64,000 bases of DNA from assembly GCA_034231615.1 (NCBI GenBank), contig CM067307.1, positions 7,433,013 to 7,497,012 on the forward strand, given 5' to 3'. The notes below the pieces were generated by a model, which was not told where the DNA came from, ran no database searches, and worked only from the letters and a program-made list of their open reading frames with translations. This stretch comes from Meghimatium bilineatum. Taxonomy: Eukaryota > Mollusca > Gastropoda > Stylommatophora > Philomycidae. Positions 1 through 64,000 of this stretch are shown here, one piece after another. Position numbers and translations under genes: made by a program. How positions within the stretch are numbered: the stretch's first letter is position 1; each line of letters starts with the position of its first letter.

Positions 1-483
1 GTTGAAGCCCTGATATAACCAAACTGAATTAATGTTCACGGTTTAAAAAAGTGTATCACACCATAACACATTTTACTTAACCAAATGAGATGGCCCACCA
101 ACTTTTAACTGTCAAAAATGAAATGTTTATGACACAAAAGGGAGATAACAACTACATTCTGTATTTTGCAAATGGATTGTTTGAAAGTACCAACACAATT
201 AATACTGGGATCATCAGAAATGGATGGAAAATAAGAATGAATGTCATTTATGTATTTGTATATAAATATGAATATTTAACCGTTTTCTGTAAGTACAAAT
301 ATTTGCATAAATCACTGTAGAGATGGAGGCTTTATTGGTTTATAAGCAAGGTGAAAAGGTGTCAAGGATTGACTTCATTGTTCTCTGGTTTCTCCATGTG
401 TACTGTCCCTCTCAACAAAGTGGCATAATGGCTCCCAAGAGTACCACTCATAGCATATAACCCTCAAGTGATAGTCTCCCTTC

Positions 484-507
484 CCCCCCCCCCCCCCCCC
501 CCCCCCA
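484..507 (+). repeat. Poly-C tract
   Basis: A run of about two dozen C residues on the plus strand. The flanks 1-480 hold no gene that I can recognise; a 76-codon frame at 90-320 has no known motif. Confidence 0.9.
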
Positions 508-559
508 AGGATATCTGAAAAAATTCACTTTGTAAACAAGGTGTAATGAGTCAGATTTG

Positions 560-865
560 AATCAGCAACCTCTTATGTTATATAAAACATTGATCCAATC
601 CATCATAAGCCCAACCTCCCCCGACACAAGCATACCTTTGAGATGCAAATCTTATGCCTTTGTATGTCACCTCGGTTTATCAACTGATGAGAAAATATAA
701 GCTGTTGCCAGAAAAGCTGTTCTGATACCCTTCCTGGCGGCGGGATACACCACACGAGTAATTTCTTATCTCAAGCCACTAACAATGCGCAGATTCTAAA
801 CCTGGGTTTGCTGGTCAGCAGATGAATGACTTAACACTACACCAACTTGGTTCCAGTTAGAGAGG
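560..865 (-). mobile_element. tRNA-derived SINE (minus strand)
   Basis: Read on the minus strand, 865-775 resembles a tRNA head, with an A-box-like GGTGTAGTGTTAAGTC and a B-box-like GGTTTAGAATC. It is followed by a body with GGTGTATCCCGCCGCCAGGA, of the kind seen in invertebrate SINEs. The tRNA fold is too decayed to be a working tRNA gene. Confidence 0.5.
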
Positions 866-1466
866 GATGCCACTGTAATACTATAGTGCATTCATCAATA
901 GTTGATCATTGATATTGTTGATTATCTCCATAATTACTGAGCGTATGGGCTTTATATTTTGCATGAGTGGATTATTTCATAACCAAGTTAATGATTTGTG
1001 ATTAATTATTATCTAAACTGAACACATTTAACGCAGCAGTTGCTACGAATATTGTTTTAAAGATAGAAATGATTTTATTTTATGTGGACAAAATTTGTTC
1101 CAGTAACTACTGGTATAAGCATATCTTTCACTCGCTGTAACATGGGTAAAAATGAGGTACCGGTATTTAGAATGTAATATTTTTCTTGCATTTTATAGAT
1201 ATTATATGTAACGAGATATAAAGTTTAACAGTTAAATGTTTATGAAATTGTAGTATTATTTACATTCTTGTTAATTTAAAATAAATGTAAACATACATTG
1301 TGTTTTACCATAGTCATCATCTTCGTCCTAATACGATGAACATTGTAAGTACTAGTGGTGAAATTCTGAAATCTTTGACACAAAAATTTACTGAGGTCAT
1401 GTTAGAATGTGGAGAAATTCAAAAATGTCCAGCCTTTAACATTATCAGTTCTGACCTTATGTTGGG

Positions 1467-1805
1467 CTACATCATACTAAGTTTGTAGGCAGCTACATCA
1501 TACTAAGTTTGTAGGCAGCTACATCAGACTAAGTTTGTAGGCAGCTACATCATACTAAGTTTGTAGGCAGCTACATCAGACTAAGTTTGTAGGCAGTTTG
1601 TAGTACTAACAAACTAAGTAGTAACTTAGTTTGTAGTACTAAGTAGTAATTTAGTTTGTAGTACTAACAAACTAAGGTTGCAGACTAAGTTTGTAGTACA
1701 TCAGGCTAAGTTTGTAGTACATCAGACTAAGTTTGCAGCTACATCAGACTAAGTTTGTAGGCAGCTACATCAGACTTAAGTTTGTAGGCAGCTACATCAG
1801 ACTGA
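1467..1805 (+). repeat. 26-bp minisatellite (CTACATCA..CTAAGTTTGTAGG)
   Basis: Tandem units of 26 bp with alternating CATCATACT and CATCAGACT variants run from 1467 to 1615 and again from 1730 to 1805. A rearranged middle part shows shorter units built around TTAGTTTGTAG. The stretch 871-1466 before it is AT-rich and shows nothing else. Confidence 0.9.
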
Positions 1806-1988
1806 TTTTATACCAGATTTTTTAAATACAGAATGTCACCTGCCAGATTTTTTCACACAAATGATGTTCAAATATATTTTTAATTAACATTCCAGAAAGC
1901 TATGCTTAATGAATGAATGTTACTGTTGTAGGGTCTTATTTTGATGTTCATTAATTTGTTCATTGTTAGTTGTCAGATCATCATTCAT

Positions 1989-2263
1989 GCCCATGTGTTG
2001 TCAGGTTCAAAAGGGGAGAAAGAATAGCAACACTGTTTACCTTCCATGCATGTCATAAGAGGCGACTAAGGAGGATATAGGTCAGAGTTGGCTGTACCAT
2101 CCCATTAGGGTCAAAGTAACCCAGAAACCATGCTGAAGTAGGGTGTGTGTGGACAAAAGGTGCAGATATAACAGCAAAGTTTCAAACCATGACACAACAC
2201 ATTCCATTCTCCAAAATACATCTTGCTAATCTGCAGGAGTTTGAGAATGAATACAGAAGAAGA
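1989..2263 (+). mobile_element. SINE family A copy
   Basis: About 275 bp sharing the order of blocks seen in the other family A copies: TGTTGTCAGG..AAAGGGGAG, CTTCCATGCATGTCATAAG, GGCGACTAAGGAGG, TGCAGATAT, CCATGACACAACACATTCC, GCAGGAGTTTGAGAATGAA, then an AGAAGAAGA tail. Confidence 0.8.
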
Positions 2264-2863
2264 TCATATATCATCATGGCACTCCTGACATGTCCATAGG
2301 TGCTCCGATCTCATATTCAGTGTGTCCTTCAGACTGTTCTTGTTCTGTGTTAACTCTTCTTTTGATTCCTCTATACCGCTCATTATATGTTGACTGGTTC
2401 AAGGAAATAATATCAACATCGATCTATCTATAAACCTGTAACCTGTCAGGGTCATAGGGGTATCACATTGGATGTTTCAGCACAGAGACCTCCAGTGATT
2501 TCTATCTTTAACGATACGGATAAGTGAGGAAAAATCTTGTCTTGTCCAGTCCTTGATGTTGTTTGTCCATGCTTTTATTTGTCCTCCTCTGCTTCTCCAC
2601 AGTTCCCTGCAGTATTGTTTTTGACAAGAAATCATGCAAGGATAACTGGAGATGAGATGGCCACCACCAACTACACTTTTTGCCCACTAAAATACTACTG
2701 TAATAGGAACATAATAAACTTTACAAGCCATAAATCATGATATGATATTGTAAGGAAGTGAACAGGAGAACAATAAATAGATGGAATAGAAATAGTAGCC
2801 AAGAAGGGATTGCAGATGCCGGGGAATGAGATATCCTTGGGTATTGGAGTGCATTCTTGTGCA

Positions 2864-3115
2864 GTTTCACATTAGGATCCTTAATATAATAGTAATAATG
2901 GTTTTAGAGGTTCAGCATTGGAGATATCAGCATAGAAAAGTCTTCCAAATCAGCTATTCAGATAAAGTGTAGAAACATCCTGGCTGGACCAGTTATTGAT
3001 TTGTCAATAAAAGATTTTCTGTTAACACCTATTGTCCTTCCACCCTCAACTGATCCTTGCAAACAGTTTTAGAAAATGAGTCATGTTTTGTGATATTACA
3101 TGTTCAAACCAAAGA
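2864..3115 (+). repeat. Dispersed repeat shared with 54720-54945
   Basis: The stretch ending ATTTTAGAAAATGAGTC-like at about 3070-3085 matches the sequence around 54895-54935, including a shared CCTTCYACCCTC block and CCTTGCAAA. It is an old interspersed repeat of unknown class. From 3120 to 5150 I see no gene, only AT-rich DNA, a C-run near 3270 and loose repeats of ATTTCATGTAAA between 4360 and 4565. Confidence 0.5.
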
Positions 3116-5149
3116 AATTTACGTAGTTTAACTGCGTAGCAGAATAGGAGTGTCTCAGGCTATTGGATTAAACCCTTCCAGAAAATCCAGAGGGGAGACC
3201 CTAAGTTAGTCGATGGTGTATTAACTCATCCCATACGTAACATGATATATCGTGAAAGAGAAACTCCTCCCCCCCCCCCTTTTCGGACATATCCATGATG
3301 TATCGGTCTTGCAGATATGCCATCTAAATTTGCTTCGTTTGGATCGTAAATGACAAGTATTAACTTATTTAGCTGTTTAAACTTTAGAAATCTGGCTAAT
3401 GAAAAGAAACCATTGTTACTGTATGATTAGATGCGTGACATATTTATTTCAAATTAAAATTCAGACAAGGTAGGTTCAACTTTCCTGAAATTAACAAAAT
3501 GGTTTCATGTTCCACTAGCAAGAGAGCTCAAACATTTAGCAAACATCTAGCTTTATTATTCTTTGAGTTGTATAATTTATAATTGGAGAAGTTATTTCAA
3601 GTGAAGGGAAATAACAGTGTTTTTTATATTGACAGTGGAGATTATGAACACGTTGACAATAGGAAAAGAAATAGGCCTAGAACAAATATGTAAGAACTAA
3701 AACTGTTCCCACTACTATTGTTTCTGAAGAATCAGATAGGCCTAGTGACAGCAATGATAATCTTGCACTACGTTATACAGAAAATAGAGTTAATGATAAT
3801 ATTAAGTGGAATAAAGCTCAACTTTGGAAATCCAATACGAGGGAATATTTAGTAAATTTCGCAATATTTTGTTCGGTTCTGAAATTCGACTTGGCATAAA
3901 ACACTAGGCAGTGTTTTAATCAAACATTATGATTAGTAAATGGACAGTCAAGGCATCTACTTTTGAGGGCGAGTAGAACAAAATGAATGACCAAAAAAAT
4001 TTCTGTTTATCTAACATTCCTGTTTGTGGTGTAATTTTTTTATTTATGTTGTTACAATACTTATATTTTATAGTGTATATGGATTCCATATTCAATTATC
4101 TTTCTTTTGATACCTTATATGACCTTCAATAACTAATACTTATTCTACTGGAAACTTGCACCTAAATCATGTTGTGGTTCAAACATTTAGCCTAAAATTA
4201 TGTCCAAACCCCAGGAATAATTCCATCCTGAAAGAGTTAAACTGTCTTCTAACATCTCCAGCAGTTCTTGTATATTACAGAAAATTGGTGATCAGGGGCT
4301 GCAGTAATACTGTCCACCTCATGGCAAGTGTCTTTTACTTATCATACAAAAAATTTAGCAAATATTTCATGAAAACTTGTATGTGTGACTTACATAACAC
4401 AATTATTATTTCATATTAGCATAATATGTCTTCACGCATGCACACACACACACATTCATTTCATGTAAATTTATGTACGTGTATTTACAGAGAGAAACCA
4501 AATATTTTATGTAAACGGGTATGTGTAGCTTATATAAATTGCCAAATATTTCATGTAAACACATTTGTATTACAGCAAATACAAAATATATATGTCAACT
4601 TTGAAATGTGTTGTACTGTTTAAATATTTCAACTATATGTGTGGTTTCTGCATCATGGTTTACTTTTCTCAGACACATTTTACTAGAGACGTAAACTTGC
4701 AAAGAAAAACATACAGAACTCTGGCAAAAAATATAAATTACGGGATAATGAAATTGTGTGAATGGCCTCAAGGCATATGAAAACGCACGATGAAGCTTTG
4801 AGCAAAAGGTTTTTATCAAAAACACAATATAGTATACAAGTGAAGAAGAGCACTGCCTATGATCATATGACAATACTGAATGAGAATATATATGCTGGAG
4901 AGAGATGAATAATAAGTGGTAATGCATAAACTGAAGGAAAAATGATGATACTTTCCCAGTTAAAGGGTCTACATTAACATTTTTCATCAAAGAAATTCTG
5001 AAATTTTTCATCTGCATCAATCTGAAATTTTATGACATCACTAACTGCTGGATGCCCTAGATACAAAATTGCTAACTAATTGTAAGTTTGTTAGAGATGT
5101 TTGTAGAAAGTTTATTACAGTCACGAGGACTGCAACCAGATTTGACGAT

Positions 5150-5240
5150 GTGTGCTCCACCCATACAACCACAGTAAATTAAATATCTCTTCTCCTAACC
5201 ACTGATCAGTAATTATAGACAAGGGAAATAATTACGGGAA
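5150..5240 (+). repeat. MITE-like repeat, inverted copy at 19675-19765
   Basis: The sequence containing CTGATCAGTAATTATAGACA and AGGGAAATAATTACGGG occurs in reverse complement at about 19675-19765. Both copies sit in otherwise empty DNA. The class is unknown; the GGGAAATAATT motif also appears in the foldback element at 56273-56708. Confidence 0.55.
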
Positions 5241-5698
5241 TAATATTGTCTAAATTTCATTTCTCTTTCCATTAAAAAGGTAGACTTGTTTACTGGGAAT
5301 GAACCAAAATGACAAAATAAAACAAACGGATTTATTTTGTCCTGCTACCTAACTCCAATAATTCTACTTAGGCACCGCATATGAAAACTGTTTAGTCGTC
5401 TCTTATGGTGCATATATGTGTCCTCTGTTTCACTGCCATAGCAGAGGATGCTGAGAACACAAAGTCTGGTAAAAATGTTGCTTAGTGATTACGGTTGTGT
5501 ATTAACAAATGTACTTACAAATCAGTCAACATACAATAAATCATTGTAACACAGAATTAACATTGTAATATCACATTCCTTGAACAGAAGAGAATTGGTG
5601 TCTGCCCCATGCATTTGTATTAGGCACTGAAGGAACATATTTTTACTATGATCTGATCACAGTATTATATGGTCTCTGTCATAAGTGATATGGACTTA

Positions 5699-5790
5699 GG
5701 GTGTAACTCTTCAGAAATGGAGGGTGTAACTCTTCAGAAATGGAGGGTGTAACTCTTCAGAAATGGAGGGTGTAACTCTTCAGAAATGGA
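5699..5790 (+). repeat. 23-bp tandem repeat, 4 copies
   Basis: Four adjacent copies of a 23-bp unit that begins GGGTGTAACTCTTCAGAAAT. The following 5790-6880 holds no recognisable gene. Confidence 0.95.
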
Positions 5791-6889
5791 ATGTTGCATT
5801 GTTCAATGAACTGTACATCTATCTTATACAAGGTACTATACAAAAAGGTTATACAGTTCATGTTATTTGCACAGGATTGAATAGTGTCAGATATAAATCA
5901 AAATTAACCAGAAATATTTCAGTTTCTTTGGGGAGTTGCAATAGTGTACTATGTAACTTGTGGTTGCAAGAACTCGTGGGGTTGACTAGCCACCAGGAAA
6001 TGAGTCAAGGTAATACAAAATATGAACCAGCATCATAGCACACAGTTTCCCATAAGTGCTCAGCTGCCTAGGCAAAGGTTGACTAGAAACTCTAAATAGC
6101 ATCACAGTAGCAAAGATGTGCAATTCCTCAAACTTACCAGAGCATGAGCCCCAGTACACTACTTTATGTTGGCTGGGTTAACCTTGGGAATAACTTTTAT
6201 TTAAAACTATGAATAATTATTCAAAATCCAGGTGTGCAAGTTAAGAGTCAAATGACGTAACATTACACCGCTGTGGATTCTAAGAAATGGGTATTAAGTC
6301 TCATGGTCTGTGATGGTTGAAGAGTCAGTGTCAAATCAAGTCACCGAAAATGATCACTCAATATCTCAGTATTTGCCGTATCATGTTTATTACTTCATTC
6401 TTCATTGAACATTCTTGCCCAAACTTCTAATGGTAGTATCACTTACAGAATTGTTGAACACCCAATAACTACTGCAGGCATAAAACAAATACAGTGAAAT
6501 CTTTCTATAGATCATACATAAATAGAAAATTTCTCCTTTTAAATACACTTTTCAAAATCCCCAATTACCAGTATATTTATTCTTGATTGTTTATACTGTT
6601 ATTACATACATATTCCAGCAGCCCTGATCATGTTGTTATAATGAGATATTACTGTATAACACTGACCAAGTAGTTATAATGAGATTTTACTGCATAACAA
6701 AATAGAATATGTATGTTGTCAAAGGATAGATGCATTAAATTGACATCCACAAAGCCATGTTGATGAGCCATGACTACAGAGTAACAGAAGTGACTTTCTA
6801 AGAAAGTCCTTGTACTGTATTTATCTTTGATGATGCTAATGATACTAGAATCCTAATTGAGTATGATATTGTCACTGATTTTCTCTAGC

Positions 6890-7310
6890 GTTGCACGTTC
6901 CAGTAGACTGTTTTACTCAATGTTGCTATATGGTGCAATGCTACGAGCTGCACAGTATTCTACTCCAGAAGGAGTACCTGGACATATGGATGTTAGGGGA
7001 AATGAAAGAGAAGACAGAATTACTAGCATGGCCACAATGAATAGTAGTAGTTCAATGGACCATGCTGATATTTTGAATGCAATCATGGAGTTGGAAGATA
7101 TGGGGTGTATTTCTCCTTCTCTATCTATGGCTAGAATACAGGACCTGGTATTTGAAGTGTGGCATTTCAAGAAACGAGCTGCATATAGGAATCAAAAGAG
7201 TTATCAACCAACACGGAACCGGAACAGTCAGTTACGACATGCTAAAAGAAATATTTTATATGAGATCAGAACACGAGTGCCATGATGATGATGATCTATG
7301 ACTAACTCCA
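6890..7310 (+). pseudogene. Non-LTR retrotransposon 3' coding relic (RNase H end)
   Basis: A frame reads GVPGHMDVRGNEREDRITSM, the end of an RNase H domain (the conserved form is GH..VRGNE.AD..A). After a frameshift it ends SEHECHDDDDL and a stop. The same C-terminal arrangement, with TGTVS and a CPxC-DDD end, is found at 53760-54160, so both are copies of one family. It is broken and 5' truncated. Confidence 0.7.
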
Positions 7311-7499
7311 GAGGGAACATTGCCGTGGTCATCTTGCAATGTTGAGGTATTCTGTAGAAAGAAGGGCTGATTCCAGTAGTCCAAACTCAGATAAATACAT
7401 TTGTTTCATATTCTTTCAGACAAATGTGTTAGAAATTGAACACATACACAAACCAGACAATAAATAATAAAAACTTATAAGCAGACCAACATTTCTAAT

Positions 7500-7562
7500 T
7501 CAATGCATGGTCAATGATCCAGCGGTCTATGGGCTTGTGCAGTTTGACCCATGTACCAAATC
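7500..7562 (-). mobile_element. LINE 3' end fragment
   Basis: The minus-strand motif AGACCGCTGGATCA preceded by AAGCCCAT matches the 3' end of the LINE at 48290-48935 and the minus copies at 20088-20165 and 34330-34392. Confidence 0.55.
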
Positions 7563-7606
7563 CATCCAGGCAAAGATTTTGTCCTGCTACCAGAAAGAGA
7601 TAATAT

Positions 7607-7612
7607 TTTATT
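7607..7612 (-). terminator. Candidate polyadenylation signal of the acyltransferase gene
   Basis: An AATAAA hexamer on the minus strand lies about 225 bp after the stop codon. It is the first such hexamer I see downstream of the stop. Whether it is used is unknown. Confidence 0.4.
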
Positions 7613-7629
7613 TTTAATTATTGACCCAA

Positions 7630-7824
7630 TTACATAACACTTTCTTGCAGTAAGGAATGGTCATTGCCAGAATAAAATGGGATCTCCACAGCACATATCA
7701 CATCTCCCTTTTCTGTTAGTGAGTAAAATGCATCTAAATACAAATCTCTATGAGCTTCAAAGTAGTCTATCTTGTTCAGCTCATGAAAATGTATGACATC
7801 AATTTTAATTCCAAACAAAATCAC
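7630..7824 (-). other. Open frame inside the acyltransferase 3' UTR region
   Basis: A 64-codon frame lies just after the stop of the acyltransferase gene on the same strand and before the candidate AATAAA. It reads FHELNKIDYFEAHRDLYLDA in its middle. I recognise no family and suspect it is a chance frame, but its composition is less repetitive than its surroundings. Confidence 0.15.
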
Positions 7825-7836
7825 ACTTGATCTAGT

Positions 7837-7956
7837 TCAAACAGTTTGTTCTCCGATTCGCTCCGAGGAAGATTGCTGTTTCTTAAAGACTTTTTTCTCC
7901 CTGGCGCTGTGTTTTGTCAACCACCCAGTCTGACGCTGTTCTGTTTCTAGGAAACC
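7837..7956 (-). CDS. Acyltransferase exon 12: C-terminus and stop
   Basis: This exon encodes the final 39 residues, from [14 protein letters not shown] to SERIGEQTV, and a TGA at 7839-7837. It follows TTGTTGCAG and is in phase 0 with exon 11. The tail is basic and not conserved in a way I recognise. Confidence 0.85.
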   Translation of the reverse strand, partial: GFLETEQRQTGWLTKHSAREKKVFKKQQSSSERIGEQTV

Positions 7957-10900
7957 CTGCAACAATAATGTATTCTATATTCAAACATATCATAGTACGC
8001 TAGTCAAACATCACAATAAGCTAGTCAAACATATCACAGTCCTACAGGAATGTAATTTTCATAAGTATAAACTGTCCATGTTTTGTTGGGCCCAAAAGGT
8101 GCTGTCCATAATTTCTGTCAACAATTTTTGACCATACTTCTACCCATTTGTCAACAAGTCAAAAATTGAGGTTACGAAATAAATATATTTTTTATTTCAC
8201 ATGTAACATTTTTTTTTTCAAATTCAAACAATTTAATTGTTGTATAATAACAGTGTTGCTGAGATCACCTTTTGTCAACAGCATAGTTCCTCAAGAAAGT
8301 CACAGCAAAGTTCCTCAAGAAAGTCTTAACACTTTATTGACCAATTTCGACTATCATTGAATTTCCAGTATATGTTCTTATTGAACGAATTCAACGATAG
8401 TCAATGTGCTATTATGCTTCATTAATATTGCAATTGCAGCGATAATATTACTAATAATAGCTCAGCTGGGATAATACATCATTCCAACATGGCTGCACCA
8501 ATGAAATATGTTCTTTCAACTTTAGATAGGAGTTAATTATTTAATAAATCTCAATTTTAGACATGTAAATTTACATAATATTAATGTCAAATTAATAATA
8601 ATAATCAAATTAATGTCAAACCATGCCCAGCATTATAATAATGATGATTTAGTTCTTTAAAAAACTCTGGGCCTTTCAAATGCATTCATAACTGCCAAAG
8701 ATGGATGTGTCAGGCCATTGGCGCAAATAAAATGGTGACATAATGTATTTCCATTCTCTGGACTACATCCTGCTGGAAATCATGTAGGACCATTGTCCTC
8801 TACAAGAAAGATACAGCGGGAGTTTGAGAATGAACGCTGAAGAAGAAGAAATGCATGCATAAAAAAGTAAAAGTTTTTTACAATACTTTCCCTCAACAGA
8901 TATGCATGATAACCAGGGGCCCTGTACAAGTATAAACATAAGAAAGTACACATGCATGTAAATAAATGCTTCAATCCCAGTTGTCGGGCCTAATTTCGCA
9001 CTTTTTAATAAATCTACACCAACCCAAAATTTTAAGTAATTTTTTAAGTGTTGTCACGCACAATTAGGCTACTTTTAGATTTTGTAATTTTAAAGGGTTT
9101 TAATTTGTGTGTATTTTATGAAAGCATTTGGAAGGATGAGTGTAAACGCTCCAAAAATTAATTGTTTGCATTCAGTGTGTCCAGGCATTCTGATGTGGAA
9201 ACTAATAAACAGTAGAGTTACTGAAGACAGTAAAGTCTAAGCAGAAAACAAGGAGCTCAATGAATGATGAGAGGATTTTGATATTCTACTAAATTTTCAG
9301 TGGGCGGATATCAATTGCGGGCAGAGGGTTTGCTATGTTAGGCCTACATTAAACAGAAGTTAAAAGTGTTTATATTATTTGCCCCTCCTCCCTTCTGGCT
9401 TCATCAACACATGGGCACAGGGAAATAAATGAATTTGAAAATTGTTCACTCTCTTCTTTCACTACTAACCAGTATCCATCCAGCTACTTTTTTGGATACT
9501 TTGAAAAAAGTCAGTTCGGGTGTTTGGGCTACTTTTAGACAGCCGAGCCATGGGTTTTGTCAGAACTATCTGGCAACAATGGGTCCAGTTAATTTCTGCT
9601 GACACAATGACTGCCGTATCAATGCTGAAAAAGCCTTCTACTGTAAAGATACAGTACGATTTTTACAGAAGCGAGAAGTGGCCCCTGATACAAAGTTATG
9701 CACACAGGGACATGCTACGACCTCAATGTACTACGCTGAATGAAGGATTCACTGGAAGTGTACTGTTAGAAAACACTAGCAGCGGATTGAGCTGAAGTCC
9801 AACACATCTGTTTTTCAAGAGAATCCCAGCCGTAAAGACTTCCGATTTTGCTTTAGCTGGACTTACCAGATGACTTCTGCCAAGTGGTGCAAACGTGAGC
9901 TGCAGATGAGAAAGAATACAGTGGTGGAGTGGAATTCGTATATCCATGAGCTGTGTGCATGTACAGCCTTCTACAACTACCACAATGTCACATCAGAGGA
10001 GAGGACAAGATCACAGAAATTGACAAGAACCTATTCTCCAAGCGAAAGGCAAACACGGGCAGAGTTTTACAACAGCAGTGGGTCTTTGGAAGTCTGTGTC
10101 GTGAGACAAGGGAGGTGTTCCTGCTGCCGGTGGAGAACAGACATGCCGACACCCTACTGAGGGCAATAGTGGAGAATGTGGAGCCTGGATTCATTATATT
10201 CTCGGACTGTTGGAGAGACTATAAATGACTGAGATCGAGAGAGCCGGTTTTGCGCACCTGACAGTTAACCACAGGTACAACTTTGTCGACCCAGCTACTG
10301 GGGCGGGGGCCCACACGTAAACAGTGGAACGAATGTGGGGAAGTGGCCGTGCACAAGTATATAAAAAAACAAAGTTCAAAAGCATATAGAAAGAAACCAA
10401 CATTCCCTCACCTTAATTGCTGATCCAACACCATTCAAGTCAAGCAGGAAAGTATCATGTCCATATATGGAGTTCAATTCATAGAATGTTACTTGCCCAT
10501 TTCCTGATTGGATAAATCACAATTATTAGATGATATAACAAGTCACATGAAGCTATAATAGTTAATAATTAAGAGTGCAGAAATCATAAGACTAGATAAA
10601 TCAGATTTTTAAAAATCATGAGACTTGGTAAATCAAGAATGAAAAAGACTGGATAAATCAATATTTAACAAATCAAAAGACTGGATAAATCAATATTTAA
10701 CAAATCAAAAGATTGGATAAATCAAGATTGAACAAACTATAAGATTAGACAAATGAAGATTGAACAAACTAAAAGACTGGATAAATCAAGATTGACAAAC
10801 TATAAGATTAGACAAATGAAGATTGAACAAACTAAAAGACTGGATAAATCAAGATTGACAAACTATAAGATTAGACAAATGAAGATTGAACAAACTAAAA

Positions 10901-13900
10901 GATTGGATACAAGAACAATAATCTTCACAGCAAGCAACACATAAAATTCATAAGAATGAACAGGAAGCAGATCCCTCATAAAAGGACTGCCCAGTTGACC
11001 AAGGAAGATGCCAAATCTCAATGTCTGCCTCAGATTTAAACGGGAAACTACCCTTTACTCTGATCTTCTTATGTACAAGCTTGTGGACTAGTATTACAGT
11101 ATTCTACACTGTCCAGTTTGTTTCTTCTCCCTTCACAATATGGTTAGTGTTTGAAGATAGAGGACAACAGTCCAGCTATGACTAGTGATTCTCCCTTCAC
11201 AATATGGTTAGTGTTTGAAGATAGAGGACAACAGTCCAGCTATGACTAGTGATTCTCCCTTCACAATATGGTTAGTGTTTGAAGATAGAGGACAACAGTT
11301 CAGCTATGACTAGTGATGAACTATGTATGAAAACAACATTTCTTCTTGTACAATTAGCATTAAGAAGGAAGAATTAAATGATTTAACTATCTGGATATGT
11401 CAAAGAATAAGACACCAAAAGCTACAGTTCGAAGACAATATATCAAAGTTATACCTCCTTCCTGAAGCAGTTTGGACAATTCACGCTGCTGCCAGATGGG
11501 AAACAGCATATCAGTCTGTACTCCGATGACCATAGCTGGACACTTCACTCTTGACAGACCCTCCTCAAGTGAGTCGTAACCCTCACCTATGTCGAACATA
11601 TCCATTGCCTGAAAGCAGAATGTAATGTCACTATTCTCCAAGCAATCACAACATAAATATTATGTAACTTGAAACTATAAACAATTCCAATTTTTGCAGA
11701 TAATGTGGCCAACATCTTGTCCACAAGTAAAATCTGGTACCCATTTCCTTAGACTGGATTGACCTAGGTGATTTTAATATTTTCATATTTAAAAATATTT
11801 CAATATTTCCAGTTGAACTGGGAATTGAACATTGGATCACCTGACTAGGAAGCTAGTAAGCTAACCAATGCGCTACCACAGCCACATAGATTATATTTAC
11901 ATAATGTAAACTTATCTGCTCTGTAAGGTTTCTGTATAATGTTGTCTTACTCTGTGAGCTTTTTGGACAGGTTTTCACCTCAACATATTGACATGCATCA
12001 CAATCCTGACAATCTTTTGTGCTAATCAAAATATAGTCATTGAAACTTACCTTGGAAACATACAGATGAGTCATTGAAACTTACCTTGGAAACATACAGA
12101 TGAGTCATTGAAACTTACCTTGGAAATTTACAGATGAGTCATTGAAACTTACCTTGGAAACATACAGATGAGTCATTGAAACTTACCTTGGAAACATACA
12201 GATGAGTCATTGAAACTTACCTTGGAAATGAACAGATGAGTCATGAAACTTACCTTGGAAACATACAGATGAGTCATTGAACCTTACCTTGGAAACATAC
12301 AGATGAGTCATTGAAACTTACCTTGGAAACATACAGATGAGTCATTGAAACTTACCTTGGAAACATACAAATGAGTCGTGAAACTTACCTTGGAAACATA
12401 CAGATGAGTCATTGAAACTTACCATGGAAATTTACAGATGAGTCATTGAAACTTACCTTGGAAACATACAGATGAGTCATTGAAACTTACCTTGGAAATG
12501 TACAGATGAGTCGTGAAACTTACCTTGGAAACATACAGATGAGTCATTGAAACTTACCTTGGAAACATACAGATGAGTCATTGAAACTTACCCTGGAAAC
12601 TTACAGATGAGTCATTGAAACTTACCTTGGAAACATACAGATGAGTCATTGAAACTTACCATGGAAACTTACAGATGAGTCATTGAAACTTACCTTGCAA
12701 ACATACAGATGAGTCATTGAAACTTACCTTGAAAACTTACAGATGAGTCATTGAAACTTACCTTGGAAACATACAGATGAGTCATTGAAACTTACCCTGG
12801 AAACATACAGATGAGTCATTGAAACTTACCCTGGAAACATACAGATGAGTCATTGAAACTTACCTTGGAAACATACAGATGAGTCATTGAAACTTACCTT
12901 GGAAATGTACAGAAGAGAGTTAGGATCATATTTTGTGCTGAAGGTTTCTCCCTGGTGCTCTAGGTAGGATTCTATTAGAAAGGTTGGACAGAGAGATGGT
13001 GGGTCATCGCTGATACGGTCCCTTCCAAATCTTTCATTCCATTCAGGTCCACTACGGTATGTAATGGTTGCAATTTCCCTGGGAATTTTGCATAAAAATA
13101 ACAGTTACAATTAAAGAACCTTTTCATAAATCATATGTGTATGGTTTTAATATTAGATTGGTAATCACAGTTCTTTACAGGACTCCAATATGTGGTGGAT
13201 TAAATTACAGCAGTTTCAAGACTCCAATATGTGGTGGATTAAATTACAGCAGTTTCAAGACTCCAATATGTGGTGGATTAAATTACAGCAGTTTCAAGAC
13301 TCCAATATGTGGTGGATTAAATTACAGCAGCCTCAAGACTCCAATATGTGGTGGATTTTAATTTATTTTATTACAAAAATGTATTTTTGCTGGAAAGTGA
13401 ATTTTCTAACCACCCAGTGCCAGAGCCAGAAAATAATTATCACACTCCGAAGAAAGCCAAGTTTGTATCTATGCACTGCTCCAAGTGTCTTTGCAGCCAA
13501 GATAGAGTTCACTTTGTTCATTCTCTTCCACCAACTGTCTACTGATAGGCAGACCTTTTTTATGGCTCATGGTATGCAAACAAATGTTTACAGTAAAAGG
13601 CTTATCAGTGTATTTGATGTAAAATTTACTACTTAGAAATACAATTTTACATCTAATACATTTTACCATACATTTATTTTCACATATACTTCAACTACTA
13701 ATCCATTTCAGCATGTAACTGAGGATGTTTCTGTTGTGCTCTACTTTACTTCAATCTGATTCTCCTATGCAACATAGATCTATGTAATATAGATGCTTAC
13801 ATACTCTCTTTAAATAAAGTTTTGTTCAATTCCATTTCATTTTTGTGTGTTGGTCATTACCGTGAAAAAGGTTTTGTGGGCAAAACGTTGATTATATTTA

Positions 13901-16900
13901 TTTGTCATATTTGTAAAACTGAATTTTAATATTGTGAATAGAGCTCTCTTTTTAAAAAAAAAATTGTATCATTACATTCAAGGATTTTATACACATATAA
14001 AAAGACACAAAGGTTTAGAAAGATTAATTATGGAGGGAAAGGTTCCAGGAAAGAACAAAAGGCTACAATGGCCACAAAGCATCGATGACCTCCTGAATAT
14101 GACATTAGAAGACCCTGTGGGGCAGTTTGCACAGAACTGAGAGGCTTCCAGAATGAAAGTGAGTACAAGTCTCCAAAGGATATCTGACATAGATAGATAA
14201 TATTCAAGGGTTACAAGACTAATCAGTTTTGGATCAACAGCAAGATAAAAGCAAAGATAACAGAATCATAAATCTACTGACCTTGCTAGTTTCATGCCAA
14301 CTTTCGGGTAGACTTTTCCATAGTAGTGTCCATTGTTCCAGTTAGGGTCACACATAATGCACTTTCTTTGCAAGTACCTCATAGCAATGGAGGAAGGGTG
14401 AGACTGGGCACAAGCTGAGATGCTGACAAGTCTGCCAATAAGGAAATACAATCATTTAGGCAGCTCATAGAACTGATCAAATGCTGCCATAGGCAATTCT
14501 ACATCTGGACCATTTAGAAAGTTATCTATCTATTTATCTATCTATTTATCTATCTATTGGCTAAACCCTTTGTTGCCTTTCAGTATCAAGGATAGAAGAG
14601 TTTTCTGGAGATGGACCTCGTGTGTGATGAGCATATTGAGGAGTTTGTCGCCTCTTTTATTTCCGTGGTCATCATTTTTGTGGTCAGCCTCTAGGTCTGC
14701 CTGCACTGTATTTGTGTAGCATAGCTTGCTGTGGTATGCTGTCTGATCGTAGTCTGCTGATGTGTGCAAACCATTTTATCTGTTGTCTCTTAATTTATTC
14801 CAAGATTGGAGTGATACCGGTTCTTTGTCTAATGTCTTCATTTCTCACTCGGTGCCCATTTGTCTCATCATTCTTTCATCGTATTATTTCCCGCTTAGAC
14901 TTTACTGTCTGCTGAAATTTAATGTAATTTCATTTAAATCCTGAAGCAAGATAACGAATAATTACTATTTACTATCGAGTAGGTGAATTGTGCAGTTCCA
15001 AATCAGAACACAAACAATTTGTCCAGGAAAGTACTCAGATGTCATTCATGAGTGCTTGGTGTTAAGAGTACATCAGAGTTTACACATCCAAGTTTACACT
15101 GTGGTGGCCAACCTTCCTGATTGAATGAATAGGATAGCTATGGTAGTAACAATGCTGGTACCTGGTGGTTAGGGTTTAATGACTGCGGGGAAGGTTGCTC
15201 TGTATTATCATTGATGTATTGTTCTGCACTATTTATTCACTCACTCATTCAGGTAATGTGCGTAGAGCAAATGAAAGAAATGGCCTTGCATCTTACGGTT
15301 TCTAAAGTTTGTGTTAGTTAGTCGTCGGATCACCATCACTGCAAACTGGACACTTCCGATCTCTCCCTGAGTGTATTCAAGTAAGAAACATGAGAATAAA
15401 TTAAAATAATTCTTACAGATGGCGGGAATTGAACCAGGTCTGTTCTAGCAGCACCGAATTGCTTCGCAACACAAGTAAACAGGTTTTCCGTACTTGACAA
15501 ACCACATCCCCAAAAAAAGATGTGATCTCGTCAAGACATTCAACCTGTGTACTCAAGTCACTGAGAACAGACCAATCGAGACAAGGACTATTATAATAAC
15601 AACTAGCATCCAGTACAAGTAGTGAAGTATCCTTAGTAACACAAACATAGAACAGTTATATACAAGGGCCAATAGGCCTTCTTGTAAACATAAATAACAT
15701 AGAGACAGTACAGTGTTGCTTCTAATAATAGCTTATACAAGTAAGCTATTGGCCCTTGTATGTAGCTGTTCTATGTTTGTGTTACTGAGGATACTTTACT
15801 ACTTGTACTGGATGTTAGTTGTTGTTATAATAGTCCTTGTCTCGATTGGTCTGTTCTCAGTGACTTGAGTACACAGGTTGAATATCTTGACGAGATCACA
15901 TCATTTTTTGGGGATGTGGTTGGTCAAGTACGGAAAACCTGTTTACTTGTGTTGCGAAGCAATTCGGTGCTGCTAGAACGGACCTGGTTCAATTCCCGTC
16001 ATCTGTAAGAATTATTCTCCCTAAGTGTATCCGCCATTACACTTCTACTGAAAGTACCAGTCCAATGCTGGTAGTTTATGTTAATTTCCATTTAGCATGA
16101 TTTTGCTTGTCCTTTCATTCTTATAATAACAGGAGTCCACATTATTATTACCAGCATTATTATATTTTTTTTACCTCGGTCTATAATCAGATTTTAGACT
16201 TTGGACACTTTCCAGAAATAAAAATCACCTCCTTAGCTTATTGATGGGCTTATATTTGGAAATATACTGTATCTTATTATTACTTCCAGGCAACAACATA
16301 TTACTAATACAAAATACTCAGAATTAGAATATTCTCACTCTCACCGTCCGACACGATCTGGATAAGTCACAGATGATTGCAAAGACAGCATCCCTCCCAA
16401 TGAGGATCCAACAGCAGCATACAACTGAAATGTAAAAAATTAGGTAAATGATCTCACAGTTGTTAGTGTTAGTTAAATTGATCTCACAGTTGTTAGTGTT
16501 AGTTAAATTGATCTCACAGTTGTTTGTGTTAGTTAAATTGATCTCACAGTTGTTTGTGTTAGTTAAATTGATCTAACAGTTGTTAGTGTTAGTTAAATTT
16601 ATCTCACAGTTGTTAGTGTTAGTTAAATTGATCTCAGAGTTGTTAGTGTTTGTTAAATTGATCTCACAGTTGTTAGTGTTATTTTCACTGGTTTTTTGGG
16701 GGGTTTTCTTTTTATGGTGAGATTTTTTTCTTGTGTTACCGGTATTTGACGATATCCTGTGTTCTTGGTTTTTTTGTTACCAGCAGTAATTTTTTGGGGG
16801 GAATTGTTGTACTCTTTTATAAGTCAATCTCCATACATTGTTAGTGGAAAAATACAAAAATTCTCGGCTTATATGCGGAAATGTACTGTACATTTTACCG

Positions 16901-19900
16901 GTTACATTTATTTAGTCTTTGTGAAATATTTTATTTATTAAACTTACAGCGATGTACTATGCCTCAAAATGTGCAGAAATGAATGCCATTTTTAGAATAT
17001 GTGTCCATTGTCTTGTTTGAAGACCAGAAATATGTAGTACATTAGAGGAAAATTTTGATAAAACATATGCCTAATGACCATAAAATTCAAAAATAAAATA
17101 AATAGTTACAGACTAAGGAACAAGTGACTATCATCTAAAGTTGGCTGTTTTGCAACTAATATATGCATTTTTTCAACTATTTGGAAAGTTTCAAATGTTT
17201 CTTTGTACAAATACAAGTTATGTGATCATTTGAATGCTTGTTGACATGCAGTTTTCTTTATGAAATGTTTTCACTTTTTTTCTAACCACATGCCAACATG
17301 TCAGCTTACAACTGTATTCGCTCCCAAACTAATATCACAAAATGGCCAACAAAAGAAACGAGGGAAGACCTGTAGAGTTATTGTGATTGGATGAAATAAT
17401 ACAGTACTTTTATAGTCTCTTTTGGTGAAGACTTTCTCAGCAACATCTTCTAATGTCTCCCATCATCTTTTAGGAAGTGGAGTTGTAATATGGAAACTAT
17501 TTACTCGTCTTTTCACAAGACGAGTCGAAGACTAAGAGTTTAAACTAGGAATATGAAAGTGCTGATGTTATTTTAAATGTTCATTCCCACACTCCCGCTG
17601 GATCTCTCTTGTACAGAACAATGGTCCTAGACTTCCAGCAGGATGTAGTCTAGAGAATGAAGGTGCATTGTGTTGCTGTTTTCTTTGAGCCAATGGCCTA
17701 ACACATCTAGCTTCGGTGGTAAATTACTGACTTTGTTTTGGTGACTAACTAGACTATAGATTGATGAATGACTAGATCACAGAAGATAAAGAATATGATC
17801 ATTTCTCACCTTCTTGATTCCAAGATGGTCCAGCAATAAGAATATAGCATTTGTCATATCTTCCACACTAATTATTGGGAATGTTGTGGCATAAGGCTGC
17901 AGAAGAATCAATGAAAACAGTAAGATGTGTTGTTACATATTCATACCAAGCATAGTTTGTAACATTCACTTGATGGTGTAACTTTATCACAAAATTAACA
18001 ATCAATATATTCTTGATTTCATGAAGAAAGAACCAATTAAGTAACAAAAAATTATCAACTTACTTCAATTGTGTTGTTGGGACCAGAAAGAGGAACAATG
18101 AATAGCAATGCTTTTATTTACTTCCATGCATGTCGTAATGTCCAATGGAAGCGACTAAGGAGGTTATGGGGTGGAGTTGGCAGTCCCATTTAATATATGG
18201 TAAAAGTGATCTAGAAATCATGCTGAAGTCAGATGTGTCAGGCAAAAGATGCAGATATTACAGCAAAGCTGTAAACCATGACACAATACATTCTGTTCTC
18301 TGGATTACATCCTGCCAATCTGCAGGTGTTTGATAGTGAAAGCAGAAAACGATCAACTTAATTTCAACACAAACGTTGTTCATATTTAAAATTCTATAAG
18401 TTGGTGTGTCATGGCTGAATTCAATAACTATAGCCAGGAATTGGAAGTTAGACTATAGTCAGGAATTGGAAGTTAGACTATAGTCAGGAATTGGAAGTTA
18501 GACTATAGTCAGGAATTGGAAGTTAGACTATAGTCAGGAATTGGAAGTTAGACTATAGTCAGGAATTGGAAGTTAGACTATAGTCAGGAAGTGGAAGATA
18601 GAATATAGTCAGGGAATTTGGAAGATGGACTATAGTCAGAAAATGGAAGGTGGACTATAGTCAGGAAATGGAAGGTGGACTATAGTCAGGAAATGGAAGG
18701 TGAACTATAGTCAAAGAATGGAAGGTGGACTATAGTCACGGAATGGAAGATGGATAGTGAGGAATGTGCTGAAGCTTCCTAACAACTGCATGCTTCAAAT
18801 TGAAATGAAACATCATTGTCGATATTATGACAATCTGGAATTACATATTAATGAGTAGACTAGGCAATGTTCATGTGTTGTCGGGGCCCAATAGGGAAGC
18901 AAAGAAGAGCAACATTGTGACTTGCCATGAATGTTGTAGGAAGCAGCTGAGGAGGTTTTGGGATGTTCTCAACTTGGTGATCGTAAGCACCTTGATGTTC
19001 ATAAGGACATGTGCTCGCACCAGGTGAGTTCAAAAGTGCTAGTAAGCTCTAACAATTACATGGGACGGGGCACACCATCTGAAAAGGTTGAGAACCCCTG
19101 CTCTAGATGGTCAAAGTGATCCAGGAGCCATGCTGAAGTCAGATGTATCAGGCCAAAAGAAGCAGATATTCCAACTCAGCTATAAACCATGACATGCACT
19201 CTGTTCTCCACACTACATCCTGATCTGCAGGAATTTGAGAACAAATGCAGAAGAGAATGTACTGGGCATAGGCAGGATATATAGAGTAGCTTTTTTAATC
19301 AGAGAGCCACAAAAACCATCAGGAGTTTGAGAATGAATGCACAATATGTCATAATAGCCAAATAATAAATAGTACGGTATCTCATTTCATCAAAATATAC
19401 ATTTTTAAATAAACACAAATTAGACACTGTGATCACCATGTTCATCAGACAACTGACATGAATCATTATTTTGACTCATATTGTTAATAAAACTTACCTC
19501 ACCAGTGACAATGTTTATTGATGAAGGCCCCCTGGAATGAAATATGAAACAAATAAACAGATTTGACAAAATTAAAGGTTCATATTTGGTAAAAGAACCT
19601 ACCTTTTTTTCTGCGGAAAGTGAAACGAAATAAATATCATGAGGCAGGCAAATTTGAGTTCTTCATTTTTTTCAGCGATTATTTCCCTTGGCTATAATTA
19701 CCGATCAGTGGGTGAAGGTGGAGGTATTTATTTATGATGGTTGCATGGGTGGCGCTCTCAGTTAGAGTTGCACCACCTGTGTATCAGGCAGCACTCCTCG
19801 CAATTGTAACAGTTGTACTACCTGTTTATCTGTCACTGGTAAGCTCTACAAAATTATGATTATGTTAGCCATTTTGTATCAGTCAACAGGCAGTGAAGTC

Positions 19901-22900
19901 ACACATTTTGTGATCAGCGCAAATTTTATAAAAAGTTGGGCCAGTTTACCAAACATGAACCAAATTGAACTTCCTGACAGGTTAACTTGAAAGATGTGTA
20001 GGGATCATTCATTGTTTAAAACAAATCTTTCGTTATCTTTACTCTAATATAATTACTTGATTTTACGCAGTGATTTAAATACATTGTATTGTTGGTTGAT
20101 TGCTGATCCAACAGTCCATAGACTCATGCTCCTTGCCCTCAATGCCATTGTGTGATTTAAGCATATATTTGTGAGCTGTTATTATTTGTTTGTTAAATAG
20201 GGGATTAAAGCCACTGGTCGAGCCACGATCTTTCAACCTAAGACCGGAATCTATATTTGTGAGCTGTTGTTCTATTCCTATTGTGTTCTATTGATCTGTT
20301 CCCAGATGGAGAAGTATCCTTCTAGTATCTTACAGCGCTGGATATTTCAAAAGCTGATAGTCAACAATGTATTAAGAATGAGTGGACAGCCGAGCCGGCA
20401 CATTAAAAATTTGTATTGCTAGCTTACAGAAAAACTGTGATATTTGAAACTTTTGGCTCAACACATTTTTGGCAAATGTTGTGTTCCAGTTTGTTTTCCC
20501 TGGTGAATGATTGCTTTCTAATACATATAGAGGGCAGCACCTAATTTTAGACTGAACCAGTGCATAAGTAAACCAGCTATTCATTGTCAACAAACTAGGT
20601 ATAGCTGCAGTAAAACTATGGCCAGACAGGTGAAATTTAAAACACATCATCAAAGATGGGTGTGCTGGGCCATTGATGCAAATAAAATAGTGACACAATT
20701 CTTTTCCGTTCTCTGGACTACATCCTGCTGAAAATCTAGTAGGACCATTGTCCTGCTACTGCTACAAGAGAGATCCAGTAGGAGTTTGAGAATGAATGCT
20801 GAAGAAGAAAAAAAATATGAGAATGAAGTTTTACACAATACTGGAAGCACACATGAAAAAACCAGACACAACACACACACAACACAAATTAATGATACAA
20901 TTTTACGCATATTTGTATGCGTATTCCTCAGTGACTCTCAAAATTTAATTGTGATATGAATATTTTCATTTTTGCCTGATCAACCAAAATCAATGTACAT
21001 CCCATGACAATTCCTTCTAGTTATAAATATGATACTTTGGTTTGCCTTGATATTCATGACTGAACCTGACATATTTATTGCCCACCTGCCAGTTTAATCA
21101 CCTGTCTGGTGACGATTCAGTGAACCCAAACACACTGGACAAACATTATTAGGATTTACTTCAGAATTGCACAACTGAAAATCCTTACAGCAATTGTTTA
21201 AACTTTCACTGAATTATTTAGTGCTAGTGCAGCATTTCAAACAAAAGTCTGCGAAATTCATTTTCTCTGTAGATTACTGGGTGCACATTATATGATTATA
21301 CAGGTTATATTTTTATATCTATATTTTTTTGCTATTGTTAATTTAGTATCCCCATTACTTTCAAATACTGCTTATAGTGCCAAACTTGTTAGCAATTTCA
21401 ACAAATTTCCAACATAAAATAGTAATGCACCATTAACAATAGCAAAATTTACTTTGATTGATAAATATAGGTACAGTATAAGAACAAGTGCCTACATTCC
21501 AATTTTATAGGTGTCAACTAATACGCATTTTCTGTATTAGTATAGAAACGGATTAATATTTCCTGACAGAAGTATCGACAAAAATACACATTTATTTAAA
21601 TATACAGAATTAAATTTTTAGGGACGATTTTCTTCTCTGAAGATTTTTATGAATATAAAGGTCTCAACCAATAAAATTGTTTTTTCATTACATATAATAA
21701 GAGACTACATGGGAATTCCCTTTTTACTAAAAATAATAATCAATAAAAGGTAGTACATGCACTGTTCCTACTAAAAATAGCACTTTTGTCTATTTTTTGT
21801 AACTTCTGAGGAAATCTTGCTTGTGACATGTCTATTTTATGGTTATTTTTAGACTTGGAGGAAACTTCATTGGGAAACCCGTGGAAAAAAATACACCAAT
21901 TTCCGGGTCACACGAGTTGATCACATTTTAATTAGATTTGTGAGTGTCCTTGACTTTTATGGCATATCCAAACCAAAGCTAAAAATTGTTTTAAAAACTC
22001 ACCATGCAGTTCTGTGAATGTTGCTATTCCTATTTGAAAGCAACAACAGTGATTTGACTTGCTTGAACATGTTGAGGTAAGTGTATTTCATTATACTCAT
22101 TTATGTAGTCTTATCAAATATGTCTAATATTTTGATAAAGTAGTACTCTCGGTGTCGGTAATGTAGGCCTATTTACTAGTAATCACATATTTTAATAAAT
22201 ACGGTTGATTTCTATTATAATTAAGCTTAAAGCCTAGCTCTTACATTTTTGAACATATTTTACCAAAATTATTAATATTGATTTCTAATTATAGATGTTT
22301 ATATAGTATAAACAAATGTGAAAGTATAAACAAATGTGAAACAGACCTTAATCAATAATATAAATATAAGAAAAAGACAATCTTCTTTTTTTTTGGCCAC
22401 TTCATGAGACAGGCAGGTTTGGAGAACATAATAACAGCAGGCAAAATTGAAGGCAACAGAGACAGAGGGCGACATGTGAGAAATATTAGACAGTTTGACA
22501 ACCTAGCACGGCAGGGACACAACAACGATCTTGATACATAATACTGTGGACAGAGAACTGTGGAAAGCCATGACGCCTACACCAGCCGGCATGGCACCTG
22601 ATGATGATGATATAGTATAATTCATGTCAAAACATGTTTGCGAGTTAGAAAGCTGCATTCTTTCGTAGGTCGTCATCATAACGACACAGACAAATAACAT
22701 AATTAAATAGACATTTAATATAATTGTATTTATGTGCGATGAACTTACAGATAATACTTGGCAGAAATACAGATTTAGCCTTCAAAAAGTTGACATCTAT
22801 CAGCTTTTGTGATGTTACTGTAATCACGTCACTAGTAAACCGTGTTGTCAAAATGGTTAATTTAATCTGAGATTAAAAAGTGGATGAATCAATGCTGCTG

Positions 22901-24070
22901 GATGAATCAATCTGCACACTCACACTGACTACTGAGACCCCCTCCCCTTTTCAGGGTCATCAAGAGGGGGGGGGGCTCTGTGTGTAGTAAGCAGATCAAT
23001 GCATTCGGCGGAAGATTGATGCATTTAGTGACTGTAGCACGTGTCTTTATCGATATGTCGATTTGTTAAATAATGTAGGATTAGTTCTATTTGAGTTTAT
23101 GATTTGTTTCATCAAAATGTAGGCACGTCTTCTTTTATTGAACTAAATATAGATTTACTTGTTATTGGAATTATACATTGACTGTATCTTCTCTGCAAGA
23201 CTTTTATATTTTATACTAATTTCAGACTGTGTGGAACTGTTTTTACAGGTCTTCACCTCAAAAGGTTTTCATATCAATGGGTTGTCAGATGTGTAGCCTC
23301 AGTGTATGTCGACACGTTGTCTGACGTGGCAGTCTCTGTGTATGTTTCAGTGTATGTTGAGAGGTAGTCAGACGTGCAGCCTCAGTGTATATTGACAGGT
23401 TGTCTGATGTGCAGCCTCAGTGTATGTTGACAGGTTGTTAGATGTGCAGCCTAGTGTATATCGACAGGTTGTCAGACGTACAGTATAAGTGAACGGACAT
23501 TAGAACTGAAGAGTGTCCTACATTTAAAATAAATCACACCCCACACACACACACACACAAAAACAAATGCACTCACATAGAAACATATATTTATATGCAT
23601 AAAAAAGACTTTTGTGTCCAGAACTTACGATGTTCCATAGCAGCTTCCAAGATTATTTGGACAAATGACAAAGAACTTGCTACTGTCGACAGCACAACCA
23701 GGACCAATGAATTTCTCCCACCAGCCAGGCTTCATATTGTCCTAGAAAATACAACATCGGAAGACTTACCTTTAAAAAAACCTATAAACAGACATCACTT
23801 TAATTTTGGTAATGTAATAGTTAAACTTGACATTTGATAGTCAATCTTGACAATGTTAAATTGACTTTGACACTTTACAGTCAATCTTGACAGTTAATGT
23901 TCGCACTGTTAAGTCAATCTTAACACTTAACAGATAACACTACTCAACATCAAAATTGTACTAGTAATGCAAAAAGTTGATCTTAACTAATTAACAAAAA
24001 TGATATTAGAAAGTTTTCATTCGTTCTAGTTTTTTTTAGATATATGAAACTTTTGTTTTCTTTAATTACC

Positions 24071-24103
<33 letters not shown>

Positions 24104-27100
24104 TACCCCGGTACACACACATATATATATATATACATATATACATATATATATATAGACCAAATTATTGATTCTGATCAACTGATCATTAGAAATGTAA
24201 CTAGAAGGATCTAACAATGTTAATTAACTCAGTGTTGACACTTAAGAATTAATCTCTAAACTGCTATGTCAATATTGACACAGTCAAGTCAATATCTGTA
24301 AAGGTCTTGTCAATTTTGTCACTTAACAATTAATCTTGACACTGTTAATTCCAACAACCCGGTAGACATGTTTAAGTCAATATTGCCATTTTAAATATTA
24401 TTGGCACTATTTATTCTATTCTAAATGCTGTATCCCTTGTTTGCCATGCTGCGTCAAGGGTAGAAGAGTTCTCTGGAGATTACCTTCCTGTGTGCTGTTT
24501 GTAAGCTTGTTCCTGTAGCTTCATTGATTTCTGTGATCCATCTTTTACATGGTCTGCCTCTGGCTTTATAGCCGTTATATCTATGTGTCATGACCATCTG
24601 TGGCATGCTGTCTGTTGGCAGTCTGAAAGCATGTGAAAACCACTTGATCTGTTGTCTTTTGATGTGTTCCAATACTGGTATTGTTTTGGTTATCTGTCTG
24701 ATGTTATCATTTCTAATTCTATCTCTAAAGGACACTCTGAGTATTCTTCGTAGAGTAAGTATGTTGAAAGAGATGACATCTGACTTGTGTGTATGTGACG
24801 TTCAGAGAGTAGGCTTGCTGAACACTTAATGGTGATCTATTAATCTACTTATCTATTTGTATATTTTCCTTCACTGAAGGCTTCAGTGTTGATAAGGCAA
24901 GGCTTCAGTGTTGATAAGGCAAGGCTTCAGTGTTGATAAGGCAAGGCTTCAGTGTTGATAAGGCAAGGCTTCAGTGTTGATAAGGCAAGGCTTCAGTGTT
25001 GATAAGGCAAGGCTTCAGTGTTGATAAGGCAAGGCTTCAGTGTTGATAAGGCAAGGCTTCAGTGTTGATAAGGCAAGGCTTCAGTGTTGATAAGGCAAGG
25101 CTTCAGTGTTGATAAGGCAAGGCTTCAGTGTTGATAAGGCAAGGCTTCAGTGTTGATAAGGCAAGGCTTCAGTGTTGATAAGGCAAGGCTTCAGTGTTGA
25201 TAAGGCAAGGCTTCAGTGTTGATAAGGCAAGGCTTCAGTGTTGATAAGGCAAGGCTTCAGTGTTGATAAGGCAAGGCTTCAGTGTTGATAAGGCAAGGCT
25301 TCAGTGTTGATAAGGCAAGGCTTCAGTGTTGATAAGGCAAGGCTTCAGTGTTGATAAGGCAAGGCTTCAGTGTTGATAAGGCAAGGCTTCAGTGTTGATA
25401 AGGCAAGGCTTCAGTGTTGATAAGGCAAGGCTTCAGTGTTGATAAGGCAAGGCTTCAGTGTTGATAAGGCAAGGCTTCAGAGTTACTTTGACCCTCTATG
25501 GGATGTGACTTACCAACGTGCTATCCTAAAACTAAGTTTTCAACTAACTAAACAAATAACAAACTAAGTAGTCAGTTAACTAAACAAATAACAAACTAAG
25601 TAGTCAGTTAACTAAACAAATAATAAACTAAGTAATCCACTAACTAAACAAATAAACTAAGCAATCAACTAACTAAACAAACTAAGTAGTCAACTAACTA
25701 AACAAATAACAAAATAAGTAGTCCATCAACTAAACAAATAAGAAACATAGTAGTCAGCTAACTAAACAAATAACAAACTAACATTAAGAAATAAAATCAG
25801 TAACAAAGATTACTCACAGCTGAGCTCCGTGCATGAGAGCTGGCAGATAGACCAGCCAGGACAATGACAGCATTACTTGCATCTTCATTCAATGTGCCCC
25901 ATGTCTCATAAGCAACCTCCAGCTGGGGCAAAACACCACCATTAAGTTGTAGAGAAAATGGCTGCTTGTGTGTGTACAATTTGTAACCTTTTGTGATATT
26001 GTCATATTCAGGTTCTGGGCCTGAGTCCTTCCTGCAGCAAGAAAATGTATACAGAAAATTATATTTTTGTGTTCAAGAATTTTCTGTATTTAAAATATTT
26101 TTTTCTTGCATCAAGATTGTGGTACCTGATGACTTTAGCATTTGAATGTGCTGTTTATGACTACATATATTAAATATATGGAGGCACTAGTTGAAAATAG
26201 ATCCTTAACACTGTTCTTTAGAATTCTTGGAGTTAGGTGGCAGGACAAGGTCACTAACACTGATGTATGGCAGGACAAAGTCACTAACACTGATGTATGG
26301 CAGGACAAAGTCACTAACACTGATGTATGGCAGGACAAAGTCACTAACACTGATGTATGGCAAGACAAAGTCACTAACACTGATGTATGGCAAAACAAAG
26401 TCACTAACACTGATGTATGGTAGGACAAAGTCACTAACACTAATGTATGGCAGGACAAAGTAACTAACACTGATGTATGGCAGGACAAAGTCACTAACAC
26501 TGATGTAGTGGAAAGAACAAGCAATACCGCAGTATTTTCTATACTCAGTCTGTTCAGACTCAGATGGTTGGGAAACATTTGAACGATGGAATATGGCATA
26601 ATACTAAAAGATTTACTTTATGGAAAATTAGTCTGGGAAAATATGTGTGTCAACTTCTAGTTCAGTACAAGGACATATGCAAATGTGATATGCACAATAC
26701 AGACACTGATACAGAATCATGGGAATAGAATGTCATGGATCGTGTTGCATGGTTGGAAAAAAATCAGGAATGGTATAAAAGCAAAGGAGAAAATGATAGC
26801 ATATAGTTCAATGGCTGCATGTCTGATAAGACACTCTTCAGCACTCGAGTACAGTGGGTCTGTGATTCCTTGTACATACTGTGGAAGACTATTTGTGCCT
26901 CAGATTGGTCTTGTGAGTCACATCCATCATCATCATTCCCTGATCTGCACATCCATCATCATCACCCCCTGATCTGCAAATACGTTTTGCATCTGTTTAA
27001 CCATTCCCTGATCTGCACATGCAAGAAAATATTTACAGGGAACATGATGTGACAGGCATGGAAATCTGAGAGCTAGGAATCTAGATGACCTGGAAGACCC

Positions 27101-28822
27101 AGTGACCAATGGGTAAATATATAAACTGTCCTGGAAAGACTGAGGAGTAAAGTGGAATCAACCAGGAAGAAAACAGCCGATAGAATCATTCATGCTTTCT
27201 TAGCCAAATCCTGATGTCCTTGAAAGACAGGAGTAAAGTGGAATCAACCAGGAAGAAAACAGCTGATAGAATCATTCATGCTTTCTTAGCCAAATCCTCA
27301 TGTTCACTTCTGTTTCCTGAAATTACTGTATTCAATTAGAAAGTTGCAGAGAGGTGGTATGTGTATCTGTGTAATAAAGGCTGCATTCCCTTGCTGTCGC
27401 CACGCAAATAGTAATTACTAAAAACGTAATTTATGTGGCTAGAACAAGACAAAAAAATAACCAACAATACTTACACTCTGGACAAACATGGAAAGTTTGA
27501 CTCCAATCCTTTAAATGCTCGGTGTTGTGGTGGTACTTCCCCAATATGTGAGTTTACTGTTGGAGTTTCCACCTAGCATAAACAAATTGGCTGTTTGAAT
27601 AACATCTCAACATGAATAGAAGAGTGGCTCTAAAACTTAGTCTTCTAATTCTATGATATGCTGATGACACAGTCTTCTGAGAAGAATATGAAAAGGAGCT
27701 ACACAGACAATAGATCAGGTCGCCCGTGTGTTGCCGGGGCCCGAAAGGGGAGCAAAGAATAGCAACACTGTTTACCTTCCATGCATGTCATAAAAGGTGA
27801 CTAAAAGGATGGAGTTGGCTGTCCCATCTCATATAGGGTCAGTGACCCAAAGCCATGCTGAAGTCGGATGTTTCAGGCCGAAAGGCGCAGATATCACAGC
27901 AATGATGTAAACCATGACACAACGCATTCCGTTCTCCGGACTACATCGTGCTAATTTGCAGGAGTTTGAGAACGAACGTAGAAGAAGAAGAAGAATAGAT
28001 CAAGTAGACAAATCAAGTAGAGAGTATAGACTAGATATTAACAATCACAATCAAAAGCAGAGTTCTCTGAAAATTGCTTTTTGTGTGCTTCATATATATT
28101 TGTCTTTGTTGACTCTTATTTCGGTAAACCATCGTTTGCAAGGTCTGCCCCTGGCTTTGTATCCATCATGTCTGTAAATTAATACTTTTTGAGGGTCACT
28201 GTCTGATGGTAGCCTGAAAGCATGCAAAAACCACTTAATCTGTTGTATTTTGATGTAATCCAGGATTGGCATTGTGTTTGTTAGTCTTCTGATGTTTTCG
28301 CTCTTGATTTTGTCTCTTAATGTTACTCCGAGGATTCAACATAGACGAGTCATTTCTGTTGTAACAATATATGCATGCTACAGATAAATTGCTACTAACC
28401 TGTGTCAATGGTCTTCCAGTGTTACAGGACTGCTGGAATAAGAAGCCATGTTTAGTAGAGAATGTCCTGCAGCTCTTCATATTCATCTTGGGTGTATTTC
28501 TTGTGAACACTGTAAACTCTCTTCTTGGAGACTTACCCAAAAATATTGAAACAACAGGACAATCAAATAAAGCTGATGATCTTGAAGAATAAGCCTTCTG
28601 CGCTAACGCAGAAGTTGGTAAAATAAACATTTCTGACGAGTCTGGATGAGCAACTGACGCCACAAAATTTCTATGTTGATGTTGTCTTTTACGACTACAA
28701 ATGTGTGCTGCTACATTAGTCAATGTTCGATAGCTGTAGTTTAAATTTAAGACACACTTTCGGGTCAAAGTCACCATCAAAGAGACAGTCCCACATGTTG
28801 ATGAGGCTGCTTGGATCATCAT
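7837..28822 (-). CDS. MetX/Cys2-family O-acyltransferase (serine or homoserine O-acetyltransferase-like), 12 exons, complete
   Basis: Twelve exons join in frame into 1746 nt (581 residues plus stop). The family transfers an acyl group from acyl-CoA to the hydroxyl of homoserine or serine. Seen in the protein: a basic, Ser-rich N-terminus (1-141) that looks like a mitochondrial presequence; [10 protein letters not shown] (213-222); [10 protein letters not shown] (235-244); [10 protein letters not shown] (251-260); the nucleophile elbow GSSLGG with Ser331; Asp493 in QTDMLFP; and His527 in YGHDTFLLD. These are the MetX-type triad. Homoserine enzymes usually read like ALTG before the conserved His, whereas LSASSHA and the mitochondrial leader recall the fungal Cys2/cysA serine O-acetyltransferases (from family knowledge, not a search). 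Substrate is therefore inferred as serine, without proof. All introns are GT..AG. No residue of the core appears missing. Introns are heavily invaded by repeats. A minus-strand AATAAA at 7612-7607 could end the transcript. Confidence 0.93.
8695..8853 (+). mobile_element. SINE family B copy
   Basis: It contains GATGTGTCAGGCCATTGGCG, CATTCTCTGGACTACATCCT, TAGGACCATTGTCC, GGGAGTTTGAGAATGAACGC and a GAAGAAGAAG tail. Intron 11 between 7957 and 9500 otherwise shows only AT-rich DNA. Confidence 0.8.
9520..10390 (+). pseudogene. Merlin/ISXO2-like DDE transposase relic in intron 11
   Basis: Across three frames the sequence reads [20 protein letters not shown], then [64 protein letters not shown] and TVERMW. 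This is the order of the ISXO2/IS1016-like (Merlin) transposase: helix-turn part, E-x-D with the first Asp, the G-x-x-R-E-x strand, S-D-x-W-R-x-Y with the second Asp, and the N-x-x-x-F-V-D-P and T-x-x-x-E-x-x-W blocks. Frameshifts near 9800 and 10010 and a stop after DYK show it is dead. It lies antisense to the host gene, ending about 20 bp from the exon 11 donor. Confidence 0.85.
10412..10503 (-). CDS. Acyltransferase exon 11: catalytic His
   Basis: This 92-nt exon encodes [20 protein letters not shown] and [10 protein letters not shown]. His527 in YGHDTFLLD is the triad base and GHD is invariant in the family. The acceptor is CCAATCAG and the donor is GTGAGG. The donor lies about 20 bp from the end of the Merlin-like relic in intron 11. 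Confidence 0.96.
10503..10920 (+). repeat. Tandem array on the acceptor flank of exon 11
   Basis: Degenerate units of about 31 bp around GACTGGATAAATCA run from about 10580. They become three exact 63-bp units at 10740-10920, which read in frame as a 21-residue repeat starting [11 protein letters not shown]. The 14-mer GATTGGATAAATCA occurs both in the array (10714) and abutting the splice acceptor (10506), so the array seems to grow out of the acceptor region. Confidence 0.85.
11127..11318 (+). repeat. 64-bp tandem repeat, 3 copies (intron 10)
   Basis: Three nearly identical 64-bp units starting CTCCCTTCACAATATGG and ending CTATGACTAGTGATT. It lies about 135 bp from the exon 10 donor. Confidence 0.95.
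11455..11608 (-). CDS. Acyltransferase exon 10: catalytic Asp
   Basis: This 154-nt exon encodes [18 protein letters not shown] and [18 protein letters not shown]. Asp493 in TDMLFP is the expected acid of the triad. The acceptor is TGCTTTCAG. The donor is GTATAA, weaker than the others, and the exon ends one base into a Gly codon. Confidence 0.94.
11795..11886 (-). mobile_element. tRNA-derived SINE head (intron 9)
   Basis: On the minus strand GGTAGCGCATTGGTTAGC (A-box-like) and ATGTTCAATTCCCAG (B-box-like) are spaced like a tRNA. The plus-strand element at 40463 shares CCTAGT..CCAATGTT.GATT. It is a decayed SINE head rather than a tRNA gene. Confidence 0.5.
12042..12905 (-). repeat. 26-copy 34-bp array of the exon 9 splice-donor junction (intron 9)
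   Basis: Twenty-six tandem units of 34 bp (33 in a few) run through two thirds of intron 9. On the minus strand each unit holds TTTCCAAG|GTAAGTTTC or a close variant. The unit nearest the exon is the authentic donor of exon 9. About 21 bp of each unit copy the end of exon 9 (CTGTACATTTCCAAG in the exon, same in the unit near 12500, CTGTATGTTTCCAAG in most) and the remainder copies the first intron bases. Confidence 0.97.
12898..13078 (-). CDS. Acyltransferase exon 9
   Basis: This 181-nt exon encodes [34 protein letters not shown] and NSLLYISK, all conserved in the family. Homology fixes the true donor at 12898|12897, because LLYISK must join AMDMFD of exon 10. The last 21 nt of the exon and the first bases of the intron are the source unit of the 26-copy array that follows. 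Confidence 0.96.
13181..13358 (+). repeat. 39-bp tandem repeat, 4.5 copies (intron 8)
   Basis: Units of 39 bp starting GACTCCAATATGTGGTGG. They lie about 100 bp upstream (minus sense) of the exon 9 acceptor. Open frames over this stretch are made by the repeat and are not genes. Confidence 0.95.
13960..14175 (+). pseudogene. Non-LTR retrotransposon C-terminal relic (intron 8)
   Basis: A frame reads [26 protein letters not shown] and TLEDP, the tail that follows the reverse transcriptase in RTE-like elements. The element at 58635-58850 (minus) is the same family, with MERRILEG. Confidence 0.6.
14282..14431 (-). CDS. Acyltransferase exon 8
   Basis: This 150-nt exon encodes [34 protein letters not shown] and GMKLAR. 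These match the lid-region blocks of the family (the S-x-x-S-x-A helix, D-P-x-W-N-x-G-x-Y and the G-x-x-L-A-R turn). It enters and leaves in phase 2. The donor is GTCAGT. Confidence 0.95.
14525..14905 (-). pseudogene. RTE-like 3' end with TATC-type tail (intron 7)
   Basis: On the minus strand the sequence ends in a run of GATA-type 4-mers (14523-14560), preceded by a degraded C-terminal coding part. It is related to the tails at 30924-31805 and 32525-33145 (shared AGAAGAGTTTTCTGGA-like and GTCTGCC blocks). Confidence 0.6.
15405..16016. repeat. 271-bp inverted repeat with 70-bp loop (foldback element, intron 7)
   Basis: Arms 15405-15675 and 15746-16016 are near-perfect reverse complements of equal length. 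The outer end of each arm carries a tRNA B-box-like GGTTCAATTCCCGTC in the outward direction. No coding sequence is present. In the pre-mRNA it would form one very long hairpin. Confidence 0.93.
16345..16424 (-). CDS. Acyltransferase exon 7: nucleophile elbow
   Basis: This 80-nt exon encodes [20 protein letters not shown] and YPDRVGR. The G-x-S-x-G motif is GSSLG, giving Ser331 as the catalytic nucleophile. The acceptor has a good pyrimidine stretch ending in TTTCAG and the donor is GTGAGA. A tandem array carrying CTAAC motifs begins within about 15 nt of the acceptor (see the findings). Confidence 0.96.
16437..16685 (-). repeat. 30-bp tandem array with branch-point-like motifs, 8 copies (intron 6)
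   Basis: Eight 30-bp units; on the minus strand each holds TTAACTAACACTAACAACTG or a variant, that is two CTAAC motifs. The nearest copies lie about 40 nt before the exon 7 acceptor, a usual branch-point distance. The rest of intron 6 up to 17590 holds nothing recognisable. Confidence 0.93.
17590..17712 (-). mobile_element. SINE family B copy
   Basis: Reverse-complement copy with CTCCCGCTGGATCTCTCTTG, CAGCAGGATGTAGTC and GCCAATGGCCTAACACATC. It lies in intron 6. Confidence 0.75.
17810..17896 (-). CDS. Acyltransferase exon 6
   Basis: This 87-nt, phase 0-0 exon encodes residues 295-323, with FPIISVEDM and [10 protein letters not shown]. In the family this helix and the LDHLGI turn lie just before the nucleophile strand. 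The acceptor is TTCTGCAG and the donor is GTGAGA. Confidence 0.95.
18071..18350 (+). mobile_element. SINE family A copy (intron 5)
   Basis: Degraded copy with TTCCATGCATGTCGTAATG, GCGACTAAGGAGG, AAACCATGACACAATACATT, CTGGATTACATCCTGCC and a decayed GCAGAAAA tail. Confidence 0.7.
18426..18755 (+). repeat. 25-bp minisatellite, about 13 units (intron 5)
   Basis: Seven nearly exact 25-bp units (GACTATAGTCAGGAATTGGA at their core) are followed by about six diverged ones with GGAAGGTGGACTATAGTCA. GACTATAGTC is itself a palindrome. Confidence 0.95.
18871..19255 (+). mobile_element. SINE family A copy interrupted by a hAT-like fragment (intron 5)
   Basis: The two halves (TGTTGTCGGGGCCCAATAGG to GGAGGTTTTGGGATG, and TCAAAGTGATCCAGGAGCCA to the GCAGAAGAG tail) flank about 130 bp that is foreign to the family. 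Confidence 0.65.
18978..19104 (-). mobile_element. hAT-like terminal fragment
   Basis: The minus strand at 19100-19081 reads CAGGGGTTCTCAACCTTTTC, the typical end of hAT elements and their MITEs. The opposite end is not recognisable. Confidence 0.5.
19498..19531 (-). CDS. Acyltransferase exon 5: 34-nt micro-exon
   Basis: This exon is only 34 nt and encodes [11 protein letters not shown] after completing a split Ser codon. It continues the family block G-[ST]-x-GPSS exactly where exon 4 breaks off. The acceptor is ATTCCAG and the donor is GTAAGTTT. Its phase (2 in, 0 out) is needed for the frame of the whole gene. Confidence 0.93.
20088..20165 (-). mobile_element. LINE 3' end fragment (exon 5 side of the gene, intron 4 region)
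   Basis: The minus strand contains CACACAATGGCATTG and CTGTTGGATCAGCAA followed by an AACCAAC end, matching 48866-48925. The rest of 19560-20640 holds only the inverse copy of the 5150-5240 repeat. Confidence 0.6.
20650..20815 (+). mobile_element. SINE family B copy (intron 4)
   Basis: It has GATGGGTGTGCTGGGCCATT, TCTCTGGACTACATCCTGCT, GGACCATTGTCCTGCTACTG and GGAGTTTGAGAATGAATGCT with a GAAGAAGAAA tail. From 20950 to 22390 intron 4 shows no gene or repeat that I recognise. Confidence 0.8.
22400..22615 (+). pseudogene. RTE-like C-terminal relic with GAT tail (intron 4)
   Basis: The frame reads [20 protein letters not shown] and then a GNRDRGR block, the common F-G-H-x-M-R..G-x-x-R-G-R tail of RTE-type elements. 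It ends in a GATGATGATGATA tail. The rest of 22620-23280 is empty apart from a C/G-run hairpin near 22940-22975. Confidence 0.7.
23283..23480 (+). repeat. 35-bp tandem repeat, about 5.5 diverged copies (intron 4)
   Basis: Units with GTGCAGCCTCAGTGTAT and GACAGGTTGTCAGA. The copies differ, so the array is old. It lies about 150 bp from the exon 4 donor. Confidence 0.85.
23629..23741 (-). CDS. Acyltransferase exon 4: [10 protein letters not shown] block
   Basis: This 113-nt exon (residues 246-282 plus two bases) encodes [12 protein letters not shown] and [16 protein letters not shown], both hallmark blocks of MetX-type acyltransferases. The acceptor is TTTTCTAG and the donor is GTAAGT. Confidence 0.96.
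24068..24160. repeat. (AT)n/(AC)n microsatellite
   Basis: Alternating AT runs with an ACACAC stretch in the middle. It lies in intron 3. Confidence 0.95.
24415..24770 (-). pseudogene. RTE-like C-terminal fragment (intron 3)
   Basis: The minus frame reads [20 protein letters not shown], then [34 protein letters not shown] and a stop. It is nearly the same as the tail of the element at 30924-31805, 5' truncated. Confidence 0.85.
24877..25480 (+). repeat. 22-bp minisatellite, 27 identical units (intron 3)
   Basis: Twenty-seven units of 22 bp (core GGCTTCAGTGTTGATAAGG) without visible change from unit to unit. Such uniformity points to a recent expansion. Confidence 0.98.
25540..25790 (+). repeat. 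32-bp diverged array beside the exon 3 donor
   Basis: Units of about 32 bp with AACTAAACAAATAACAAACT and AAGTAGTCA. It ends roughly 30 bp from the exon 3 donor. Confidence 0.85.
25818..26031 (-). CDS. Acyltransferase exon 3: start of the catalytic fold
   Basis: This 214-nt exon (residues 174-245) follows TGCAG and ends before GTGAGT. It carries [18 protein letters not shown] and [18 protein letters not shown], the first conserved blocks of the MetX family, covering the first beta strands and the oxyanion-region loop. It begins by completing a split Val codon from exon 2 and ends in phase 0. Confidence 0.95.
26241..26510 (+). repeat. 30-bp minisatellite, 9 units (intron 2)
   Basis: Nine units of exactly 30 bp (CAGGACAAAGTCACTAACAC..). 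Since 30 is divisible by 3, open frames appear on both strands; they are products of the repeat. Confidence 0.98.
26640..26965 (+). pseudogene. Non-LTR retrotransposon C-terminal relic with zinc-finger-like end (intron 2)
   Basis: Frames read [35 protein letters not shown] and [20 protein letters not shown]. The C-x2-C..IGL-x-SH end is typical of one RTE-like group. The copy at 63125-63555 shares it. Frameshifts break it. Confidence 0.75.
27475..27572 (-). CDS. Acyltransferase exon 2
   Basis: This 98-nt exon starts in phase 0 after GCTAG and ends two bases into a codon before GTAAGTA. It encodes VETPTVN...SNFPCLSRV. The FPCL stretch sits where fungal Cys2-type enzymes begin their conserved region. 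The exon is found by frame, splice borders and its fit to flanking exons. Confidence 0.85.
27640..28075 (+). pseudogene. Reverse transcriptase relic split by a SINE (intron 1)
   Basis: Before the SINE the frame reads [17 protein letters not shown], the catalytic Y-A-D-D box of a reverse transcriptase. After it the frame continues [19 protein letters not shown]. The family A SINE sits between. Confidence 0.75.
27721..27993 (+). mobile_element. SINE family A copy with target-site duplication (intron 1)
   Basis: A full-length-looking copy from CGCCCGTGTGTTGCCGGGGC to the GAAGAAGAAGAAG tail. Flanks AATAGATCAGGT (27709-27720) and AATAGATCAAGT (27994-28005) are a 12-bp duplication with one change. 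This defines the borders of the family at about 273 bp. Confidence 0.9.
28085..28345 (-). pseudogene. RTE-like C-terminal fragment (intron 1, beside exon 1)
   Basis: The minus frame reads [20 protein letters not shown] and [16 protein letters not shown]. It is the same family as 30924-31805. It ends about 55 bp from the exon 1 donor. Confidence 0.8.
28400..28822 (-). CDS. Acyltransferase exon 1: start codon and presequence
   Basis: This exon encodes residues 1-141 and ends in phase 0 at CAG followed by GTTAGT. I chose the first ATG of an ATG-ATG pair at 28822; the frame is open upstream to a stop at 28876-28874 but has no earlier ATG. An acceptor-like TTATGTTCCAG just before 28894 suggests that about 70 nt of 5' UTR precede the ATG in this exon and that a further leader exon exists upstream. 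The peptide is rich in Ser, Thr, Arg, Lys and His, with very few acidic residues at the start, as expected of a matrix-targeting leader. It has no recognisable domain. Confidence 0.8.
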
Positions 28823-28940
28823 TGAACACAATCTGACTATACTCAGATGGCAGACTTGATGACTATGTATCTCTCAAACTGTCACACAGTAGATCTGGAA
28901 CATAAGAGAATATTCTACTAAATGTTTTTAAATAAAAGAG

Positions 28941-29215
28941 AAACTTACTGTTTGTACATGTTTTAAAGTTCTATTTTATATATAGCAAAAAACTTACTGT
29001 TTGTTCATGTTTTAAAGTTCTATTTTATATATAGCAAAAAACTTACTGTTTGTACATGTTTTAAAGTTCTATTTTATATATAGCAAAAAACTTACTGTTT
29101 GCACATGTTTTAAAGTTATATTTTATATATAGCAAAAAACTTACTGTTTGCACATGTTTTAAAGTTCTATTTTATATATAGCAAAAAACTAGTATTAATG
29201 TTTTAATGTTCCTAT
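28941..29215 (-). repeat. 49-bp tandem array upstream of exon 1
   Basis: Five 49-bp units start at 28941, 28990, 29039, 29088 and 29137, followed by a decayed one. On the minus strand each holds AAACAGTAAGTTT, a donor-like sequence, and TATATATAAAATAG. It lies just upstream of the presumed leader of the acyltransferase gene. Confidence 0.93.
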
Positions 29216-29439
29216 TTTATATAGGCCTATAGCAAAAAATTAGAGAAAAAAATAAACATTTCCCCTCATTGAGAAAAAATATGGTAATTTGTACCATAAG
29301 CCCATCTACTTTTATGGATATCATTCTTCTTCTTCTGCGTTCGCTCTCTTGTAACCACATTGAATAAATCTTGTGATTTCCGTCTGGGAGTGTGAAGTAC
29401 ATTGTACTGCACGTTCCAAAGTTGAACTGTGTTATTTAC

Positions 29440-30600
29440 GCCTCGGTTGGTTCACTTTGTAACCAGGACCTCCAAGGACCAGCACATCTGTTTTTGTCAT
29501 GCCTTTAATTCAGGTAGTAGTCTTCCCTAGCCTTGACAGCCTGCCTATCTGTCGATTGGCGTGAGGATGTATAATGACTTTTCGCTGAGACAAAGTTGTT
29601 CGCGTCTACCTCAAGGTGTTCAACCGTCAATGAACTTGCCTCATGTAATTAGATGTTCTGTTCCTGTGCCCATTGGGTACTGAACCTTTTCTCCTCCATG
29701 AGCCTTGTTCCGGATCAGGAAGAACTCGGTAGAGGAGTTGGACCCGGGTTCTTTCGTCTTCTTAGCTGAGATGTCATTCAAAAATATTGTGAGCTCCTCA
29801 TCCAAGTGAGAGTCTCACCACATGTTTGGGAGCAAGGCATGTTCTCAAGCTAAACTACCTTTTCCCATTTGTGCCTAGCCCATCAGGGTACCCTTTCTCT
29901 CTGCAAGTATATTTGAGGTATAGGAAAGCTTGACAGTAGAGTTGGACCAGGGCTGCCATCGTTGTCCTGTTTGTGCCTGAGCCCATCGGGTACGGAACCC
30001 TTTCTAATCACAAGCATGTTTCTGGTATAGGAAAGCTCGACATTGAAGTTAGTTCAGGTCTTCTTGTTTTGTATCTGGGTCTGGGTCTCTGCCCATAAAG
30101 AGCACAGGTAACTAGAATCTTGTCTCGATTTAAAAGAGCTTGTAGTTCAGATTTCCTTGGATCATTTCTTCTTTCTGTTTGCAGTTGGCTCTGCCCTCTG
30201 GCGCTGTGCTGCACTTTCATTGTACTCAGTATGTTTTCTTTTTGTCTCTCGCCTTGCATCTGCCTTTTCATGCCTATTTCATTGGCTGCCCCTCCAATGA
30301 TCGGACTGGACTAATTAGCATCACTGTGTGTCGACAGTGCCACTGAATGTGTTGGCGCTGGTGTCAGAGATATTGTCTGTCTCTTATGCAGTCAAATTTC
30401 TTTCCATCTGCTACCTCCCATTCACTGACACAATCCCCAAATGATTTAGCCTGAATCAGCCCAAGCTGCTGTGTTTCTGTTCCCAGGGTGCACCACGAGG
30501 AGATACATTTGGGACCTTGGTTATCTGCTAACCCTGGATCCGCTGAGAACAGTGCTTCCCTTTGCACCCCTATGGATATCAACAAACAATCTTAAGAATG
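29440..30600 (-). repeat. Old repeated element with imperfect internal repeats
   Basis: Three diverged segments near 29665, 29870 and 29965 share CCCATCGGGTAC-like and GAGTTGGACC..GG blocks. Minus frames such as RPELTSMSSFPIPETCL and GVQREALFSADPGLADNQG look like fragments of a decayed mobile element of unknown class. From 30600 to 30910 I see nothing. Confidence 0.4.
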
Positions 30601-30923
30601 ACATTCGTAGCGACTGCTGCGGTAAATCCATGCAGTCCAGATAATAATTAATCATTAACGCGGTTATGAAATAATACACTCAAGTTCGTAGTTAGGCTAC
30701 CCGCTACATTCACATTGTGTACAATTTCTGGTAAAACTACAGTTTAAGTCTTCACTCTGCTATATATAGCACACAATGTTTATATTTTTAACTAGCCAAT
30801 GTCACAGACTTCCATGTAACACCAATGAAATTAATGGATGCTGTGACTTCACATCTCCCGACACATATGACATCAGCCACATTTATAATTATAATTTTAT
30901 AACTAATTTATTTTTTAATTTAT

Positions 30924-31805
30924 CTATCTATCTATATGCTGTGTCCCTTGTTTGCCTTGCAGCGTCAGGGGTGGAAGAGTTCTCTGGAGATGGCCTTCTT
31001 GTGCGCTGTTTGTAAGCTTGTTCCTGTGGCTTCTTTGATTTCTGTGATCCATCTTTTACATGGTCTGCCTCTGGATTTATAACCGTTATGTCTATGTGTC
31101 ATGGCCATCTGTGGCATGCTATATGTCGGTAGTCTGGAAGCGTGTGAAAACCACTTGATCTGCTGTCTTTTGATGTGTTCCAATACTGGTATTGTTTTGG
31201 TTATCTGTCTGATGTTATCGTTTCTAATTCTATCTCTTAATGACACTCTGAGTATTCTTCGTAGACATGTCATTTCTGTTGTCACTATTTTTCTTTTGTC
31301 TTGTGCTGTCATTGTCCAGGTTTGGCACTGGTAGCATAGTGATGGAATAATAATAGTCTTGTATAATGCAACTTTAGTGTCTATGTTTACATTTTTGTTC
31401 TTGAAAATGCATGTCATCTGTCCTAGGATCTGGTATGTTTTGTTGCATCTATTTTGTATCTCTTTACTGGTTTTCCCTTCACTCGATATAATGCTTCCTA
31501 AGTAAGTGAACTCATTTACTTGTTTAAGGTGTTTATCATCGATGGAGATAGTGATATTTCTTTCTTTCTTTGCTATTGCCATTATTTCAGTCTTTTCAAT
31601 ATTAATCTTCATGTTGAATTTTTGGCATATTATGTGGAGTTTGTTCATATAGTCTTGCAATTGTTCTTCTGATGTCGCTATTAGTACTTGGTCGTCTGCA
31701 AAGAGTAGTTCGTTCAATTTGTCTTTTATGTTATCTTCTTCGTTGGTACTTGTTAGTTTACAGATGTGGTCGATATATGTTATAAAAAGTAGAGGGTATA
31801 GGACA
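30924..31805 (-). mobile_element. 5'-truncated RTE-like non-LTR retrotransposon with target-site duplication
   Basis: The minus frame of over 280 codons reads LYPLLFITYIDHICKL, LLFADDQVLIATSEEQLQDY (catalytic F-A-D-D), [33 protein letters not shown] and [11 protein letters not shown], then a stop. This is the second half of a reverse transcriptase and its C-terminal tail. The 3' end has a GATA-type tail. TTTTAATTTAT occurs at both edges (30913-30923 and 31806-31816). The frame is unbroken, so the insertion is fairly young. From 31817 to 32520 nothing is recognisable. Confidence 0.92.
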
Positions 31806-32524
31806 TTTTAATTTATAACTGATCCTAACTCTTACCCCATCCCTAATCTAAATACTAATTCCAAATTAATATGCCTTTTCAATTAATATACCTTAATTTT
31901 AAATACAAATCTACTAATCACGCTGCAAGGGTTAGGTACTACCTCGAAACTAGAACAAAGGTCACAGTGAGGACTTAAACCGTAGTTGTGTCCAATTTCC
32001 TTAATTTCTGTTAGGCCCTATTTAAGATCCTTCTACCCGCAAGTCAAATTAAAATAATAAATTATATTGTTAATGTTTGTGTTAGTTAGTAGTGTTATCA
32101 ATACGGACGTGGTATATTAATTATTCTAAATGGAGGGTAGGCCAACTATTAATAAAGTTCATTGAACGAATCATGATTATATTAATTTATATTGATATGA
32201 ATTATATTGCCCAGGGCTAAACTTAATGAACAAAAATAAAATGATTAATCTTAATTTAAAAATACATTCGTGATCCTACCAGTACGAAGTATAACAGTTT
32301 ACTTTTAAAGATTGAAAGGATAAAAAGATATCAAATTGAATCGTCCAATATGAGTACCTACATATGGTTATGGTAATAAATGAAACTTGACTTCTAGATT
32401 AAGATACGTTTTTAATTAGATAAGCATTAGTTGGCAATTGTTTTAGGTCAAAGGTCGAAATTACCAGACATTCAGGTGAAGGTCGGCTCGTACAATTTTA
32501 TATGCGTATTTTTGTGTTGCATTT

Positions 32525-33145
32525 TATCTATATCTATCTATTCGTTAAACCATTTATTGCCTTTTAGTGTCAGGAGTCAAAGGGAAGCGAGCAAGAGGTA
32601 GGCAGAGATACAAGTGGGAGAGTAACATTACACGATGGACAGGTTACAGTCTAGCAGAGTGCACCACCAAGACAAGAGACAGGAGATGTTGGAGATACGT
32701 TGCAGCCAACCTTCGTTGCGGAGACGGCACTTGATGATGATGATGAGTGTCAGGAGTAGAAGAGTTTTCTGGAATGGTCCTCGTGTGCTAAGTTTATTGT
32801 GAAATTTGTCGCTTCTTTTATTTCGGTGGTCCATCGTTTTCAGTGTCGGCCTCTAGGTCTGCCTTCACTGTATTTGTCTAGCATAGCTTGCTGTGGTATG
32901 TTGTCTCATGGTAGTCTGCTGACCATTTGATCTGTTGGCTCTTAGTAGGACTATACTCCAAGATTGGGGTGGTGCCGGTTATTTGTCTAATGTCTTCATT
33001 TCTCACTCTGTCTTAGTGATAGGCCCTACTCCTATGATTCTGCGTAAGCTTTTCATTTCAGCTGTCACTAGTTTACCTTTTTCTTGTGTTGCCGTTGTCC
33101 ACGTTTGGCATTGGTAGCACAGAGTTGGCATAATACTCGTTTTGA
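32525..33145 (-). pseudogene. RTE-like 3' end, interrupted by a nested insertion
   Basis: A TATC-type tail at 32525-32542 and blocks AGAAGAGTTTTCTGGA and GGTCTGCCTTCACTGTATTT match the element at 14525. It is broken by a second element at 32578-32745. Confidence 0.7.
32578..32745 (+). mobile_element. Short LINE 3' end with TGA tail, nested, with target-site duplication
   Basis: A 168-bp fragment reads GKRARGRQRYKWESNITRWT and ends GATGATGATGATGA. The 12-mer AGTGTCAGGAGT occurs on both sides (32566-32577, 32746-32757). Confidence 0.88.
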
Positions 33146-33164
33146 ATAGTGTTATTTTGGTGTT

Positions 33165-33570
33165 TAAATGGATCTATGAAAATTAATATAAACAGCTTCG
33201 AAAATAAATGTCTCCGGAAACTGATTAACATAAAATGGAGCTATTGCTTCACAACTAGTGATTTAAGAAACAAAACACACCGAAAATTTGTTTCAAACGT
33301 CATAAGAAAACGCAGATAAAATTCCTGGGTCACGTTTTAAGACTAGATGAAAACAGAATAAACAAACAAGCCCTTATGTGGACACCTGAAAGTAAAAGAA
33401 AACGAGGAAGACCTAAAGCAACCCTAAAAACTGCCATACTTAAAGAAGGGAAAATAATAGGCTACAAGACCATACAAGGATTAAAACTGCAGGCAGCGGA
33501 CCGCAACACATGGAGAATCAAAACATCTGCCCATGTGCCGCCTTCGGCACGAAAAGAACAAACTAACTAA
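33165..33570 (+). pseudogene. Non-LTR retrotransposon C-terminal relic
   Basis: Frames read FENKCLRKLINIKWS, FLGHVLRL-like (with frameshift), WTPESKRKRGRPKATLK and AADRNTWRIKTSA before the stop. The K-R-x-R-G-R-P and A-x-D-R-x-x-W-R blocks are typical of RTE/CR1-like tails. A related tail lies at 52690-52992. Confidence 0.7.
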
Positions 33571-33603
33571 TCTATGATCATATTTAGAACGCACACTCGG
33601 CTG

Positions 33604-33888
33604 ATCCCTTGTGTTTCCAGAGCTCGAAAGGGGGGGGGGGGCTAAGAATGGCGGCAGTTGCCAGCCATGAATGTCGCAAGTGACGACTAATTCGGTTTTA
33701 TGGGGTTGCGATGGTTATCTCATAGAGGGTCAAAGTTATCCGAAGTTATGCTGAAATCGGGTGTGTCAGGCCGAAATGCGCAGATATCGCGGACAAGATG
33801 TAAACCATGACACGAAGCCTTCCATTCTCTGGACTACATCCTGCTAATGTGGAGGAGTTTGAAAATGAATAAAACAGAAGAAGAAGAA
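33604..33888 (+). mobile_element. SINE family A copy with a G-run
   Basis: It has CTCGAAAGGGG extended to a G-run, GGTTTTATGGGG, GTGTGTCAGGCCGAAATGCG, CCATTCTCTGGACTACATCC and a GAAGAAGAAGAA tail. Confidence 0.8.
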
Positions 33889-34025
33889 AACAGAACATAA
33901 GCGTGTTATATACCGAAAATGTAAGAAAAGAATCACCTGCCATGCATGTCTCAAGAGGCAATTAAAGTGATTTGGGGCGGAATTGGCTTTCCCATCTATC
34001 AATTGTCTATTGTCTTTCACCAGGT

Positions 34026-34136
34026 GAATGATGGATGATAGTATCCACACTTGCAGCAAAGCGAATGATGGATGATAGTATCTGCACTTGCAGTTGAGCG
34101 AATGATGGATGATAGTATCTGCACTTGCAGTTGAGC
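34026..34136 (+). repeat. 37-bp tandem repeat, 3 copies
   Basis: Three units starting GAATGATGGATGATAGTATC. Confidence 0.95.
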
Positions 34137-34329
34137 ATAGGGGTAGAAGTCTTTGTTGTTGTTCCAAGGCCAGATGTGTCGCCTTGGTTGTATTGAGTCC
34201 TTGTTTTTTATTCAAGACTATCTTCATATTTTCTATCTATCGTTTTCTTGGTCTAACTTTGGCTTTATATTTAGAAATCCTTTTGTTAATTTGCTCTTAT
34301 TGGTACTTGGTTTGGGTTCATTCTCATAA

Positions 34330-34392
34330 GGTGGTTGGTTGGTTAGTTGCTGATCCAGCGGTCCATGGGCTTATGCCCTTTGACTAATTCTC
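34330..34392 (-). mobile_element. LINE 3' end fragment with AACC tail
   Basis: On the minus strand CAAAGGGCATAAGCCCATGG and ACCGCTGGATCAGCAACTAA are followed by AACCAACCAAC. It matches the end of the LINE at 48290-48935. Confidence 0.75.
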
Positions 34393-35129
34393 ATACTGTG
34401 AACAAACCACAAGCAAATACCTTTTGATATTTTTGATACATGATATTAGCCTATGCCTACTCTTTTCTTAATTTCTTATTTTATCTTAGTTTAGTAACAA
34501 TTGCAGCTTTTCTCAGACACTTAATTTCACATGTAACGATTTACATGCTGTCACATCACATAGGCTATGTTAAAGTAACCGAAAAGCCTTACTTAATTCG
34601 AATTTGTACGGTTGAATGGCTCAGATATATCTGCCAAGTTGTAAACTGTGACATGGTGCATTGTGTTTCCTGGACTACGCACTGTTGCGCAGAAGAGTTT
34701 GTGAACGAAATTAAAAAAAAAGAATCCACACGTAAAACTATTTAGAATATAAACATGATGCTGATGACATAATTCCTTTTGAGCAGGGAGGTTTTGACAC
34801 ACGATGAGGAAATACTTTCTTTTGAGCAGGTAGCTCTTGACAGCCCATAGTTTTGATAAAAGTGCAGGTTTTTCTCAGCTGTGTACCTACCCATCGAGGT
34901 CAACTCCTTAAAGTGGAGATGGGGGTAATCCAGCCAACAGAGGATAGAAACTAAAATTGGTTGTGCCACCCCAATATCGAACATTACCATAGTCCTGCAC
35001 AAGCAAACATAGGTACTGACGTCGGAGATACCAGGCAAAGAGGCACACCATCATCCCTGGTATCATGCAACCCAACTATTAGACATGCTTGCACAATCCC
35101 ACTGTTGCATACTGCGATATAATGAGGCA

Positions 35130-35535
35130 GATATGATGAGAAATGATGGAGCAATAAACAAAAGACCAAGAGATCACCTACCAAGAAAAGAGGACCTTCA
35201 TCAAAGCTATTAGGAAAGTTTACCACCCAAAACACAACTTTCACTATCTGGACAGAGCTGAGCAGGTTCAGATCTTCCGCATCAGGACAGGATACAACAG
35301 ACTAAACAGCCACTTTAACAGACTAAGACTGGTTTCAACACTTATGTGTCCATGTGGGCAGGAAGCACGGATCACTGAACATATCCTGCAAGACTGGATT
35401 ACACTAAACCAGTTATAGGAAGAACACTAGTCCACAGAGATGGATATCCACAAAAAGCTGTATGGTAGCAATGAAGAGCTTTCGAATACAACATCATTCA
35501 TTACGAAAACCGACCTTGCTGTGTAGAAATGGCAA
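35130..35535 (+). pseudogene. Non-LTR retrotransposon C-terminal relic (RxRTGYNRL/CPCGQE type)
   Basis: The frame reads VQIFRIRTGYNRLNSHFNRL, VSTLMCPCGQEARITEHIL and KLYGSNEELSNTTSFITKTD. This zinc-knuckle-like C-P-C-G-x-E..T-x-E-H-I-L end belongs to RNase H-bearing LINEs common in invertebrates. Stops inside show it is dead. Confidence 0.8.
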
Positions 35536-35697
35536 ACTATATGGGAACACTGAGAAGCTTTCAAATACAGCAACATTTATTAAGAAAAACAGACTTGCTA
35601 TGTAGACAAGTTAAATTGTATGGGAACACTGAGGAGCTTTCAAATGCAGCAATATTCATTAAAAAACCGAACTTGCTATGTAGACATTTCAAACTGC
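35461..35697 (+). repeat. 79-bp tandem triplication of the LINE coding end
   Basis: Units at 35461, 35540 and 35619 repeat the last 26 codons of the preceding LINE (YGTxEELSNxAxFIxKTxL). Each unit is 79 bp, so the frame shifts from copy to copy. From 35870 to 36470 nothing is recognisable except a C-run at 36084. Confidence 0.9.
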
Positions 35698-36479
35698 GAA
35701 CAAGACTAAGAAGAACATATATAACTGAGGTGACACCCGGACAAGGTGTCTCCACGGCAATGTTTTGTAACGGGGGTTTATGGGTGCATGTAGTCTCCGC
35801 AAGGAGGCATTCCAGTGTGCCAGTATCACATTATTACCAAGTCCTACCAGGAGCATAACATACACTTCTGTGCCAACTATTATTCTTCTATCAGATTTTC
35901 CGACTCCTTAGCAGTGATGGCACATCTAGCATTCCCAGTCGTCTAGAAGTCCGACACAAAAGGACACTGGTAAATACTGTCCTGCATATCTTCGTCAACC
36001 ATGGGAATTTTGGGACAAAAGTAAGAAATTTAGACAAGATATGACAATGATGAATTATTTCACGTGACAGATTTTCGACCTACCCCCCCCCCCCCCAACG
36101 TTCCTTTGTCGACATGCCTATAAAGAAGACAATCGACATATCATTTGCAGCCTAAGCTAAAAATCCAGGCCTGGTTGCCACGCGCGCTAGAATTTATATA
36201 TAATTACTTATTACGTTGCTATAATACTCATTCCATTTTATCTAACCTAAATATGACAGCAGAAGAATCACAAGATTATATGATTACTACTGTATGACCA
36301 CATTATCCCTACGTGTGCCATTAGTACCAGCATTTGTACCAGGTTAAATATGTGAGTATTACAAAAACCGTCTACACAAATTCAGCGTGTGTCAAAACAG
36401 ACGTAAGGAATTCTGACTAGTTCCATCAGAATCAGGAGTCAAACATATCTTCGTTTTTGTACCCACACAATCAATAGAT

Positions 36480-37285
36480 ACAAATTAAGTACCATTGAAA
36501 AGAAGCACCCTCGAATGATACTCAACATAAAATAGACACATTTTAAAACAAGCGATTCACTGAGGGGAAAATAAGAATTTGTATCAAGTTTTATAAGACG
36601 AAGACGTTGTAATTACATCGGCCTTTATCTTAGAATGGATGAAAACACACTTTCTAAACAAACCTTCATGTGCAAGGCAGAGAGGATAGAAAAGTATGGC
36701 GCCCAAAAGCAAATCTGCGCAGAATACAGAGAAGAATCAATATTGGGCATTAGCAATGCACAATAACAATAACAGCTTGTAATGAGGCGCTCAACATGGA
36801 AAAAAAGGAGTACTGCTCTACGTGTCATCTTTGGCCAAAAAAGGAAATAACTAAATAACTAACCAACATTGGACGCAGATTTCGGCTCTTCTGAAATCAC
36901 CATTGTTCAGCATTTGCACAAGCTCTGATACAGCAGTTGGATGTATTAGAAAAGAATTCAAGTCAAACAAGCAAGAGAAGACACCAAACAGCAATATGTT
37001 TCTACAACAATAAGAAGACAACGATAGACACTTATAGTGTACATGTACTTAGAATGAGTGAAAACAGACTGCCACTACAAGCAATAAAATTGATACCAGA
37101 TGACAAAGAAAAAGAGAAAGACCAAGAGAGACTCTTTGCAGAACAACTATCAAAGAAGGTGAATATGTGACTATGGATCCCAACAACTTATGCCTACAAG
37201 AACTGCACACAGTAGCATCACATCGCTCACACTGGAGAGCTCTGGTTTCTGCCCTATGCACCGTGTTTTACGCTGAAAGAACATT
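36480..37285 (+). pseudogene. Two decayed LINE C-terminal relics
   Basis: Around 36480-36860 and again 36925-37285 are broken frames. The second reads VLRMSENRLPLQAIKLIPDD and HRSHWRALVSALCT. They fit the G-H-V-L-R-M..D-R-x-x-W-R-A-L tail of RTE-like elements. A sister copy is at 56740-57400. Confidence 0.6.
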
Positions 37286-37625
37286 AGATATATAGATAAT
37301 GTATTAGGGATGTTGATTTTCCTTTTCGCACACCGGACATCTCTTTATAGATGATCCGGCGTAGAACAGATACTCATTTGTACAGATAGGAAGACTGCCC
37401 CATTCCACCGAAGCTCACATGTATTAAAATCATGCCGAAAACTGACGTTTTGTGCCGGATGCGCAAAATAGAGCAGATCCACTGCGAAAACAACAAAGCA
37501 ACGTACTTAACGATAATGTATCCACAGATACACGTAAATGTACGTGTGAAAGGCAGTGATAACGTATCCAGAGATTACGTAAATGGAAATGATGTAGACA
37601 AATTGATATGTGAGCGTACGTGATG

Positions 37626-38075
37626 TTGTAGACAAATGTACATGTGAACAGAAATTAAAATGTAGACAAATGTACATGTGAACAGAAATTAAAATGTAGA
37701 CAAATGTACATGTGAACAGAAATTAAAATGTAGACAAATGTACATGTGAACAGAAATTAAAATGTAGACAAATGTACATGTGAACAGAAATTAAAATGTA
37801 GACAAATGTACATGTGAACAGAAATTAAAATGTAGACAAATGTACATGTGAACAGAAATTAAAATGTAGACAAATGTACATGTGAACAGAAATTAAAATG
37901 TAGACAAATGTACATGTGAACAGAAATTAAAATGTAGACAAATGTACATGTGAACAGAAATTAAAATGTAGACAAATGTACATGTGAACAGAAATTAAAA
38001 TGTAGACAAATGTACATGTGAACAGAAATTAAAATGTAGACAAATGTACATGTGAACAGAAATTAAAATGTAGAC
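37626..38075 (+). repeat. 34-bp minisatellite, 13 near-identical units
   Basis: Thirteen units of 34 bp (core GTAGACAAATGTACATGTGA ACAG) with almost no variation. Confidence 0.97.
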
Positions 38076-38309
38076 AAACAGGACCATAGATATGACCTCT
38101 ACAAGAGTGGGGAGGGGGGTTACCTTAAAGAAAGACTCATTCGGAAAATAGTATTATCTTTTCGTGAAAATCGCTAAAGGTGGAAGGGGGGGGGTGCTTT
38201 TGACAACCTTTTTGCCAAGTTTCTAATACTAAAATTCATGTTCCGATTTGCTTGGAGTGGGGGGGGGAATTGAACACCCAAGCCTCCACCTCTTAATTAC
38301 GAACCTGTT

Positions 38310-38715
38310 GATAAATGTACATGTGAACGGAAGTGCTGATGTGAACAAATATCCATGTACGAGAAAGTCAAAATATAGACAAATACATATGTCAATAAAA
38401 TGATAGTGCTGCTAAATGCACATCTGTAAGGAAGTGACGTTATAGAAAATTGTACATGTGAACAGTAGTGACAATGTAGATAAAAAGTACATGTGAGCGG
38501 AAGTGTCGATGTAGATAACACGTACATGTGAACAGTAGTGACAATGTAGATAAAAAGTACATGTGAGCGGAAGTGTCGATGTAGATAACACGTACATGTG
38601 AACGGAAGTAACGATGTAGATAAAAAGTACATGTGAACGGAAGTGGCGATGTAGATAACACGTACATGTGAATAGATGTGATTTAGCAAAATGTGCATGT
38701 GAACGGAAGTCATAA
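38310..38715 (+). repeat. Older diverged relative of the 34-bp array
   Basis: Units of 33-34 bp with GTACATGTGARCGGAAGTG and ATGTAGATAA are clearly related to the array at 37626 but diverged, with a two-unit higher-order pattern at 38455-38665. Minus frames over it are repeat products. From 38720 to 40460 I see no gene. Confidence 0.9.
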
Positions 38716-40462
38716 TCTAGTCGAAGTATTACAGAAAGACGTGGTTCATAGAAATTACTACAAAGATAAAGAATTTGAGAGAAAAGCAGTGTAGTTTTTA
38801 TAAAATAGAGCATAAAAGAAACGACAGAAATGTGCATGCTCACTTGATTTGGTTTAATGAGCTTCACAATAACATAAACCAGGATTGTAACAACACATTT
38901 GTGTATTTGTGGAGGTCCTAGGCGTTAGGATCCGAACATGACAGATCTGAAAGTTCGTGTGTGCGTGTGATAGGTTAATCGCAACCTCCCAAATATAGCA
39001 AGTCCTTAGTATCCTTTTTGTAACCTTTAATTTTGGCTCATCGTGCATCGTGTTATTCGCGCCTTGCTTTCATTTTTATCACAGAAACTCCAACTTGCTA
39101 TAAGGGAGTTGTCCCGTCACAGCTCTGCCAAGAAGACTTCGGGTAATCTCTGCAAATTCTGACAGCAAACTATTATGTACAAAGCTTCAGGGAAATGAAA
39201 GCATTGGTGAATCTGCAGTGTCTGCTCCGAAATATGGTCATCTTTAGGCTTGTGTTATCGTCTTGATTTCCTTTGCACTGTGGTGTTGAGCTATTTTAGG
39301 TAAGGTGGCTTGGCAATAAACTGTCGAATTCGCAACGCATGCCCAAAAATAGGTGTGATTGTCTAAAATTAGTTTTTCATCGTGTTCCTTATTTCCCATC
39401 TCTAATTCTCCGCAACCAGGTGATAACCCCACTCACACTTGACTGCAGCGCAGGAAGAGATGACGTCATGTGTATAAAGGAGCCGACGGATCTGATGGCA
39501 ACCTCAGTCGAACAGATCTGTGGCAAGGGTCGCCACATTGGAAAGTGAGGATATCATTTCTTCTCAATTTTAATTTTTGTAATTGGAGCCAGTTTTTTTT
39601 TCGAGATAGATTAAATGTTTTAAAATACAGTTCGTCCATTTGCGAGTTCGTTTTATTTCATATTTATAGGTAAGTTTTACTGACTGCAGTCCTTATATAC
39701 ATTACTGTATTTAAAACAAATTCATATATGCCTATGCTAATTTTCTCAGAGCAGATGTCAAGACAATTAAAACGATTGGTGACGAGTCATGTGAAATTAT
39801 GGTTGAACAAACTTACTCCGCCCATCAATGCCAGAAAAAAAAAGAAACTTAAAAGCTGTAAATAAATAGGAAACGAAATAAACATGTATATTACATTTAT
39901 ATGTATGATTTTTTAAAAATCCACTACTTTTTCATTGCAAAAGTAATAATGGTATTTTTATTTACGAATATTTTCCTGTTTCTTTTCCTTTAATCTTTTA
40001 AGATTTCATGTTTCCCAGGTTTTTAAGGCTTCCTGTTCTTCATGTGTTCTCATAGTATCATTTAATTCTCTAATTATCATTTACTTGATAAATTCTGCTA
40101 GGTCGAAACGTGGATTTAGTCTGTTCTTTGTATTGCTGCATTGCATCGTGTTTCAGTATTTCAAAACTTAGTCTAACAATTTTCCCTCAAGAATAGCTCT
40201 GCACGCTGATCCCAAACAGCGTCACATACTTTGGCTGATCCAACTTTTCCCGTGCGTTTCATAGGCTGACGATACTCGCTGTCTTCAATGTAGTCATCGG
40301 CTATATTAATGTTCAATTATGTATTTGTGTGTCCCTTTTTTTTATAAACACATTTCGGTCGAAACGTCAAGTTGTTCTAGTTTATATTGATTCTACGTAA
40401 AACTGTTATTTTATTCATTTTATACTTTGTTATGAGAATTATTTACAAAACAGTATGGCTAC

Positions 40463-40600
40463 AATGGGAATGGCCTTGGTTCAGTGGTAGATGAAATGGT
40501 TTCCTAGTTGAGTAGTCCAATGTTTGATTTCCAGCGGTTGTAAAAGTGTTTACATCATTGAAGACTCATTCGACGAATCAGCCTACGGAAATGGCCACAA
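40463..40600 (+). mobile_element. tRNA-derived SINE head
   Basis: GGTTCAGTGGTAGATG (A-box-like) and CCAATGTTTGATTTCCAG (B-box-like) are spaced as in a tRNA. It matches the minus-strand element at 11795. Confidence 0.5.
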
Positions 40601-40897
40601 ATTACTAATCAATGTTACGATAATATCTTCTGGGAAAATAAATGCGGTTGGCGTGATGCTGGCAATATCAACCTTATGTATGGTGTTGATCAAGAAAAAA
40701 TAGTGTCTAACAATGTATGCTCCAGTACGCCTCAATGACGAAGACAAAGAGCACTTATGGCTATGATGATGATGCCTGATGTGGGCTTGTCAAGATCATG
40801 TGTAGTGTGACCAGAGGAGAATAACTATTTAACAGCCGTTATGTTATACGACTTAATAAAACATCTCCTTTGTTTTACTGTTACTTTTATCCATGTA

Positions 40898-41170
40898 TTG
40901 CCGTGTCCCGATAGAATAACGGTAACACATTTACCTTCCATGTATATCGTAAGCGACGACTATGAAAGTTGTGGAGTTTACTGTCTCATCTTATATATGG
41001 TCAAAGTGAGCCAGAAGAAATGCTGATGTTGGATGAGTCTGGTCGAAAGACGCAAATATCGCAGCTAAGCTGTAAATCATTACAAAACACATTCTGCTCT
41101 CCGGAATACATTCTGTTAATCTGCAGGAGTTTGAGAACGAACGAGGAAGAAGAAGAAGAAGAAGAAGCTG
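40898..41170 (+). mobile_element. SINE family A copy, 330 bp upstream of the protease start
   Basis: It has CCTTCCATGTATATCGTAAG, AAAGACGCAAATATCGCAGC, GCTCTCCGGAATACATTC, GCAGGAGTTTGAGAACGAAC and a long GAAGAAGAAG tail. An (AT)n run follows at 41289-41312. Confidence 0.85.
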
Positions 41171-41505
41171 ATCCTTTTATTGATTTAATTGATTCGTTTT
41201 ACATTTACATCATTCAGAAGTTATTAAACTTTGTGGACAGACACCGGGCAAAATTGTCTACTTCCTCATTTTAATATTTCTCGCCATTTTATATATATAT
41301 ATATATATATACTTGACATGTCAACATTTTCCATTTATTGTTATTTATTGTTGTATTCCTTTCTTCATTTTCTAGTGTAAGGACTTAAAACTCTCCAAGT
41401 AACGTTTCTCACAACGAGTTCCGCGAAGAAAGTTTATGTGCAGCTATTCAGATTTAGTCATGTGCAATACGAAATCATAAAACGCAGCAAATATTGACAA
41501 CAAAT

Positions 41506-44500
41506 ATGACTTCTGTAATATCAGCGCCTATAATGTGGAGTAGCAGTGGTGAAAGAGTTAATGATACAGCTAATAGTTTGAATGTCGTCTGCGACAAATT
41601 TCATAATGTTGATTTGATTGACAAATCTTCGAACTGTGCTAGATCAGGGGCGTGTACATATTCAGCGCAGGAGACAAGTAGCTCCGAGATTAACTTAACT
41701 TTAAAACGGATTGAGAACAAGCAGCAACCATCCTCTGATGATTCGTTAAAGATTGACATTTGCTCTGTTGATGCAATGTTAAACCCAATACAGTCTTTAG
41801 CTGTTCTGAAATCTGACTCCGTTGATGACGCAAAAACTATCAAGAACAGCGGTACCATAGTGCAATATTGTACAATATTAGGTCGTGAATGCAGGTGTGA
41901 GGACGATGTCGTTTGCTGCAATATCAGCTCTTGCCAAACCCATATTACTTTCACCTGTGACAGCATCATTATCAACGACCCACTACTTGATTTTCCACCA
42001 GAATGCCACCATCATCATCCACGACATTCTGTTCATGTAGAAAACTTCTGTGATAAACCGCAGCTCTCGAGATGGACACATGCCTGGAGATTTCGTGGAC
42101 TGTATTTAGTTTTAATTCTACTAGCTAGATATTCTATGGCTGCTGCTGAAACTGGACACATTAATACCCAACCTACAGAATCTAATCCATGCAACCAAGT
42201 CCTCCCTTCTTCATTCATTTATTACCAACGACATCCCCAAAATTGTTCCATGTTTTATATGTGTCATGGCTCCAAGTACTGGACAATGACGTGTAATAAA
42301 TTCAGCACGGTTTTTTCTCTCAAACACAAAGTATGTGTGTGGGAGAACTCGAGTTTCGACGATTGTACTAACAATGTACACACAACAAGAGATCGTTTCC
42401 TTGGAGACAAGCAGACACACATTCTGACAACTACGATACTCAATAACGATTCTGTTGAAGGCGCTGATAATATTGGAGATATAATGCTTGATAGAATACG
42501 CAAACCTGAAGATGACATCACTCCACATATGTTGAAATCACCAAGTCAAAATACACAAGTTTTAGATGACTTATCTTTTGATAAGTTTAAACTTCACGAC
42601 ATGAAGAGCAGTAAATATGGCAGCACAGAGGTCAATGACGAACGTTTACTGAAAACATACGACCATGTTAACAGGGACGATATAAACAGGGAAAACGTAA
42701 ATGAGGAAATCACGAACGATAATAATAAGAACGGAAAACGGATAATTAGCGGTGGTTGGATTATTGATACAGGCATGTCTTTGAACCAACGTAATCAAGA
42801 GAAATATTTGAAAAGCAGAACTGTACCTAAGTTTGGTGAAAAACCTATAAGAACAATAACACACCATTCTCTTAGTGATGACAATTTGGAATCTATAACA
42901 CATCATTCTAACAGTGATCTTTTGGAAACCATAACACAAAATTCAGTTATTGATAACAATATCGAAATGATAACACAACATTTTACCAGTGATGACGATT
43001 TTGAAACATCAACTTCAGCTTCTTCTATGAATGAACATGAAGGAAAAGATGCTTCCTTTTACGATGTCTCTAGAACAAAAATGTTCCCTTCTTTAGATAT
43101 TGAATTCACAGACAGTACAACACAACCTTATTCTAGTGATACTTTCGCTGACAGGACAATTGGAAGACATCTTTCGCATGAATATCTCAACACGAAAAAC
43201 AGACCAAATTTTGATGAAGATGAATCCGATACACCAATAACAAAAAACCTGGCACACTCAAAGAGCAAACAAAAATCGATCACAACTTATGACGTTTCTA
43301 ACGAAAGAGACTCATTAGGACTGGTTGTTGGTACACACATGAGAAAAAAATACGATGGTCTAGATTCAAAAATGCAGGACGAGCATGTGGAATCTTTAGA
43401 TAGTCTTCAGAAAGGGAATAAACCCAATGATAATCTCTTGCCCATTGGTCCACATTCGACTTTGAAGCAAGTGGAGAAGAGAATTCCAGAGCCTACTCCA
43501 AAGAGTCATCGTTTGATCGATTCGATTCCTCTCAGAAAGTCGTGGTTGGATGAATCACTTCCGACACTAACAACACAGAAAGAAATTAGTCGAAATAATA
43601 TGAAACATTCAGTGGAAAACTTACAAGGAAATAATATGAAACATTTAGTGGAAAACTTACAAGTGGAAACTCTAGAATATGGTGTAATCAAACATTCCAC
43701 AAATTTACCTCCAATAAAAAGGAATTCCAAGACTAAAGAGTCTCAAAAAATAATTTATCCAAGCTTTGAAGAAGATTATGATACAATAGTAAAATATGAT
43801 TGGAAGGATTTGACACGTGACAAATTTGCGCACAATCAGGTTGAGAAAAATCTACATACGGCCTTAGAACAAAATTCGCCACTGGTTAGTAATGATCGCC
43901 AAGAAGATTATCAAAATGTATTATCCAAACACAGGTCACATAAATCTCAGCAAACTAACTTGGTAAAGGATTCGAATGTTAGTAAAAATAAGCGTGTCTG
44001 GTATACCACTAACCGAAACATTCATGAACCTACAGATAACGACCATGTTGATTCTAGAAGAACTATCAGCCAGGATGTCATTAAACCTACCCGCAAAAAG
44101 GTATCGGAAAACCCTGAGAAACTACATCCAAATAACTTAATTCAATCCTGGCCAGAGCTTAACAAGAAGATCAGCAAAGTAAAAACAAATGTAAATACCC
44201 AAACACAAAATGTATTACAGACAACGAACAATAAGCAAGCTGTTGATAATCCTCGCTTGCTGAAAAATTTTCTAAGGTTTATAAATAATAATGTTCACCG
44301 GAAAGATGGCCACCCTAGCCTTACACCAAACCCTATTTGGACTACCCAGCAGCCACAAAAAGATTGGGTGTACACATTAAAAAACAGCCAAACTATCACA
44401 CACGATGATCTCATCAACCAGGACAAGACAGTGCTGTCAGATCGCAATAGAAACCTGTTCGAGGATCACAAAAACTTGAATGTCAACAAAATTCTGAAAC

Positions 44501-45598
44501 ATTCGAATATTGAACAAACAAGACCAAAAATTACTAGGGATAATCATGACCATCCCTTGTATAGTGAAAGAACTAAAAACAAGTTCCCCATTGAAGTGAA
44601 GCAACAGGAACATGACCAAGATCTGCCAACACAACAGCAGCACAATAGAAGACAACTCCATCAGCATAAAAAGTACAAACAAGAAACAAGTAAAACTAAA
44701 CACACAGAAAAATTACATAATAATTCACCGCATCCGTTAGATAGAAATCGAGTAAATGAAGAACAATCGCAGGAAAATTCATATAAAAATATGGTAAATG
44801 AAGAACAATCGCAGGAAAATTTATATAGAAATAGGGTGAATGAAAAAGACTCACATGACAGTACAGAACGAAATAGATTATTTGGAGAAATACGGCAAAA
44901 TAATGTTAATAAATCGTGGTTAGTGAAAGCACCACAAAATAAAGTTGATCATCGACATCGTGAATTCAGACATGATGTTCATAACCCCAAAGAAGTAAAA
45001 CTGCCTGGTTTAACCTCTGATCTAATCCACGAGACGAAACTGCATGGTTTGAAAGAAAACCCATCCACTATACGTAACTATGATCGAGATGGAAACAATA
45101 ATGAAAACACTTTTACATTTGGGCACGATATAAATCATGGATTGGATTCGATAAAAAATAAGAAACATGTCTCTAACGGAAAGAACTATCTACAGCGCAC
45201 CCTGAATGAAAATATTAAGAAACACAAACAGGTTTATCGGGATACGAATAAAAGAAGAATAAATAAAAAGCGACCAGATACAAATATCAAAAAGGTTCCT
45301 ACAAGGGACAGTGAAAATGATACACGTGATGATAAACCATATACAAGAAAGACACAAAAACCAGAATTTTCTTTTGAGGCCCAACCTGTACCAGACACAC
45401 CAGTACCTCGTTCAACCACAAAAGCAAGTTTGTTGACGACGCAAATGATAACAACAACAAAAGCAACAACATTAACATCAACAACAACCATAACACCTGC
45501 ACCAGAACATTCGTCTTCTACACGTAAACCCATAGAGAAAACGCCACAGTTTGCTTACGACCTTGACTCTATACCAGCTTACAGACAAGAACTGAAAG
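41506..45598 (+). CDS. Protease exon 1: N-terminus, anchor, chitin-binding domain, linker (4.1 kb)
   Basis: One exon of 4093 nt encodes residues 1-1364. I start at ATG 41506; the frame opens slightly earlier without another ATG. The six-Cys spacing C-x17-C-x5-C-x9-C-x13-C-x9-C fits peritrophin-A domains. The linker contains short internal repeats: ITHHS/ITQ-type units at about 450-505, NNMKH[SL]VENLQ twice near 699-720, and VNEEQSQEN near 1083-1110. The donor AAAG|GTGAGA at 45599 is chosen because it joins in phase with the S1 exon. Unspliced reading would stop 19 codons later at 45652-45654. Minus-strand frames inside this exon are shadows. Confidence 0.92.
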
Positions 45599-48500
45599 GT
45601 GAGACATTAATGGCAGTTTTATGTTCTTCGTCTTCAATTTTCTACAGATCTTAACTTTCTACTTTGATCTGTCTGTCTAGTAGCTGTTCTCTGTTTTGAT
45701 CTGTCTGTCTAGTGACTTTTCTCTGCTTTGATCTGTCTGTCTAGTAGCTGTTCTCTGTTTTGATCTGTCTGTCTAGTGACTTTTCTCTGCTTTGATCTGT
45801 CTGTCTAGTGACATTTCTCTGCTTTTGCTGTTATGCGTCGCAGGATGGAATGACAAGCGGTTCTCAAGGCGTGATTGAACGCTCGATATGCAGTAATATT
45901 ATGACGTCTCAGAACTTTGGTAATTCCACAGATCCACCCTCTTCTTGGTCTTCCTCTGCCTATTGTTGTTTCCATTCGTGTGCTGTATACTCTTGCAGCT
46001 GACCAATATGTGTTCATTCTCATTAAATGGCCGAATCATTTCAACCTTTAGTTATTTTTCTGTGTCCCCCACCCAGAACGGTGTGTACCTCGATCTTCAA
46101 AATGTATCTCTGTGTACCCCCCCCCCCCCACTTACAATTCGCAGAGGCTCGCACAGGGACCGGTCCCCGCTGAGAGACATTGATCTAGACAACTTTATGA
46201 GAAGTTTAGATTAATGTGATTTCATCTAACCATTCTGATGGAGAAACTGTAACTGATTAGAATAATGTGATTTTCTCTAACCATACTGATGAAGAAAATA
46301 TAACGTAAACCAGAGATGCATGAGAAACACTCTAAAATTTGTGACAATTCTGAGTTGTTAATTGATAGTAAACCCCTCTTTTTGAGTTGTTAAGTTATAG
46401 TAAACCCCACTTTTTGAGTTGTTAAGTGATAGTAAACCCCACTTTTTGAGTTGTTAAGTTATAGTAAACCCCACTTTTTGAGTTGTTAAGTGATTTTTCT
46501 ATCGATCAGACGTGACAATCAGAACTGAATTAGTGTGAATATTTCCGGTACACATAATTAATTATTAGTTGTTTTAATGGCATTTCTAAAATAAGTGTTA
46601 ATTGTGTGGGAATAGCGCCCCTATGCATGTCAAGCAATTTCGTAGACCGGGGTGGGGGCTCAAATCAGTCCAATAGATTATCAAAAATTGACTTTTAATA
46701 TTAGGAATATTGCCAAAAGGCGGGTATTGACGATTTTTCGCGAAAAGGTCATGACATATCTCATCAAAACGAGGGAATTACACCCTCGAAAACGGTAACT
46801 TTTTCTGTTTGTTAATACCTCCTCCCCCTCCTCCTCCTCCTTACTGAAACGTATCTGCTGCTCTGATATATTAAGTACTGCAGGGTTTGTATCTACTGCC
46901 TGTTATATTAAGTGCTATGTGTTTGAATCTCCATATTTCTTAATGATGTTAGCAGAATAAATGTGCTTGAAAATTTGCCATCCCTCTTCCCCCCCCCCCC
47001 CGTCATCATCCATCTTACTTGAGTCAATATTAACCTTTAGTACACGAGTTGGACTCACAAATTTCATCAAAGTGTTCATGGTCAAGTCAGCGGGATATGC
47101 TTTCATGTGTATAGAGGCATGCCAGGTCAACATTTTTTTGTATGGTCAACAAACGGTCAACATTTTCACAGACTCTGGCACAAAGCTACCATGAAGTGAC
47201 CTGTATGTTCTGGACTTTGCTGTTGGACTAAACGAAGCTGCCCATGTGTACTTGTACATGGTTTTAAATTTGTGCAGATTCACAAGGATTATTGAAACAT
47301 AATAGTGACTATTATATCGTGGTTGTTGTTCATATGTATATCAAATGAACATGACAGGATGGCTTTGTCTATTCTTCTTCTTTCTTTCGCCTGGAGTTTG
47401 TATATATCGGCAGTGTTGTCTCTTATTTATATAACAATAAATGCGTTTTGTAGTTCAGAAATAGGTTCTCGTCTGTTTATAATTTTGTCTTTTTGTGGTC
47501 TGTATTTGTACGTCAATTGAATAGAGGCACTGCTACTTGTCATACATGTAATAGGCTACTAAGGAGATTTTTCTGTCGAGTCGGGTGTCCCATTCCATAT
47601 ACAACAATAAAAGCAATGTTACCACAACATTCAAAACAATGTGGTGGTAACATTGTGTTTTACTGTTTTCATAGTTTCTCACTGTTTGTTTATGTTTTAT
47701 GTAGAAAGCCTCCCTGAACTCCTTCACAGGAAAACATGCAGTAACGAAAGAAATTTTAGTTTTATGTATTCTTGAGAAAGATCTAATGGTTCGAAACGTT
47801 GAAAATTTCTTGTGTATTGTCATTTGTATGTTTTCGTGTTTACACCTCCTAACCCTTAGTTTTAGTGATAGTCCGTCTGTTGTATTCAAATGAAACATCA
47901 AAAACATGTACTCTACGTAAGTAGTATTGTTGTTTGGTTTCACTGTAGTGTTACCTTATACTTATTTACTATAGTACGTCTAAATTTCATTTTCATTATT
48001 TCTTACATTCATAAAAAAGCCGGTGACCCCGAAAAATTTAGGAAGGACAAAAATAAAAGAAGTCAGAGAAAAGATATTGGTGCGATGTTTATAAAAATAA
48101 AGAAATAAACAGTTGTCATCGCCAGTGTCCAAACAGATCCATGACTTTCGTCATTAGAAGACCTACCAACATAATTAAAATCAGCCTTTAGTGTCATGTT
48201 TTCAACTATTCCGGTGCATTTCTTTGGTCAGAGTTGATGACACAGAGTATATAAAATGTGATCAACGAAAAACACAGCAATAATTGTAAGTATGATCAAA
48301 AAGGCTTATTTTAATTCTGGTGGTGAAATATATCACCATTCTAACCAAATACTTACATCTTATAAAGTCAGCATTGTTATGCAGTGGATTCCTGACTACT
48401 CAAACACACATGGCAATGACAAGGCAGACAGACTAGAAAAGAAGGGAGTACAACAAGAACAGTCATATACACAAACAACCATGCACACAGTTAAAATAAT

Positions 48501-51500
48501 GTTGAAATCTGTGAACAAAGAAAATTGGATGAAAAGATGGGCCATGGGAAACACTGGGAAGGAAATCTATAAATATTTGATGAGCCCAAATCCTAAAGAC
48601 ATCAACCTTCTGGGTATGAAAGACCAGAGTATCATCTTCAGACTGCGCGCACAACATGTACATCTTAACAATCACCTGAACAGAATACAACCACAACACA
48701 CTCCAGGGTGCCGGCTGTGCACTCATCCCTATGAAACTGTTAACCACCACCTTTTTGAATGCCCAGCGCTAGATGACATCAGGAAAATGATTCTCCCTCC
48801 AGGGGCAGATAAATGGAACACATTATATGGAACAAAACAACAGCTAACAAACACATGTATATATCACACAATGGCATTGGGTCAAAGGGCATGAGCCGAT
48901 GGACCGCTGGATCAGCAACCAACTAATTATGTGATAGGGGGTTATACTGACGATTGGTAACGATAGACCACTTGAAACACGAACTGGAAATACATTGAAA
49001 TTTACATTGAGAAACAGACGTATTTGTCAAAATACATGTTTCGTCGGGGTTAAACGTGTTTCTTGGCAATTGCAGTCATGTAGAATAATCATTCTAGGTG
49101 ACGCTATTTGATTTTACCCGTGATTTTATTGGTTATTGTGTATACTTTGTGTCGACAGCCAATGAGAATCGCTGGAAAAATTTTAGTCACTTTAGAAGGA
49201 TGATTCCATAGCGTATGGGTCCACAGGACTGTAACTGACGAGAGTCGGGCTTAATCGCAAGTTTAAAGCGGACAAGTCTATTTTAAATCCTGCCTTCTTG
49301 GCTGTTGTACCTATTTGGAAATGAGATGATGTGACCAAATTAAATTGTTTGGCTCCGTGTAATGTCATTTGACATAACTTGGCAGATTCTATATGCCAGG
49401 ATTTGCTGCATCTCCTGTTCAAGTCACGAAATGTTGACATGTGAGCTCTTTCGTTCACTGCCTGAAGTTCATACAAAGTTGATGAAATCATCCCTAGGGG
49501 ATTGTTTCCAGCCTCTGTAGCCAAGTGTTCTCCCTACCAGCAACTGTGAGGATGAAGCGTTATTTATAGATGTACTACCCATAAATAAAACAACCTTCTT
49601 TCCCAGAATAGTTTTGCACTCAGATTCCAAAGAATGTCACTTAATTTGGCTGATCCAACGTTGTACGTGCAATATATTGCTTCAGTGATAAGTGTATTGC
49701 ATCAGTGATAAGTGTATTGCTTCAGTGATAAGTGTATGGCTTCAGTGATAGTGTATTGCCTCAGTGGTAGTGTATTGCTTCAGTGATAGTGTATTGCTTC
49801 AGTGATAAGTGTATTGCTTCTGTGATAAGTGTATTGCTTCAGTGATAAGTGTATTACCTCAGTGATAAGTGTATTGCTTCAGTGATAGTGTATTGCTTCA
49901 GTGATAAGTGTATTGCTTCAGTGATAGTGTATAGCCTCAGTGATAGTGTATTGCTTCAGTGATAAGTGTATTGCTTCAGTGATAGTGTATTGCTTCAGTA
50001 TTAAGTGTATTGCTTCAGTGATAGTGTATTGCTTCAGTGATAAGTGTTTTGCTTCAGTGATAGTGTATTGCTTCAGTATTAAGTGTATTGCTTCAGTGGT
50101 AGTGTATTGCTTCAGCGATAAGTGTATTGCTTCAGTGATAGTGTATTGCCTCAGTGATAGTGTATTGCTTGAGTGATAAGTGTATTGCATCAGTGATAGT
50201 GTATTGCTTCAGTAATAAGTGTATTGCTTCAGTGATAGTGTGTTTCATCAGTGATAGCGTATTGCTTCCGTGATAAGTGTATTGCTTCAGCGATAAACGT
50301 ATTGCTATTTTCCTTCTATTAACTATTGTGGAGCACGACTATTTCTACCCAGAAATATGTCTTAGGTTTAGTTATGTTAATCATCGTCATCGCCTAGAGG
50401 TGGTCAGATCACCACTTCAGATAATCTCGCAGAGCGCATCGTCATCGCCTAGAGGTGGTCAGATCACCACTTCAGATAATCTCGCAGAGTGCATCGTCAT
50501 CGCCTAGAGGTGGTCAGATCACCACTTCAGATAATCTCGCAGAGCGCAGCTGTTAATGCTTCCTGTTCTGTGTTGACTGAGTAAAGAGCCATAGATGCGC
50601 TCTCATCAGGGGAGGAAATGTTCTACCTAAATAAAATACTTAATTCGTGTGTTTTCGTGTGTCATATCTTCGTGTTTTAGTGTGTCAGATCTTCGTGTTT
50701 TAGTGTGTCAGATCTTCGTGTTTTAGTGTGTCAGATCATTTTGATGAAAAAATTAGTGAACATTTTGTACAAAATTGCTAATGAGAGAAAAGGGAGAAGA
50801 GGGGATTAAGGACTTGTACCCGCCTTTTGGCCATATTCCTACTACTAAAACTCATGTTCCGAAATGGAACATGGCTAAAGTGGGGATTGAACTCCAAACC
50901 TCTGCTATCTACGGACGTGGCTGTGTTCTTTGTTCATATTTATGTAATGTATTATCAAGTTGATTTAGAAAAGAACTGCTTACTCACATCAGAAAGAGAC
51001 AGTCTACAGTTTTTGGACACATCATGAGAAGAGGAAAGATGGAACACATTGTTACAACAGGCAAATTGAAGAGCAAGAGAGGTAAAGGAAGACCAAGAGA
51101 GAAGATGTCTGACAACCTAGTATTGTGACAAGGAAGAACATCGAAAATGATAGGACATGATATAGAAGGATGTGGAAAGGCATGATAACCAAGACCACAC
51201 ATGCACCATAAGAATATGCTCTCTTGTGCTACCTCCATCCTCACTTACAATACACGTATTCTCGAAACTGATACACATTGACCTCAAAATCCTCCAATCG
51301 TGCAGACTCTCGTAGAGAGTTGGATTTTAGATAGGGATTATAATAAATCCTTCCATTTTTACAACATTTGTTTTTACTGGTGATTTTTTTTCTCTTTCTA
51401 GACCGTTCTGAAAGCAATGACAAACTACTGAATGTATTTACATTGTCAAGAAAATCACTACAGCCAAAAAAATGCTGGGTTGATGGCTACATCCTGAATA

Positions 51501-54500
51501 GGATATGCTACCAATTTTTAGTAAAGGAGGCACGGGAAAAGTCGAAACGACCAAGATAAGTGTCACTGTAATCGACACCGAAACCTTCCTGGGTGATGCC
51601 TAACTGCATATTGCTGAATCTATACCTGTTACATTGTTGGACAATCTAGATCTGCTCTGTCTCACTACCACAGAGCCGCATTTGATTATTAAACTCATCG
51701 AAAGATTTGGTTCGACCACAACTCCGAATAGTTTTTATGGTCACAGCTCTGAGATAAACAAAATAATATAATGAAAACAGTTGAATCGGGATTTATTGGT
51801 ATGTTAGAACAATGAAAAACGCGTGTCTATGACAACAACAATGTCGGAAACAATATGAAAGCATTTAGCCCATGGCAACAGGGAAGACAATTCATATTGC
51901 ATTCATTGGCCATCTTTCATAATCTCCCCTTTTCTATTGTTCAATGACGGCAAACTGTGAACAACATTCGCGTATAACAGATATTTTGAATTTAATTCAG
52001 TCGTTTACTAGAAGGAACAACAGTGATCTAACTGTTAGTTCAATCGTTTTCCCCATCTCTGCTAGTGTCCCTGCTATGTTCATGTTAGTTCAATGTTTTA
52101 GTTCAATTCGCAACAGTGATCTCTATAAACTGTTCGCTCAATTGTTTCTGAAAGACAGTATTTCACAGGTTACCGCAACAATGCCACGCCTGATTTTTCA
52201 AGATCTTGACCTCAATACAAACACCAGGTGCTAAACCTCGCGAGAAGGTGAGAAATTGCATTTCTCATTCTAAAAATTTAGGGATAAAGTTTGTTTTTTC
52301 TCCAGCACTTGATTGGACATTGTCAAGGAAGGGCGAATCAAACTGTTTACGTTAATAATAGTAGCTTTGACCACGATAGAAAAATATGTTTCTCAACCAC
52401 GATTTCGACACTAATAACTGTAGTTTAACGTTTGTTAAGAATTACTTATATACGAGAACACAACACAAACGTCTGGTAGAAAATAAACAAACATGTTTCT
52501 TGCAGGTCATCAAGAACCTCTTTTGGTAGTAGTAAATTGTAAACTTGTTTTCGTTCGTGCAAGTAACAAGATTTGATTACTTCCGGTAGTGACGTCCGTT
52601 GATGGATGGTGTTTCTCTAATCAAGTCTGGGTCATTCCGTCGATCGTTGGATTAATCAACTAACATCGTAAAGTCCAGACCGAATTGTGTAACAGAAGTC
52701 AGTTTATTCCATGTTATCACAAAACGCCGTTGGTCCTACATCGGGCATGTCCTACGCGCAGACACCAACAGAATACACTACCAACCTCTTGAATGGATAC
52801 CTACAGGCAAAAGAGCATGGGTAGATCAAAAGAAACACTCAGAAGAACAATACTTAGAGAAAGTAAAACATCCAATATTCATACTATTCAAGAACTGCAC
52901 AGAATGGCTTTGGACAGACAGAATTGGAGAGATCTGACCTCTGCCCGATGCCCTAACTTCAGCGCAAAAGGAAAATGAATGAATGAATGTAACAAGATAC
53001 GACTCGCTTTCTAAATCTTTTTTTGCAAGAAAAATCGAGGGTAAATGGAGAAGATGCAAACAATGAAAATCGTGAATTGATAACATCAAAAAACGGACTG
53101 GCCATGATTTTTGTACACTACGCCGAATGACTGAGGACAGAGTTGTTTGTGCGAATATTTGTAATGATTTTCTCTAGTATGACACCCTTACTACACTGAC
53201 GGGTTATGGGTCTTATATTTATTATATTATTAATTCTTTGGTTAGGACACCCGGTTCTTATTCGTGCAGACAAATGTTCAAAACTCACTATAATCTTAGT
53301 ATTTTTCTGTCTCTTGGGTTTAAAAAAAAACCTTTTTTTCAACATATAATAAAATATTTTATGTCATGAAAGTCCCCTTTAACAGCCGATGAGTCGCATT
53401 TCATTATATCAGAACACTTGGTTATAAAAAATAATACAAGACGCAGTTTAGGTAATCCTGCTACATCGACCTTTGAGAATTATCTAATTTTTTTTTTAAA
53501 TATTGCTTTAAAGAAAAAGATAAATTTACTTTTTATACGAAGTAATGTTTCTTGTTCAACCTCGGACACGAAAGTGCAAAATCTCCTCTTCACAGATGAT
53601 CAAGGTCTAATATATGAAACTGAAGACGAACTACACAGATACACAAATTACAAGCAGCATGACAATGGAGGTTTTGGCAGTAACCAAAGTTTTGCAATGG
53701 GTCTGCTCGCAGACTATCTGCGAGCATGCCTGCGTACTCAGTGACTCAGTGATTTATCGATGAGCATGATTGTGAAAGTTCATGTGGGATACATTCGGGA
53801 ACATTCGGACATGCGGGAGTCCGGGGTAATGAGAGAGCAGATAGGTTGGCTGCACACGCCGCTACTACAGCTGTTGGTGGAGCGATGAATCGAGCATACA
53901 TTTTGAACGCCCTACGGGAAAACTCACGAGCAAATGACTGTATAAGCGAGGATGACTCTTGTTCCATGACTAGAATAAAGGAATTTTGTTTGAAATGTGG
54001 TGTCGCTAGAAAGGAGCGGTTTCGTGGGCAAGAAAGAATGATGGTCAATCAACTGCGCACTGGGACCGTCAGTCAAAGTGTAATGAAGGCTACACCCAGG
54101 GAGAGATCTGAGCACCTATGGACTTGTCCAGAGTGCAGTGACGATGATCCAACGACTAACTAACTATAACGGTAATTTGAGCAAATCTGCAGGCCGCCTT
54201 TTTCGGGAGGGGTATATATAATGATTTTCCATTCCGCCGGCCGTGGGCCGCTTTCTGATAATTTGAAACATAGCTTGTGGTAGATCTTATGCCGACCTCA
54301 CCTCTTGCTTGTATCATTTATGCCGTTAAACCATATTTGCCTGAGGCTTTTCATTTCTTTAAACTTTATATTGCGTATATTACTTCTTCCTTTGTAGGTT
54401 CTGACTCCTTTTAATATTCATTTATGGATTTTTTTTTAAACTTGGGGGTCATTGTGCATCTCACTACAGTATTCCTTCCATCTATGTAAGATGGAATAAT

Positions 54501-54641
54501 CACTTAATGCGATCTTGCACATTTATATTATATTTTTCCTGTGAATTTTCTCGGGAACCAAATAAAAGTGCCCACAATTGCATCATGAATATATATTTTG
54601 TTTTACGTTAAATTTACTAATCCTCGTTTAATTTCTTTAAT

Positions 54642-54715
<74 letters not shown>

Positions 54716-57700
54716 GACCCATAAATGGTCAGGGTTGCAGATGTGCCACAATGGTTGTAGATGGAGGTATCAGAAAATAGGCCCCCAAACATCTCCATTT
54801 TCAGGCATTTGTAGGAATGTAGACAAATCACGCCCAGGTCATTCCTTGATGTTATCAATCCAGGATTTTTCCTTAATTACCTTTTTCCTTCTACCCTCTA
54901 CTGTTCCTTGCAAAATAATTTTAGAAAATGAGTCTCGTGTCTCGTTACCCCGACAAAGACGGATATGTCGGGCCATTGGCACAAATAATACGGCTACACA
55001 ACGCATTTCCATTCTCTGGACTACATCCTGCTAGAAATCTAGTAGGACAATGGTCTTGCTACAAGGGAGATCCAGCAGGAGTTTGAGAATGAACGATGAA
55101 GAAGAAGAAGAGTGTCTCGTTACATGTCCGAATCAAGCAAGTTTATACCGTTTGACCACTTCGAAAAGTGGTTCTTGATAACCTGCTAGTTTGTTTATTG
55201 CGACTGGACGAATACATTTGTCTTGTATTCTACATAGCTAATTCTTAACAAACATATGTAGCGATTGTTTTGAAAAGCCCGAATCATTATTTCCGTGTCT
55301 ACATTGAGTGTCCAGGTTTCACATTGTATAATTCTCTTTAGCCATCTCTAATTCTAATGTTGGTGTAATATCGCTGTTGTGAATGTAGAAAAATTGTATT
55401 TGTTTTCTTTTCGAAGAACCTTGAAAATCCTGTTGGGCGTAAAAGTTGTATTATAACATTTTTTTTTTTTGCATGAATTCTCAAGGACAAGTTGTGAATA
55501 ATCTGAATGTCGACCTTCCTCTCTTGCACAACCTAGGACACGGGAAAGAATGACAAGTGCATCTCTCATATTTGCTGATAATATTTTTGCGTTGTTTCAA
55601 TTTTTACTGTCTCACTTTTTGCCATATCATTCAAAGGACATACCTGGAAGGGGCAAGAATCCAGTGACAGGTTTCTATATGACCTCAGCACTAGGGGACT
55701 TAGTTGGTGCTTGTTTCATTTTCTCATTGATTATTTCCCCTATCATTGACATGAAGTTTTGAAACAGATGTGTTCGGTTGCCCTTATAACAAACCTTATT
55801 TCACTACAATCTAAAGCAGTTAGTATTTGTTAATCTTTCTTTAGTAGGCACCAGCCATTGGATCCTTGTTAGTTACATCATCGCGCACGGCCATTACAAA
55901 AATATAAGATTGGAAGTCCAGACTAGCCTGTTTGTTAAATGGGGAATTCACGATTCTTGCTGAGACACGAGACTTTCAACCTAAGACCGAAGTCTAGGTT
56001 GTTAAACCGGACCATTATAGTTACCAGGAGGTAATGGCGACTGGATTACCAAAACCGTGACATCCACTATATTTTTTATTGTTGTAAAGCAACGACAGAA
56101 CCAAATTGGAATAAGGTCCGTGGCTGAAAGAATCGTAGCTCACCTTAAGAAGTACATTTTATTCAACCAAAATACAGATTTTTGAATATACCTAAAAGGC
56201 TTTGTGATAACTCTTACTTTACTTTTGTTCATCTCCCCCTTGTGTTTTAAACGACACAAGATGGAGATACAAGAGATTTCGGTACAGTACAAGTCGACGT
56301 ATAGTCGTATTATTTCCCATGTCTATGTGTGTAAATTTCATGTTAATCATTTAATAATTTAAATATTAATTTACTCTAGGGTTAGGGTTAGGATTGTTGT
56401 GTTTTAAATAACTAACCCGCTGAAGACGAATGTATCATGCCATTAGCGAAAAATAAAACGGCGACACGACGCATTTTCATTCTCTAGACTGGAAATCCTG
56501 CTGGAAATCTTGTAGGGTCATTGTTCTGCTTCAAGAGAGATCCAGCGGGAGTTTGAGAATGAACGATGAAGAAGAAGAAGTAACCCTAACACGAACCCTA
56601 AATAAATAAATATTTCAATTATTAAATAATGAACATGAAATTTACAAACATAGACAAGGGAAATAATTAAGCATATGGTGGCGTCTACTTGTACTGTACC
56701 GAGATTTCTACCAGAATTTCGTTGGCATCAAGTGCGTTCAACCACCTAACAAACATTAGGAAATAAAAAATAGTAGCAAACATTCCAAACTACGACTGTT
56801 CTACTCCAATGTAGTATCCGTATTAGCATACGGTTGCGAAAGTTGGAAAATAACAAAAACAATGAAAAGAAAATTGAATTCATTTTAAAATATATGTCGC
56901 AGAAAACGCTTAAATATTGATTGGAAAGAATTCAAGTCAAACAAGCAAGTAAGAGAAGACACCAATATGTTTATCCAATAATAAGAATAAAATTATGGAC
57001 TTATATTCTTCTTCAGCGTTCATTCTGAAACTGGTAATGGGTCTCTTGCAGCAGGACAATGGTCTTACTAGATTTTCAGAAGGATGTAGTCCAGAGAATT
57101 AAAATACGTTGTGTCGCCTTTTTATTTGTGCCAGTGGTTCTTCGGTGGAATGGACTTAAATAGGACATGTACTGAGAATTAATGAAAACAGAATGCCGCC
57201 AGGAGAATTAAAAGGGTTCCCAGATGACCTAAAAAAAGAAGGAATACCAAGAGAGACTCTTCTTCACAGAATAACCGTCAAAGAAGGTGTAACTATGGGT
57301 CTCAACAATATGCAATAATTACACACACACAGCATTATATCGCTAGAACTGATGAGTTCTGGTTTCTGTCCTATACATCGTATTTGGCAATGAAGAAACC
57401 CTATATAGACATGTGTCTTGCAGCGCAATGACCCTGAAAAGTGATTGACTTCCCGAAAAGAATACGTTGGATTGCTAGAAAGGTAGTAGCTAGAAAGACA
57501 GACTTGGTAAGTTTTGTTAAGTAAAATATACCTCTAATGATAATGTATGACCCTCTCAACCGCAGACATTAGTCCAATTTGGTTATATCATGACAATCAA
57601 AAAAATGTAATACTGCTGTAAAACTGTATGAAAATAGTGCTTACGTAGAACTCAGGTAATGCCGTCTTACTGTGTGATCACTAACACACTATTACTATCG

Positions 57701-60700
57701 GATGCTGACGTGAATGAATATACACAACAGTACACAAGAAATAATGGACTTTTCGACCAGACGGCTTTTATCAAGATGACAGGCTCACAACACCAACATA
57801 CGACGTGTAGATATGACACAACGACACACTAATGTGTCCGACGAAATGTGGATGAGAGATACCGAACGGATAGTAACAGAAAAAAATACATAAAAACGTA
57901 AATACTTGTGGAAACCAAATGAGCAAAAAGATGACGTAAATAGACGGAACAAAATGAACAAAGACAAATACCACACTGACCGAGAACTAAACACAGAATT
58001 GGTCGGAGTTAATTCCAAAAACCTTGAGAGTACCAAAAAAAAAAAGAATTTCAAGAACGATTTTCACAATTTGATCTACTCAGCCGTTAACCTGAGGTCT
58101 GATAACAATGCAGAAAAATAAAATGAGGAAGGGGAGTAATTATTCGAATGAAAAGTTAAAGATAATGATAAAATATTAAAGTAGAAGAGGGGAAAAAGAA
58201 AAACCAGAAGGAAAAGACGAGGAAGAAAAAACGTACACACGTAGCTGGACATAAAATGAGACATAACTGCAAGAATATTTTAAAAAACGATGTCCTTTCA
58301 AACATGACTGCAACCTTGAAAAACAAAAGGAATGAAGAAATGCCAAGGACAAATTCGAAGTATTTTCGCAATTTTTACGCTATTCAAAACTCAAATTTGA
58401 TTTCTAGCAGGTCATTGAACGAATGTGTTGGTGTCTTGTCCTCCGTCAGTCGAAACCACAAATTTCAGATTCCTATCTCGACCAAAGAACCGTAACAATA
58501 CGGTAGGCATAAGGCCTACTCTCAAAGAACTAGTATTAGGAAGTGACACATGCATTTTGTTTCCTGGAAAGATGTGTGAAGCTGTAAGGAAACTTTGCCG
58601 CCAATTTTACCTCATTTCATGATAATGATCATCATCACGTGACATATTCTTTCCAGAACGGTGTCTTTGCAATTGATGTCCTGAACCAGACTCTATCCTG
58701 TGCTAATCTGCCTGCATCCTCCAATGATATCTTCATACAGTCTTTGATGTCATCTGTCCATCTCCCTCTAGATCTACCTCTTCTTCTACACCCCATAATT
58801 CTTCCCTCTAATATGCGTCTTTCCATGCCGTTGTGTCTTTTTATATGTCATCATTACTTGGTTTCCACAATTCCGAGTGCCCTCATCAGTAGCTTAGTTC
58901 TTCACCATTATTTGGTTTCCACAATTTCGAGTGCCCTCATCAGTAGCTTAGTTCTTCACCATTATTTGGTTTCCACAATTCGAGTGCCGTCATCATTATT
59001 TGGTTTCCACAATTCCGAGTGCCCTCATCAGTAGCTTAGTTCTTCACCATTATTTGGTTTCCACAATTCCGAGTGCCCTCATCAGTAGCTTAGTTCTTCA
59101 TCATTATTTGGTTTCCACAATTCCGAGTGCCCTCATCAGTAGCTTAGTTCTTCATCATTATTTGGTTTCCACAATTCGAGTGCCGTCATCATTATTTGGT
59201 TTCCACAATTCCGAGTGCCCTCATCAGTAGCTTAGTTCTTCACTATTATTTGGTTTCCACAATTTGAGTGCCCTCATCAGTAGCTTAGTTCTTCACCATT
59301 ATTTGGTTTCCACAATTCCGAGTGCCCTCATCAGTAGCTTAGTTCTTCATCATTATTTAGTTTCCACAATTCCGAGTGCCGTCATCAGTAGCTTAGTTCT
59401 TCATCATTATTTAGTTTCCACAATTCTGAGTGCCCCCATCAGTAGCTTAGTTCTTCACCATTATTTGGTTTCCACAATTCCGAGTGCCCTCATCAGTAGC
59501 TTAGTTCTTCACCATTATTTGGTTTCCACAATTCCGAGTGCCCTCATCAGTAGCTTAGTTCTTCACCATTATTTGGTTTCCACAATTCCGAGTGCCCTCA
59601 TCAGTAGCTTAGTTCTTCACCATTATTTGGTTTCCACAATTCCGAGTGCCCTCATCAGTAGCTTAGTTCTTCATCATTATTTGGTTTCCACAATTCCGAG
59701 TGCCCTCATCAGTAGCTTAGTTCTTCATCATTATTTGGTTTCCACAATTCGAGTGCCGTCATCATTATTTGGTTTCCACAATTCCGAGTGCCCTCATCAG
59801 TAGCTTAGTTCTTCACTATTATTTGGTTTCCACAATTTGAGTGCCCTCATCAGTAGCTTAGTTCTTCACCATTATTTGGTTTCCACAATTCGAGTGCCGT
59901 CATCATTATTTGGTTTCCACAATTCCGAGTGCCCTCATCAGTAGCTTAGTTCTTCACCATTATTTGGTTTCCACAATTCGAGTGCCGTCATCATTATTTG
60001 GTTTCCACAATTCCGAGTTCCCTCATCAGTAGCTTAGTTCTTCACCATTATTTGGTTTCCACAATTCCGAGTGCCCTCATCAGTAGCTTAGTTCTTCACC
60101 ATTAATTGGTTTCCACAATTCCGAGTGCCCTCATCAGTAGCTTAATTCTTCACCATTAATTGGTTTCCACAATTCCGAGTGCCATCATCAGTAGCTTAGT
60201 TCTTCACCATTAATTGGTTTCCACAATTCCGAGTGCCATCATCAGTAGCTTAGTTCTTCACCATTAATTGGTTTCCACAATTCCGAGTGCCATCATCAGT
60301 AGCTTAATTCTTCACCATTAATTGGTTTCCACAATTCCGAGTGCCCTCATCAGTAGCTTAGTTCTTCATCATTATTTGGTTTCCACAATTCGAGTGCCGT
60401 CATCATTATTTGGTTTCCACAATTCCGAGTGCCCTCATCAGTAGCTTAGTTCTTCACCATTATTTGGTTTCCACAATTTGAGTGCCCTCATCAGTAGCTT
60501 AGTTCTTCACCATTATTTGGTTTCCACAATTCGAGTGCCGTCATCATTATTTAGTTTCCACAATTCCGAGTGCCCTCATCAGTAGCTTAGTTCTTCACCA
60601 TTATTTGGTTTCCACAATTCCGAGTGCCCTCATCAGTAGCTTAGTTCTTCACCATTAATTGGTTTCCACAATTCCGAGTGCCCTCATCAGTAGCTTAGTT

Positions 60701-63700
60701 CTTCATCATTATTTAGTTTCCACAATTCCGAGTTCCCTCATCAGTAGCTTAGTTCTTCGCCATTATTTGGTTTCCACAATTCCGAGTGCCCTCATCAGTA
60801 GCTTAGTTCTTCACCATTATTTGGTTTCCACAATTCCGAGTACCCTCACCAGTGACTTCCGCTGCTTTAGCTTTGGTTCGAATTATGAAAACGTAGCTGA
60901 TGTCCAGAATTTCTGTGAGCGAATTTAGCGTTTGGATGATGGGTTTTAGTTCGTGGCCGAATGGTTAAAGCTCCGGTCTCTGAATCCTGGTGGCTCAGAA
61001 AAGAACTGGATTTTTTTCTGTCCGATGAAAATTTAAAAATTCACCCTGTATAGTCATGACAACTCTGTCCTGCAGCCGTTATTTTTGTAACACATTATGT
61101 AGATTCTTCCTGCATTCCTTAACAGGAAAGTTCGCAGAAATGTAATTAAGATGCATTTTTTAATTACCATCTATCATTCCACAATTCTTTGTTTCGTAGT
61201 CTTAGCTACCGTTCATTTTTCCACTCTCATATTTTGAATTTTCATTCTCTCTTCCCCCCCCCCCCCCCATTATTTTAATCCACCCTCTGTTCCACTCTCT
61301 GGTCGTCTTCTTATCCCCTCGTTGTGCTCCCGTCTTTAATCCCCCCCTCTCTTTCTCTCTCTCTCTCTTTCTCTCTCTAACCATTGTACCTCCATGCATC
61401 TCTCTACGTACATATTCCTAATCTTTATTTTTATACCCGAATATTTTCTTTTCAGATCGCTGCGGTGTTTTGGCGACGCCTCTGATTATTGGAGGTCACA
61501 AATCAAGGAAAGGTCAATGGCCCTGGCAAGTGTCGCTTCAAATAGTGTCGTCAACCACACCATGGCATAGATGTGGGGGAGTATTAGTCCACTCGAGATG
61601 GGTACTCACGGCAGCCCATTGCATGGAGGGGTAAGTCTCGTCTATTATTTATTGCGTATCCAAGCCTTTTACTAGATAGGAGTCTTGGGGTCTGTGTTAT
61701 TCATCTTGATGGAACAACGGTCAGTAAATTAGTGTGGCTAGTCAACACGATAATACAGACCAAGGATGTTTTGAAGCTGAATCGGTTGTAGTCAATAATA
61801 ATTAAATATTAACAAAGCTACTGAAAGATACTGCACAGTGTACATGTCACCTGATGGTAGTCGTGTTACTTAAAAAAGTATTTCCTTCATTTAAAAAGTA
61901 TTTTTTGGTGACATTTTTGGGGGTTTTTTTGGTGATATTTTTGTATATTTTGTTGGTGGATATTTATTGGTAATATGTTTTGGTAATATATTTTGAAATT
62001 TTTTGGTGATATTTTTGGTAAATCTTTTTTTGGGTAATATTTTTTGGTGATATCTTTTTGGTAATTTTTTGGGGTGATATTTTTGGTAACAATTTGTGGT
62101 AATACATATTATTTTCTACAAATGTAAGTGTTGGACAATTACAGCGGAAATATATTTTTGAAAAGAAATTTAAAAGACAGGTATAGCGTATCAGCTCTAC
62201 AGGAATAAAGTTCGCGTGGTGCTGGGGACAAAGTGGAGCAAAGAATAACGATATTGTTATATGCAAGATTTGTCTTAAGAGGAAGGTTTTGGGAGTGTAG
62301 AGTTGACTGTATCATCCTATAGAAGGTTATAGTGGCCGATATTGTATGCTGAAGTCGGATTTGTCATGCAGAAATGTGCAGATGTTGCAGATAAACTGTA
62401 TACCATGGCACAACGCAGTCCGATCTCTGGACTACATTCTGGTCATCTGCGGGAGTTTGAGAATGAGAGAAGAAGACGATAAAAGAACATAAAGCCAATG
62501 CATTTGCTAGGCACACAAAAAACGCCTCGCCCGTGTCCTTCCGTGACCCGAAAGGGAAGTAAAGAATAGTAACAATGTTTACCTTCCATTAATGTTGTAA
62601 GAAGCGACTAAGGAGGTTTTGGGATGAAGTTGGCTGCCACATTCTATATATGGTCAAATGAACCCAGAAGCCATACTTCAGAAATAGGATGTGTCTGGTC
62701 GAAAAGCGCGGATATCGCAGCTAAGCTGCAAACCATGACACGGCACATTCCGTTTTTCGAACTACATCCCGTTAATTTGCAGGAGTTTGAGAACGATCGC
62801 AGAAGAAACAGAAAATAAACATTCATCCAGATCAACAAGAACAACTGGCAACTGAAAAACATAGCAAACGTGTGTGGTTTGGGCAGGTTGTAACAGATTC
62901 TGTAGTTGAATTACTGAGGTGTTACCCGGACTCGTAATTCGTATATGGTCTCTAAGGCATGTTAAATTTGGGGAGGGGTGAGGGAGTTACGGATGCATTT
63001 TTAATCCCAAAAGGGGATTGTTGCACACACTTCTGGGTCAACTAAAACAGAAGAAACTGAATAGGAAATGCATTCCGTAAGATTACTTCTTGCCGTCATT
63101 TATTTCATTGCTATCCTGATTCAGACACAGATTCGTTAGGCAGGTCATTTGGTACATATGCCAAACCATCGCCTGCCAAAGATACTTCTCTATGGTGAGC
63201 TTGAGAAGGGTGAACGATCTCAAGGTGGCCAAAATAAGCTAGCGCTTATCTTTAACAAGCACGGACTTGTTAAAGACCCCACCGAAAGCTGAAAATATAC
63301 CAAGATACATGAGAAGAACTTGCATAAAAGATATCTACATGGCGCTCTACAGTAAAAAAGAGCACATGGTCGTGTGAAGAGAGGAGAAATGCTGCAGCCC
63401 AATAACATAGAGTAGCTAGAAAGTCACAGATGGACCAAAATTCCCTACAGTCGTCATTCCATGTTCAAAATGTCCAAGGACATTTACAACTCGAATAGGG
63501 CTCATTAGCCATCTACGAACTATTATGCATGGTCATAATTCTAACTGAATTTTTAAAATTAGATGTAAAAATAGTCATCATCAATTGTGATAGACGAACG
63601 AACATTTCATTTTGTCTGTGAGTGTTCTGTAAGCCACACAAAAAAAACGGTGTCATCATTTCAGCTACTTTTTGCCTATTTGTTTTATAAAACACACATA

Positions 63701-63898
63701 CTATCCTTAATATCCCATTTTCCCTTGCTGGTTCCAGCCAAATGTCATGCTATACTAATGATTGTGTGACCTCTGTTTCAATTGTTTCACAGACCTTTCT
63801 ACAGTGACACGAGCAACTGGAGAGTTGTGATGGCAGATTATGATCTGAACTCTGTGTCTGGGAATGAGATATATAGGGATATTGTCAGAGTTATCAGT
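41506..63898 (+). CDS. Mosaic serine protease: signal/anchor, chitin-binding type-2 domain, long linker, trypsin-like S1 domain (5' part, continues past window)
   Basis: Three exons (41506-45598, 61456-61630, 63793-63898) join in frame. Seen in order: a 195-residue N-terminal stretch; a hydrophobic segment at about 198-214 preceded by RWTHAWRFR, which could be a type II membrane anchor or a late signal peptide; a chitin-binding type-2 (peritrophin-A) domain with Cys at 229, 247, 253, 263, 277 and 287; about 1070 residues of hydrophilic Asn/Lys/Ser/Thr-rich linker ending in a Thr-rich part near 1310-1345; then CG and an S1 domain start (IIGG at 1375-1378, WPWQVSL, LTAAHC with His1419). Related insect proteins of the Tequila/Stubble type act in extracellular matrix or cuticle. 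The catalytic Asp and Ser exons are outside the window. The residue before IIGG is Leu rather than Arg or Lys. Confidence 0.9.
45663..45825 (+). repeat. 32-bp tandem repeat, 5 units in an A-B-A-B-B pattern
   Basis: GATCTGTCTGTCTAGT starts each 32-bp unit (45666, 45698, 45730, 45762, 45794). Two unit types alternate (GTAGCTGTTCTCTG and GTGACTTTTCTCTG). It begins 65 bp after the exon 1 donor of the protease. Confidence 0.95.
45810..46025 (-). pseudogene. LINE C-terminal relic
   Basis: The minus frame reads RMNTYWSAARVYSTRMETTI, GRGRPRRGWICGITKVLR and a stop. The G-R-P-R-x-x-W-x-x-x-I block fits non-LTR tails. Confidence 0.55.
46352..46493 (+). repeat. 32-bp tandem repeat, 4.5 units, alternating types
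   Basis: Units start GAGTTGTTAAGTKATAGTAA; GTTATAG and GTGATAG versions alternate. From 46500 to 47530 there are only C-runs and no gene. Confidence 0.95.
47532..47602 (+). mobile_element. SINE family A fragment
   Basis: CTTGTCATACATGTAATAGG and CTACTAAGGAGATTTTTCTG match the 5' half of family A. Between 47600 and 48290 I see only a GGTTCGAAACGTTG motif at 47788 and no gene. Confidence 0.5.
48290..48935 (+). pseudogene. 5'-truncated LINE: RNase H end and zinc-knuckle-like tail
   Basis: An unbroken 200-codon frame reads IVMQWIPDYSNTHGNDKADR (the last RNase H motif with its Asp), IIFRLRAQHVHLNNHLNRIQ, PGCRLCTHPYETVNHHLFEC and a stop. The C-x2-C..H-x4-C arrangement is typical of the C-terminus of RNase H-bearing LINEs. 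The 3' end GACCGCTGGATCAGCAACCA also occurs at three minus-strand sites in the window. From 48936 to 49660 nothing is recognisable beyond a 75-bp dispersed repeat at 49600-49675. Confidence 0.85.
49665..50300 (+). repeat. 19/20-bp minisatellite, about 32 units
   Basis: Units GTGTATTGCTTCAGTGATAA and the same without the last A are mixed along the array. Frames such as YCFSDKCIASVIV are repeat products. Confidence 0.96.
50382..50546 (+). repeat. 55-bp tandem repeat, 3 copies
   Basis: Units start at 50382, 50437 and 50492 with CATCGTCATCGCCTAGAGG. Each contains the palindrome GGTCAGATCACC-like centre. Confidence 0.95.
50645..50735 (+). repeat. 23-bp tandem repeat, 4 units
   Basis: Units TCGTGTTTTAGTGTGTCAGA(TCT). 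Confidence 0.93.
50960..51215 (+). pseudogene. RTE-like C-terminal relic
   Basis: Frames read TVFGHIMRRGKMEHIVTTGK and LKSKRGKGRPREKM. It is the same family as 22400-22615. Confidence 0.7.
51402..51559 (+). CDS. Speculative alternative terminal exon of the protease gene
   Basis: A strong pyrimidine tract ending TTTCTAG at 51401 is followed by 52 codons and a stop. The phase fits exon 1, completing the same split Asp codon and again reading DR, then SESNDKLLNVFTLSR and a basic tail. If used it would give a protein with no protease domain. There is no homology support, and a phase match alone occurs one time in three. Confidence 0.15.
52690..52992 (+). pseudogene. LINE C-terminal relic with AATG tail
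   Basis: Frames read RRWSYIGHVLRADTNRIHYQ, TLRRTILRESKTSN and DRQNWRDLTSARC; it ends AATGAATGAATG. A frameshift lies near 52810. Between 51560 and 52690 I see no gene; an open frame at 51944-52234 has no known motif. Confidence 0.7.
53590..54165 (+). pseudogene. Reverse transcriptase and RNase H relics
   Basis: LLFTDDQGLIYETEDELHRY (53590-53660) is a degraded F-A-D-D box. From 53800 frames read GNERADRLAAHAATTA, RAYILNALREN, QLRTGTVSQSVMK and HLWTCPECSDDDPTTN with a stop. The second part is the family of 6890-7310. They may be two separate insertions. Confidence 0.7.
54640..54716 (+). repeat. (AAT)n microsatellite, about 25 units
   Basis: An uninterrupted AAT run. It is followed at 54720-54936 by the dispersed repeat also found at 2864-3115. 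Confidence 0.98.
54949..55111 (+). mobile_element. SINE family B copy with 12-bp target-site duplication
   Basis: GTGTCTCGTTAC occurs at 54937-54948 and 55112-55123, flanking a copy that runs from CCCGACAAAGACGGATATGT to the GAAGAAGAAG tail. This sets family B at about 163 bp. From 55125 to 56270 nothing else is recognisable. Confidence 0.95.
56273..56708. repeat. Inverted repeat (arms about 120 bp) with a SINE in the loop
   Basis: Left arm 56273-56392 and right arm 56583-56708 are diverged reverse complements (TTTCGGTACAGTACAAGT, GTAAATTTCATGTT, GGGTTAGGGTTAGG). The left arm ends in two TTAGGG-like units. The loop holds a family B SINE. Confidence 0.85.
56415..56581 (+). mobile_element. SINE family B copy in the foldback loop
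   Basis: It has GACGAATGTATCATGCCATT, GACACGACGCATTTTCATTC, GATCCAGCGGGAGTTTGAGA and a GAAGAAGAAG tail. Confidence 0.85.
56740..57400 (+). pseudogene. LINE C-terminal relic with a SINE B inside
   Basis: Broken frames with VSVLAYGCESWKI-like and RINENRMPPGELKGFPDD parts match the tail at 36925-37285. A minus-strand SINE B (57007-57142) interrupts it. Confidence 0.6.
57007..57142 (-). mobile_element. SINE family B copy
   Basis: It starts TTCTTCTTCAGCGTTCATTC and contains CAGGACAATGGTCTTACTAG and GGATGTAGTCCAGAGAAT in reverse sense. From 57400 to 58630 no gene is seen; a minus-strand GGTCGAAAAGTCC motif lies at 57747. Confidence 0.75.
58635..58850 (-). pseudogene. LINE C-terminal relic
   Basis: The minus frame reads KRHNGMERRILEGRIMGCRR, RGRSRGRWTDDIKDCMKISL and EDAGRLAQDRVWFR before a stop. 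It directly abuts the 54-bp array. Confidence 0.75.
58855..60850 (+). repeat. 54-bp minisatellite, about 2 kb, with short 34-bp variants
   Basis: Units hold TTTGGTTTCCACAATTCCGA, GTGCCCTCATCAGTAGCTTA and GTTCTTCACCATTA. Some units lack the AGTAGCTTAGTTCTTC part and are 34 bp. A 54-bp period gives long open frames with an 18-residue repeat; these are repeat products. From 60850 to 61455 there is a tRNA A-box-like GTGGCCGAATGGTTAAAG at 60951, a C-run and a (CT)n run at 61340-61378. Confidence 0.97.
61456..61630 (+). CDS. Protease exon 2: S1 domain start with catalytic His
   Basis: This 175-nt exon follows TTTTCTTTTCAG and ends before GTAAGT. It completes an Asp codon and reads DRCGVLATPLIIGGHKS, then GQWPWQVSL, CGGVLVHSRWVLTAAHC. 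The Cys pair around the His site (1404 and 1420) matches the conserved S1 disulphide. Cys1367 is placed to tie the light chain to the protease domain. Confidence 0.95.
61890..62110 (+). repeat. Degenerate TTTTTGGTGATATTT repeats (protease intron 2)
   Basis: A T/G-rich stretch of loosely repeated TTTTTGGTRATAT units of uneven length. Confidence 0.85.
62213..62484 (+). mobile_element. SINE family A copy
   Basis: A diverged copy with AAAGAATAACGATATTGTTA, GAGGAAGGTTTTGGGAG, CTGAAGTCGGATTTGTCATG, CTCTGGACTACATTCTGG and GAGTTTGAGAATGAGAG. Confidence 0.75.
62525..62815 (+). mobile_element. SINE family A copy
   Basis: It starts TCGCCCGTGTCCTTCCGTGA and has GCGACTAAGGAGGTTTTGGG, GCGGATATCGCAGCTAAGCT, CCATGACACGGCACATTCC and a GCAGAAGAAACAG end. 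Two family A copies lie 40 bp apart here. Confidence 0.8.
63125..63555 (+). pseudogene. RTE-like C-terminal relic with zinc-finger-like end (protease intron 2)
   Basis: Frames read AGHLVHMPNHRLPKILLYGE, ERSQGGQNK and IPCSKCPRTFTTRIGLISHL followed by a stop. The A-G-H..M-P-x-H-R-x-P-K-x-L-L-Y-G-E block and the C-x2-C..I-G-L-x-S-H end define this RTE-like group. Confidence 0.8.
63793..63898 (+). CDS. Protease exon 3: S1 domain continuation
   Basis: This 106-nt exon follows TTGTTTCACAG, completes a Gly codon and encodes PFYSDTSNWRVVMADYDLNS and VSGNEIYRDIVRVIS. The W-R-V-x-x-A/G-x-Y/D-L pattern is typical after the LTAAHC block of S1 proteases. It ends in phase 0 before GTAAGT. The exon with the catalytic Asp should lie beyond 64000. 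Confidence 0.92.
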
Positions 63899-63903
63899 GT
63901 AAG

Positions 63904-64000
63904 TTGTTGGTGAGGTTGTGCCGTGTTGTAGTTGTCGTTGTTGATGAGGTTGTGTCGTGTTGTAGTTGTCGTTGTTGGTGAGGTTGTGTCGTGTTGTAGT
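63904..64000 (+). repeat. 34-bp tandem repeat starting at the protease exon 3 donor
   Basis: About three 34-bp units (GTTGTTGGTGAGGTTGTG..) begin five bases into the intron and run to the window edge. Confidence 0.93.

Follow-up and report, generated by a model that had tools for sequence, protein, structure and literature searches.

We found that a slug O-acyltransferase gene carries 26 donor sites in series at the border of exon 9 and intron 9, which are near-equivalent by U1 pairing and of which only the first is predicted to keep the reading frame. They belong to a 34-bp tandem array (12035..12917, minus strand; positions are those of the window, that is, the whole 64-kb stretch of DNA that was analysed) which starts inside exon 9, within 20 nt of its end, and occupies two thirds of intron 9. 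The reading that we consider quite probable is that of a tolerated minisatellite seeded across a splice junction, the first donor of which, as we infer for the RNA, is used by exon definition.

The gene lies on the minus strand, as do all its features given here, and its intact coding span (7837..28822) consists of 12 coding exons for 581 aa; exons and introns are numbered after this coding model only. The mapped model is open from the first methionine to the stop, and all 11 introns show GT..AG ends. Exon 9 (12898..13078, 181 nt) ends in phase 0 with ...LLYISK, and its genuine donor, AAG|GTAAGT at 12892..12900, has the intron begin at 12897. Intron 9 (11609..12897, 1289 nt) has the array at its 5' end and the acceptor ...CTGCTTTCAG, and is followed by exon 10 (11455..11608), which starts with AMDMFD and whose 154 nt are not a multiple of three, the join thus reading LLYISK|AMDMF. 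On the other side, exon 8 (14282..14431) is separated from exon 9 by an intron of 1203 nt, so that exon 9 has long introns on both sides (1203 and 1289 nt). The location in intron 9 of an acyltransferase, as given in a preliminary description of this DNA, is borne out by the model.

By its sequence, the product is of the MetX type of the homoserine/serine O-acyltransferases. It scored 364 bits against NCBIfam NF001209 (cut-off 331) and stayed under the cut-off of TIGR01392, also a MetX model (338 vs 500), and its best solved relative was 3vvl, a homoserine O-acetyltransferase. When the exon pieces were used as the query, the best animal protein among the 120 listed of 5190 matches was that of Arion vulgaris (91% identity), the next-best listed proteins being those of the land snails Bradybaena and Candidula (86%). 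The text pattern of the exon 9/10 junction, or a close variant of it, was uninterrupted in 107 of these 120 listed homologues (5190 matches overall). Regarding the 13 misses, ten lacked a DPNS match, in two the sequence continued with a conservative change, and one (P0087) departed. This protein, from Branchiostoma belcheri, leaves the family sequence right after LLYISK, at the point that corresponds to the end of exon 9; it is possible that its gene model is wrong or that an alternative splice form exists there.

Tandem Repeats Finder reported a single array at 12035-12917 with a period of 34, 26.1 copies and a 93% match, and this span covers 12897, that is, the array begins at the genuine donor of the exon. 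A pattern search placed 26 donors on the minus strand, spaced 33-34 nt (12897, 12863 and so on down to 12050). The preliminary description had counted 26 tandem copies of the junction: the 26 donors are there, but since the one at 12897 is the genuine exon 9 donor, the copies are 25. The array takes up 863 of the 1289 nt of intron 9 (67%), which is thus mostly array, as had been claimed. On the minus strand exon 9 ends with ...CTTCTGTACATTTCCAAG and intron 9 starts with GTAAGTTTCAATGACTCAT, whereas the array unit reads CTGTATGTTTCCAAG|GTAAGTTTCAATGACTCAT, repeated head to tail; the 34-bp unit is indeed a duplicate of the exon 9/intron 9 border, read most simply as 15 exonic and 19 intronic nt.

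A donor-like sequence was present in every unit, GTAAG being found in 26 of the 26 array donors and GTAAGT in 25. Twenty of them, including the genuine one, are AAG|GTAAGT, one is AAG|GTAAGG, three are AGG|GTAAGT and two are ATG|GTAAGT. In the window, the minus strand has 22 occurrences of the motif AGGTAAGT, and only two of these are outside the array; the 20 inside it indicate that the array is not due to chance. Among the 25 complete units we distinguished 12 types, whose order follows no simple block pattern, and a higher-order repeat of units was weak (best offset 7 units, 8/18 identical). Variation had been said to be limited to the bases flanking the donor; actually, the commonest variation falls at a TATG/TAAG/TAAA/TACA site, and three units are short by one base.

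The computed pairing with the U1 5' end amounted to -10.6 kcal/mol for 20 donors (19 copies and the genuine site), to -10.0 for four and to -9.1 for two, in agreement with the near-equivalence proposed before. The ten other donors of the gene ranged from -5.7 to -10.7, so the genuine exon 9 donor is the second strongest of 11, and even the weakest array donor is stronger than six of these ten. Furthermore, the first donor was not predicted to be more open in the RNA than the others: its unpaired probability was 0.003, against 0.003-0.064, and all 26 values were low. Therefore, with near-equal pairing and low openness throughout, the first donor is not distinguished by its own sequence.

When each later donor was joined in silico to exon 10, a premature stop followed in 25 of 25 cases, as had been anticipated; for the second donor the stop lies in the frame-shifted exon 10 (479 residues), and for the remaining 24 at a TGA of the array (475 residues). 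A stop more than 50 nt upstream of the last exon junction is the usual criterion for decay targets, and since these premature stops are located 223 to 1048 nt before that junction, the transcripts from later donors are predicted decay targets. The catalytic Asp and His of the MetX family presumably lie after the part encoded by exon 9, and the products of later donors would lose them.

Regarding the origin of the unit, the preliminary description had derived 21 bp from the exon, with differences at one to three positions. Over 21 nt, there are in fact 2-5 mismatches between a copy and the exon end, two of them being common to all 25. If the unit is divided instead into 15 exonic and 19 intronic nt, the copies differ at 0-3 positions over the exon part, the one at 12490 being identical to the exon over all 15 nt; this is the simpler derivation. 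The exon and the unit have TCTGTA in common at the joint, and this hexamer could have guided the first duplication. The seed would then have been a tandem duplication of about 34 bp across the border, which would have grown to about 26 copies through ordinary repeat turnover.

Taken only as a feature of the sequence, the array is accounted for by the growth of a minisatellite in a genome rich in repeats. The window holds 41 arrays of period 10 or more, which make up 15.4% of its bases, and 20 of them lie within the span of this gene. If 20 founding units are placed randomly in the gene span, before selection, 0.74 of them are expected to cross a splice junction, and we observed one such array; in a window so rich in minisatellites, a seed across a splice junction is thus unsurprising. 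None of the 40 other arrays (period >=10) has AGGTAAGT, AGGTRAGT or MAGGTRAG in its Tandem Repeats Finder consensus on either strand, and GTRAGT is found in the consensus of two further arrays (28941-29223 and 43592-43663). For comparison, the genome of Arion vulgaris is given as 75% repeats, mostly transposable elements (PMC9392753). In our window, an open stretch on the minus strand at 30968-31807 matches a reverse transcriptase (RVT_1, E 1e-9), and two shorter stretches that look similar to it by eye (24457-24801 and 28093-28335) gave no Pfam match. Known RNA families, at the Rfam gathering scores, and tRNAs were not found in the 64-kb window.

Other arrays of the window were also inspected. 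The one in intron 3 (24877-25484; 22-bp unit, 27.6 copies, 99% perfect) has no donor motif and a copy number as large as that of the donor array. A further array, at 58848-60853, extends over about 2 kb and is composite, its periods being 54, 34, 88 and 162 bp. In intron 6, an array of 8.1 copies of a 30-bp unit with TTAACTAACACTAACAAC (16440-16681, minus strand) ends 15 nt before the intron end at exon 7 and contains 13 branch-point-like CTAA[CT] motifs, the last one at the array edge; the density of CTAA[CT] is 10.8 per kb in intron 6 and 0 to 8.4 in the other ten introns. Judging from these motifs it is possibly a branch-point array, which would mirror the donor array. As a whole, the arrays of the gene are found near intron ends more often than expected, 10 of 20 being within 150 nt of one, where 3.9 are expected for random placement (P = 0.002), and four within 40 nt, where the expectation is 1.1 (P = 0.02), in counts that take in the donor array and with thresholds chosen after the fact. 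This excess suggests that array placement may not be wholly neutral, which counts against the explanation that we favour.

Which of the 26 donors is expected to be in use can be judged by comparison with human splicing. In human data, the upstream one of equal donors is favoured where the flanking introns are long, and in exon-defined minigenes with identical CAG/guaagu donors 52 nt apart the upstream donor was used exclusively (PMC9225289). Exon 9, which is 181 nt long and whose flanking introns measure 1203 and 1289 nt, would fall under this preference, so that the first donor is the expected one. The same source gives two points of caution: among human donor pairs of equal strength overall, the upstream one is preferred in 60% of events only, and the classical intron-proximity rule of Reed and Maniatis, as given there, points in the opposite direction for intron-defined splicing (PMC9225289). 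The latter rule would favour the last donor and thus destroy the protein, and this is our main ground for doubt about the use of the first site. We infer that molluscs follow the human rule and, by this analogy, that the first array donor is used almost always. In such a scheme, exon 9 would be recognised by exon definition, the donor nearest its 3' splice site being the first, slight leakage towards the second or the third donor would probably be cleared by nonsense-mediated decay, and the array would be tolerated rather than selected.

The preliminary description had gone further and held that either a strict first-site choice or a decoy binding U1 was implied. Exon definition favours the upstream one of equal donors in the human data, so no special device for the first site is implied, and the abundance of arrays in the window (41) and the pattern of variation within the units weaken the claim as well. 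The 25 complete units depart from their consensus in 26 of 850 cells, and GTAAGT does so in 1 of 150. Nevertheless, 13 of the 34 six-column windows, GTAAGT itself included, have equally few variants, so within the array GTAAGT, the donor half of the AG|GT motif, is conserved no more than the rest of the unit (P = 0.35). The first ten columns of the unit showed no extra conservation either (P = 0.27, 25 complete units). Selection on the array donors was thus considered and found to be unsupported by this column test over the 25 complete units within the array.

That result also weighs on a regulatory decoy, which we regard as unlikely, although it is the best placed of the other readings. Here, binding of U1 snRNP to the 25 downstream donors would serve to modulate exon 9 splicing, intron retention or decay, or would keep the transcript from being polyadenylated early. 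All 26 donors do pair well with U1 (-9.1 to -10.6 kcal/mol), the use of any later donor is predicted to lead to a premature stop, which a decay switch would require, and in human ABCA7 longer arrays go with reduced expression and with more frequent skipping of the following exon (PMC5954066). However, apart from the lack of extra conservation of GTAAGT, intron 9 holds only one AATAAA/ATTAAA hexamer, at 11778, and this lies downstream of the array; moreover, for the effects of the ABCA7 array the discussion of that study invokes other factors and leaves U1 unnamed (PMC5954066).

In another reading, the units would be spliced recursively as zero-length exons, or retained units would later be cut out as a GT..AG mini-intron. 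Most units close with an AG immediately ahead of the following GTAAGT and contain a branch-like CTCAT motif whose A is 16 nt before the AG end, and by this geometry GT and AG flank any retained run that finishes with an AG-ending unit. In other organisms, introns have arisen from tandem AGGT repeats, a 24-bp repeat of fission yeasts among them (PMC4974935). The acceptors themselves lean against it: 20 of the 25 copies end in AAG, whereas each of the 11 real acceptors has CAG or TAG at its end, and the AG before the donor is lost in five of the 25 copies. In a scoring model built from only the 11 acceptors of the gene, the median unit scored -0.1 and the real acceptors 3.6, and 27% of 1002 other intronic AGs reach -0.1, even though the best unit scored 5.0 and two of the 11 real acceptors (-2.2 and -2.5) fall under a typical unit. 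Altogether, we consider recursive or self-correcting splicing very improbable. It is hardly to be expected, in particular, that the array is a self-correcting splice buffer, in which removal of a retained run ending in AG would restore the exact exon 9-10 junction; if it were, the competition among 26 donors would cost little and splicing may proceed stepwise along the array.

Finally, that the array or its copy number comes from mis-assembled reads is highly improbable, because, although long tandem arrays are often mis-sized in assemblies and the copy number, which rests on the assembly, may be wrong, the 12 unit types in no simple blocks, the three single-base deletions and the smooth joins to coding exon 9 and to the remainder of intron 9 speak against it.

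Returning to the tolerated minisatellite, the preliminary description had stated that no array of this sort was described, and this has to be revised in view of the human ABCA7 VNTR (PMC5954066) and the IFI6 minisatellite (PMC4526556). The former, in intron 18, has a 25-bp unit and 23.7 copies in the reference, its first GT being the exon 18 donor; the second-unit donor, which retains one unit and is out of frame, is used at 2 +/- 1% irrespective of the array length, while skipping of the next exon rises with the length of the VNTR (PMC5954066). Both in ABCA7 and in the slug there is an intronic minisatellite that starts at an exon donor and whose single unit is out of frame. However, in ABCA7 the donor GT is formed by the first two bases of an array described as intronic (PMC5954066), whereas the slug unit holds 15 nt of exon and a whole -3 to +6 copy of the donor. 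The ABCA7 array also differs in being C-rich and in having measured RNA effects.

The minisatellite of IFI6 / G1P3 / 6-16, reportedly the subject of a paper by Turri, Cuin and Porter in 1995, has 26 copies of 12 nt and begins near the end of exon 2. A unit of 12 nt would keep the frame, so that later donors can yield protein isoforms, unlike the 34-nt unit of the slug, which does not keep it. Two downstream repeat units serve as donors in this gene (PMC4526556). In its anatomy, as far as the sequence tells, the slug array resembles these two donor-bearing minisatellites and would be of the same kind.

Two further systems share parts of this anatomy. In the model of Rogers, introns are gained when a segment with AGGT is duplicated in tandem, with ATP2A1 and the 24-bp repeats of fission yeast as cases (PMC4974935). 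There, as in the slug, a short tandem duplication with AG|GT supplies repeated GT and AG ends; nevertheless, in those cases a new intron arose from exon sequence, whereas in the slug the duplication occurred at a donor in use and the intron was lengthened. The ratchet points of recursive splicing in Drosophila are ultraconserved acceptor|donor motifs with a cryptic exon, mostly in long introns (PMC8605326). They resemble the slug units in the juxtaposition of acceptor and donor, AG|GTAAGT-like, and differ from them in that the slug units mostly have AAG acceptors and lie in an intron of 1.3 kb.

The array thus amounts to a natural experiment in donor choice, with 26 nearly equal sites in series of which the first alone is predicted to preserve the protein. 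Human genes in which this situation occurs were known already, and the length of one such array, that of ABCA7, is linked to Alzheimer's disease risk; the slug array adds a probable molluscan example and could serve for in vivo tests of exon definition and U1 occupancy.
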